From: Malania oleifera
Taxonomy: Eukaryota > Streptophyta > Magnoliopsida > Santalales > Ximeniaceae
Length of the DNA stretch: 64,000 bases
Direction: 5' to 3'
Assembly (NCBI RefSeq): GCF_029873635.1
Contig: NC_080423.1
Location: 92,919,691-92,983,690, forward strand
Made by a program: the position numbers and the translations under genes
Part shown: piece by piece, positions 1 through 64,000 of the stretch
Layout of the letters: each line of letters begins with the position of its first letter
Position numbering within the stretch: position 1 is the stretch's first letter
Notes under the pieces: model-generated
Told to the model about the DNA's origin: nothing
Seen by the model: the letters and a program-made list of their open reading frames with translations, nothing else
Databases searched by the model: none

Positions 1-3000
1 ACTAACCAAACAAAACCAAGGCAACCCAGTTTAATAGTTAAAATTTTAAAGGCCATTCATGGCTAGCTGGGTTTAAAGTACTAAAGTATATCCATCATGA
101 AACAGACCCAAATACAACTAGAAATGCCAAGGAAAACCCATAATTATAAAGGGCCACAACTTTAATCATACACTAAGTAGCAGGTATGTGATGGAGCTGG
201 CTTGTAGCCTTGTGGGAAGGTGGATGGAAGGGGGTGTTGGGCAAGGGGTTTTATATACTATTGAGGAGGCCAACATTCTTTGTATTTTTTATGTGGGAGC
301 TCTCTACCTGTTTCCTTTATGCAAGCTCGACTCGTTAATTAAACGAGCTCAAAAATTTGGGCTTGAGAATCACTTATTTAGATAATACACGAGTTCGAAC
401 AAAATCTTATCAAATCGAGCTCCCAAGCCGCTTGGTTCGTTTGGACCCCTACTTCTTGTGTATGTAGCTACATCAAAGTTATAGGTCATGCATACATGCA
501 AGGGTGATCGTACATACATGTAAACAAGACCTAGAAATACTAAAATTATATAAATTGGTACTTTAAACCCGTGGACATGATATAATGATCATTCATCATA
601 AAACCTACTAATTCCATATTCCCAAAATATTTGATATTTATTTAGTCAAAATTTTTATAAAATAGGTTATATAAGTCTACAAAATTCCAACAATATATGT
701 TTTGTAACTATGAATTGCTTTTATGGTAAACATCTACCCCTATCATTCATGTCATACGCTTTCCTTTCTACTCAAAAGATTTGAATGTGAGACCTCTTAT
801 ATGGAAGTCCTAAGCTACAATTTAAAATACATCACCACCATTCCCTCCCTGCATCAGGGACTCAAACTTCAGGTCAAACAGTAGCGACCATTCTTTCTTG
901 TAATGAATTTCTACATCGTTACCATCTCCTTCCTAAATGGTGATACTTAGAGCAATATCTTCTACCATGAATGATTTTGATGGTTTGAGGCTTTTGATTG
1001 AAATAAATTAATAGGTGATTTTGAGAAAATGAAAGAGCAAAGTTATTTTTGTCTTCCATGGAGAGAGAGATGTTGGGGAAAAAATATTGGGAACAGATGG
1101 GAGGAAAGGAAGAGGTTGGGTTTAATTAGGAATTGGTCGATTTAATAAGAGAAGACTCAACTTGTCATTTATGTTGTTTGCTAACTAATAAAGCCATACA
1201 TATTTCTTAAATACTAATTTTTTATTCTTTTTATGTAATAAAAGATCTTATGCAACTATTTTATTTTCAGTTCATTTTTTTAATTATTCGTGAAAGAGAT
1301 AGATGGTAATTTATTAATTTATTTTGACTAAATGTAATATTTTTTTAAAAAATAAAAATATTTATCAAGAACTTTAAAAAATAGTTACAATTTTATTTAG
1401 ATCTTTACTCGTAACTGATTTTGAATTTAATGCTAATAATATTTTTTTTAATATTATATAGGAGGTGGTCTACTATTATTTTTTAATCAAGATACTAAAT
1501 AATATATATTATTATGTATATTAACATCACCGGTACATCAACAGTTCAACTCACTAGTCAAATCTATCTGAACAACCCTGGTGTCATCGAGTTAGTCACC
1601 CGTTCGATTTTAAAATCATGCATAGAGCACTAGAACCCATCATACCTAGCTTTGATGAGCACATTTTTCTTGCTAATGTGGCAATAGAACTTACTTGTAT
1701 GAGTTGAAGTACTAACATGACATCTTACAATTTATAGGCTCTAAGTTGTACATGCGTGGACCATTCCTTCTAAGTGTTTTTCAATGTATCCTTCACAAAT
1801 TTAATTTTTAGGAGAATGATTTATAAGAAACGATCTCTTTTACTTATGATCCGACATTCACTAATCACAAAATACCATATTAGCATTTTTGATCCACTCT
1901 AAAGTGTGAGGTATAGTTTGATATGTTTTCCGACAATGTGGATCTAACATTACTCTAATAACTTAAAATATTAATATACCATTTTGTGCCTAGTAAAAAT
2001 CCTAAGCAAATTAAGAAACCATTTCCTACAAGTTTTTCTCAAGTTTTAGTCTAGTTTTTGTATGTAAAATTTAGAACCCATCAATAGAACATGTTATATG
2101 AACATTTGAACCCACTTGAGATCAACATTATTGTGTACCATACCAAAGTAGTTCTCTCACTTATGTGGGTCTAAGCAGAAAATCTAGGTTAGAAAATTGT
2201 GTCCTCATAGACACTTCATATGAGGGTGAAAATTTTTAAAGGAAAATACACTTGTACACCCTAAAGTACAAGTACGTCTTCTATTACAAATTTTCCCTAA
2301 CTTAAAAGTGACAATTGGACCTTTTGAATAATCCTAATGAATTTTGATTATAAAAGATGATTTTTGTTGATAAATAATCGTAAAACTTAATGGAGTTGAT
2401 CATGTACATGAAGGACATAGATTAATTTATTATTGGAACAATGTCATCTTTGTATGTCACATTATTTATTTATTTATTTATTTTTGACGAATTATACTCA
2501 TTTATTTGGCCATTTGGGTTTGTGATGCATTCTCTTATTAAAAAAATAAGATCCCTTATCAAACCAACTGTAGTTTACTTTTGCCTTCATCAAATCTATA
2601 ATTTTATGTACATCTTGCCATCTAAAAGCACTAATTGGCAATTACATACAGCACATGTAAATACAATTCATACATATTATTTTGTAATTACTTTTTATCA
2701 TATGAAATAATTGTTGTTTTAGTAGATCATATTATTAAAAAACATAATAGATAAACTACATAAACTATCTTTATTTGTACGACTCTAATCAGCCTTTAAT
2801 GGACAGAAAAACATAAATCCTAATAATACAAATGCCTTTTATGCTAGTAACCTTCCTGACGCCAAAGATTCAAAGTGATTGGAGAGGGAAAAAAATTTTA
2901 AAAGATTTAGGCATCACATTTAGTAGTATGTTTTGGCTTGCCATATGGAGTAGGAAAGACAACGAATGAAGTGGAGAGCATGATAAAATCAAATGAACTC

Positions 3001-3019
3001 GATTACATTCAATTCTTTC
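1..3019. other. AT-rich intergenic DNA, no gene seen
   Basis: Only short chance open frames are present, none with a recognisable domain or codon pattern. Around 320-440 there are GAGCTC/CTCGAC-rich words and inverted 'aattaaacgagctc' sequence of a kind common in decayed plant transposons, but no ends or target duplication could be placed. A short ATTT repeat lies near 2460-2487. Part of the 3' untranslated region of the minus-strand gene ending at 3320 probably reaches into the right edge. Confidence 0.6.
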
Positions 3020-3319
3020 TCAAACTGATTTGATTGGTTTCTCCCAGTCCCCACGAACGCATATACATTTTAGCCCTCTATCCCTCCATCTCCCTGGTAG
3101 ACTCCTCTCAAAACAAACCCATCCAATAATACGGGCAGGACTCGACAATACAATTTGGAACCTCAACATTTTCGCCCTCCCACCAGCCTTCCACAAATGC
3201 ATCTTACTGCAGTAAAATATGCAAAATTGACATATTCCATTCTTCAGCAGCAGGAAAATCATTTGAAGGAAATAAATACGACTGTCAAAAAATAATAATA
3301 GCACACACACTTCCAGAGA

Positions 3320-6300
3320 CTATAAGGGGCCAAAAGGCTCAGGCAGAAGCTCAAACCCATTGCCAAAGATGGGTCCTTGATCCGACTTATTATCATCCAC
3401 GCTATGCAGCCAGTTTGTGCTCTTCAAATCCTCCTTCAACAGAATGGTATCGTATCTGGAGCTCTCAAACATGTCGATTTCACTCACCTTTGCAGAAAAA
3501 TGATCGCCTTCACTCCCAAGTTCTGGAGACCTACTATTATAGTTTCCGTTTCCATTCTCTGATATTCTGCCATTACTGAAAGGCGGACTTCCATTGATGT
3601 TGACAGAAGCTGGAGCACTTGTTGCACGGCTAGAGTGGGTTTTGGCAGTGGCAGAGCGAATGCTCTGAGGGAAGAGGGAGGTGCCCGACAGTGGGCGACC
3701 TGCACTGCTTCTTATGTCCTGTATTTAGATGGAAATATGGGTAAGGTTGTATTCAACCAAACAAGGGAAAATTCATTTCTTATGCAAGCAACAATAGAAA
3801 TGTTGTCCCAAAAACATAACTCTCTTCAAACATTAGCATCAATAGCAAAGTGTCTAAAAATAGTCAGACCTCCAATCTTCCATTTCGCACTTATTTCTGC
3901 CTCAAAACAAAAAGGTTGTCTAAAATGTTATAAATTAGAATCCAAAAAATATTAAAATCATCACCTCTACACCTGCTACAAACTATGAGCACCAATCATG
4001 GAAGGACCAATATGGAACTCCATCAAATTTATCAAAATTTCAGCGAAGACAATTCTTTCTAAAAAACAATTTCTTCTCTAAGACAATTCTTTACAAACCA
4101 GGCAGAAGGCAAATTAATTCTGCCAGTATGTGTAGAACATCCTTTAACCAAACACTGATACAATGCTCTTCTTCATCCCATCCTACTTATAGTAGACATT
4201 ATGTCACTGTCTTGGTCTGATTAAGGAGGAAAGGCAATCAATAATTACTATGATGATGTAATAATAATGAACAATGACAATTTAGAAATTTGATGGTGGC
4301 CACCATTATAACACGGTGTACTGTTGCTAATTCTTATTGATGATTACCAGACAGAAACAATGATAAACAGAAGTTCATGGCAATGGTCACTGCAATGACG
4401 CTTTGATGGCGATCTCCAATGTTTTTGACAGTTGATCTAGAGGGAATGGTAACTATATGATAGTGATGGTGATAACAATTAATATATGATCTTATGATTG
4501 GCAATGATGTACAAAAAAAGGTCAAGAGATAGGGATAATGATGACATCCAGAGGGGCATGACAACAAACTAAATTTCATGAGTCACCCCACTTGGCAGAT
4601 AATAATAATAATAAGAATAATCATAATAATAATTTTCTTAAAACCAATGCACAACATTGCAAAAATGTTGGACTTGAAATTTGAAAATATGGACAAGCTA
4701 ACTAGCATATTGATATGTCACAACCTACAAATACCTCAAAAAACATAAAAGCAAGCAATGTATGCATACCATATGCCGGATAGCCATATCCAGTGATTTC
4801 TTGGAGATCGTCCTCCCAAATCCAGTGCTCTCTGTGGCTGTCGAAGTTTTTACAGGTTTCCTCGTTGTCATTTCTGAGACATGTGCACCTTTTCGAGACT
4901 CTGGTAAATCAACATGGCCATTGGCATGCAAGCGCCCCTTTCCAGCAGGTTCCACAAGTCTTCCCCTAGTGACAATGGGTGATGACTGTCTTCTAGGCAA
5001 ATTAGTGGGGCCAGAAGCCTCTGAGTTGCCCTTTGCAGTGACAGCAACCCCTGGCCGGGATCTACCTGCTGAGAGTGGCCTATCTGGCAAAGTTGTCCTC
5101 AGGTTTGGTGGTGTATCAAGTGGAAAATCAGGAAGATTGATTGGCTGTTGTGGGGCCCGGATCCGTGGACCTGGGGAGCTTGGTCGGGATGATGGTGCTG
5201 GATTTCGCCCATTTGATAGAACACGCCCAACTGAGGCTGATAGACTTGGCACAGGTGGAGAAGAAGATGGATTGCGTCGAGTGGGGGTTGATGGCCGAGA
5301 ATTTGACCGAGCTGTTGACGAATTTAAATTTGCCTGGATTTGTGGCCTAGAACTTGGAGTGGAGGGTCTAGAATTTTGGGATGGTCGAGCTTTGTCAATT
5401 GATGAAGAGGTGGACACTGGGCGGGCTTTAGATGGAGTTGAGGATCGTGAAAGTGTTGGACGGGCAGATGGTGTGGATGATCTAGCTGTAGAAGAGCGAC
5501 TCGTAGGGGTTGAAGGCCTAATGTATGATGAGACCGAAGCTGAGCTGGTGTTGAGGATGGATGAGGATGATCTAGCTGAGGAATAGGAACTGTATTGTGT
5601 AGTAGAGACAGAAGGCCGAGTCACTGAACTGCTTCTAGTTGGTCTTGAGACATTGTTACTCTCTGATTGTGTCACTGAAAGCTGAAATAAAGAAATTGGG
5701 GACAGATTAGTCATTCAACATAATAATCTTCAAAAGAAGTTCCTTGGCAAGCAGCAACAAATCATTCTTGGGAAACTATCATTACTAAAATGTAAAAATA
5801 CATAATAGCACAAAGAGAAATGTTTTAAGGAGGATTTGGGTTCTGCACACAATCCTTAAGGTGGAATCAGGTTGTACAAACAATCTACATAAGATCTTGA
5901 TTGATTAAATCCTGATGAATAAGACCCACTGCCACTGATTACCAGTGGTTCTGGGTTCAGACTAAAACTAAATTTGACCTGAACAAGAACATAAGAGTCT
6001 GTTCCATCACGTTGCCTCCTTAGTTAACCAGAACCATAGCTAAAGCATAGCTCTTGGGCGGCTGCCACTTATTTCTACATTAGGATTTTTTTTACCCGTC
6101 TGTAAGTACTATATTTCCTCTTCATAAATATCAGCCAAGCCTATTAATTGCTAACAATTTTATCTAAGTACCTTCTTACCTTAACGGTATAGCAAATTGA
6201 ATGGGATTAGCAAATGAAACTAGGAACTCTCGGCAATGTTGAGATAGACTACAAATAAAATAGACAAACAGGACATCTCAAGTGTTTATTGGAATAGGAT

Positions 6301-9300
6301 GAGGAATTTGTCAAACAAATCAGATTTGAGTCAAATAATTAACTTTAAATTAGTTACACATAAAAAGCTTGACAAACATGTTTGATGTTTCAGAACCTTT
6401 TCATGATCAGGCAAGGAAATATTTTCTTGACTTAATCAAATAAAATAATTCATAATAATTAGTGGACCATTGCAGTCCTCATAATAAGCAATCAAAGCAT
6501 AGACAGAGTTTAACGACAGTGTTTGGTAAAGATTGGCCATTTCTTTGTCTTGGATAGTTTATCAAAAACACATTTCACTCTAGTGACATCAGCCTCACAA
6601 CTTCAATAGCATGGTGAATTTCCTTTTTATCTCAAGCCGGATTGCTCTTTATGCTCAATCATTAATAAAAGCATAAAGCAAACATCCACTGGGAATGCAC
6701 TATATTTTGGATTTGGACTGAAACTTTTAAGTGGAGAAATTTGGAATGCATACCCTTGAAGATTTAGTTGTAGAGCTTGATCTAGCTACAGAGCTGCTTC
6801 TTGGGGCCACTAAGGTTGTTTGAGATTCACTTCCATCCGAAGAAGGAAATAGAGGAGTTCCAGGGGGTGTGAGAAGCCTGTTAACATCATAAGACAATGA
6901 CAAATTTTATACATAAAATAAATAATAAAAGAGGCACACAACAATCTCTGATCACTGGTTCAAGTCTTTCCCTATAGCAACTATTTAGTGCAACACATCT
7001 TGTATAGGCATGTATGGCTGATAGTAAATGGAACATTTACCTACCATGTATTGAAAACAATTAAAAAAAATTTACTTAAAAACTGAATAATAATATCATC
7101 TATTAATGGCAGCAGAAGAGTCCTAAATACAAAATTCAAGTTTTATTACTATCAATGACAAAAAAATTCAGCATTGAGTGAACTCAACTGATTTAAACTA
7201 TTGTTTTCTAAAGGTGTGCAAAGCATAATGCCTCAAGGCATGCTTCAATAAAAAAATATACACCAAAACACAGGGGCAAGAAACACATCTATGTGTCAAA
7301 CCCTCCCGGGCTCGTTTCTGCCCCTGGACTCTTGAATTTATCCTCCCTTTGGAATTGTGGGGTCAACTTCAAGGGGCGCAAGATTAGTCACGTGGACCGT
7401 AAAACGGATGCATGGATACCCGGTGCATATTCCAAAAAAAGAAACACATCTATGTGGCATGTCAGACATCTATGTCTTCTAGTATTGACTATTTATGGTC
7501 TGTGTATCTCTCATAGTAAACCCGAATCATAACATTTATTTAGAGTTACCAAAGTTAAGGAAAGGCATCCATCCATCCATCCATATATCCATACATACAT
7601 ACATATAAAATATATGTGGCTTATCAGGCATATAAATCTTGTAATGACTCTTTATGGTCTGTATGGCTCCTTTTCACGGTAAACCCAAATCATAACATTT
7701 ATCTAAAATTATCAATTTTAAAGAAAGGCATCCATATATAAACATATGCACATGCGCGTGCGCGTGTGAAACAGAGAGAGAGAGACAAGGGCAATAATCA
7801 AGTGATTCAGGTCATTTTCCATTACTTTGACTGACAAAATATGCTAAAGTCCCTCGAGAATTGTCAAAAGGACAAAAACCTCCATTCACATTTCAAAAAC
7901 TCTCCAATCAACTCCCTCATCAATGAACACCATTAAATTAGATTGTTTTGCACTTTCTGTGCCCTATCAATCTCACGGTCAGAATGTGGGATTCCCACGT
8001 CTCCAACAAAAACCAAAGACAATGGAAACAAGTTTAGATCAAAGCAAACACTACCCTATATATATAATATAAGAAGCCGCGCCATATAAAGAAATTGAAA
8101 TCATGACAGAGAAAATGGCCATCTGTTAGTTAACACTCCTCTTACAGACCCACAAGCCTGGCCCCATCTCCTTCTCCCTTTCCTTGTTTCAAATCTCATG
8201 ATGCCAGACCTACACATTTTCATGCTCTACCTGTGCCTGTGCCTGAATTAGGTTTCAATAGCATAATCAATTTCATTTTTATTAGAGTTTTGGTCTGTTG
8301 TCCTGAGCATTCGGATTAAAAGCCAGTAAGCATTTTTGAACCCTACATTTAAGTTCAAATCAACCTAAAAAGAAAAGAATTATGATTTGCTGGTTTCCAT
8401 ATTTTCCTTTTTGTTGCAATACCTTGTGGATGATGGTCAGTGCCCGGTGAATTTTCAATTGTATTATGAGGGAGAAAGATGATAGGATGAAAGATACATA
8501 ATTTAATAAAAAAAACATTTTAAAAAATGTGTTATGGAAACATAAGGGTTAAAAGATTTTAATGGATGACATCATTACATTCTGATTAAGTTCTCTGCAG
8601 CCAACTGTCCCGAAAATAAAATGTCAACGAAGTTTCATGAAATTTTCGAAAAGTTGAGGCCAGTCTCCTGTCTTTAACGAAAAATTCAGGGGATGTAAAT
8701 CTATCTTTCCCTTACTAATTAGAACTGATGAAACAACAAAACTTTTTTTGATACACAAAACATACATAACAACAAAAGTTGAATGGCTATGTACAGCTTT
8801 ACTTGAAATACAACCACAACCTAGACTTCAATGCAACGCCATTTTCACATCCTCAAAAAAGAAAACGTGTAGATCTTAATGGAGATGAAAAGGTTGGAAG
8901 GCAGATCTGAAATTCAGTCAGGTATATAAAATGAAACTAATAAAGGCAATGTAGAAGATTTACCAATCGTAATCATGTTTTCCTCCATCAGCGGATGACA
9001 ACAGATCATCAATTCCAGTCCTAACTGCCTTCGCTGGTCCAACTGAAAGTCTCCCCAATTTCAGCGAAACTACAAAAAGAGAAGGTAAAAATATTAAGAA
9101 AATAACTGCAAATTGAAAATTTCGGTGAAACTGCTTCTGGCTCCCCCTCCCTCTCTCCCTAACAAATCAAAAGAAAAAAAAATTAAAAATTTAAATCATA
9201 TGAATATCGGCACATAATTCATAGAGAATTCATCAGAGCCTAGACACTAAAGCTATGTTTTAGCAGCGAAACGACGTCGTTTCAGGCGTGAATCAAACAG

Positions 9301-9720
9301 CTCTCTTTCTCAGTCTCTCCGACCTGATTCTGAAGCGCTCAGACAGTGCAAAATCAAAAGAGAAAACAAAATATTAGATTTTGTCCTAAATGACTAAATT
9401 CTCCTCTCCAATTCGTTAATCCATAAGCTCATTCCAGTCCGTCGGAGCTAAACAGAAATGACAGGAAAAAAAATAACCACAGACACTAATGTTTGGCCTT
9501 CTGGAGGAAAGATGAAGGTACCTTCGGATTCGTCGGACGACGCAACAGACAGAGTCCGGCGGTTTTTGGAGAAGAGATCCAAATTCTCGGCCGCCTCTTT
9601 GGAGAATCCGGTGAGACTTCGACCCCGCCGGTGCAGGGATCCGTCCAGGATATTCCTCCCTCCGACCAACGACTCCCTGGAGTTGACGCTTCGATTCATC
9701 GCCGCCGGCCTACGAGTCAA
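3320..9720 (-). CDS. Ser/Pro/Arg-rich BPP-type protein (At2g40070-like), 5 exons
   Basis: Minus-strand gene; coding exons 9720-9522, 9069-8964, 6877-6754, 5681-4770 and 3718-3320 join in frame with GT-AG introns to give 579 residues. The N-terminus has MNRS..RESLVGGRN, then NLDLFSKNRRTLSVASSDE, KLGRLSVGPAK, GIDDLLSS, and GKHDYDWLLTPPGTPLFPSS, the signature blocks of the plant-specific At2g40070/At3g09000 family. Residues about 144-400 are a low-complexity Ser/Pro/Arg tract with RPSTP-type repeats, followed by GFGRTISKKSLDMAIRHM and a C-terminus DLKSTNWLHS..ELLPEPFGPL. No membrane segment or enzyme domain is visible. Arabidopsis members are called BASIC PROLINE-RICH PROTEINs and some are reported as microtubule-associated; function here is inferred from family only. 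The start could instead be Met8, which matches the usual family start better; Met1 is the first ATG in this open frame. Intron 2 carries a SINE. The 825-base open frame on the opposite strand of exon 4 is a shadow. Confidence 0.92.
3719..4769 (-). other. Intron 4 of the BPP-type gene
   Basis: Flanked by a ATG|GTATGC donor at 4769 and a TACAG|GAC acceptor at 3719. AT-rich with small ATT/AAT runs near 4600-4640. No embedded gene or clear mobile element was recognised. Confidence 0.8.
5682..6753 (-). other. Intron 3 of the BPP-type gene
   Basis: Donor AGG|GTATGC at 6753 and acceptor TTTCAG|CTT at 5682. Phase 0. Nothing recognisable inside. Confidence 0.8.
7296..7440 (+). mobile_element. 5'-truncated tRNA-derived SINE in intron 2
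   Basis: The body starts at the box-B-like TCAAACCCTCC and ends in an A-rich tail (CCAAAAAAA). It is flanked on both sides by the perfect 16-bp direct repeat gaaacacatctatgtg (7280-7295 and 7441-7456), the target-site duplication. It matches most of the full-length SINE at 50390-50601, including GGATTAGTCACGTG-like and GCATGGATACCCG words, but lacks that copy's first ~60 bases with box A. Truncation at the 5' end is typical of LINE-driven insertion. It lies antisense to the host gene. Confidence 0.87.
7451..7731. repeat. Diverged tandem repeat, ~160-bp period
   Basis: Segments 7451-7566 and about 7613-7731 share ordered blocks: TATGTGGC, TTTATGGTCTGT, GTAAACCC.AATCATAACATTTAT and AAAGGCATCCAT. 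The two differ by many substitutions, so the duplication is old. It lies wholly in intron 2, directly after the SINE. Confidence 0.7.
9268..9283. promoter_or_regulatory. Perfect 16-bp palindrome GAAACGACGTCGTTTC
   Basis: The 16 bases are their own reverse complement and centre on GACGTC, an ACGT-core of the type bound by plant bZIP factors. It lies in intron 1 of the BPP-type gene, about 240 bp downstream of exon 1's donor. A regulatory role is inference; the palindrome itself is seen directly. Confidence 0.5.
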
Positions 9721-9837
9721 ACACCAGAGTCATCGCCGCGCAGCAAAATGTGCGCCGGAGGTGAAGAGAGATCTACCACGGTGTGCAGCAGATGCAAAGT
9801 CCCCTAGAAACCAATTCTTGTTAGTTTCTTTCTATTT

Positions 9838-9861
9838 AGAGAGAGAGAGAGAGAGAGAGAG
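9838..9861. repeat. (GA)n microsatellite in the 5' leader of the BPP-type gene
   Basis: About twelve GA units, reading as CT on the gene's sense strand, roughly 120 bases upstream of its first ATG. Pyrimidine-rich dinucleotide runs of this kind are common around plant transcription starts, so the 5' leader probably begins near or just above it (9840-9900). Confidence 0.7.
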
Positions 9862-9899
9862 CTTCTTCTTTAGATCTGCACACTGACAGTACGCACAAG

Positions 9900-11235
9900 C
9901 TATTCTTTGTTTTAAGTTCTGTGTTTTTCCTAATTTACTTTTTACCTAACAATAAATAATAATAAATTAACAATAAAAGTCTAACAACAACTAATTATAA
10001 TGACAAGAATTTTTTTAAAAATAAGTAAAATTATGTTAATATTTGTAGGACAATTATTATAGAAAATAATTACAAAAAAATGTAGGAGAGTAGTCGTAAT
10101 TGACTTAATTAATTACTTATATTTAATAATGTAATTTAATTAATTACTTCCTAGGCAAGATTTAGTTATATTTTTCAAAATATATGTCATTATCCTTATC
10201 ATATTACTTATTAATACGGATTTTTTTATTGTAGTTTTTTATTAATTTTTTTTAAAAAAACATTATTTTTATTTCTACTGTAATGGGATATTTGCATATA
10301 ATATTTTTTTTAAAGAAATCACAATATTAGTTACATGAACATGTACCGAAATTTTTCTTTTACTATAATGAGATATTTGTCTATTAATTATTTTTAATAA
10401 AATCATAATATTATTCATGCTATAATACATCAGTATATAATTGTACAGATGATCTCTTATTTATATATGTGAAATATGATAATTTTTTATATATGAATAT
10501 TACAAAAGAAAAGTAAGATTGAAATGTATAATCTTTATTGTTAGATGTGAAACAAATTTTCAATCATATTGTAACACGTAACCTTCAATTAGAAGGGGCA
10601 TCTCAAGTTTGGAGATCTCGAAATAAAATAAAAAATTATTTTTTACGATTTAATAAATTCTTCATTTTTTTATTTTTAATAAAATTTTTAAAATATTAAC
10701 AAAAAAAAATTATATCTTTATAATCTTTTTAAAATAAAAAAATTAAAAAAAATTTATAAGTTAAACAAATCTTAATCTCTGTCTCAATGAAAGACAAACA
10801 CACCTATATCCGAACATAAGTTATGTTCTAACTTGGGCATAAGTTCGAATCCTCAAGCCTGAATATCTCCCAACCTACACCTTCTTGATAGCAATCATGC
10901 GAAAAGTTATCACGGTAAGCTAAATTTTGCATCGACCCCAATAAACCCTAACGTAAAATTAAATATGCATTAAAATCACTAACTACTTAGACACAATTTA
11001 TTACTATTATTATTTTAAAAATTCTATCCTAGATGGGCAAGTGTGTCCATGTTGGACTTGCATGATTATTTGTGCATTGCTTCAATTACCAAGAAGGGAA
11101 TTGAAAGGAGGGGCCCCTGCACATGCTTTGTTATTATTGCCATTCTTCTCTTCTCATATCTCATCACTTGCCAAAATTAAAAGTATAAAAGTACCCACTT
11201 CAAACCTTATGCTTTGTGAGTAGTTGAATATTGGC

Positions 11236-11325
<90 letters not shown>

Positions 11326-11849
11326 TAGGTTAATTCTGCAAATAAAGACAATGGAAAAAGATTAATTAGCTTTTTGTGTTATAAATATGCATTTCTTAAT
11401 TTAATGGGTTTTGTTTTGCAGGTGCATTTAAGCTAGTTAGGGACATTGCAACCACCATTAGTGTATTAATCAAATTATCATTAGGAAAATTCATTAATTT
11501 TGAGTTTTATTAATGAAAAAAAAATCTAAGTCCCTTGTTCTATCCTCCAACCTAATAAAATAAATAAATTCATTAATAAGCATGTCTTATCTCAACAACT
11601 CCATAATTAATAATTATAGTTAATGTCATATATATGTTCCTCATTGGGACAATATGGATAATGTTCTCATTGTGTTCTAGATTTAGAAGACGACTATAAA
11701 TTTTGAATCAATGAATTGGAAAACTATGTATATGTGTGCATTGGAGGATTGAAGAAGGGACGATTTGGGTGTGCATGAGCTCGATGACCATGTAAATCAT
11801 AAAATTACAGCCTCCAAGTTAGGAAAATTTATCGAAAATTTTCACCTTT
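9900..11849. other. AT-rich spacer
   Basis: Very AT-rich, with no convincing gene. It would hold the promoter of the minus-strand BPP-type gene at its left edge, though I could not settle on one TATA box. A trinucleotide hairpin repeat sits at 11236-11323. Confidence 0.6.
11236..11323. repeat. (AAT)n(ATT)n inverted microsatellite hairpin
   Basis: A run of about fourteen AAT units is followed directly by about fifteen ATT units, making an ~88-bp near-perfect inverted repeat with its centre near 11278. It can fold into one long hairpin or cruciform. Confidence 0.9.
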
Positions 11850-11869
11850 AAATTTAGTGCAAAAAGTTA

Positions 11870-12045
11870 TGTTTAGTTTTGTTATCCTAATTTGGTTGGT
11901 TGCTGGCGTCGATTTTTTTTTTTTTTTGAGGATTTTTCTATACTCTCCCTTTTGTTTTATCTTGTAACCATGGTATTCTTCCGCCAAAAGTGAGGGTATA
12001 TTAACAAATAAATAGAGGTGCCGCCCTCTTTTAGAAAAAAAAAAA
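11870..12045 (+). mobile_element. Poly(A)-tailed retroposed insert (SINE-like) with 19-bp target duplication
   Basis: A 176-bp body ending in AGA plus a run of A is flanked by the perfect direct repeat aatttagtgcaaaaagtta (11851-11869 and 12046-12064). That is the mark of LINE-driven retroposition. The body has a T-run near 11912-11927 and then a stretch (about 11940-12035, TGTAACCATGGTATTC, GTGAGGG) that resembles the 3' end of the internal region of the Gypsy elements in this window (12215-12340; 31850-31920 in reverse). It is either a SINE family sharing sequence with Gypsy or a retroposed Gypsy-derived transcript. No clear box A/box B was found. Confidence 0.7.
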
Positions 12046-12621
12046 AATTTAGTGCAAAAAGTTACCAAAATCTTGAACTTGAATTTAGGATATTGTGGTT
12101 GCTTTATAAGTTTGTCCACAAGCAATACCATTTCATTAGCTTCATTACCAATTCATAACTCATGAAATACTAAGGGTGTGCAAATCAAGTTGTAGTTGTA
12201 CTGGTGGTATTATTCAATTCTCCTCTAGTGTAATCTCCCAGAACTCTAAATGTAACCACGGTGTTCCTCCGCTATAAGTGAGGAAAAGTAATAAAATAAG
12301 TAGTCTGTTTTCTTTAAGGGATGATAAATCGTATGGATAGTAAATTTCGAAGAAGAAATTTTTATAAGGAGGGGAGAATGTAGAGACCCGAAGAATTATG
12401 GTATTTAAATAATAAAAGAAAGAGGAAAAAGAAAAATTATAAAAGGGGGTCACAACAAGTCCTCGTCGATGAACGTGAAGCGTTCATCGACGAAGTGGCT
12501 TATTGGGATCATCGAGGGGGACGCGTGTCTTGTCAACGAAAAGATATCGAGAGACTATTTTTTATAGTAACCCAAAGAAATTATGGTATTTAAATAAGGG
12601 GGAAAAAAGAAATAAACAGGG

Positions 12622-12812
12622 TCTCGTAGATGAACACAGGGGATTCGTCGACGAAAGCATATGAGGGATTCGTCGATGGGAATATGTCTCATCGACGAGA
12701 AGATACCGAGAGGATGTTTTGGACGATTCTGAATTTCGTCGACGATGTGAGAGTTCGTCGACGAATTACCTTCTTGACCTCATCGACGAGGTGACGTGGC
12801 TCATCGATGAAG
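12622..12812 (+). promoter_or_regulatory. U3 array of TCGTCGACGA palindromes upstream of TATA
   Basis: Seven to eight copies or near-copies of TTCGTCGACGAA/CTCATCGACGAG occur in under 200 bp, directly followed by a TATA-like TGTATGAATAGG and a CT-rich tract. The core is a perfect palindrome with three CpG sites; many variant copies differ by CG to TG/CA change, as expected of methylated DNA. The same array occupies the same place in the LTRs at 14696-14785, 19300-19540, 31518-31702, 39150-39342 and 47298-47465. A promoter or enhancer role is inferred from position. Confidence 0.6.
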
Positions 12813-13223
12813 GTCAGTGTATGAATAGGCATAAACCTCATTTTTGGCAGAAATTTCACGCACAACTTTTCTCTCTCTCTCTCCCTTTTCGGTTTCCAGA
12901 CCTTCTCTCTAGTTTTCTGGGTCCGTTCTTCACAGGATCGACGATCCAAAGCCATCACGACACTCTGCATATCTGCTGAAGTGGATCATTGGTGGTGCGA
13001 GCTTGAAATTCACCCCAAATTCAAGGTAAGACTTTTATTCAGAATTTGGCTTTATTGTAGTTGTAGGAAATGTTATATATGAAGAAAACACTGAAGTTTA
13101 GTTTTGGAAAATGTTGTTTTCAGGGTGTTAACCGGGGAACCCAGCGGGTGTTGGACTAATATACTTTGGGGGCTTTTTTTAGGAATCAAGTAAGGGGATA
13201 AATTAAGCTAATCATTTTACGAA

Positions 13224-13255
<32 letters not shown>

Positions 13256-13439
13256 AATTTTACAGCATTTGATTTTAGGAAAATAAATAAATAAATATAT
13301 ATATATGCATTATGTTTGGAAAATATTGTTGAAAATGACGATATGTTTAAATATACGTAAAACCTAATTTTGAGTGGCATGAGTGGAATTTGTTATGAAT
13401 TATTGTTTTCTGGGAACATAATATTAATACAGAATTTTA

Positions 13440-13640
13440 AATATGGATATGATTTGACGGCGTACGAACCGAGCTATGGATATGATTTTCCAGTGTACGG
13501 GCCGAACTATGGATATGATTTTTTGACATACGAACCAAGCTATGGATATGATTTGTCGGCGTACGAGCCAAGTTATGAATATGATATGACGGCGTATGGG
13601 CCGTGAATGGTAAAATGTGAAATGTTGGCGTACGGGCCGA
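13440..13640 (+). repeat. CGTACG minisatellite in LTR (33-bp units)
   Basis: About six units of 33 bp built on GGCGTACGGGCCGAGCTATG-like sequence. Because 33 is a multiple of three the array also reads as an 11-residue periodic peptide (YGYDLTAYEPS-like) in a 78-codon frame, but that is not kept in other LTR copies. Equivalent arrays lie at 15440-15660, 20320-20550, 30580-30730, 38090-38400 and 41260-41510. Confidence 0.8.
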
Positions 13641-13649
13641 TGATTTTCA

Positions 13650-13703
<54 letters not shown>

Positions 13704-16653
13704 GCAAAATGATGTGATGATATTAATCTGGCAATTATTAGTATGAAATATTCATGTATTATAGTTTGGTTATATGATATATGTTATCATAACCTGGTTG
13801 GCTTGGTTTAGGCTAGCACTTGCACGGTACCGATGGTATGTGTTCATGATCATCATGATATTGTATTAACGCTGTCGTACGGGGCAGTGTGAGGACGGAT
13901 AGTTGATGTGGTTTATAAGAAGTGTTGGCGCCCCTGGTGTACGGACCAGGTCTGGAAAACCCATCGGACTTACAGACTGTACTTTTGACTTTGTAGTGGT
14001 CGGCCAACCATTGTCAGGTCCCGCTTTCGGACCACACAACCCAATCATGTGGGGATAATACATGACAATAGCTAGCTAACCTACCAGGGTTGTTTTGTAT
14101 TATTATATATATATGATGAATTATGCTTATGGAAATACAGTATGTTCTGTCATGCTATGATTATATATGTTTTTTCAGATATGATACAGATAGTTTTATT
14201 AAATATGTTTATGTATGGTTTTATGTATAACATAGAGAAACTCATGTTGCCACACACTAATATAAGTTTATTTTCCCTTACTGAGAGGCGTCTCACCCCG
14301 AATTCTATGAACATTTCAGGAGCCCCTGATAGGAGAGTGGATAAAGCTCCGCTAAGATAGATACAGTTAGTCTGCCCTTTCTGAAGGATAAGTGTTTTGA
14401 CAGGGTCAGATGGATTTTGGGCAACGACTCTAGGATTAGTTTTGATTGTTTTAGGATGTATATGATGAATATAGTAACTCTGGTATTATAATGAATGATA
14501 TTATGAAATGTATATAATTTTATGTTTCCTGTTGCTTAGGTTTCTATATTGTATCTCTATTGTATCCTTGGTACCCACGGGTTCAGGTTGATTATGATCT
14601 GCTGGGTTTATTATATTGGTTTTGTTATTTTGGAAGAAAAAGAAAAAATATATAAGGTAAACTAAGCAGGTTGTTATATTTTTAGTTCTGAATTTTGTCG
14701 ATGAGAAATAGGTGTTCGTTGACGAACTTCCTTTGTGACCTCGTCGACGAAGTGACGTGACGAGCCACGTCACTTCGTCGACGAGTGCAGGTGTATAAAT
14801 AGCCTAAACTCAAATTTTTCATCAGAAATCATGCGAAGAACACACACACTCTCTCTCTCTCTCTCTCATGTTCGTCCCTTCCCCCTTCTTTCTAAGATTA
14901 TGGGTTGGATTCTTACCGGTTGGACGATCCAAGGCCACCATGACACTCTTGGGAAAGTTCTTTTCAAGTTTGCTAGAGTAGATCGTTGGTGGGGATAACT
15001 TGAATTTCATCCCAAATTTAAGGTAAGGCTTCTTATTCAATATTTGGTTTTCCTGCAGTTGTAAGAAATGTAGTACTCGAAGAAATACTGAAGTTTTTTT
15101 CAGGGAGATGTTGTTTACAGGATGTTGAACGGGGAACCCTGCAAGTGCAGGACTGATTATTTTAGGGGCTTTCCAAAAATCAGGTAAGGGGATAAATTAA
15201 GTCAGGATTTTACAAAAAGGTATTTACTATTTTACAGCATTTAATTTTAGATAAATATGTATGTTGTAGAATTATGTTGGAAATAATGTTATTGATCAGA
15301 TATAGGATTAATACCTCTTTTTGTGTGGCATGAGTAGAATTTACCATGGAAAAATTATGATAATGGAATATGATGTTTACAAAATAAGTATGTTTTACTA
15401 TTTTCAAGAAAATGTCAAAGGATACAGGGATTCTTCAAGTCGAGGTTTGTATATGATATATTGGCGTACGAGCCAAGATTTTTATATGATATAACGGCAC
15501 ACGGGCCAAGGTTTTTATATGATATATAGGCGTATGGGTCGAGATTTTCATAATGATATATCGGCGTACAGGCCAAGGTTTTTATATGATATGCCGGCGT
15601 ACGGGTCGTGATTTATAAAATACAAAATACCGATATAAGGGTCGTAAATTTTATATGATATGTTATGTAAAGATGTATGAAAATTTTAACATGACAGATA
15701 TGATTATGTAATAGTCATGTATCAATATTTGAAAATATGTTATATGTTATCAGAACCTGGTTGGCTTGGTTTAGGCTTTCACGAAGCACGATATCGTAGC
15801 TATATGATTACGATCATGATTATGTTAGTGATACCGCTTGCCGTACGGGGCAGTGGAAGATTGGTAGTCGATGTGGTTTATTGCAGCGCAGGCGTCCTTC
15901 TAGTGTCCAGACCAGGAGGGGCAGACCCATCGCACTTACAGACTTTTATTTGATTCGGCAATGGTCGGCCAGCCATTGTCGGGTCCCGCCTCCGGGTCAC
16001 ACAACCCAGTCATATGGGGGTAAGACATGACACCAGCTAGCTAATCATCAAAGATGTTTTCTATGTATTGTTATATGAGATGATTTATGTGTACAGAAAT
16101 TCAGTATGTTCTACTATGATATGATAATATATGTTTTCTTAGATATAATACAAACAATTTTATCAATTATGTTTATATACTATTATATATATAACACGAA
16201 ACTAGTCATGTGGTCACACACTGACATTAGTTTATTTCCCTTACTGAGAGGTGTCTCACCCCAAATTATATAAACATTTCAAGAGCCCCAGATAGGAAAG
16301 CGGATAAGGCTCCGCAGCGCTAGAGTTCGATAGTCCTACCCTACCTGAAGGGTAAGTCTTTTGTTAGGGTCAGACGGATTTTTGGGTGATGACCCTAGGA
16401 CTTGTTTTGGTTATTTTGGGTTATGTATGACGAGTGTAGTAAACTCTGGTACTGTGTTGGATAGTAATTTGATAGGTATATGATTTCACGTTTCCTGTTA
16501 CTTAGGTATTGGTATTATGTTTCAAGTTTACCCCTGGTACCCTTGGGTCTAGGTGGATTATGGTTTATCAGGTTAATTGTGATTTGATAGGACTTTTATA
16601 TGGATATTGTATTATGGAAAAAAAAATTATGATTATACAAGTAGGTCATTACA

Positions 16654-18203
16654 GTTTATGTGTATATTTGGAGTATGCTAGCCTAAGAAAGGTAGTAAAT
16701 GATTTTTATACTGAGTTTGAGTTGATTTTATTGGGGATAATGTAATTTCAGGGTTTGAAGTTTTGAACGCCTCAGGCGTCGTTAGAATTTTAGCAGGCTT
16801 TTCAGGAATCAGGTAAGAGGATGAAGTTAAGTCAGGATTTTAATTAAATTTGAACGAATTAAACTGGTATATTTATTTATTTATTTATAAGTTCAAAGGT
16901 TATTTTGAAAACCAACCGTTCAATAGGGATTTTACAAACCTAGGATATATGGCATAGTATTTTTGAATATTATGAACAATGGAAAATCTGAGTTATTTTA
17001 CGAACTAAAAATATGGTGTATCCTTGGTTGTCTCTTGGACTGTTTTCAAATATTGAAATTGTATGACAGGTGAATGATTTTATGGTTTATCGTGAAACCA
17101 AATTTGAGAATGGTTGTGAAACATACTGGAATTGCTTATGAATAATGTAGGGATATGATATGACGATCAGGCACCGAGTTTTATATGATGGCTAGGGGAC
17201 AGGTTTTATTTGACGGCTATGAGCCGAGTGTAACTGACGGTCGGGGGCCGGGTGCTTATTAAATGGCAATTGAAATGAAATGATTTATACTACTGTTTTA
17301 TTTACTTAAATTGCATGATATGCTTTAGGAACCTAGGGACTAGTGTATTGTGAGTACAGTACCGTTGCTAGTGATTGATTATTAGACCATGTGCACCCAC
17401 ATTGTTCTGGATAGAAGTGTAGGAGGGGTCTCAGTTGACTACCTGCATGAGGTTGAAGTAAGGGCATCAGACCTGCAGCTTGGTTGTGGATGCCTGCAGA
17501 TGTACTTGCAGAGGATGATGTTTTGTCTTTGTTTTGGGCTGATCACCCAGGCTTAGTCTAGCCTTCAGATCGCACAACCCATGCCATGGGAGAAGTAAAT
17601 GGCGTTAGTCACAGGGAGTTGTCTTATATGCATATATGTGGATTTATGTAAATGGTGTTAAATATTTACTGAACTGGTTTATATTGTGGAAAAGAAAAGG
17701 GATATTTTCAACTGTATGGAATGATTATATATTTTTAAATGATATTTTCGGTTAAATGAGGAACTGGTTATTTTCAATATACACTAAAACTCATGCTGAC
17801 TACACACTGATTTTAACTTAGTTTTCCCCTACTGAGAAGTGTCTCACCCCAATATATAATCATCTTTTCAGGACCATCTCGGGATCGAGCTTAGCAAGCT
17901 CCGGGGTTGGGCGGTAGCTAGTTTTATTTGTCTTCTATAATGTGTTTTATGGGTTTTAGTTATATTTAAATTCCTTGGTTATGTTTTATGGTTGTTGGGA
18001 CTAGGTTGACTTTGTACTACACTATGATTTGTAATAAGGATATTGGTAGACTTCTATGTATGTTAGAAGTTTAGAACTCTGGTATTATATTTTGAAGAAT
18101 GTATTAATTTTTTTGCTACAATTATATTATGACTATGGTATTAAGTACGCAGACATTGCTTAAGTAGCACCCCAGGCCCTACGTGGTGAGTTGGGGCATT
18201 ACA
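16654..18203 (+). mobile_element. Partial LTR of a second Gypsy-like family (family B)
   Basis: It follows the previous LTR directly and ends ...GTTGGGGCATTACA at 18203. It shares the LTR layout of its neighbours: a CAGGTAAGAGG donor-like site near 16810, a CGGCTAGGGGCCGG-type minisatellite (17155-17260), ACTGAGAAGTGTCTCACCCC near 17830 and TTTTCAGGACC near 17868, but is otherwise well diverged from them. A fossil fragment without coding parts. Confidence 0.65.
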
Positions 18204-19593
18204 TAAATTATGTCAACTTTTTATTGAATTTGAACCGATTAAAATTGAGTATATGGATTCATGTAAGTTGTATAGGATTTTCTAAATGATTTAGGCATAT
18301 GAAGTTTATGGTTTTGATTATTATTAGTGTTTGGGGGAAAAAACCAAAGTGAATAGGGTTGATCATCTTATTTTCATATAAAACCGGTATTTAAAGTTAA
18401 ATTAATTATGAAGATGGTCAAACCTAGTTTTTCAACGGAAACATATTTTTCCCAAGTAGTTTAGTATATTATGATTTATCAGTCAAAAATCATGCGGCAT
18501 GAGATTTATCTATACTTTTCAGCACAATTGAATTTGAGTATTTTATGGTAATATACAATGAAAATGTGATTTGTATTAATTGATGGAAATACTAGAAATG
18601 TGGTGAAAATTATGGAATGACGGATGAATCCTGGGTTTGATATGACGGTTGTATACCGAGGTTTCATATGATGGTTGTATGCCAAGGTTTGATATGATAG
18701 TTGTATGCCGGGTTTTGATGTGACGTCTATATGCCAGGTTTTGATACGACAGGTTTTATACTGATTTACAAAATGAGTTATATAATAGTTTTTATTACTT
18801 AAATTGCATTATATGGTTTAAGAACCCTGAGGACCAGATATGATAAGAGCACGATACCGTAGCCAGTATTAGAGATAGTGCAACCACACTATTCTGGACA
18901 GAAGTGTTGGTAATGAAAATTAGATTTTGCCACAGAAGGGTTGTGTACCCCCTGGAGTCTAGACCAGGCTACGTAGGCAAATCGGATTTGCAGACATAAG
19001 GTTTGACTTAGCCTAGTGGTAGGCCAGCCAAGCTAGGTTCAGTCTTCGGACCACACAACCAGATCATGGGGGTTACATGATGATGTTGTATGTTCAAAAG
19101 GGGCTTTCTTCTACACATATATGTGAATTTACGTAAATGATATTATTTATTGAGTTGATTATATTATGAAGAAAATGTGTATTTCTAACTACATAGGTGT
19201 GAGTTATATTATACATGTAACGACCCAAATTTAAAAGGAAATTTAAATAATAAGGAAAGGGAAATAGAAACCAGAAATAGAAGGAAGCCGTAGACTTCAT
19301 CAACGAACGCTGCATTTCATGAGAGAAAAACAAAAAGGGGGAGTTTCTAGGCTTCGTCGACGAATCCCCTGTATTTGTCAACGAAGGCTATAGAAAATTC
19401 GTCGACGAACACAGGGGCTCATCGACGAGAAAATACCGAGAGGGGGGTCTGAGGCAGCCTGAATTTCATCGACGAATACAGGAACTCGTCGACGAAATTT
19501 GTGAAGGACTCATCGACGAAGGTCAGGCTCGTCGACGAAATTCTGTTTTATAAGAGTGAAAAATCTTGGAGAAATATCATATTTTTAAGAAAA

Positions 19594-19634
<41 letters not shown>

Positions 19635-22002
19635 ACGGTTCTCTCTCCCTTCTTTCTACGTTTCTAGCCACATCAGTCGTTAGATCGACGATCTGAAACT
19701 ACCACGACGATCTTGGCGGAGTTCTCCACAAAGTCTGCCGGGACGAATTGTTAAGGAAGTGAAGTTGGATTCCATCCCAAATCCAGGGTAAGCTTTTTTA
19801 CTCAATTTTTGGATTTGTGATAGTTGAGAAAAGTGTTTTATACGTTAAAATACTGAAATTTAATACTGGGGGTTTTCGTTTCTAGAAGTGTCAGTTGGAA
19901 ATGTTGGGAATCATCCCTAAGTTGAAGGGAGGCTTTTAAGCCAAATTTGACTTAATGGCAGTTATAAGAAATGTTATACACGTTGAAATACTAGAGTTTA
20001 ATTCTGTGAGTTTTCATTTTTCAGGGTGTTGATTTAAGAACCCTGCGGGGGCGGGGAAGATTTTCTTAGGGGCTATTTAGGAATCAGGTAAGGGGATAAA
20101 CTAAGCTAATTCTTTTTGCAATATGTATGTATATATTTATGACACTCGTTTTTAGGAAAAATACATATGTTTATGTATATGTTTTATACTTGAGAAAACC
20201 CTGTTGAAAATAATGATATGTTGTATACGTGGAAAACTGGTTTAGTGTGGCATAAGTAGTAATGATTGTGATATACTGTTGTTCTGGGAATGTGGTGATA
20301 TGGTTATTATGATGGGAAAACCAGCTTATGGGCCGAGATTTTTATGATGAGATTTTATGTGATTTGCCGGCGTATGGGCTGTGCCAAGTGATGTGAGTTG
20401 TCGGCGTACGGGTCGTGCTATGTGATGAGATTTGTCGGCGTACGGGCCGAGCTATGTGATGTGATTTGCCAGCGTACGGGCTGTGCTATGTGTAGCTAGT
20501 GTAGGGGCCGAGCTACGATATAATGTGTAATACCGGCGTACGGGCCGATGATTTTCATGATACACTTATATATGTAAAATGATATGATTAATGTGAAAAT
20601 GAAAGATATGATATATCTCTGTATCACAATTTCAGTATATGTATATGTTATCAAAACCTGGTTGACTTGGTTTAGGCTAGCACTTGCACAGTACCGTTGC
20701 TTTGTGTCTATGGTCTTCGTGATCATGATATCTGTGTTAACGCCACTGTACGGAGTGGTGTGAGATTAGATGGTCGATGCGGTTATTTTCAAGAAGTGTG
20801 TTGTTATCGTCCCTGGTGTACGAACCAGTCTGGGTAGACCCATCGGACCTATAGATTAGACTATCGACTTGACAGTGGTCGGCCAACCATTGTCAAGTCC
20901 CGCCTTCGGGCCACACAACCCAATCATGTGGGGGTAATACATGACAACAGCCAGCTAACCTACCAGGATGTTTTTATGTTATTATTATGATATGAGATGA
21001 GTTATGTTATGAAATGCAGTATGTTCTGCCATGATTTTGATATACGTATGTTTTCCCAGATTTGTTAAACAGTATTGGATATGATATGTATGTTATATAT
21101 AGAACACGGATTACTCATGTTGCCACACATTAGTATTAGTTTATTTTCCTTACTGAGAGGTGTCTCACCCCTAAATTTCATACATTTTTTAGGAGCCCCT
21201 GATAGGAGAGCGGGAAAAGCCCCGCTGAACTAGATCAGTTGTTTGCCCTCTTTGGAAGGGTAAGTTTTGGTAGGGATAGTATGGTTTTGTGGGAATTGTC
21301 CCTAAATTTCATTTTTGAGATGTATGTATGGGAGTACAGTGACTGTAGTAACTCTGGTACATTGTGATGTATGTTATGATGAAATAAATATGATTGTATA
21401 TTTTCTGCTGCGTAGGCTTCTACTGTATGTTGTGTTTTATCCCTAGTACCCATAGGTCCAGGTGAATGGTGACCTGCTGAGTTGGATGTGGCATTTGTGT
21501 TATTGATATAAAAAAAAAATGTGTAAAATGAGCAGGTCGTGACAATACAAATGCTATATTTGTCAACTAAAGTAAATTAAAGAATGTTCTGATTTCACTG
21601 AAACTCATACTAACCACACACTGGTAATAGTTTATTCCACCTTATTGAGAAGTGTCTCACTCCAGTAAATATATCAATTTCTCAGGACCTATAGGAAACC
21701 GAGTCTAAGAGTTCTGGGGTGGGACCTAGACGATCTAGCTGAGAGTGGGCTTGGTAGGATACTATTTTTTTTTTTTTTTTTTATGTTTAGTTGTTTTCGA
21801 ACATTCTGGGTTGTATAATGTTTTGGAAAAAATTTGGTAAGACTGGTTGAGAGTAGTACTCTGGTATGTATGGTTGTATAAGTATATTTTGCTTGGCTGT
21901 ATGCTTATATTAATTATGGAAATTGATATTGTGGTATCAGAGTTTTACTGGGATATCTATGGAATATTAGCACTCCGGGCCCAACTAGGTTCGGGGAGCT
22001 AC
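18204..22002 (+). mobile_element. Second partial family-B LTR, split by a solo LTR
   Basis: 18204-19215 aligns with the middle of the preceding family-B LTR (from about 16825), and 21550-22002 with its end, finishing ...TTCGGGGAGCTACA. The two parts are separated by the solo LTR at 19216-21544. The abutting partial copies point to unequal recombination or nested insertion among related LTRs. A fossil without coding parts. Confidence 0.62.
19216..21544 (+). mobile_element. Solo LTR (Gypsy, Tekay/Del-like), 2.33 kb
   Basis: It starts TGTAACGACCC and ends GCAGGTCGTGACA, with the perfect target duplication ATACA on each side (19211-19215 and 21545-21549). Inside are the palindrome array (19300-19540), a TATA box (TTTTATAAG, 19546-19554), a long CT run (about 19593-19634), donor-like CAGGTAAGGGG near 20087, a CGTACG minisatellite (20320-20550) and an acceptor-like TTTTTTAGGAGCCCC near 21189. 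Complete ends indicate loss of the internal part by LTR-LTR recombination. Confidence 0.9.
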
Positions 22003-23311
22003 AAGAAATACATAGTCAGAAGGTGTGCAAGTTAAAGAAATCATTGTATGGGTTGAAACAATCTCCAAGAGCATGGTTTGGAAGGTTCACAAAGGCTATG
22101 ATAACCTTTGGCTACCATCAGAGCAATTCAGACCATACTTTATTCCTGAAGAAACGACAAGATAAAATCACTTCACTTATCGTATATGTAAATGACATAG
22201 TTGTCACATGAAATGATCCATAAGAAAGGAAAATAGTACAGAGGTACTTGTCCAGAGAATTTGAAATGAAAGATCTCGGTCCCTTGAAATTTTTCCTTGG
22301 AATTGAAGTGTCCTAGTCTAATAAAGGGATCGTTCTCTCTAAAAGGAAATGTACCTTAGATTTGTTACAAGAAACCGGTACGTCAGCATATGTCAACTAG
22401 CTGATACACCAATGGAAGAAGGTTTGAAATTATGTGTTAAGTCTAATCAGCTACTAGTTGATAAAGGGAGATATCAGAGACTTGTAGGAAGATTGATGTA
22501 CTTAGCACACACAAGGCCTGACCTTGCCTATGCATTGAGTGTTGTCAGCCAATTTATGCATCATCCTGGAGAACAACATATGAATGTTGTTATGTGTGTT
22601 TTGAGATATCTAAAGTTGGCTCCTAGAAAGGGAATTTTGTTCACTAAAAATAGAGATTTTCAAAGCGTGGAAGCATATATTGATGCTAATAAGGTTGGAG
22701 TAGGCGATCTACTTCAGGATATTTCACCGTTGTAGGTGGTAATCTCGTTACATGGAGAAGCAAAAAGAAAAATGTTGTTGCACGATCAAGTGCAGAAGCT
22801 GAATTTAGAAGTATGATACTTGGAGTTTGTTAAGTGTTATGGCTAAAGCTTCTCTTGAGGGATTTGGGCTATCCGCCTCGGCAACCAATTCGACTATATT
22901 GTGACAATAAAGCAGCGTGTAATATTGCTCATAATCTGGTTCAACATGATCGTACAAAGCATGTAGAGGTAGACAGATTTTTCATTAAGGAGAAGTTGGA
23001 TGAGCGAATTATGAAGTTGCCTAACATTTGATTAAAGGATCAGCTAGCTAATATCCTCACCAGAGCAATTTCAAATCAAGTGTTCTCAAAGTTTTTGAGC
23101 AAGTTGGGAATGTGTGACATCTATGCACCAACTTGAGGGGGAGTGTTGAAATAATGACTTTGATCTTGTAATTAATTGCAATTAAATTAATTGGGAATTC
23201 TTTCTTATTCTAGAGATATGATAGTTGTCCGGTCATTAAATCTCATCTATATATATGTACATAGGAATTCATTGAAATATATTGAATAAAAATATAATTC
23301 TTACTCTATTT
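22003..23311 (+). mobile_element. 3' fragment of a Ty1/Copia element with LTR
   Basis: Plus-strand remnants of Copia reverse transcriptase (KLKKSLYGLKQSPRAWF, about 22020-22210) and RNase H (LYCDNKAACNIAHN.VQHDRTKHVEVDRFFIKEKL, about 22880-23020) are followed by the polypurine tract ttgagggggag and the LTR start TGTTGAAATA at 23144. The LTR probably ends near 23311. A broken fossil: the 5' half is missing and a handful of small lesions interrupt the rest. The left edge abuts the family-B LTR end. Confidence 0.82.
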
Positions 23312-25196
23312 CAAGTGCAACCTTCTCCACCCTTTATTGAACTCCTTCCCCATAGATTCACTGTATGCAATTATGTGCCCTGAACCCTTCCCTCTAAACC
23401 TAACATCCTACACCAAAGGCCCTTCTTCTTTTTTCTTCACACACCTCGAATTTCCAAGCCAAAGTATGGGTTTGCCATGGCTAAGAGAATTACTGTTCTC
23501 ATCAAGAATAACATAGATCTTAGATTCCCCTCCCCAAAAAAAAAAAAAATCATAGGTAGTTGATGGGTTTTTTACACCAAGACTAAAGCTAATGGAAAAG
23601 TGGCTATAGGCAACAAATAGCAATTAGCTAGACCAAACTATAATGATGCATTAAGAAAATTGCTAAAGCTACCCCAGTCCACTTCATTCTTGTGTGTGTC
23701 ATCATAAAGTAGTGGCCTATTCACCAATTAAATGTTAGTAATCCCTTCCTCCATGCTTATCTTCTTAAATATGTGTAAATGCCTCAATCACAAGGTTTTG
23801 TCATGAACTTTTCTTATTATGTTTGTAAAACTTGGTGCTCATTGTAAGTGTGATCTCAAACAGAGTCCTTGAGCATGTTTTTGAGCATTCTACTTCCTAA
23901 TCTTGGTTTCACAAGTTATCATCTCGCACCTACTTATTTGTTAACTACCATGCTTTATTACTATCATGCTCGTATACATATTATAATCACATGTAGTGCT
24001 AGTTCGCCCCCTATTAATCATCTTGTTTTAGGCCTTAGGTACTACTTTTAGTTCCCATGATCCTGCGCAACTATGTTTAATGTCTTTGCGGTTTGATGAT
24101 TTCTAACAAATTTCATCTTAACCCAACAAAAGAATACTCAAAAGTGTAGGAAGGAAGCTTATCAAAGTCGTCATGCCACCACAACCTCTTTTTCTCCACA
24201 TTTAATAGCCAATGTAGCTTTGAGTTTTTTCAAGACAACTGGTTTAGAGAATTTCAACTTATGCATAGAGGGACTATTATATACATGACCAATTTATGAA
24301 CAAAGTGAAATGTGGTTGGCAGGAAGTACCATTTCAAAGCTTCATTAATAGACTCCATCCGTGATCCTGCAATCGAAGTGTCATTGCCAAAAAAGATGAA
24401 CAGTGACGACACACCACACCACACATGCCCACCCACCACCCACGCCAATCCCAACCCCACATTCAGCTGTTCTTATCGCACCCAACACGCAACTCCTCCC
24501 CACACTGTCCTGTTTACTTCACCAAGAACAGGTTTTTTTATTATTTAATTTTCAAAAAAAAATATTTATATAAACATATTATTCATTGTTTGGCTTTTTA
24601 ATATTGTACAAAAAATTTATTTTCATCTTTTCTATATTGATGTTTCAATTTTAAAACATGAAATGACATTTTTACATTTTTTTTTTTTTAAAAAATTGAA
24701 ATTAAAAAGAGAAAATTACTTCCATAACTAAATTAGGTCCATATATTTTCTGCTTTAACCGTCACTTGCAAAAATACAAATGTGCAATAGTATCTATTTT
24801 ATTAAGGTAGCAGTTGGCAATATAGATTTTGGATCTTGGATTTGTCTCTTTAGCAAATTTTAAAATATAATAACAACAATCCTCAAGTCATACTAGGCGG
24901 AGTCAGTTACATGAATCCTTTTTCGCTAATTCACCCGATTAAGAACATTTTTCTTTATTAGATTAAGAATAGTTAAATTCTTACTCACTACCTCATTTCA
25001 AGTTATTTTAGACCTACCCCCTACCCTTTTTATGTTAGAAATAATAATTAACTCACTCCTTCTCATCAATGCTCTACTCGGTATCACCCTCTTATCTTGT
25101 CTTTAGCCATTGTTATATATAAATTATTGTGTATATGCTTGTTCCTTACTTTATCTTTTAATGCCCAAATTATCTAAGCATTTTGTAAATTTCCCA

Positions 25197-25227
<31 letters not shown>

Positions 25228-27140
25228 TAACTTTTTTTAAAATTTTGAAAGAAATGCCTTTTTTTTTCTTCAAGTTTTTAGAGAAAATTAATGCTTTTTT
25301 TATAAAAAAAAAAAATTAAGAGAAAGTATCTTTTATCCTATTAGAAATGATAGAATTTTGCAACAAATTAAATGAGAAAGGGGTTGGAGGGGGAAACATA
25401 GTCACCATTCTTGAATTATACTGAGCTCTTTCTTAGTCTTTCGTTCAAGAAAGAAGAAAGCAAATTACAAAGGAATGAATTCGGAGCACCATGCATTGGC
25501 CCAGAATGAATATATGGAACACTCGGGTATAATTGAACAAGAACTACATGGGGGACCGAACTAGCCTCCATGCATGATGCATCAGAAAGTGATGTGTGGG
25601 AGCTGAATGCTTATATAATTTTATACATGCCAACTACAAGGTAAAGCATTTTTCCATTCCTCTCGAGGTAAAGCATTCCGACAGTGCATGTGAGCCACAT
25701 CAAAACTAAACCAGAGGCTCCTATCGAGAAAAGGACGTGAAGCTTGCTCCCAATAAATCAAGAATTAACCTTTATATCGAACCAAGCTTAAGATTCTCTA
25801 TACTGAAAAATCTTGTGATCTGCTCATGTCGATTTGAACTCACCTTCATATTAGGACCGAAGGAGCCCATGAGTGGGCTTGACACATATGGGTGAACACC
25901 CATTTGACCCAAAAGCTCGAGCTAATTGGGTTTTGAATCCATCCATGTATATAAGTACCCATTATTCACTTTAATTTTTTCAATGTGGGACAAGCTCACA
26001 AATGGAACTCTCAACACTTCAAAGATTACTTAATTTTTTCTTCTTCATATTTTTCATTCAAAAGTTCACTTCATTAATTATATGCATTCTTAATTTATTT
26101 CATTACATTAACGACTCGTGACATTAGTGCGACGGTGGGAGAGAAAAATAACTAACACTGAAATTTCAAACAAATCAGATTTTAAAATCACAATAGCGGG
26201 TTATGGCAAATTAAAAGCTCTCCTTTGACTGTATTAATTATATGCATTCTTAATTTATTTCATTACATTAACGACTCGTGACATTAGTGCGACGGTGGGA
26301 GAGAAAAATAACTAACACTGAAATTTCAAACAAATCAGATTTTAAAATCACAATAGCGGGTTATGGCAAATTAAAAGCTCTCCTTTGACTGTATTGTTTA
26401 GAGATTAGGGTTAATTAATTTTTCTCATCTGTTTAGTTAGGTCTACCCAAAAAGTTCTATATTGTAATATATGGATTTCGATTGTGAAATTAAAATTGTA
26501 ATAAATTGCAATTTTATGAGTTTTAGGACAAAATTAAAATTATTTTGTATCTTGAAAAGTGAGATTAACTTACTGAAAATGACCCTTAGTTATGTTATAT
26601 TCTTGGATCGAAGATTTTTTATAAAAAAAATAGATTAGTAAATTAATATTGCATTACATTTTCTCTCTATATCAAGTACAATTAAAAATGAAAAATTAAT
26701 CAAATTAAAAATTAAAAAAGACGGTCATGTGTAGTATGTAAAGATGGATTTCTTCATATTTTTCCTTTCTTTAGGCCCATTTACATTTCATGTTGTTTGT
26801 ATAAGGATTTTATTTGCAAAAGGAAAGAAAATGACAAGAAGATAGAAGAAAATTTATTTTCTTTATTTTTTTTATTTTTCTTTCTATATTAAATACTATT
26901 ATAAGCATAAAAATTTGTTCTACAATGTTTATAGATTTTTAAGACAATAGAATGTTAATTATATGTAAAATAAAAATTTTCATTTTTCACATTTTCTTTT
27001 TATCGCTTTCTCGATAATCAAACATGAAAAATTGAAAATTTTCATATTTTACTTTCTTTTTGCTAATATTTTCCAAGTTTAAAAAAACAGCTTAGTGATT
27101 TTATTTGATAAAATGAAAAGAAGGGAAAATAATCAAGATA
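23312..27140. other. AT-rich spacer
   Basis: No gene was recognised. Around 25860-26030 the words AATGTGGGACAAGCTCACAA and CCCATTTGACCCAAAAGCTCGAGC resemble decayed LTR/transposon ends, but no boundaries could be set. It includes the tandem duplication at 26075-26394 and TA/poly-T runs near 25205-25310. Confidence 0.55.
26075..26394. repeat. Perfect tandem duplication, 160-bp unit, two copies
   Basis: 26075-26234 and 26235-26394 read the same base for base over at least 155 positions, with no spacer. Neither copy resembles a known element. The lack of any difference in AT-rich noncoding DNA means the event is very recent or is an assembly artefact. Confidence 0.9.
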
Positions 27141-27488
27141 TGTTAAGAATTGGGACACCAAAAATTTACGTGGTTCGATCAATATCGACCTACATCCACG
27201 GAGCACACCACAATTCGCTTAAAACCGTCGGAAAGAAATACAATTCTCTCAGTTTCTCGCTTCCTCACACTCTCTTCTTCCTCTCTTTTCTTCTCTGTGT
27301 TTCTCTGTGCATTTCATCTCTCCACAGCTCCTCTATTTATAGGTAACTTGGAATTAATCACAATAAATTACAATAAATTTAATTTGAGGAATTACATTCA
27401 TCAAAATTAAATGGTCGTGGATAACATCTCTAGCTTGTAGCTCACGCGTCTCCAACTCAGCTCACTCATCTCCAGCTCCAGCACAACA
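27141..27488 (-). repeat. 3' LTR of the Copia element
   Basis: TGTTAAG...GCACAACA in plus-strand reading, 348 bp. It carries a TATA box on the minus strand (CCTATAAATAGAGG, near 27330-27345). It pairs with the LTR at 44191-44558. Confidence 0.92.
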
Positions 27489-27649
27489 ATCTAACACTTG
27501 GAGATGGAGACGCCTCCTTAACCAGTATCAGTATATGAATAAATGGTGTGCTCAAAATATGTCTTCAGGCATGACAACCAACTGAAGTTGAACACAACTT
27601 CTGCTTCTCTATAGTCACCACCTTAGTTAACATATCTGTCGAATTTCTG

Positions 27650-29594
27650 CTACCTTGGATTTTTTTCAAGTGTCAACACGTCATCCTCTATCAGAGATCT
27701 GATGAAGTGATAACACAATCCAATATGTTTAGTTTTAGAATGAAATGCGGAGTTCTTTCCCAGATGTATCGCACTCTGACTGTCATTATACAAAACATTC
27801 ATCTCCTGCTTTAATCCAAGCTCCGTTAACAAACCCTGAAGCCAACTCATCTCTTTATTGACTTCTGTCACTACTACATACTCAGTTTCGGTAGTGGATA
27901 GAACAACAATCTTCTATATCTGTGACATCCAACTAACAGCTGTTGTGCCAACAGTGAATATATACCCGATGGTGCTTCTACCATGATCAATTTCACCTGC
28001 AAAATCAGCATCTACAAACCTTTAGATTTTCAAATCGCTTTTGTCAAAACATAAGCACTTATCAATAATGTTATGTAGATAACTCAAAATCCACTTCACT
28101 GCTTCCCAATGTGTCTGGATTTGACATACACCTGCTGACTGCTTGGCCAATATCTGGTCTGGTACCAACCATAGCATACATGAGACTTCCAACAGCTGAG
28201 GCGTATGGTACCTTAGCCATGAAGTCTTTTTCTTCATCTGTCTGGGAAGACTGATCCTTAGAGAGACAGAAGTGACCTGCCAATGGTGTATTTATAGCTT
28301 TAGCGCTGCTCATGTTGAACATCTGTAAAACACGGCTGATGTACTCTGACTGAAATAACCACAACATTCCTTGTTGCTTATCTCTAGAGATCCGCATCCC
28401 AAAAATCTGCTTTGCAAGACCCAAGTCTTTCATATGAAATTCCTCTGACAATTGTTGCTTCAATTTTCTGATCTCTTCTAAATATGATCTTGCGACTAGC
28501 ATATCATCAACATATAACAATAGGATAATATTGCTAGTATGACACCTCTTGAAGTAGCAACAGTGGTCGGCATTGCATTTTTGAAAATTGTTCCTCTGCA
28601 TACAACTGTCAAATTTCTTGTACCACTGCCTAGGAGCTTGTTTGAGACCATACAAACTCTTTTTCAATTTGAATACAAGATTCTCTTTACCTTTAACTGA
28701 GAAACCTTCTGGTTGTTGCATATAAATCTCCTCATCAAGATCACTATGAAGAAATGCCATCTTCACGTCCACCTGCTCAAGATGTAAACCCTCTGAGGCA
28801 ACAAAACTCAAAACAGATCTGATGGTTGTCATCTTCACAACCGGTGCAAAAATATTGGTGTATTCAATTCCTTCCTTCTGTTCGAAACCTTTGACTACTA
28901 ATCAGGTTTTATACCTCTTGGATCCATCATGCTCTTCTTTGATCCTGTACACCCATTTATTGTGAAGAGCCTTCTTACCATTGGGCAACTTAGCTAGTTC
29001 CTATGTTTTGTTGGAGTTAGGAGACTCCATCTCGTCTTTCGTTGTAAGCTCCCACTTGCTCAAATCTCTTGCCTGACATGCTTCAACATAGCATTCAGGT
29101 TCTCCTCCATCTGTAAGAAGTAAATGATTCACATACCTCCTGTTTGGTACATGCTGTCGAGATCTCTTAATCTCTAGTGTTGGAGTAGGAGGAGGTGGTG
29201 CAACAATTTGCTTTACAGGTTCCTTTGCTTGAGGATTCTCAGTATTCAACTTAGGATTCTCGGTGTTCCGTTGACGTGTCCTTACACCTTCTAAAACATC
29301 ATCCACATCTACAAAGGTTGTTTCAAACTCTATAGATCCTATTGTGTGTCTATCTTTGTACATCACCTTTTCATCAAAAATCACCTCTCTACTTCTAATC
29401 ACCTTTTTGTTTTCATCATCCCAAATGCGATACTCATATTCATCTCCACCATAACTGATGAAAGTGCATTTCCGGGATTTAGGATCCAACTTATTCCTGA
29501 CATTATCATTAATATGCACATATGCAATACAACCAAAAACATTCAAATGTGAAAATCTTACCTCTTTATTTGTAACGACCTGCTCCTTTTTCAC
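27650..29594 (-). pseudogene. Copia pol remnant: integrase end, reverse transcriptase, RNase H
   Basis: Recognisable minus-strand blocks are the C-terminal integrase part (VRFSHLNVFGCIAYVH...), reverse transcriptase (VDVKMAFLHSDLDEEIYM; KLKKSLYGLKQAPRQWY; LLLYVDDMLVA with the catalytic YVDD) and RNase H (YNDSQSAIHLGKN.AFHSKTKHI). These are Tork-type Copia motifs. Part of the fossil element at 27141-44558; its integrase is interrupted at 29570 by the Gypsy insertion. Confidence 0.88.
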
Positions 29595-30863
29595 ATATTT
29601 TTTTTTAATAAATAAATTATCATCACATCATACATTCCAGCTCAGCAAGTCACCATCCACCTGGACCCATAGGTACTAGGGATAAAACAAAAACATACAG
29701 CAGAAGCCTACGCAGCAAAAAATGTATAATCAAATACATACCATCATATCATACATCATAATGTACTAGAGTTACTACAAACACTGTACTTCCATATACA
29801 CTTCCCAAAAATGAAATTTAGGGATTATTTCCATAAAATCATACTATCCCTACCAAAAACTTACCCTTCAAAAAGGGTAGATAAACCTCACTATGTCAGC
29901 GGGGCCTTTTCTCGCTCTCCTATCTAAGACTCCTGAAAAGTTAATAAAATTTAGGGGTGAGACACCTCTCAGTAAGGGAAATAAACTAATACTAGTGTGT
30001 GGCAACATGAGTATTCCGTGTTCTACATATATCATACATATCATATCCAGTACTGTTTATTAAATCTGGGAAAACGTAAGTATATCAAAACATGGCAAAA
30101 CATACTGCATTTCATAAACATATCTCATCTCATATCATAATAATAACATAAAAACAATTCTGGTAAGTTAGCTGGCTGTTGTCATGTATTACCCCCACAT
30201 GACTGGGTTGTATGGCCCAAAGGAGGGACCTGCCAATGGTTAGCCGACCACTGCCAAGTCGATAGTCTAGTCTGTAGATCCGATAGGTCTACCTAGACTA
30301 GTCCGTACACCAGGGGCGATAACAGCACACTTCTTCAAAATAACCACATCGACCATCCAATCTCACACCACTCCATACAGCGGCGTTAACACAGATATCA
30401 TGATCACGAAGACCATGGACACATAGCAACGGTATCATGCAAGTGTTAGCCTAAACCAAGCCAACCAGATTCTGATATCATAGATATATACTGAAATTGT
30501 GATACATATATATCTCATATCATTTATTTTCACATCAATCATATCATTTCACATATATACGTGTATCATGAAAATCATCGGCCCGTATGCCGGTACTACA
30601 TATTTATCATAGCTTGGCCCGTACGCCAGTAAATCACATAGCACAGCCCGTACGCCGTCAAATCACATAGTTCAGCCCATACGCCGGCAAATCACATATA
30701 TATAAAAACATCTCGGCCCGTACGCAGGTTTTAAAACCCATATTATAATCACATTCCCAGAAAAATAGTATCTCACAACCATTACTACTCATGCCACACT
30801 AAACAATTTTTCCACGTATTCAACATATCATTATTTTCAACAGGGTTTTCTCAAATATAAATC

Positions 30864-30916
<53 letters not shown>

Positions 30917-31784
30917 CATGAAAATGAGTGCTATAAATATATACATACAATTTTCAAAAAGAACTAGCTTAGTTTATCCCCTTACCTGGTTCCTGAACAG
31001 CCCCTAAGAAAGTCTTCCCCGCCCCCGCAGGGTTCCTAACTCAACACCCTGAAAATGAAAACTCACAGAATTAAACTTTAGTATTTCAACGTGTATAACA
31101 TTTCTTATAACTACCATTAAGTCAAATTCGGCTTAAAAGCCTTATCATAACTCAGGGATGATTCCCAATGTTCCCAATCAACCCCCTGATAACAAAAACT
31201 CCTAATATTAAACTTTAATATTTTCATGCGTAGAATACTTTTCTCAACTGTCAAAACTCCAAATATGGCTTAAAAAGCCTTACCTCAACTTAGGGATGAT
31301 CTCCAACTTCGTTTCCCTAACAATCCGCTCCGGCAAACTTGTAGAGAACTTCACTAGGAGCATCGTGGTAGCCTCAAATCTTTGATCTAGTGATTAGTGA
31401 AGCCAAAATCGAAGAAAGAGAAAGAGAAAGAGAGAAAATCGAAGAGGAGAGAGAGGGAAAGAGTTAGCTTCTTAAAGAAGCTTAAAACCGGATTTCCATA
31501 TATATAAAACAGGGGATTTCGTTGACGAGCCTATTCTTCATCGACAAGTCCTTCACAAATTTCGTCGACAAGACCCTGTATTCGTCGATGAAATTCAGGC
31601 TGCCTCAGAACCCTTCTCAATATTTTCTCATTGACGAAGCCCTGTGTTCGTCAACGAATTCTCTTAAGCCTTCGTCGATGAAACCCTGTGTTCGTCAACG
31701 AAGCTTGGCAGCTTCCCTTCTTTCCTAACTTCCATTTCCCTTTTCTTTTATTGTTTAAATTTCATCTAAAATCCAGGTCGTTAC
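29571..31784 (-). repeat. 3' LTR of the Gypsy element (2,214 bp)
   Basis: It holds a short CGTACG minisatellite (30580-30730), a long TA run (about 30870-30912), donor-like and acceptor-like sites shared with the other LTRs, and the TCGTCGACGA palindrome array (31518-31702). The minisatellite is shorter than in its partner LTR. Confidence 0.93.
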
Positions 31785-32122
31785 ATCCTCCCCTCCTTAT
31801 AAAAATTTCGTCCTCGAAATTTACTGTTCACAAAACTCGTCATTCCCTTAATAAGGAAAAAGGTCTACTCATTTTATTACCGTTCCTCACTTATGGCGGA
31901 GGAATACCGTGGTTACAATCTGAGTCTTGGGAGATTACATATACAAAAGAAAATTTCTCCCAAAACTAAAGTACTACACTATTCAACCATTACATGTACC
32001 TACAACAGAAAACTACTTAACTATTTACATTTATCCACTCAGATCTCTTGAAATAAATGTGGATACCTCTCCTTCATCTACTCCTCGGACTCCTAAGAAG
32101 CCTCTTCTACTGCATGATTCTT

Positions 32123-35100
32123 TTACAAAACTTTTACCTGAGGGATCGTCCTGTTACGTAACTCTTGCACTTTCCTATTCAGAATCTGAATTGGTACCTC
32201 CTCATATCCCAATGAATCACTAAGCTCCAACTCATCATAACTGATGATATGAGAAGGATCCGGAACGTACTTCCTTAACATAGCAACATGAAATACGTCG
32301 TGGATCCTGGATAACATAGGTGGTAAAGCTAGTCTGTAGGCTACAGGTCCCACTTTATCTAAAATCTCAAATGGACCGATAAACCTAGGACTAAGTTTAC
32401 CCTTCTTCCCAAAGCGCAAAACCCCTTTCATCGGAGCTATCTTCAAAAATACGTGATCACCCACATCAAACTCTAAATTCCTACGGCGATAGTCAGCATA
32501 ACTCTTCTGTCGGCTCTGAGCTGCACTGATCTTGTCCCTGATAAGCCGAACCTTATCACGCACTTGCCATACAAGCTCAAGCCCCACTACTCGCCGCTCA
32601 CCCACTTCATCCCAAAATAGAGGAAAACGACATCTCCTACCGTATAGAGCCTCAAATGGTGTCATGCCAATGCTAGACTGATAACTATTATTATACGCAA
32701 ACTCTACCAGTGGCATGAACTGAGTCCAACTACCCCCAAAGTCTAGTACGCATGCACGGAGCATGTCCTCTAGTATCTGTATCGTCCTCTCAGTCTGCCC
32801 ATCTGACTGAGGATGGAATGTCGTACTAAACGATAACTAAGACTCCATAACCTCCTGCAAGCTCCTCCAAAATCGTGACATGAATCGCGGGTCTCGATTC
32901 GATACAATAGATACATGCACCCCATGAGAACAAACTATCTCCTGAATATAAATCTCTGCTAAACGGCTAAGGGAATAGCTAATCTTGATAGGAATAAAGT
33001 GGGCGGTCTTTGTCAACCAATCAACAATCACCCAAATGGCATTCTGGCCATGTAATGCTGTCGGCAATCCTGACACGAAGTCCATCGATATGTGATCTCA
33101 CTTCCACTCCGGGATAAATAATGGCTGCAACTGCCCTGCCGGCCTCTGGTGCTCAGCCTTTACTTGCTGGCACGTCAAACACTGGGCTACATACTCGGCG
33201 ATCTCCCTCTTCATACCACTCCACCAGTACGACTCTTACAGATCTTTGTATATCTTCGTACTTCCAGGATGAACAGTATACAAAGATCTGTGAGCCTCTT
33301 CTAGAATGGTCTTCCTGATCTCAGTATCGGCGGGAACACATAATCTAGTACGAAATCGCAAAGTTCCGTCATCTGTGATACTGAACTCCTCCCCTTGCCC
33401 ACTCTGTACTCTGTCTATCACCTATGCTAATTCTGGATCCTCCTTCTAAGCGGCTTTAATTCTTTCCTGTAGAGTAGACTGTACTACTAGGCTGGCAATA
33501 CATACTGGGAGATCACTCTCTACTAACTCTATGCCGAGTCTCTCTAGATCTATCATGATCGGATGCTAGATCCCCATTGCTGCCAACACTGATTCCCTAG
33601 ATTTCCTGCTCAATGCATCAGCTACCACGTTTGCTTTCCCTGGGTGATAGCTGATGGCACAGTCAAAATCTTTAATCAGCTCTAACCACCTTCTCTGCCT
33701 CATATTCAGTTCCTTCTGCGTGAAGAAATAATTTAAGCTCTTGTGGTCCGAGAAAATCTCACACTACTCGCCGTATAGGTAATGCCTCCAAATTTTTAAC
33801 GCATGTACCACTGCAGCTAATTCAAGATCATGGGTAGGGTAGTTCTTTTCATATTCCTTCAACTGTCAGGACGCATACGCCACTACCCTGCCATGCTGCA
33901 TCAATACACAGCCAAGTCCCTTCAAGGACGCATCATTGTAAATGACATACCTCTCACCCCCAGATGGGATGACTAATACTAGTGTTGTGACTAATCTCTG
34001 CTTCAACTCCTGAAAACTCTGCTCACAGCTGTCGTCCCACTCAAATCTAACATTCTTCCTTGTTAGTCGTGTCAAAGGTCCTAACAGCGCTGAGAATCCC
34101 TCAACGAAACAATGATAATAGCCTGCTAGCCCCAAGAAACTCCAAATCTCCTAGACATTCCTCGGTCTAGCCCAGTTCACCACTGCCTCAATCTTGCTAG
34201 GATCCACAGAAATACCATCTCCAGATATAACATGTCCCAAGAACACGACCTTCTCAAGCCAAAATTTACATTTACTGAACTTGGTGTACAATTTTTTCCC
34301 CCGAAGCGTCTGAAAAACCAACCTCAGGTGCGTCTCATGCTCCTCATAGCTCCTCGAGTAGACCAGTACATCATCAATAAACACAACAACAAACTGGTCT
34401 AGGTATTGGTGGAAGACTCTGTTTATCAAGTCTATAAATACCGCAGGAGCATTCGTCAAACCAAACGGCATAACAAGAAACTCGTAATACATGTACCTGG
34501 TCCTGAAGGCCGTCTTCGAGACATCTTCTGCTTTCACCTTTACCTGATGGTATCCAGATCTGAGGACAATCTTCGAATACACCCGTGTACCCTAGAGCTG
34601 GTCAAACAAATCATCAATACGGGGTAGAGGATACTTGTTCTTGATCGTCACTTTATTAATTTCTCTGTAGTCTATACAGATCCTCATAGTCCCGTCTTTC
34701 TTCTTCACAAATAAAACTGAAGCTCCCCACGGGGATACACTATGTCGTATGAAGCCTTTATCTAGCAAATCCTGCAACTGATTCTTCAACTCTGCTAACT
34801 CCACTGGCGCCGTCTGATAAGGTACTTTAGAGATCGGCACCATACTGGAAGGTAAATCAATGGAGAAATCTACCTCACGGTCGGGGTGGCAAGCCTGATA
34901 ACTCGTCTGGAAAAACATCTGTAAACTCCTTTACAACAGGCATACTAGCAAGTTTCAATTCACTTTCTGACATCTCCTTCACCACCGCCACAAACCTCTA
35001 ACAACCACTCAGCAGTAATCTCCTGGTCTAATAGCCGAAACTAACTGAGGCGAGGATCGCACTCGCGATCCTACGAACTTAAATTCTGCTTTCCCCGAGG

Positions 35101-36804
35101 GTCTGAATATCACCTCTCGTGCCCAACAATCTATGCTAGAAAAATTAGCTGCTAGCCAATCCATGCCAAATATAACATCAAACTCGTGCATGTCAAGCAC
35201 TATCAGATCAGCAGACAAACTCTTTCCCTGAATATCAACTGGACAATCTCGGAGCACCCTACTACACCTCACTACCGACCCAGTTGGTGTAGATACCAAT
35301 AACTCAACATCTAATGACTGTGTTTCAACCCCACATAACTTAGCACACCCCAAAGACACAAACGAGTGTGTAGCTCCTGAATCAAATAACGCAATAATTT
35401 TAAAAGAAAGCATAATCACCATACATGTCACCACGTCTCCTGAAGTCTTAGCCTCACCCGGCGTCAAAGTGAACACCCTCGCTGGAGTCGTATTCCTCTG
35501 CTGGCCCCCACGTGGTGCCTGATAACCTCCACGGTATGGTCTGGGAGCTGGAACTACATTTGGTGGGGTGGGACAGTCTCGCACCATGTGCCCCGGTCTA
35601 CCGCAACGATAGCACACCGGAACTGCATCTAATGGGGTAGGACAATCTCGCACTATATGCCCTGACCTACCGCAGCGATAGCACATTACACCACCAGCTC
35701 GACACTCCCCCCAGTGCCTTCTACCACAAGTCTGACAGACTGGAGGACCCTGCCCTATCTGCACCTCATGTCCTCCCATCTCTTGCCTCCACCCTCTACC
35801 ATGTTTACCTCTCCTCCACTGACCCGGCCTGTGACCCTACTGATAACTCATAGATGCAGATCTCTTCCTCTGGCCCTACTCATCCGCATCAAGACGCTCA
35901 CCAATCTCTGCCAAGGCCGCCCTATCGACCAACTCAGCAAAGTCCTAGATCCGTAGCACCACCACCTGCCTAAATATACTCCGCCTCAAGCCTCTCTCAA
36001 ACTGTCTCGCTTTCTTCACCTCATCAGGAACAATGTATGGGGCGAAACAAGAGAGCTCAATGAAACGTGCTGCATACTGTTATACGGATAGCTGTCCCTG
36101 CTTTAGACTCAGGAACTCTTCCACCTTAACTTCCTTGACAGTAGCTGGATCCGTAGCACCACCACCTGCCTAAATATACTCCGCCTCAAGCCTCTCTCAA
36201 ACTGTCTCGCTTTCTTCACCTCATCAGGAACAATGTATGGGGCGAAACAAGAGAGCTCAATGAAACGTGCTGCATACTGTTATACGGATAGCTGTCCCTG
36301 CTTTAGACTCAGGAACTCTTCCACCTTAACTTCCTTGACAGTAGCTGGAAAATACCTGTCAAAGAATAGATCTTTAAACCGGTCCCATGTCATGGCTATC
36401 GGAGTCACCCTCTACTGCTCCAATAGTCTTACTGCAGTCCACCACCTCTCGGCCTCTCCTGTCAATCTATAGGTGGCGAAGAGGACCCTCTGTTCCTCAA
36501 TACACTGTAGTACAGCCAAAATCTTCTCAATCTCTTGCATCCAGTTCTCAGCGGCTACAGGATCAACTTCGCCTGAGAATGCTGGAGGATTCATCTTCGT
36601 GAACTTCTCTATGGTGCACCCATGGCCTGCAGATGGACCACTCTGCTCCCTCGAACTCCTAGCGATCTCAGCCATAACCTGCTGAGCCATGCTATATAAT
36701 ACCGCATCTGAGTCGGTCCCAGCTGCACCTAATGGTCCTGCTCCCTCACTGCCACTCGCATGGGCACTACCTCCTCCTGAATCCATCTTGGAAACAACAA
36801 ACAC
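32123..36804 (-). pseudogene. Gypsy gag-pol remnant
   Basis: Recognisable blocks, right to left: gag (from about 36804); two CCHC knuckles (CYRCGRSGHIVRDC and CYRCGRPGHMVRDC, about 35560-35690); aspartic protease (ALFDSGATHSFVS, near 35370); reverse transcriptase ([20 protein letters not shown] near 34650-34720 and [12 protein letters not shown] with the catalytic DD near 34370); RNase H (about 33700-34130); integrase (WVIVDWLTKTAHFIP near 33000; FAYNNSYQSSIGMTPFEALYGRRCR near 32640-32700); then HDVFHVAMLRKYVPDPSH and a short NHAVEEA chromodomain-like tail near 32070. The order and the tail fit Tekay/Del chromoviruses. A fossil with multiple breaks. Confidence 0.9.
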
Positions 36805-37087
36805 ATCTTAAAAATCCTATCCTTATATTTTACCCACCTATCCTCACCACTTTTCTCAACATTTCCAACTCATTCTAATCCTCAGTCCTACATTCTCGGA
36901 ACACAACCCGACAATAGCTTACTATGGTTTTCCTAAAATCATCACCCCAGGAAAAACACAGAAACTACCACGGAAGTTCTGCCTCTAGACTGTAGAACAA
37001 AACCTTAAATCCTTTCCTAAACTCTGATATTGTTTCTGCTGCACTCTAAAGTATACAGAACCTAGCAACCTAGGCTCTGATACCAAC

Positions 37088-39420
37088 TGTAATGACCTGC
37101 TCTTTTTTCACATATATTTTTTTTTTAATAAATAAATTATCATCACATCATACATTTTAGCTCAGCAGGTCACCGTCCACTTGGACCGTTAGGTACCAGA
37201 GATAAAACAAAAACATACAGCAGAAGCCTACGCAGCAGAAAATGTATAATCAAATACATACCATCATATCATACATCACAATATACCAGAGTTACTACAA
37301 ACACTGTACTTCCATATACACTTCCCAAAAATGAAATCTAGGGACTATTTCCACAAAATCATACTATCCCTACCAAAAACTTACCCTTCAAAAAGGGTAG
37401 ATAAACCTCACTATGTCAGCGGGGCCTTTCCAGCTCTCCTATCTGGGACTCCTAAAAAGTTAATGAAATTTTGGGGTGAGACACCTCTCAGTAAGGGAAA
37501 TAAACTAATACTAGTGTGTGGCAACATGAGTATTCCGTGTTCTACATATATCATACATATCATATCCAGTACTGTTTATTAAATCTGGGAAAACGTAAGT
37601 ATATCAAAACATGGCAGAACATACTGCATTTCATAAACATATCTCATCTCATATCATAATAATAACATAAAAACAATTCTGGTAAGTTAGCTGGCTGTTG
37701 TCATGTATTACCCCCATATGACTGGGTTGTATGGCCCAAAGGAGGGACCTGCCAATGGTTAGCCGACCACTGCCAAGTCGATAGTCTAGTCTGTAGATCC
37801 GATAGGTCTACCTAGACTAGTCCGTACACCAGGGGCGATAACAGCACACTTCTTCAAAATAACCACATCGACCATCCAATCTCACACCACTCCATACAGC
37901 GGCGTTAACACAGATATCATGATCACGAAGACCATGGACACATAGCAACGGTATCATGCAAGTGTTAGCCTAAACCAAGCCAACCAGATTCTGATATCAT
38001 AGATATATACTGAAATTGTGATACATATATATCTCATATCATTTATTTTCACATCAATCATATCATTTCACATATATACGTGTATCATGAAAATCATCGG
38101 CCCGTATGCCGGTACTACATATTTTTCATAGCTTGGCCCGTACGCCAGTAAATCACATAGCACAGCCCGTACGCCGTCGAATCACATAGTTCAGCCCATA
38201 CGCCGGCAAATCACATAGCACGGCCCGTACGCCGACAAATCACATAGCACGGCTTGTACGCCGGCAAATCACATAGCACAGCCCATACGCTGGCAAATCA
38301 CATAGCACAGCTTGTACGCTAGCAAATCACATAGCTCGGCCCGTACGCCGGCAAATCACATATATATAAAAACATCTCAGCCCATACGCCGGTTTTTCCA
38401 TCATAAAACCCATATTATAATCACATTCCCAGAAAAACAGTATCTCACAATCATTACTACTCATGCCACACTAAACAAGTTTTCCACGTATTTAACATAT
38501 CATCATTTTCAACAGGGTTTTCTCAAATATAAATCGTATATATAAACATATATATTTTCATGAAAATGAGTTCTATAAATATATACATACAATTTTCAAA
38601 AAGAACTAACTTAGTTTATCCCCTTACCTGGTTCCTAAACAGCCCCTAAGAAAGTCTTCCCCGCCCCCGCAGGGTTCCTAACTCAACACCCTGAAAATGA
38701 AAACTCACAGAATTAAACTTTAGTATTTCAACGTGTATAACATTTCTTATAACTACCATTAAGTCAAATTCGGCTTAAAAACCTTATCACAACTCAGGGA
38801 TGATTCTCAATGTTCTTAATCAACCCCTTGATAATAAAAACTCCTAATATTAAAATTTAATATTTTCATGCGTAGAATACTTTTCTCAACTGTCAAAACT
38901 CCAAATATGGCTTAAAAAGTCTTACCTCAACTTAGGGATGATCTCCAACTTCATTTCCCTAACGATCCGCTCCAGCAAACTTGTAGAGAATTTCTCCAGG
39001 AGCATCGTGGTAGCCTCAAATCTTCGATCCAGCGACTAGCGAAGCCAAAATTGAAGAGAGAGAGAGAGAAAATCAAAGAGGAGAGAGAGGGAGAGAGTTA
39101 GCTTCTTAAAGAAGCTTAAAACCGGATTTCCATATATATAAAACAGGGGATTTCGTCGACGAGCCCGTTCTTCATCGACGAGTCCTTCACAAATTTTGTC
39201 GACGAGACCTTGTATTCGTCGATGAAATTCAGACTGCCTCAGAACCCCTCTCGGTATTTTCTCATCGACGAAACCCTGTGTTCGTTGATGAATTCTCTTA
39301 AGCCTTCGTCGACGAAACCATGTGTTCGTCGACGAAGCTTGGCTGCTTCCCTTCTTTCCCTAACTTCCATTTCCCTTTTCTTTTATTATTTAAATTTCAT
39401 CTAAAATTCGGGTCATTACA
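37088..39420 (-). repeat. 5' LTR of the Gypsy element (2,333 bp)
   Basis: Near-identical to 29571-31784 through its middle. It is longer mainly because its CGTACG minisatellite (38090-38400) has about eight 29-bp units against about three in the partner. The palindrome array lies at 39150-39342 next to a minus-strand TATATATA box near 39135. Confidence 0.93.
38090..38400. repeat. 29-bp CGTACG minisatellite, expanded in the 5' LTR
   Basis: Units read CACGGCCCGTACGCCGGCAA followed by ATCACATAG. Seven near-perfect units lie head to tail at about 38143-38345, with two more diverged ones on the flanks. There are no unique spacers, so it is a plain tandem repeat. Confidence 0.88.
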
Positions 39421-40258
39421 TTATTGCTCCATACTTCTTCTAGTAGATTATAGTCCAATGGTACTGATGGGCTCTTGTTATTCACATAAGCTGTTGTGTT
39501 GATTGCTTCTGCCCAAAACTTCTTTGGCAAGTCTGACTGCATACGCATGCTTCTGGTTTTTTTGTCAATGTTCTGTTCATCCGCTCAGCTATGTCATTGT
39601 GTTAAGGCGTACTTGGCACAATTCTTTCCATTCTAATACCATGCTCATAGAAAAATTTCTTGAACTCGGTGTCAATATACTCATCACCGTTATCTATTCT
39701 CAGCTTCTTGATTTTCAAACCAGTTTCATTTTCTACCATTACTTTCCAAATTTTAAAAGCATAAAAAACATTAGATTTATATTTTAGGAAGTAAACCCAT
39801 ACCTTCCGTGAATGATCATCGATAAATGTTACAAAGTAATGCTTCCCACCTGTGGATGAAATAGTTGTTAGTCCTCATACATCTAAATGGATTAGCTCAA
39901 GTTTCTCCTTCTTTGGGGTACTGATGTTTGTCTGCAAACTGTTCCTCTTCTATTTCTCAAATATGCAATCCTCACATGTGTCAATCTTCACTGACTGTAA
40001 ATCACTCAACTTACCCTTTGATTGCATCACCCTGAGTCCCTTCTCACTCAGGTGTCCGAGTCGTTGATGTCATATGTTGCTATCATCATTTCTTGTAGCA
40101 ATTGTAATAGACATGCATGCATTAGGAGTTACATAAAGATTACCATTTTTCTTACCTCGTGCAATTGTCAATGCACCCTTCGAAATCTTCCATTCATCAC
40201 CAATAAAAGTTGTGTTATATCCTCCATCTGCCACTTGACCGACTGAGATCAAATTCTT
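39421..40258 (-). pseudogene. Copia integrase core remnant between the two nested insertions
   Basis: This is host-Copia sequence left between the Gypsy element and the solo LTR. On the minus strand it carries GAG-pre-integrase and integrase sequence upstream of the part at 29594-29001; the reading runs from KNLISVGQVADGGYNTTFIGDEW near 40250 downward. The flanks keep the target duplications TTATT (39421-39425) and TTCTT (40254-40258). A fossil. Confidence 0.8.
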
Positions 40259-41441
40259 TGTAATGACCTGCTCCTTTTTCACATATATTTTTTTTTAATA
40301 AATAAATTATCATCACATCATACATTCCAGCTCAGCAGGTCACAATCCACTTGGGCCCGTGGGCACCAGGGATATATCAAAGCATAAAGCAGAAGCCCTA
40401 GCAGCAGAAAATATACAAACATGTACATCTCAACACCATATACCACAATATACCAGAGTTACTACAATCACTGTATTTTCATATATACATCCCAAAAATA
40501 AAACCTATTGACATTTCCCACAAAATCTAATTGTCCCTACAAAACTTACCCTTCAAAAAGGGTAGATAGACCATACTATATCAGCGGGGCTTTTCCCGCT
40601 CTCCTATCCGGGGCTCCTGAAAAGTTAATAAGATTTAGGAGTGAGACACCTCTCAGTAAGGGAAATAAACTAATACCAGTGTGTGGCAATATGAGTATTA
40701 TGTGTTCTACATATACCATACATAACATATTCAATACTGTTTATCAAATCTAGGAAAACATACATATATATCAACACATAGCAGAATATACTGCACTTTC
40801 ATAAATATATCTCATCTCATACACTAATAATAATATAAAACAATCCTGGTAGGTTAGCTAGCTATTGTCATGTATTACCCCCACATCACTGGGTTGTGTG
40901 GCCCGAAGGCGGGACCTGACAATGGTTGGCCAACCATTGCCAAGTCAAACAGTAGTCTGTAGGTCCGATGGGTCTACCCAGACTATTCCGTACACTAGGG
41001 GTGATAACAACACACTTCTTGAAAATAACCACATCGACCATCCAATCTCACACCACTCCGTACAGCGGCGTTAACACAAATATCATGATCACGAAGACCA
41101 TCAACACATAGCAATGGTACCGTGCAAGTGCTAGCCTAGACCAAGCCAACTAGGTTCTGATATCATATACATATACTAAAATCATGATACATGGATATCT
41201 CATATCAATAATTATCAAATCAATCATATCATTTTTCACATATACATATTTCATGAAAATCATCGGCCCGTTCGCCGAAATTACACATTTTATCATAGCT
41301 CGGCCCGTACGCCGGCAAATCACATAGCACAGCCCGTACGCTGGTAAATCACATAACTCGACCCGTACGCCGACAATCACGTAGCACAGCCCGTACGCTA
41401 GCAAATCTCATCCGCATAGCACAACTCGTACGCCGGCAAAT

Positions 41442-41479
<38 letters not shown>

Positions 41480-42190
41480 AAATATCTCGGCCCGTACGCC
41501 GCTTTTCCATCATAGAAATCCATATTGCCCCCATTCCCAAAAAAAAAAAAAACAGTACTTCACAACATTTTTTATACTCATGCCACACTAAACAAATTTT
41601 TCACATATTCAACATATCATCATTTAAACAGTATTTTCCAAATATAAATCATATATATATAAATATATTTATTTTTCCTGAAACCAGATGCTACATATAT
41701 ATACATGCATTTTCTCAAAACAAAACTAGCTTAATTTATCCCCTTACCTGATTCCTGAAAAACCCCTAAGAAAATTTTCTCCGTACCCACAAGGTTCTCA
41801 ACTCAACACCCTGAAAATGAAAACTCGCAGAATTAAAGTTTAGTATTTTCGTACGTACAACCATTTTTATAACTACCACTAAGTCAAATTCGACTTAAAA
41901 AGTCTTACCTCAACTTAGGGATGATTCCCAACGTTCCCAATCAACACCCTGGAACTGAAAATTTCCAATATTAAAGTTCAGTATTTTTACGCGTATATCA
42001 CTTTCTTCAACTGTCAAAAATCCAAATATTGAATATAAAGCCTTACCTTGGATTTAAGATGAAATCCAACTTCGTTTCCGTGATGATCCGCTCCAGCAGA
42101 CTTGTAGAGAATTTCGCCAGGAGTGTCGTGGTGGCTTCGGTTTGTCGATCCGACATAAAACTAGCCCGTAATCGAAGAGAGAGAGAGTCG

Positions 42191-42228
<38 letters not shown>

Positions 42229-42514
42229 AAGAGAGAGAGAGTGCACTCACACACACCAAAAATCCAATTCAATTTGAATTTTGACTTTCAAAGCTTCTTG
42301 AAGACTTGTGTTATTTTATATATATATATATAATAGTAAACATTAATTAAAGTAAAGCTTCTTGAAGAAGCTTTCACGCTTTATATATATATATATATAT
42401 ATTTATTCCTTATCATACTATTCATTTTACTTGTTAATTTAATTAATTTATTTTATTTTTTATTTTTTTAATTTTTTTTTAAAAAAAAATTTATTTTTTT
42501 TCTCGGTTACTACA
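40259..42514 (-). mobile_element. Solo LTR (Gypsy, related subfamily), 2.26 kb
   Basis: It starts TGTAATGACCTGC and ends GGTTACTACA, with the perfect target duplication TTCTT (40254-40258 and 42515-42519), inserted in the protease/pre-integrase part of the Copia host. About 1.9 kb at its left resembles the LTRs of the Gypsy element, including the CGTACG minisatellite (41260-41510). Its U3 end (about 42250-42514) is different and lacks the TCGTCGACGA array; instead it has GA, TA and poly-A/T runs and repeated AAGCTTCTTGAAGAAGCTT words. Confidence 0.9.
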
Positions 42515-42519
42515 TTCTT

Positions 42520-43590
42520 ACTCAGGTTTAGAATATATCTGACATCTCTCAATTTCCATACTGACCCATTCATTTTGATCTTCACTGTCACCTTGCTGGC
42601 AATGTCACAAGGTTGATCATTGCCAAGATATACTTTACTGAAATTACCTTTTATATACTCCTTTAGGCAATCTCTGCTACAAGTGGCATGGAATGAAGCT
42701 CCAAAGTCTAACACCCAAGACTCATTTTTGCTCTTCAAAGAGCATATCAACGTATCATTATTTTTTGAAACAACATTTGCTTCTATCTTTGCTCTCGTCT
42801 TATATTCTTTCTTCAGACTTCTGCACTAGTTCTTGAAATTACAAGTTTTTCGACAGTTCCAACACTCAATAATTTTTGTGCCTTGGGAACCTGTGTCTTG
42901 AGAACCTCTAAGATTTCTAGATTTAGACTGCCTGGGCCTAGATCTTCCACAGTTGTTTGATCGTACATGCATGTTTCCTCTGCCTCGATTTTTCATGTTC
43001 AAGGCTAAACTCGAAGTGGAACCATGATTTGACAACATTCTGATTTCGTCCCTCAAAATCATGCTGACGACCTCATCGTATACAAGCTTTGATTTCCCTA
43101 CGGAGCTACTGATTGCAGTAATAACACCATTCCAACTTTCGAGCAACTGACTGAGAATTAGTAGGGTACGAATCTCACTATCAAATGTAATCCCGACTGA
43201 GGCGAGTTGATCCGACAACTCGTTGAAATTTTTCAAATGTCTACTAAAATTTTCGCCTGCAGACATGATCATAGTAAATAATCTTTTCATAAGATGTATC
43301 TTGTTAGCAGCTGACGACTGCTCGTACATAATAGAAAGCGAATCCATCAGAGACTTGGTGGATGATATATGCTTGATATTGAATGCCACAGACTTTGATA
43401 ACGTCATTCTGATGGTTCCGAGAGCTTTTCGATCAAGAAACTCCCATTCGTCCTCGTTTATAGATGCTGGCTTACTCTTCAATGGTAAGTGTAACTCTTT
43501 TTCAAACAAATAACCTTCAATTTGCATCTTCCAAAGACCGAAATTGTTGTCGTTGAACATTTCGATCTTTGAGCTCTTTTCGCTCGACAT
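42520..43590 (-). pseudogene. Copia gag and protease remnant
   Basis: Minus-strand gag begins MSSEKSSKIEMFNDNNFGLW (43590), carries a UBN2-type capsid domain and basic RGRG/RSRPRQSKSR stretch and ends at a CCHC-type knuckle start (CWNCRKTCNFKN). The protease follows with SWVLDFGASFHAT. Part of the Copia fossil 27141-44558. Confidence 0.87.
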
Positions 43591-44190
43591 CTCGATTCGC
43601 TGATTTAGAGATGGAATTAGCTCAAATGGATAGCACGGTTGGATCTGGAATGGTCGAAAACTTTAGAAATGGTTAAATTCATTTGAAAAACGGATCTAAA
43701 ATGACTCCGAAAAGCCCAGTCAAAGACCAAGTCAACGATGTTGACGTGGCAGGTGGGGTCTACTACTAGTGTGGCACTGTGAGGCCCTCTTGCTGGAAAA
43801 TTCTACGAGTCCCACTGTGGGTCCCACTGCTGACGTAGTAGCTGATGTGGATGAGTTGGGTACGGATCTGAGTCGGGTGCTGGACCGGGTTATCGGATCT
43901 GGTCGAGGCGGTCCGGGCAAGGAAGACGCGTGGCGCGAGTGCAGGGCGCGTGACTGGCAGCTCACCGGCGCATGCGCGTGACGAGGCGTACTACTTCAGC
44001 AAAGCGCATGTTGGCGTGTGTGCCTCCGTCTGACCTCCTTTCAAGCTCCGGCTTGCACTGTTGGCTTCATCTCAACGAGGTGATCGCGATTGTGGCCTCA
44101 AAATTCAATTTCGAGCCATTGGACAAAGCTCTGATTTTGGTGAAAAACTCAAATCTGGAATTTCTTCTCCAACCGGGCTCTGATACCACT
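43591..44190 (-). other. Copia 5' leader between LTR and gag
   Basis: About 600 bp, more GC-rich than the surroundings, running from the primer-binding site (44177-44188) to the gag start. Short open frames here have no recognisable product. Confidence 0.75.
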
Positions 44191-44558
44191 TGTTAGGACC
44201 TTGTGAGCAACTAGGAAAATTGGGACACCAAAAATTTAGGTGGTTCGGTCAAGATCGACCTACATTCACGGAGCACACCAGAATTCATTTAAAACTGTCG
44301 AAAAGAAATACAATTCTCTCAACTTCTCTCTTCCTTGCACTCTCTTCTTCCTCTCTTTTCTTCTCTGCGTTTCTCTATGCATTTCATTTCTCCATAGCTC
44401 CTCTATTTATATGTAGCTTGGAATTAATCACAATAAATTACAATAAATTTAATTTGAGGAATTACATTCATCAAAATTAGATGGTCGCGGATAATATCTC
44501 CAACTTGCAACCCACGCATCTCCAACTTAGCTTACGCGTCTCCAGCTCCAGCACAACA
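44191..44558 (-). repeat. 5' LTR of the Copia element
   Basis: TGTTAGGACC...GCACAACA, 368 bp, clearly homologous to 27141-27488, with about 18 extra bases near its left end. The abutting primer-binding site confirms its role as the 5' LTR on the minus strand. Confidence 0.92.
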
Positions 44559-45495
44559 AGATGGAATTCAACATTTCATTGTATAATTCCTTCAAATATA
44601 AAATAGTATTAAGAATAGAAATTTTCTTAAATATGATTAGAAATTAAGAAAATCAAAAGTTTATGATTTTTTTGATTAAAAAAAAAAATTTATTAAACTA
44701 CCTAATTTTATAATGATTTTTTCAAACATTGGTGGTTGATCCAAAAAAAATAAATAAAAGAAAAAATGGCATTTGGAATTTGGATAGGAAATTGATGTGC
44801 CATCTCATATGTGCAATATCCTTTGTAATTGTGTGGTACAAGTTTCCAGCCAATAATTGCGACTACTTGTCAGATTTCAGGTGAAGTAGCTCAGTCTTTA
44901 TTTCCATCATGTGGACATCCATATATATATATGCATGCATTAAATAAAATATAATATAAAATTAAATTAAAATTTTATTAAAAGTTTAAGTTTTGAAAGT
45001 ATGAATTTTGAATCTTAAAAATAAATTTGAATAGATTTGAATAAATTTTAATATACTTTTGCATTATATTTTATTTTCAATATAAATTTAAATTTAAGAT
45101 CTCTCCAAATATAAGGTAATCAAAATTAAAGGCTTAAAATTCATGCTATCAAGCGAAATAATATTTGGGAGCGTAGATTTTGGCTTGATGCATTTGGAGC
45201 ATGGCTTTTGAACTTTCGATTTGAATTTGGGTGGATTTAGATAATTTTTAATATAATAAATTTATATTACATTTTTTTTCAAATCCAATACAAACTCACA
45301 TCTAAGGTGTCTCTCCGAACACAAGAATTTAAATTTATGTGAATTAGTAAGAATTGAAACTCAAGTAGTTTTTGAAGAATTATTTCATGTTTGGAATTGG
45401 ATTTGAGTAGAGTTGGAGAAAATTTTAAATAATTTATGCTATATTTTGTCCAAATCTAAAATTTGTATTCTATAATTTCAATGCATGACCAATAC
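44559..45495. repeat. Cluster of AT-rich dispersed repeats
   Basis: Several stretches (about 44985-45125, 45156-45325, 45350-45480) share words such as GAATTTGGGTGGATTTAGA, AATTTTAATATAAT and CAAATCTAAGG. The 45156-45325 piece is the inverse of sequence at 47760-47945 and 49760-49930; the 45350-45480 piece matches 52740-52860. They look like decayed copies of one noncoding element. No coding region. Confidence 0.6.
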
Positions 45496-47539
45496 TGTAA
45501 TGACCTACTTAATTTACTACATAATCAATCACATTAAATGTCTTAATACCAATAACTAATGATATAGCAAAGTCGACCCGAACTCATGGTTAACGGGGAC
45601 ACACCTGTCATACACAGCGAACACCTAAGTAACAGTAAATATAAATTTCATTCACCCAATCATAGAATACAATACCAGAGATACTTACATTACTACACTT
45701 CTGTAGATGTATATATACAATCCTCAAAAACACCAAAAAGATAAAACTAGAATCAAACACCCAAAAACTAGCTGATCCTACCTCAAAAACTCACCCTCCT
45801 AGTGGGGTAGAATAACTGCCTCAACGGCGCGAAGCTCGATCCGCCTGTCTTTCTGATTTCTCTAAAATGGTTTAATCTAGGGTGAAACACCTCTCGGTAA
45901 GGGAAATAAACTAAATACAGTTGTATGACAACATAACTATTTACATGCTATAATAAATATACAGTACATATTACATGCTTGAAGACACTGATAATATCAT
46001 AACTGAATAATCATACATTTCATAGTTATACTGAATCATACATTATCTCAATGTTCATAAAAAACATCTTCTATAAATAATAGTTCCGAAATTTACCTAA
46101 AATGAATAGCTAACTGATATCATGTATTACCCCCCATGACAGGTTGTGTAGCTCAAAGGCGAGACCTGACAATGGCTGGCTGACCACTGCCGAGTCAAAA
46201 TTGTCTGTAAGTATAATGGGTCTGCCACACCCTAGTCTGAACTGTCAGGTGGACATCTACAACTCCACACTGAAAGTCAGATTGACTATCCATCTCCCAC
46301 CTCCTCTACTGGCAAAGGTAGATAGTACAAGTCTGAACTTAACTTAACTGTATAGTTACGGTACCGTGCTCCTGAAAACTGATATGAACTATCATCCGGG
46401 TTCTCATGACATATAGTACATATTCATATACTGTTTTAACATAAATCGATTGATAGCATTTTCTAAATTCTATCATAACATAAATAATCACAGCCTTACG
46501 CCAGATACATACATAATTGCGGCTTTGCACCGACTATCAATCACAGCCTTGCACCGAAAATATCATAAATACTAAACGAGCATATGTATTGTTTATCATA
46601 TATTCTGAAACCATTATTTCCTATTTTATCATGTTATTCTTGAAAATAACTGTAAACATGTTTTTTCTGTAAAACTTATTTAACATAATACAATATACGT
46701 AAAATAATATTCATGCCGCACAAACAAAATAAAATTATGAATTATGTTCTGAAATTACATTTTATATATATTCCTATGCAATAGCAGTATTTTCTCAAAT
46801 ATATTTTTCCAAATATATATTCATACATAATACATTGTTTTTGAAAATTAATCTGCTATTAAATAATAATAATTTTCATGAAAAATTACTGCTTTAGTTT
46901 ACTCCCTTATCTCACTACTAGAAAGCCCCTAAAGCAACTAGTCATAAACCCGCAGGGTTCCCCGCTCAACACCCTGAAAACAACATTACTCCAAACAAAA
47001 CTTCAGTATTTCTTCAAATGCTACATTTTCTATAATTGTAAGAATGTCAAATACTCAATAAAAAGTCTTACCCTGAACTTGGAATGAAGTCCAAGTTAGC
47101 CCCACCAATGATTTACTCTAACAGACTTGAAGAGAACTTCCCCAGGAGTAGTATGGCGGCTTCGGATTGTCAAACTGACAAATAATTGGGCCAAATATCT
47201 AGAGAGAAGATAGAGGGGACAAACAAGAGAGTGAAAATCTAATTTGCTTGAAAAATTTGCACTAAAATCTGAGTTTGAGACTTTATACACCTGCCCTCGT
47301 CAATGAGGACATGAAAGGAGTTCGTTGACGAACGCTTATTTCTCATCGACGAAATTCAGTACTGAAAATAGCCCCTCGTTAACTTCTCGTCGACGAGATG
47401 TGTGTCCCCGTCGATGATCCCATCAAGCGTGTTCGTCGACAAACGTGCTACGTTCATCGACGAGACCCTGTGGAATTCCAAATTCCTTTTCCTTTCCTCC
47501 CCCTATTATTTAATTAATATAATTCACCAAGTCTCTACA
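45496..47539 (-). mobile_element. Solo LTR (Gypsy-like), 2.04 kb
   Basis: It starts TGTAATGACCTAC and ends AAGTCTCTACA, with the perfect target duplication AATAC (45491-45495 and 47540-47544). It is more diverged from the other LTRs but keeps the layout: minisatellite relic (46480-46560), palindrome array (47298-47465) and a minus-strand TATA box (GGTGTATAAAGTC) near 47285. Confidence 0.88.
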
Positions 47540-47723
47540 AATACAATTTGTATCCTTTCACCAAAATATATACAAATTTAAATTTAAAAATTCATGTGTC
47601 CAAACACGTAAAGGAGGATAAGAACTAATCTCAATTGAAACTCACGTCGTAGTACTTAGGGTTCAAACATTAAGGTTACATTTGGTTTGCGGAATGCTTA
47701 TTCTTAAGAATAGATTAATTTTA

Positions 47724-47945
47724 GTAAGTTAGTAGTTATATAAGAAACTGTATCTGTATTATAAAGAAAATAACAATGTAACATATTTTATCTTGATGTT
47801 TGGAGAAGCCTTAGATTTGGAGTTGTATTGAATTTAGTTAAGATGCAATATAAAATTATATTAAAATTTGTCTAAATCCACCCAAACTTAAATTCAAAAT
47901 CCAAAATTTATATTCTCAAACGTAGCATAAGAGTCCATAATAAAA
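47724..47945. repeat. Direct repeat partner of 49707-49930
   Basis: It shares AGTTAGTAGTTATATAAGAA, the later AATTCAAA.TC.AAATT words and GAGT.CATAATAAAAAT with 49707-49930 at roughly 80% identity by eye. The two copies flank a Copia fragment. Confidence 0.7.
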
Positions 47946-47989
47946 ATAACATATCTTACATCAATCAAGATTTTAACAATTTTATATTG

Positions 47990-49704
47990 ACATTTCAACT
48001 GTATTGAACCTATTCCAACTGTTTTACATGTATCATCATTTCCCATAAAAACAACCCCACCATCTAATTTTTCAAATTTGGAAAATCATTCTTTATTGGG
48101 ACACATGTGATAAAAACAACTAGAATCCAAAATCCACTTACCACGCAGTAATGTGTCGAAAATGTTCCAATAAAAGAAAAATTTGACTCACTTCCGTCCG
48201 TCACGTTTGGCTATATAGGCATCAAAATGTGTTTCGCCCTTATTATTTTATTACAATTTAGGGCAATTTTTTTTTTCAAATGTCTTTTCTCATAACAAAA
48301 TGTGCATTCATCCTTAGCAGGTCTCCCTCGAGATTTACTCCTTCTCCAAGGTTTATGACTCTGAAAATGTACATCCCCTTATTGTCAATGCTTCTACTAC
48401 TATTTTCTTATGGACCCTCTAATCCTTTTTTTTTTTTTTTTGCATTCAATATTATTTAATGCAGTACAAACAACATCAAAAGTAACTTATCCTTCCTATA
48501 CAATAAAGTGGTGGTGAAATGTTCATAAACATCATAAAGAGAATTCAGTAACAATAAGATAATGTCCTTATCTTTGACCTTTTCATCCAAATTCAACAAA
48601 TCAGTTAAAATTTTATTGAATGCATTTATATGACCATTTATAGAAATTCCTGGTTGATATTGGAAGCAAAACAATTTCTTTTTCAAATAGAGCCGATTTT
48701 CCTAACTCTTGGTCATATATGTATCTTCTAATGTCTTCCACAATTTCTTTGCAGATGTTTTCCTTAAAACACTATATTTATTATTTTTAATGAGATACAA
48801 ACGAATTGTACCACATGCATGACGATTGATCTTTTCCCAATCATTGTCGCTTATGTCCTTTGGTTTATCATCCAGAGCAATATCTAATTCTTGCTGATAC
48901 AAGACGCACATAACCTGATATTGCCACATATCAAAATTATTGGTACCCCATCATATTTATCCACCTCAAACCGAGCATTAGTTATCGTTTTTGAAGATGA
49001 TGACAAAGTTGTTGGCGTTGAAGTTCATGTGGATAGAGTTTCTTTTACTGTTGCAGACGTAGTTTCTGCTATCTTCCAAAACTATCCAATAACAAACTAA
49101 CAGAACAGAAGGCCTAAAATGAATAGTACCGCACTTATCCCAACTGTGTCTACTCTATATATCCTATAAAATTCCACTTTATCCAGGGCGACCTCCAGGG
49201 AGTGACTAAGTCACAATGATCTCTGAGTACTCATTTAGACAAGGTATTTCTTAAGTATAAAAAATGGAATCAAGGATCCTAACAGACAAAGACCTTCTTA
49301 TCAGCACTCATTCAGCCAAGTTCTAATAGCATTTGTTGTGCTGAGCACCCCACTTGTGTCAAACATCAATCCATGCAATAACTATTATTATTGAAAATAT
49401 AATAAAACTAAAGTAAAGCAGAAACTAATAATAAAAAATAGCAATAAGAAATAACACAAGAATTTACAAGATTCGGTATAGAGTTAGGTATGTCTCAGGC
49501 ACCGATGATCAATCCAATACTTTCAAAAAATTACAATTTCGGTAAATTAAAAATGCCCTAGAGTACAAATAATATTTGTAACTCTACAAATGAGAGGTGT
49601 GTTTACAAATGATGAGAGAAGCTCTTTTTATACCTTCAAACTAAAAGTTGAAAAAAAAAAAAAAAAAAAAAAAAATCCCGCCAATGTGGGACAAAAAACC
49701 AACA
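47990..49704 (-). mobile_element. 5' part of a Ty1/Copia element: LTR, gag, protease start
   Basis: On the minus strand the LTR begins TGTTGGTTTTTTGTCCCACA (49704) with a TATA box (GGTATAAAAAGAGC) and probably ends near 49370. Gag follows from about 49100: ARFEVDKYDG, DMWQYQVMCVLYQQELDIAL, DWEKINRHACGTIRLYL, TSAKKLWKTLEDTYMTKS and QYQPGISINGHINAFNKILTDLL, a common plant Copia gag. Weak zinc-knuckle and protease traces follow to about 47990. The rest of the element is absent. A broken fossil. Confidence 0.78.
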
Positions 49705-49706
49705 AG

Positions 49707-50371
49707 TTAGTAGTTATATAAGAAATTATATTGTTACTATAAAACAAATAATAATGTGAAATATTTTATATTTATGTTTGGAAAAGTTTTGGATTTGAAG
49801 TTATATTGAGTTTATATAAGATGTTATATAAGATTATATTAAAATTTATCTAAATCTTCCTAAATTCAAATTCAAAGTCTGAAATTCATGCTCCTAAATG
49901 TAGCAAACGAGTTCATAATAAAAAATAGACAAGAAATAACTATTCTTAAATTTTTTCATGAAAAATATATATTTCATTATTATTATATATTGAATAAAAT
50001 GTTTAGAAATATATAAATATATGAAAGGAAATAACTATCCGATTAATTTTAAAATTTTAAATTACATCTAATAAATAACTATTCGGCGGAACTAAACCTA
50101 AACCTAAAAGATGTCCAAAAAAGTATCTAACCCAACAACAACTCCACTGTGTACAGTGTGTATATACAGAGATATTAAATAAAGATTTGAATGGGCGGGC
50201 TTAAACTTTGGACCAACAAATAAGAATCTAGTTCACAAGTGCAGTGGACAAGTCGACCTTCATTAACACCCTCCCCTGAGAATTCAAGTAGGCGAAGGGA
50301 AAAGGGCATGTGAATTTATATATAATATAAATTCTAAGTAGGACTCGGCACTGACAACTAATTATTTAATC
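49707..50371. other. AT-rich repeat copy and spacer left of the SINE
   Basis: 49707-49930 is the direct-repeat partner of 47724-47945. The stretch 50100-50340 resembles 52968-53190 on the other side of the HIPP gene. No gene. Confidence 0.6.
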
Positions 50372-50389
50372 AACTATATTAATTGAAAT

Positions 50390-50601
50390 CTCAGGGTGTG
50401 ATTCAGGTGGTAGTGCGGGCTGCGAGAGTGTCTCTCACGAGATTAGGTGTTCAAACCCTCCCGGACTCGTTTTCGCCCCTACACTCCTGAATTTACCATC
50501 CCTTTGGAGTTGTGGGGTCAATTTCAAGAGGCGCAGGATTAGTCACGTGAACTGTAAAACAGATGCGTGGATACCCGATGCATAATCCAAAAAAAAAAAA
50601 A
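50390..50601 (+). mobile_element. Full-length tRNA-derived SINE
   Basis: A 212-bp body with a box-A-like stretch (TCAGGTGGTAGTGCGGGC, about 50402-50419), a box-B-like stretch (GGTGTTCAAACCCTCC, about 50447-50462), a tRNA-unrelated body and a 3' run of about 13 A. It is flanked by the perfect 18-bp target duplication aactatattaattgaaat (50372-50389 and 50602-50619). The clean duplication and A-tail suggest a fairly recent insertion. It lies about 210 bp beyond the stop codon of the HIPP gene, in the opposite orientation. Confidence 0.92.
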
Positions 50602-50659
50602 AACTATATTAATTGAAATATTGTGTGTGTGGCCCGGGGAATTAACAATTAAGAAAAAA

Positions 50660-50665
50660 TTTATT
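50660..50665 (-). terminator. Poly(A) signal candidate for the HIPP gene
   Basis: AATAAA on the minus strand, about 165 bases past the stop codon, in an AT-rich stretch. Position fits; no transcript evidence. Confidence 0.45.
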
Positions 50666-50830
50666 AAAAATAATGATAGGATGAGATCCCTACAAATAGT
50701 TGTCAACCGTACACATGCTTGGATGCATGTATGAGCCCATTGCCATGATGCATGCATGAGCAAGGCTTGGTTGAAGGGTGGGATGGATGGATGGATGGAT
50801 GGATTGGGATGAAAATGAATGAGATGAGAA

Positions 50831-51367
50831 TCAGAGGATGGAACAGAAAGCAGGGGAGTCGTGTTGATTGACAAATTCGACGACGACGCCCCGACAGTCG
50901 TTGCAAGTGACAGGGAGAGACCTGGGGGGTTCAGAGGGCACATTGGGCTTCGTGTCCGGCGGCTTAGGAGGACCCACGGTCAGTATCTCTGCCATCTTGC
51001 CCGTCTTCCTCACGGCGGACGCCACCTTCACGGGATCCACTCTCCCCAGCACCGTCACCGTCCTCTTCTCCCCGTCCACCGCTACCTCGTTCACCCCTGC
51101 ATTCATCATTTTAATTAATTAATTATCTCACCAAATATTAATTTTCAGCTTCATCGATCCTACGCGTATATATACGTGCGTACCTGGAAGTTTGGTGATG
51201 GATCTCAGCACAGCCGTCTGGCATTTCTGGCAATTTATGTTTACTTTCAACTCTGTTTTCTGCATATTACATAATATACACACACTCATTCACACAATTA
51301 ATAAAAAAAAAATATTGCAGAAATTCAATTAAGTTAAGAGAGTAATTGATTGAGGACGAACCTTCAT
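50831..51367 (-). CDS. Heavy-metal-associated isoprenylated plant protein (HIPP), 3 exons
   Basis: Minus-strand coding exons 51367-51362, 51259-51184 and 51096-50831 join in frame with GT-AG introns to give 115 residues. Residues about 3-68 form one HMA-type ferredoxin-like domain (beta-alpha-beta-beta-alpha-beta order) with the metal-binding pair C12-x-x-C15 (NINCQKCQTAV). A Pro-rich linker (70-90) follows, then a second Cys pair (TCNDC, 92-95). The C-terminus is CSIL, a CaaX box; Leu last favours geranylgeranyl rather than farnesyl transfer. The intron after the first two codons (MK|) and the one at the LPG|V turn match the usual HIPP gene structure. HIPPs are metallochaperone-like proteins in metal and stress responses and are often at the plasma membrane or nucleus; the metal here is unknown. 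Length is short but within the one-domain HIPP range. Confidence 0.9.
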
Positions 51368-51448
51368 ATTGATGTTGGCGGCCGCAGCAGCAGCAGCAGC
51401 AGCGGTGGTGGTGAATTTGAAGAAGCAGCGGCAACAACGACAGTGTGC

Positions 51449-51460
51449 TTATATATAAAT
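51449..51460 (-). promoter_or_regulatory. TATA box candidate of the HIPP gene
   Basis: ATTTATATATAA on the minus strand, about 85 bases upstream of the ATG, so transcription would start near 51420 and leave a leader of about 50 bases. That leader holds a GCT/CAG-type triplet repeat (about 51383-51402). Confidence 0.6.
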
Positions 51461-51914
51461 TGGGTAATTCAACTTCAACTTCTGTAGGAGTTTGTAATTT
51501 CGTTTTGCTGAGAGAGAGAGGGGACGAGAAGAAAAAGAAAAAGGTTAATTAGGTCAAAGGAAAGCAGTGGTAGACGACCCAAAAGAAGACTAAGCTTTAG
51601 CTATCTAGCTACCTAGTAGGGACTTTGCATTTATACACCAATCCAATTTGGTTAGATTAAATATTATGAAAGCTTTTCATATTGTTTTTTAATTTATTTT
51701 TGTTAAAAAGTTTATTGGATTTAAATTATACAAGGAAGATTGAGATTTCATTTGAGTCAACAAATATTTTGTTTTAAAAAAAAATTATTATGTTTTCTTT
51801 CTGTATCAAATGCTATTAAAAATAAAAACTATTCTGATTTGATTAATAATTAATAAAATTAGACATTAAACATGTTTAATATCAAATTTACATTTATTGA
51901 TTTACTATACCTTA

Positions 51915-52645
51915 AATCTCAGGTGTTCTGAAGGGGAATGGCTCTTGGAATTTTGACAAATTTCATATGCTTATTCCTAATGTTATTAAAAATATTATCA
52001 ATGCCACTCCTATTCCTTACTTTTGTCAAATTGATGAAGGTGTCAATTGGGCTACATCATTTTCTGGGTGTATTCTACTGAAGATGGTTATGACCTTGTT
52101 CACAAGAAAACTAATATGGATAATCAAGCTTTCTCCTAAACTTGGATTGGGGAACTCAAAATCATCCACAAATTAAAATTCGTTATTAGGTTAATGCTTA
52201 GACATAACTTAGTCGAGCAATGAATATGTGTGCTGAATTATAGGGTATTCACACTGGGCTTGAGCTTTCTTGGAATAAGGTTTTTAAGTAAAATCCTCAT
52301 AAAATCAATTCCGAAGAATCAATTCTTAAGAAGCTCTTTAGTTGGCTCAAGGGGTGGGTACTATTCACCATTGTTACTCGGCCTTAATATTGAATATTTA
52401 GTCACTTATTCAATGGGATTGGATCTGTCATGTTCGCCATGAATATCATGAAGGAAAAAAAGTGTTGATTTTCTAGCCAAATTAGAGGCCAAGCAAGAAG
52501 CGTCCTCAGTCACGTAAAATTCCCCACCTCCAAGACTCTATAATTTTCTTTGAGCTAATAAACCTGATGTTTTCTTTGTGACATCTTAGCTTTTCTTTTT
52601 TCCTTTTTTTCCTTTCCCCTCTCTTATGTACCCCAAAAAAAAAAA
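51915..52645 (+). mobile_element. 3' fragment of an L1-type LINE
   Basis: Plus-strand remnants of the C-terminal part of ORF2: GNGSWNFDKFHMLIPN.IKNIINATPIP (about 51930-52012), WATSFSG.YSTEDGYDLVHKKTN and weaker zf-RVT-like sequence, then an RNase-H-type tail (DFLAKLEAKQEASSVT, about 52466-52515). It ends in a run of A after CTTATGTACCCC (about 52625-52645). The endonuclease and most of the reverse transcriptase are missing: a 5'-truncated copy with several stops and frame changes. Confidence 0.72.
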
Positions 52646-52739
52646 ATTAGTGTTGGAACCTCTTTAGATATCAGATTAGTTTGTCGAATGACAATATTAT
52701 TTGAGAATAGAGACTTCAAACTTTGAATTTACATTTATT

Positions 52740-53375
52740 TGAATTTTTTAAGAGTTGGAACTCAAGTAGCTTTTAGAAAATTATTTCCAATTTGAAATTG
52801 AGTTCGTGTATATTTGGAGAAAATTCAATATAATTTATGTTATGTTTTGTTCAAATTTTTAAGATCAGTATCCGATGTCAATACAAATTTATATTATATT
52901 TGTCAAAATTTATATAGAAATTTAAATTTAAAACTTAAAATTCATGCTTAAGACTCAAATACTAACTTGATGAAAAAGTGACAAACCCAACAACTCTGAT
53001 GTTTGTATACACACATTAAATAATACTTGAATGGGAGGCTTAAGTTTGCACAGGAAAATCTAGGTGACAACTGCCATGGACAGTGAACCTTCATTAAAAC
53101 CTGACCTGAGAATTCAAAGAAGTAGCAAGTAGGCAAGGGGAAAGGGAAAGGAAATGGAAAGGGCACGTGAGAATTCAAAGAAGTAATATAGCTTGAATAT
53201 GACTTCTACTCATCTTACAAATTAATGTTCATATATGCCTATCACCAATCCTAACCCTGCACTTATATCATTTCCATTTGGTTAAATTGAATATTATGAA
53301 AGCTTATCATATTGAATTTTATTTTTATTTTTGATAAAAATCTTATTGAATTTAAATGACACAGCAAAGACTCGA
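52740..53375. repeat. Shrunken duplicate of the HIPP gene flanks
   Basis: Three blocks occur in the same order as around the HIPP gene: 52740-52960 matches 45350-45490 plus 47540-47620; 52968-53190 matches about 50100-50340; 53270-53375 matches about 51650-51760. In this copy the blocks are nearly adjacent, whereas in the other they are separated by transposons, the SINE and the HIPP gene. No HIPP coding sequence is visible here. Confidence 0.6.
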
Positions 53376-53899
53376 ACTTAAAAATTACAATTTTATTATC
53401 AAGAAGAGGAGGATAACAACAACGGAGGTGGAGGTGGCACGAGGAGGAGGAGGAGGTGATGCTAAGAGGGTCCACAAATCTTAGTTACCTCATTTTGCAC
53501 ATCGATCCAAAGGCAATGATGAAGAAGGAAGACGAAGTGTGGCCAAAATGCAAAGAGAGAAGAGAGAAAAATTACCATCATACAATGAAATTTTTAGTGT
53601 TTACAATTATAAGATCGAGTATATATAGGAGTCACTTAAAATTGATCAAAAGTAAATAAGCAAATCAGACTTTTGGGTCCATTGCTTGATCGCCCCATCC
53701 TCTTTTGTGCAGATGGGGGTTCAAGTCCGTTGCCTTAGGAGGTATTGTTGGTTTAAATAGTTTAAAAATTATTTTTTAAAAATGAAAAGAATTCACAAGC
53801 ATTTTTTAAAAATTACTATATAGTTTAAGTTGCTCTCCAAATAGGCTTAGTAGAAAATAGTATTTTACAAGGGTCATCATATCAACATGTAAAAAAAAA
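53376..53899. other. Spacer with GGA-rich simple sequence
   Basis: A GAGGAG-rich purine tract lies at about 53403-53457. No gene was recognised. A GGGTTCAAGTCC word near 53715 resembles a tRNA box B but does not fold as a tRNA. Confidence 0.55.
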
Positions 53900-54194
53900 A
53901 AAGGACATTCATAGGAGCTGATTTGAATAACTACGTCACGAAGGATGATATAAGTTATGAGAGGATACATGGAAGATATGGATATAAAGATAACAATGAG
54001 GTAGGTAATAAAAATTTAGATTTTTTCATATGTTACGATTTAGTTATAATGAATACTTGCTCTATATAGAATGAGATGAATACTTAATAATTTTCAAGAG
54101 TGGGCAAAATAAATGCCAACTACATTTCTTCTTAATTAGGAAGGGGAATCCTCTATCTTGTAAGGATTGTAAAGTTATTTCAAGTCAAAATTTG

Positions 54195-56240
54195 TGTTGA
54201 CCCTATTGGTCATATCCGGTTTTGATAATGACAAATACTCTTCATATTTGATAGCTTTCAAGTTTGTGTGCAGGATCATACTGACTAGATCATATTGATG
54301 GCATGCGGCACACAGTGGCTTGAAACAAAAGAAGACCCAGAAGATTCATTATTGTAATTTTATAAGTTTAATATTGAATCAGTAATAGTAATATGGGAAC
54401 GGTCTATAATAATTAATGCATGACATGCATGTAGGATCTATAAGCTCAGCAAGACCGAATGACCTTAGGGTAAAAAGAACTTAGAAAAGACTCTAGGTCC
54501 CAACACTTAGTGCACATAGTCTCCAACATCACTTATTATATCAGAGGAATTAACTGAGGCAAAATTAGACTTAAAATGAAAAACACTGTGAGAGGTCGGG
54601 CAACCGAACCCTTGGTGTTCAAAACAGCTCGGGCGCCTAAATCGCCGAGAAGTCAGCGGGTTGATCAAGTTTTGGGCGACCGAACCTATAATGAACATAT
54701 CATCCTCAGGTGACCAAACCTGTGTCAGGGTACTTTTCACCAACCTAAGCGACCGAACCTTTGCATTCAAAATGGTCTCGGGTGACCGAACTTGTTAGTT
54801 CGGTTAACCAAATATTAAATCGGGCACCTGAACCGTGGACAGTAGGAAAATCGCCTTGGTTCAGCCAACCGAACCAAGACTCGGGCACCCGAATGTTTAA
54901 AAATAGATTTTTAAACTAAGTCTAATCAGGTGACCGAACTAAGGTTCAGCCACCTGAAACCTCTCGAGTTGCTTATTTTTTACCAAGGTTAAATTTAATT
55001 AAATGGGGTTAATTTTCCTGATTGGTTTTAAGACATTCCTAATAATGACCCCTATGTCCCCACGATTATAATTTGGCCTTTGTCTATATATAGGGTCTCA
55101 TTTGTGCAAATTAAGTAGCGATTAGCAAGATAATTAGTCAAAAATATTCTCAATTTCTAAAAGTTTATCTTGCCTATTTTACTTCAAATACTCTCATACC
55201 TCCATTTCCTTGATTGATCCTAACTTTGTGAGAGTTTCTTATTGTTCTATTGCTTGTTATAAATTGCTTATACTCCCATTGTATTTCTTGATTAATTATT
55301 ATTGTTTTTGGGGAGTCAAGCAAGAGTTTTCCCACAGATTTTTATTTGATAAATCTAGTGTTGGGAAAAACTCATTAGCTTAAGGATCTTTGCATTGTCA
55401 TTGCAAAGATTCCTATAGCAATAATCTTTTGTGTGCAAAATATTTTTACAAGCTATATACTTCAAACTACTCTTGTACTTATTTCATTAAAGGAAAATAT
55501 TTTGAATTAGTTTGAATATTTGATCAGCATCTTTGAAACCCTAATCAAGTATTGAGATTTGTTATATATAGTTTCAAAGAAATAACTTGTTAGAACACTC
55601 TTGTGCTTGATTATTTATAGACATAACTTTGAGTGTTGATTGCACATGTAGAGCACCTAACTTATAGTTCATACATCATTGAGGTGCATTGATTATACTA
55701 TGTATATTGTAGTACATATCTACTTGTGTAAGAAGTGTTTGTTTGTACGAAAATTTTCATATTCGTTGTATTCCAAGCGTGGGCCTGAAGAGGGAAATTA
55801 GCCCTTTTGAATAGTCCTATATTGGTTTAGATCCGGTTAGGAAAGTTAGGTGCACCATCCTGGTAAGGTATGTATTGATTAAGGTCAGTCCCGTTAATTG
55901 ACCTGGTTGTAACCGATGTCCCTTCACCCGTTAAGTGAGCATTAGTGGGAATCATCGGGCTTGCGAGTTAAAGGCGGGGACGTAGGTAGTATTGGCCGAA
56001 CCCCGATAACATATCATGTATGTATTTTTTATTTTCGCAGTTTATATTCTGCACTTTCATTTTTAGAACATATATGTATTTTGTTTAATTCATTATTTGT
56101 TGTACGTGTGTTAATTGGGTTTATGATTAAATATAAAGACCCTAGGTTTGTATAATACTGCTGCTAGATTGGTTGACCTAGGGATAAATTTTTTAAATAC
56201 CCAGTTCACCCCTCCTCTTGTGAATACACCAAAGCTAACA
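54195..56240 (+). mobile_element. Solo LTR of SIRE/Maximus-like Copia, 2.05 kb
   Basis: It starts TGTTGACCCTATTGG and ends CCAAAGCTAACA, with the perfect target duplication ATTTG (54190-54194 and 56241-56245). The U3 part (54585-54965) holds more than ten copies of a GGTGACCGAACC-type word, followed by a TATA box (TCTATATATAGG, near 55083). The end, CACCCCTCCTCTTGTG before TAACA, is typical of SIRE-type LTRs. Inserted in the LINE. Confidence 0.85.
54585..54965 (+). promoter_or_regulatory. U3 array of GGYGACCGAACC words
   Basis: Irregularly spaced copies in both orientations (GACCGAACC, CAACCGAACC and the inverse GGTTCGGTYRCC-like forms) fill about 380 bp directly upstream of the LTR's TATA box. 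They are probably promoter or silencing targets of the element; function inferred from position. Confidence 0.55.
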
Positions 56241-56297
56241 ATTTGACTACACAACATAGAGTCCTAATTAAAAAAAAAAAAAAAAACAAAGGAAGAT

Positions 56298-59200
56298 TGT
56301 TGTTTATGGTGTGGCTCTTATACTTCGTGGGGGCTTATAAGCAAAGGGAGAAAAACATATGTTGGTGCAGCAGCAATGACTCGTCGATGAGTGCCCTGTG
56401 CTCATCGACTAGTAGATACTGAGAGTTAGAAAATCTTATAGCAGAAGACTCGTCGATAAGATGATAGACTAGTCGACGAGTGGGCTTCTTGGACTCGTCG
56501 ATGAATCCCTTGTTCTTGTCGACGAGTGCGCCTGGGCTGCAAGAAGTTATTTGAATTGTGAATTTGAACATTGTGACAGTTGGAGATTCGAATGGAAACC
56601 TCCGAGGGCTTGTTATATATCCTCTTCTGGGCATATTTTGACATGTAAGAGAGTAAGAGAGGGGTAAGAGAATGAGGGAAGGTCATTGAGTGTGTATCTT
56701 TGATTTTCATAGTGAAATCTCTTAACGATTCCTCCTATGGATGCAGGCTTTGCCGAACCACGTAATTCCTGGTGTCGTTGCTCTTATCTTTACTCTCATT
56801 ATATTGCTATGGTTGTGGATATATTTTGTATTTCACCATTGAGATTGTTGCAAGTGCATGTTTAATCCTTTACAACAATATTGTTATTATTCCGCTGTGC
56901 ATTGTTGTAAGAAACCCTTATTTTCACAACAATTGGTATCAAAGTGTGTGTTGTATGACCTTTGAATTGAAGGATCTCTTAGTGCAACAAGGTTTGGTGA
57001 AAGGTTTATACAGAATTTCAACGGAACAGCATGGATGCAACGATTTGGAATGATTTGGGACCAATCATTTATCTTTGTTTAGCTAAGGACGTGTTGTAGC
57101 CCGTCATGGATGAGAATTCTCTGGCATTAGTTTGGTGAAAACGAGAAATTCAATTATGTCTAAGGGTTCGCCAAAATCTTCAAGTGTAGTGGGGGAAGAC
57201 TCAGAATGTAGTGATAGAGATATGTTGTGTGTTTCATCGGGTTCGAAATACCTCATGAGTAATTCTTGAATCTTAGATACCGGATGCTTTAATCCTAAAA
57301 GATGGTTTAACATCGACAGGTCAGCTTATACTGGTTGCATTTTGATGAAAAAATGATATTTCATGCAAAATGTTTGTTATTGGAAGTGTCAAAATCAAAA
57401 TGTATAATAATGGCGTTGTAAGAACCATATGTGATGTAAAGCATGAATCGAGTCTAAGGAAGAATGGTATTTCATTGGGAACTTTAGACAGTAATGGATA
57501 TTGTTACGAGTCTAAATGTGGAGAAATGAAAGTGTGTGAGGGTAACTTGGTAGTGATGAAAGGAGATAAAGTAGCAGGAAATATCTATGCATTGCAGGGT
57601 ATTATGGTTGTAGGTGAAGTTACAACTGTTGAATTTGAGTCAAGTATCCTATGGCATATGCGGTTAAAGCATATGGGTGACTACATGTATTCAGATGTTT
57701 GGCAACAAATGATGATATCATCAAAGGATAGACATATGTATTTCGTATGTTTGTCACGAAGGGTCTTGGTGTACTTCATGCAGTGACTGAGGTGGAAAAC
57801 CAGACCGGGAGAGAGATTCTCAAGTCAAACATTGGGGTTGAGTACGTTGGTTTCGTTCAAGAAGTTTGAGAGCAAAGCAGGTTATATGCAGGGCTTGTAA
57901 GGTACTTCTTGGTGAAGTTAGTGAGTATGACGCGTTTCTCGTGTGACTAATCGCCAAAGGTATCGTTAGATGAGAAAGTTGTAGGTAAATTATGGGCAAG
58001 TTTTGCGGTAGACTACTCAGTTGTGAGTGGATGTCTACTGGTACACTATTCTAGTGATGGAGGATCTAAGCTTGGTGTTATGTCTAGACAGTATACTTTT
58101 CTGAGGTATAAGAAAGGTGTGTGCAAACTGAGTGATTCTATGGATAACAAAGGGGTGATCGAGGACATGGCTTTTGGTGATAAAGTCATGGGGCAGTGTA
58201 CTCAAGTAAAGAAGGAGAAACAAATGTCAGAAAATTGCGACAACAACAATCACGTTATTCAAGTAGAGTTAGGGACTCAGAGCAGAAATGCGGGGAGTTC
58301 TATCTCGGGTCAACAGTATCACGGTATGAATGAGCATGTGATGTAGGTGGAGTAACAGACTCAGGGCAAAGATGACATAGTTCATATTGTAGGGAGTTTT
58401 AGCTCGGGAGACCAGCAGAATCACGATGGGCCCATGTGTACTATCAGACCACTACTCAGGTGTGTGAGTTGGTGAGGCTTCCAGTTTGGAAGAGGGTGAT
58501 AGGATGTCGTGGAGTGATGTATCGATTGCGTGTGAATAACATGTTATTTTTTGAAAATACTTTGACTAAGGCTTATTAGTTGGAAACTTTGTTGAAAGGT
58601 TTTGACATGAATGTGTTGGGTACAGCCAAGATGGATCTTGGTTTGCTGATTCGCATAGACAAAACTGCAGGGAGATTGGTATTATCTCAGGGTGGTTTTG
58701 TGGACAAGGCTACAGGAAGATTGGCGTTATCTGAAGGTGTCTTTATGGATGGAACCGCAGGGAGACTTTGTTTGACGTCTAAGGGGGGTTCTATGGAGAA
58801 TCAATATGGAATGTCTACCGCTCGGTACCTAAGGACGGGTTGTGATGTTCGGGATATGTCAAAGGTCTTCCATGATTGTGTAATGAAATGTTTCAACAAG
58901 CAATAGAGTGGACCGCCAGTTGTTAGTTTTGTATAAGACTATGCAGGGGGCTGTGGTGATATAAGACTTGCAACAGCTTTAGTGTTTCCTGTTGTGGGAA
59001 GGTCTTATTGGAAGCCTAAGGCGAAGTCTTCGAGTATTGCATCTACAACTATATCGGGGTTGATGGTAGAGGCTGAAGCTACCATCGCCAAGTTCAAGCG
59101 GCATTGCTTGGACTTGGTGTATGTCTCCAAGTGCTAGAAGGGAGATGGTCCCAACCGAGCATTCTAAGTTCAAGGTGGAGCAGTTAAATATGTTTTCCAG

Positions 59201-59787
59201 ATTCTCCTAAGGGGCGTATAATAGTCAAGGAAGAGATTTTTGTTTATGGTGTGGCTCTTATACTTCGTGGAAACTTATAAACAAAGGGAGAAAAACATAT
59301 GTTGGTGCAGCAACAATGACTCGTCGACGAGTGCCCTGTGCTTGTCAACGTGATGATAGACTAGTCAATGAGTGGGCTTCTTGAACTCGTCGACGAGTAT
59401 GCCTGGGCTGCAAGAAGTTATTTAAATTTTGAATTTGAACATTGTGACAATTGAGGATTCGGAGGGAAACCTCCGAGGGCTTATTATATATGCTCTTCTG
59501 GGCATATTTTGACAAGTGGGTGAGAGAAGGAGAGAAGATCATTGAGTGTGTATCTTTGATTTTCATTGTGAAATCTCTTATTGATTGTTCTCGTGGATGT
59601 AATTTTTACCGAACCACGTAATTCCTGGTGTCGTTGCTCTTATCTTTACTCTCTTTATATTGTTATGGTTGTGGATATATTTTTTATTTCACCGTTGAGA
59701 TTGTTGCAAGTTCATGTTTGATTCTTTACAACAATATTGTTATTATTCCACTGTGCATTGTTGGAAGAGACCCTTATTTTCACAACA
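56298..59787 (+). mobile_element. Small Ty1/Copia relic (Tork-like) with two LTRs
   Basis: LTRs at 56298-56931 and 59238-59787. A primer-binding site TTGGTATCAAAG (56933-56944) follows the 5' LTR. The internal 2.3 kb keeps protease-end and GAG-pre-integrase blocks (KIKMYNNGVVRTICDVKH, ILWHMRLKHMG, 57370-57690), a reverse-transcriptase block (about 58590-58660) and a trace of the Tork-type end (KFKRHCLDLVYV, near 59095). It is far shorter than a full Copia, so it is a broken internal-deletion derivative with several lesions. The 5' LTR holds TCGTCGACGA-like palindromes (56378-56530) before a TATA box (GTTATATATCC, 56612-56622), like the Gypsy LTRs. Inserted in the LINE; no clear target duplication. 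Confidence 0.8.
58664..58798 (+). repeat. Three 45-bp tandem units inside the Copia relic
   Basis: Three consecutive in-frame units encode TAGRLVLSQGGFVDK, ATGRLALSEGVFMDG and TAGRLCLTSKGGSME. They derive from the GRLCLSQ.GY block of Copia reverse transcriptase that normally occurs once. Confidence 0.72.
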
Positions 59788-61300
59788 AAGCGAAATAATA
59801 AAGTAAATCAACTAGGTGATGGAGTTTGAGGGGAGAAAATATAGTGAAATTTAGAGATAAAATGATCAAAGAAAGTGATTAGACAGAACGAGGTAAGGTA
59901 GATGCGGATTTTGTTTGGAATAAGATGACTAATTTTATATAAAATAGTAAAAGAGATTTTAGGTAAGTCTAAAGGGAAATACTCAGATTGTTAAGAAAGT
60001 TAGTGGTGGGATCAAAAAGTTCACAAAGTTGTTTACACAAAAAGAAACTAGCATAAAATATGGCAAAGTTGTAGAAATGTGGAAAACCTTGAAAAGTATA
60101 AAGAAGAGGGAAAAAATGTATATATAGATATAAAAGATCATTAGTGAAGTTAAACATAGAGCTTATGATACTTCATGTAATAGTCTAGATACAAAATGAG
60201 GAAGAGACATTCATAAACTTGTTAGAGCTAGAGGAAAAAAATGCATAGATTTAAGTAATATAAAATAATAAAGGACAAGAATAATAATGTCTTGAGAAGA
60301 CATAAAAGAGAGGTAGTGTAGATATTTTGATTAACTATTCAATAAAACTAAAATGAAAAATTGAACTTGAAAAAGAGGAAAAGTCTAACATAGGAGATTT
60401 ATTCACAAAATTAGAGTCATTGAAGTTAAGATGACCTTGAAAAAGATGAAAATTGGGAAATCTATAAGACTAAATAACATACCAATTGAAGTTTGAAAAT
60501 ATTTAGGGGTTAAAGGAAGTATATGATTAACTAATCTATTCAACATTATTCTAAGAACCAAGAAAATGCTAAGAGGAATGGAAGAAAAACAAACTAATAC
60601 CTTTATACGAAAGCAAAGGTGATATTCAAAATTGTAATAACCATCACAAAATTAAGATTATGAGTCATACAATGAAACTTTAGGAAAGGGTAATTGAACA
60701 AAGAATAAGAATAGAAACGAGGGTTCAAAAAATCAAATTGGTTTTATGTTTGAAAGATCGACAATATAAGATATTTATCTTTTAAGAAGGTTAATGAAAA
60801 AGTTTAGACAAAAGGAAAGGAACTTGCATACGATTTTTATTGACCTTGAGAAAGCATATGATAGAATACTTATGGAAGTTCTTTGTTTGGTCTTAGAAAA
60901 GAAGAGGGTATGCAGATTAAGGTCAATGTTATGTATGATAGAATAATGACTAACATTAAAATTGCAAGGAGGGGAATCTAGAAATTTTTTAGTCATAATT
61001 GATTTACATCAAGGTTCTAATTTGAGTACTTATCTTTTTACTTTAGTGATTAACAAATTTGCTGAGAATATTCAAAATGAGATCCCTTGGTATACTGCAT
61101 AAGTAGAAGTGGAGTGGAATCTAAATTAGAACTTTGGAGAACTGTTTTAAAGTCTAAAAGTTTTAAAATAGGTGGAAATAAGATAGAATTATGGATTGCA
61201 ATTTTAGTGATGTAACTAGTAGTACTGGGGAAAAAGATTAAACTTGATAATCAAGAAATTAATAAAACTTGGAGATGTAGTGTAATATTCAAAAAAAAAT

Positions 61301-64000
61301 TAAGAAGTATTACTGGATTTTACCCAATTCATCTACACATAAATGTAGTAATTCATAAATACTACACTTGATTCAAAATATTATATTTTTATTTACTCAT
61401 TGTCTTGTACATGTTATACTATATGTTTTATTGGAATATATATATATATATTAATCAATAAATAAAATGTAATGTTGGAATGATAAACCTAACACTACAC
61501 ATTAATTTTGATATTTTAATTTTGATAAATTCCCCATCATCGTTTCCAAGTCTAAAAGGATAGAAAAGAGCATGTGAATTCTCTTTTCTTCACCCCGAGA
61601 GAGAGAGAGAGAGAGAGAGGATACCTTGGAAGCAAAGGTATGATTTTGCTGTAAAAAGTTTAAAATAATATATATATATATAAGAGGCCCATCACAGATA
61701 AAACACCTCATCAACACAGATTAAAGAAGCCCACCCACTGGATCCATATGTAATTATTTAATTAATTAATTGATTGATTGATTTCCATACTACTTACTCC
61801 CTAGTATTATTAGTATTGCCATCACGTGCATTTCATTAATTAACATGGCATGCATGCAGCTAATTAAGATAATTAATCTCCGATGCTGACGATGATCATG
61901 CATGCATGTAGTGGAGTCATACATATATCACATGCATGCACACACGTAATTATATATATATATATATCCATCGATCTAGCTAGCTAGCTAGCTAGCCACA
62001 ATCGCATCCAACACGCCCGTACACAAACCCTTTTCATCATTGAATCATTACGAACTAATTAATCCATCACATAAATATTAATTAACCTACTTTTGATCGA
62101 ATTGAATCATTCAATCATCCTATACATATATACATATTGATAGGGTGTATGAAGCGAGGTTTTTTTTTGGGCGGCATGCATGGGTTGCAGACAGCAGACC
62201 AAATCAATAATTAAATTGAGTCCCGAATTAATATTATTTAATTAAACAACACTACGTGAGAGCCACATGGGTTTCCTTGTTAATTCATGCACTCATTAAT
62301 TAGAAAACACCTTAATTAATTAGGAGGTTTCTATCTTAATCTATAGAGACATTATATGGTAGGAGAGTTGAGCTCTGCACGACTGAAAGTAATTCAACCT
62401 CCACCATATAGTTTTAGATATATATATTTATTTACATCTCATTCTAGTTAATTACTAAATTCCGACTCCACAATGAAATTTTCAAATTCAGGTCATCCTT
62501 TGTGCATTTTTTTTTTTTTTTTTTCTTAACTTTTTCCGTAGCCAATTAACTATCTCCTTACATATAGTTTTGTTAATTACAATCAAGTATAGTTTTGAAC
62601 AATAAACAAAGCATTAAGCTTCTTAATTGTAGTTATGAGGAAAAAGCAAAAGAAAAAAAAAAACACTATCTTTAACTAAGATGTGTACCTGCATTAACAA
62701 AATTTGACATAATTCAACTGCTTCAATACTAAAGTTGAATTTTACGTGTATAGGTACTCGAATTTAGAGCGAGTTTAGGTCAAGTGGGCAGGTAAGGGTC
62801 AAGGAGTACTCTTTTCCTTGCATAATCAAATGTCATTTATTTTTTAATCCAGATTTTGGGCAGATTTAGATAGGATGGAAGAGTTTGGATCGTGAAGAGT
62901 TCTGTTATTTAATCAAATTGTTCGAATTTTTAACATATATTGGCCTTGCACATGGACACTTTTCTAGTAATCCCATTATTCTAGGATTCTTTTTTTTCAA
63001 AGAAAAACCTCTTTTATTAAAACCATTTCATTCCAATGCATTTTTAATTACATGGCAAATTCTTATCGTACCCTTTTCCTAAGAAACAATCAACCAAGCA
63101 CAGTTTAGTGTTCTGTCCACCCAACCTTTTATGGAACAAGAAAATGATGACCAAAATACAAAGCGTTTCTCAAGTTCAACAAATCAAAGATAGGATATTT
63201 AATGCCATTTTCTCCTTTAATTTCTTGGTGAGAAAGCGTGTTAATTACTTCACAAGACACCGCACCACCCTGGTTTTGGTTCAAAAACTTGGAAGCTATA
63301 CATAAATTATGTTGGTTTTGATGGAGACCCACTGTGCCTTCTGTAATACTCTTAATAAATAAAATAAATTTTAGCACATGCATCCAGGCACTGAAATTTT
63401 ACCCTTAAAAATAACACAAAAACTATCTAAGAAAACTGTGCCAATTCAACGTGCTTGTAACAAAAAAAATTATACAAAATAAACACCCCATCATCATTAC
63501 CACAGCACTGTAGAGGCTTGATATTCCAAGACTTGGAGGCTAAAGGATGTGATTTCACGTATACATCCATAGCCAGGCTTACCTAGAGAATGAATTCACG
63601 GTGTAACCATAGAAATAGTGTGGAAGAAAATCAGACTCCAGTGCTCGTGCCTAATTGCCAACCATTCAGCTCCCATATTCAACAAAATTCCAATACTCAG
63701 TGCTTATCCACGGAAACTGGCAAGCATTGCAGTTTATGACAACAATTAATCGTGGAATAATGAAACCCACATTTTTGTGTGAGATGAACCAACTGTTCTT
63801 TTTTTTTTTTTCTTTTTTTGTTTAATAGCATCCAGCAGGCCCGAAATCATGTTTTCCCCTGTAACTTTCGGAGAAATTAACACAAAAACAAAGATACACT
63901 TCACAAACATGACGGGAATAATTAAAATGAAGAACTGTTTTTTTTTTTTTAATAATTAAAAGCTACAGCTAAATAAAACTTCTACAAATGAATATCCATT
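61301..64000. other. AT-rich spacer with simple repeats
   Basis: No gene was recognised. Simple repeats include (GA)n at about 61602-61619, TA runs near 61436-61450, 61663-61682 and 61950-61968, a (CTAG)n run at about 61977-61996, ATGCATGC words and several poly-T stretches. A host gene beyond the right edge may begin or end near here, but nothing in the window supports one. Confidence 0.55.

Follow-up and report, generated by a model that had tools for sequence, protein, structure and literature searches.

A strictly spaced palindrome array common to the U3 regions of Gypsy and Copia LTR retrotransposons in Malania oleifera

Elements and arrays in the window

The whole stretch of DNA analysed (hereafter the window) covers 64 kb (contig NC_080423.1, positions 92919691-92983690) of the 1.494-Gb genome of Malania oleifera, assembled in 510 contigs. 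The element at 29571-39420 belongs to the Ty3/Gypsy superfamily, with Pfam matches to RVP_2 (3e-40), RVT_1 (5.3e-26), RT_RNaseH_2 (1.5e-12) and SH3_Tf2-1 (1.8e-28); from its 2.0-2.3 kb LTRs and its integrase it may be a Tekay/Del-type chromovirus. The element at 56298-59787 is assigned to the Ty1/Copia superfamily by its Copia-type pol domain: Pol_BBD was matched at 6.8e-07, above the cut-off, and gag_pre-integrs at 0.0025, below it, and gag and RT (RVT_2) models gave no match to the four pieces of this element that were tested. The initial annotation had labelled it Tork-like. Pol_BBD, which we take to be a Copia marker, also matched the other Copia element of the window. The LTR starts differ, being TGTA(A/G)NGAC in Gypsy and TGTTG in Copia. 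Palindromes are numbered P1 to P8 as in the full Gypsy array, and spacings are given from start to start in bp. The features were located as follows.

12463..12539, plus strand: partial array (P1, P2 and a P4-like site, then GATATCGAGAG) in the 5' LTR stretch preceding G1
12624..12810, plus strand: G1, full Gypsy array of eight palindromes, spacings 21, 25, 19, 47, 19, 25, 21; TATA-like box 9 bp downstream
12701..12712, plus strand: core box AGATACCGAGAG, after P4 of Gypsy G1
14695..14784, plus strand: G2, Gypsy array with P5-P8 only, spacings 21, 25, 34; TATAAATA 9 bp downstream
19354..19538, plus strand: G3, full Gypsy array, spacings 21, 24, 20, 47, 20, 24, 19; LTR start at 19216
29571..39420, minus strand: Gypsy element, LTRs 29571-31785 and 37088-39420, with RVP_2, RVT_1, RT_RNaseH_2 and SH3_Tf2-1 pieces
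31519..31701, minus strand: G4, full Gypsy array, spacings 20, 24, 20, 46, 20, 24, 19; in the 3' LTR of element 29571-39420
39153..39335, minus strand: G5, full Gypsy array, spacings 20, 24, 20, 46, 20, 24, 19; in the 5' LTR of element 29571-39420
47297..47463, minus strand: G7, Gypsy array with P1-P7, spacings 21, 25, 21, 44, 21, 25; in LTR 45496-47539
56298..59787, plus strand: Copia element, LTRs 56298-56931 and about 59240-59787, PBS-like TTGGTATCA, Pol_BBD piece
56381..56525, plus strand: C1, Copia array with P3-P8, spacings 21, 48, 20, 25, 21; TATA-like site 87 bp downstream
56414..56425, plus strand: core box AGATACTGAGAG, after P4 of Copia array C1
59321..59396, plus strand: C2, shortened Copia array in the second LTR, in which two deletions fuse palindrome to palindrome (by eye)

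The initial annotation had recorded clusters in at least five Gypsy-type LTRs. These exist, and its list omitted the array at 31519-31701 and the partial array at 12463-12539. All five window Gypsy LTRs in which the U3 start is present carry the array (G1, G3, G4, G5 and G7); those cut short at the U3 start hold half of it (G2) or none (40259-42237). Different insertions are about 67 to 86% alike in their LTRs, and they therefore represent one interrelated group and not several independent families.

The Gypsy LTRs also contain minisatellites (13442-13596, 15443-15614, 20357-20492, 38127-38362 and 41294-41411) with units of 29-34 bp or multiples thereof, the copy number varying among LTRs. A 200-bp tandem duplication with a 100% match lies inside the Gypsy element at 35948-36349. 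This element and the Gypsy LTR at 40259-42237 interrupt a probable Copia element at 27148-44559, which has 342-bp flanking repeats (90% alike) and no array.

Palindrome frequency and register

The palindrome TCGTCGACGA occurs 15 times exactly in the window, against an average of 0.00 in dinucleotide shuffles, and 42 times with at most one mismatch, against 0.26. Eight clusters hold 57 of the 59 sites found at up to two mismatches, and 20 simulated sequences never held more than two such sites per 200 bp. By these counts the clusters first noted in Gypsy and Copia LTRs are real, and stronger than had been reported. The description as clusters was right as to grouping, but the grouping is not loose: the sites follow a fixed spacing register common to both superfamilies. 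Gypsy arrays comprise up to eight palindromes at start spacings of about 21, 25, 20, 47, 20, 25 and 20 bp, and Copia C1 shares this register over the last six sites. Within the pairs P1-P2, P3-P4, P5-P6 and P7-P8 the distance is 19-21 bp, the last pair of G2 excepted.

The position just upstream of the TATA box that had been given for all of these arrays holds for Gypsy, where a gap of 9-12 bp separates the last palindrome from a TATA-like box in six of six window arrays, but not for the two Copia arrays, which lie 87 bp away; the array position is therefore similar in the two superfamilies, not identical.

Abundance across the genome

Genome-wide, TTCGTCGACGAA has 37,861 exact copies against 67 of the reversed word, and CTCGTCGACGAG has 29,470 against 36; the box AGATACCGAGAG has 3,899 and 3,924 copies on the two strands against 25 and 37, none of these reversed controls being CpG-matched. 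Within the first 2.5 Mb of contig 1, another exact 12-mer lies at most 250 bp away from 116 of the 160 listed, and the register, whose values take up 27% of the range, accounts for 82 of the 101 distances of up to 250 bp. Seven of the nine AGATACCGAGAG copies listed there have an exact 12-mer no more than 250 bp away, which is true of 2.0% of the stretch.

Fourteen loci chosen by two 12-mers (L082-L089 and L140-L145), all within the initial 0.6 Mb of a single contig and not a family survey, each contained an array; three arrays were doubled, giving 11 distinct ones. A blast match to the window Gypsy LTRs or interior was obtained for 12 of these loci and 9 of the 11 arrays, being weak or interior-only in L088, L089 and L141. 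L082 and L087 gave no blast match to window Gypsy sequence, and the sequence beside their arrays resembles Gypsy LTR starts (by eye). At L082:1097-1407 an LTR-like stretch of another kind adjoins the TCGTCGACGA array. It repeats GGTCGACC-type sites (seven with at most one mismatch), which stand upstream of a minus-strand TATA-like site (by eye), and it may be a hybrid LTR or an array of a related type that has a different flank.

Among 20 arbitrary 3-kb windows (60 kb), two contained arrays (L120, with Copia flanks, and L134, Gypsy), and the sites stood almost wholly in arrays, five of five that were exact and 11 of 12 that had at most one mismatch. In this sample the word is thus not common outside arrays; had it been common outside LTRs, the interpretation of the initial annotation would have been refuted. 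There is next to no probability that it is merely frequent in the genome by chance or as a simple repeat. A two-site pattern does occur in 81 stretches of viral contigs; none of these loci has more than five sites (at most one mismatch) per 300 bp, and six of their contexts look bacterial or phage by eye. Against this explanation, shuffles of the window gave zero, the 60 kb sampled held no isolated exact site, and the three-site spaced pattern, with five matches in the window, had none in the prokaryote-genome and viral-contig collections. A chance or low-complexity origin was rejected on the shuffles and on the lack of the spaced pattern in these collections. Neither the Gypsy integrase piece nor the Copia Pol_BBD piece had a relative among the viral contigs searched.

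Distribution of the array among Copia elements

The Copia family was sampled by a DNA search with the part of the Copia LTR downstream of the array, which gave 42 matches, with 40 of 2,791 candidates scored. The 30 best matches were read and yielded 31 LTR entries, five further partial matches being left out; two places were doubled (L119 = L092, L100 = L107), leaving 29 distinct LTRs, two of them from the window itself. Among these best matches at least four of the six sites stand in register in 25 of 29 LTRs (up to 3 mismatches per site, within 3 bp), and all six do so in 16 of 29 (up to 3 mismatches per site).

A search at the protein level, with Copia Pol_BBD as query, reached further, 150 relatives being scored of 12,756 first-look candidates. 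Over the 3.4 kb examined at each of the best 20, two or more clustered sites were present in 17 relatives, in some cases off register, and no site cluster was found in L147, L154 and L157. In 13 of 20 relatives of the window Copia element (L146-L165) only 406-417 bp separate the PBS-like site from Pol_BBD, so that gag looks largely missing, and the family may be non-autonomous yet abundant.

Seven divergent relatives (66-68% identity) were also read, of which five were informative; the LTR was not recognised in L168, and only its end was present in L170. The array is missing in three of the five (L166, L169 and L172), which have the LTR end, the PBS-like site and 166-222 bp (72-76% alike) in common with the window Copia LTR, and it is present together with the box described below in L167 and L171. 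At the place of the array, the U3 regions lacking it contain a near-palindrome with a CGTCGAC-like core, namely AAACCGTCGACAGTTT in L166 (about position 1005, element orientation) and L172 (about 322) and AAATCGTTGACGGTTT in L169 (about 350), and a home-grown origin of the Copia array is therefore possible.

The array is thus variable within the Copia group and present in all five window Gypsy LTRs that retain the U3 start, which favours acquisition by Copia. A tree built from the linkers alone placed Copia beside the G1-type Gypsy array with 34% support and did not settle the direction; with support this low, the direction from Gypsy to Copia that we infer rests on the three array-less Copia relatives.

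A second box and linker likeness

A 25-base match with three mismatches between a Gypsy and a Copia copy, reported in the initial annotation, was reproduced at 12688-12712 and 56401-56425, a few bases from the coordinates given there. Sharing between the superfamilies extends beyond the palindrome. A GATACYGAGAG box starts 3 bp after the fourth palindrome in both, the linker after P4 opening with GAAGATACCGAGAG in G1, GTAGATACTGAGAG in the Copia copy, GAAAATACCGAGAG in G3 and G5, GAAAATATTGAGAA in G4 and GAAGTTAACGAGGG in G7. When at least 9 of 11 positions had to agree and the start had to lie within 5 bp after P4, the box was found in 9 of 11 Gypsy arrays and, among the distinct Copia copies to which a P4-P5 pair could be assigned, in 23 of 25, compared with 0.26% of shuffled linkers; G2, L087, L088 and L089 were excluded from the Gypsy count, the automatic register being wrong or P4 missing. 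Over the 16 bp after P4, the match between Gypsy and Copia was reached by 0 of 20,000 column permutations, with duplicates in or out, and the position-locked first 14 bases after P4 of the window Copia copy gave 2 of 20,000.

Likeness elsewhere is weaker. The other nine of the ten linker windows compared between Gypsy and Copia gave no significant result (p 0.09-0.63). Copia does match, in the P6-P7 linker, the four Gypsy arrays whose P6-P7 spacing is 25 bp (G1, G7, L085 and L134; p = 0.0058), and three other linkers compared with the same four arrays gave p 0.39-0.75. For C1, the one Copia copy of the window used here, the linker match to G1 was better than in 1,999 of 2,000 shuffles. The five other Gypsy arrays are matched less well, with 63, 165, 362, 365 and 502 of 2,000 shuffles as good; against all Gypsy arrays together, 157 of 5,000 were as good when the best match in each slot was taken and 38 of 5,000 when the mean was. 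At family level, more than the 10-bp core is therefore common to the two superfamilies, namely the register, the box and, more weakly, the P6-P7 linker.

The main rival to a transfer is convergence, in which both superfamilies built their arrays independently under a single host factor that reads CGTCGACG pairs at fixed spacing beside a GATACCGAGAG site. We regard this as unlikely. An array could be amplified from a near-palindrome such as AAACCGTCGACAGTTT in the U3 of L166 and L172 or AAATCGTTGACGGTTT in L169, the conservation of spacing could itself be selected, and most linkers are without likeness between Gypsy and Copia. Convergence would, however, need to have produced twice a non-palindromic 11-bp box at an identical offset (0 of 20,000 permutations), the unequal spacings 21/47/20/25/21 and the likeness of the P6-P7 linker.

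Sequence decay, methylation and folding

Most changes in the palindromes are CpG transitions, 47 of 52 in the 54 palindromes of the window and 175 of 219 in the 161 sites from Copia, both sets having been picked by mismatch limits that favour few changes. When 30 Copia array stretches were aligned without a mismatch limit (one place entering twice), differences between copies amounted to 0.070 at non-CpG palindrome positions, 0.209 in linkers, 0.359 at CpG positions and 0.324 in the flanks. The excess of CpG transitions suggests that the copies are methylated, and the low variation at the remaining palindrome positions suggests that the palindromes are selected in source elements.

Methylation could also be what the array is for. 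In Arabidopsis, REM factors and GDE1 recruit Pol IV to sequence motifs, 86 motif-1 sites being given for the genome (PMC12270911); by analogy, a host protein on the array might recruit the methylation machinery and so mark elements for methylation, the array being kept since low, tissue-restricted expression would be tolerated. This we hold to be improbable. Sequence-directed recruitment is known, with arrayed short motifs at strict spacing that decide the chromatin fate of a locus (PMC12270911), and the changes in the palindromes are mostly the CpG transitions that methylated sites would show. Any silenced transposon shows CpG decay, however, and a mobile element would be expected to lose a purely silencing module, not to gain one. 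The Arabidopsis motifs of PMC12270911 also differ, being other sequences, repeated directly with spacers of one base. When the eight window array stretches were scanned for TTTTGCTTAT and AAGCGGAT with one mismatch allowed, they gave two and three single matches and no repeats.

Pairing of the palindromes in the transcript to form U3 hairpins was considered as well. Five arrays, taken as RNA, folded better than shuffles (z -3.4 to -5.1), but like palindromes always fold well, and the predicted partners varied among these five arrays. Compensatory change between neighbouring palindromes did not exceed chance in seven comparisons of 5 to 7 arrays each, the best being equalled by 369 of 5,000 permutations. 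An RNA-level function is accordingly very improbable, and a hairpin as the main function was rejected on the inconsistent partners and the absent compensation.

A promoter module probably acquired by Copia

Exchange or capture of a U3 module between superfamilies, as first proposed, is the reading best supported, by the register, the box after P4 and the P6-P7 linker. In the form we consider reasonably probable from these sequence comparisons, recombination gave a Copia lineage a promoter module of Gypsy origin, on which a dimeric DNA-binding protein of the host would probably dock. The array would be a U3 regulatory module of a long-LTR Gypsy group, adjoining the TATA box and consisting of four pairs of 10-bp palindromes around the GATACYGAGAG box. 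Palindromic sites suggest a dimeric protein, for which they would be the putative binding sites; the 19-21 bp within a pair correspond to about two helical turns, which may place two dimers on one face of the helix. At the box a second protein would bind, or the contact would be asymmetric. The short distance to the TATA box, which the Copia array does not have, points to a promoter role, and conservation of the array through multiplication suggests use in expression, possibly as an activating element.

The Copia lineage would have gained the six-palindrome part including the box, replacing its own U3 segment, either by template switching between co-packaged RNAs or by gene conversion between genomic copies, and would have multiplied thereafter. 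Recombination is plausible because deletions already fuse palindromes in C2 and L103 (by eye) and because elements nest in each other within the window. Counting against the transfer are the distance of the Copia array from its TATA-like site, 87 bp and not 9-12 bp, and the lack of significant linker likeness between Copia and Gypsy outside the box and one linker.

A broader proposition seems conceivable but somewhat doubtful: that Gypsy and Copia elements, which have no recent common ancestor, trade whole promoter modules, and that tens of thousands of sites form a single regulon in which one host protein reads a rigid eight-site array. If true, regulatory sequence moves between lineages that have no replication proteins in common, and a large share of the mobile DNA of the genome may stand under one host factor. 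With a site so exact and so abundant, the factor should be easy to isolate, and a contest between host and transposon over promoter control would become testable.

Comparison with known systems

A close parallel is the wheat complex of RLG_Wilma, RLG_WHAM and RLG_Sabrina, nearly non-homologous families that have in common a short GC-rich LTR motif followed by a possible TATA box, which was read as joint promoter control (PMC9744471). As there, a motif upstream of the TATA box is common to otherwise unlike families, here with a register and a box. According to PMC9744471, the three wheat families are all Gypsy-named (RLG) and have their first LTR bases and PBS in common; the Gypsy and Copia elements here differ in their LTR starts. 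The wheat motif is short, and here an array of eight or six palindromes plus a box is found. Set beside that shared-promoter complex (PMC9744471), the TATA distances in the present elements are 9-12 bp in Gypsy and 87 bp in Copia.

Modular evolution of U3 is likewise known from the Tnt1 superfamily of Solanaceae, in which U3 forms an evolutionary module of its own, separate from the coding region, and subfamilies differ mainly in U3 (PMC1838419). That case, unlike the present one, concerns a single Copia group; in the main text of PMC1838419 the string "palindrom-" is absent, and the passages considered here describe no exchange with Gypsy. Plant LTR retrotransposons also show weak 5-6 bp palindromes at their insertion target sites (PMC6911290). 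Palindromes thus accompany LTR elements in both cases, but those described here lie inside the LTR as the element's own part, and an insertion-target role was set aside for that reason.

Among the titles and abstract openings listed for TCGTCGACGA, GATACCGAGAG and CGTCGACG there was no paper on plant LTRs and no plant factor with this site, nor did any paper announce such an array there, in a literature that omits most subscription journals. Modular U3 within one retrotransposon family and a promoter motif common to wheat Gypsy families were known before; a long, strictly spaced module common to two superfamilies would go beyond both.

Other features of the window

A tandem duplication of 160 bp with a 100% match lies at 26073-26395. 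On the minus strand at 50834-51118, a short open frame matches a heavy-metal-associated domain just under the cut-off and is possibly an exon of a host gene.
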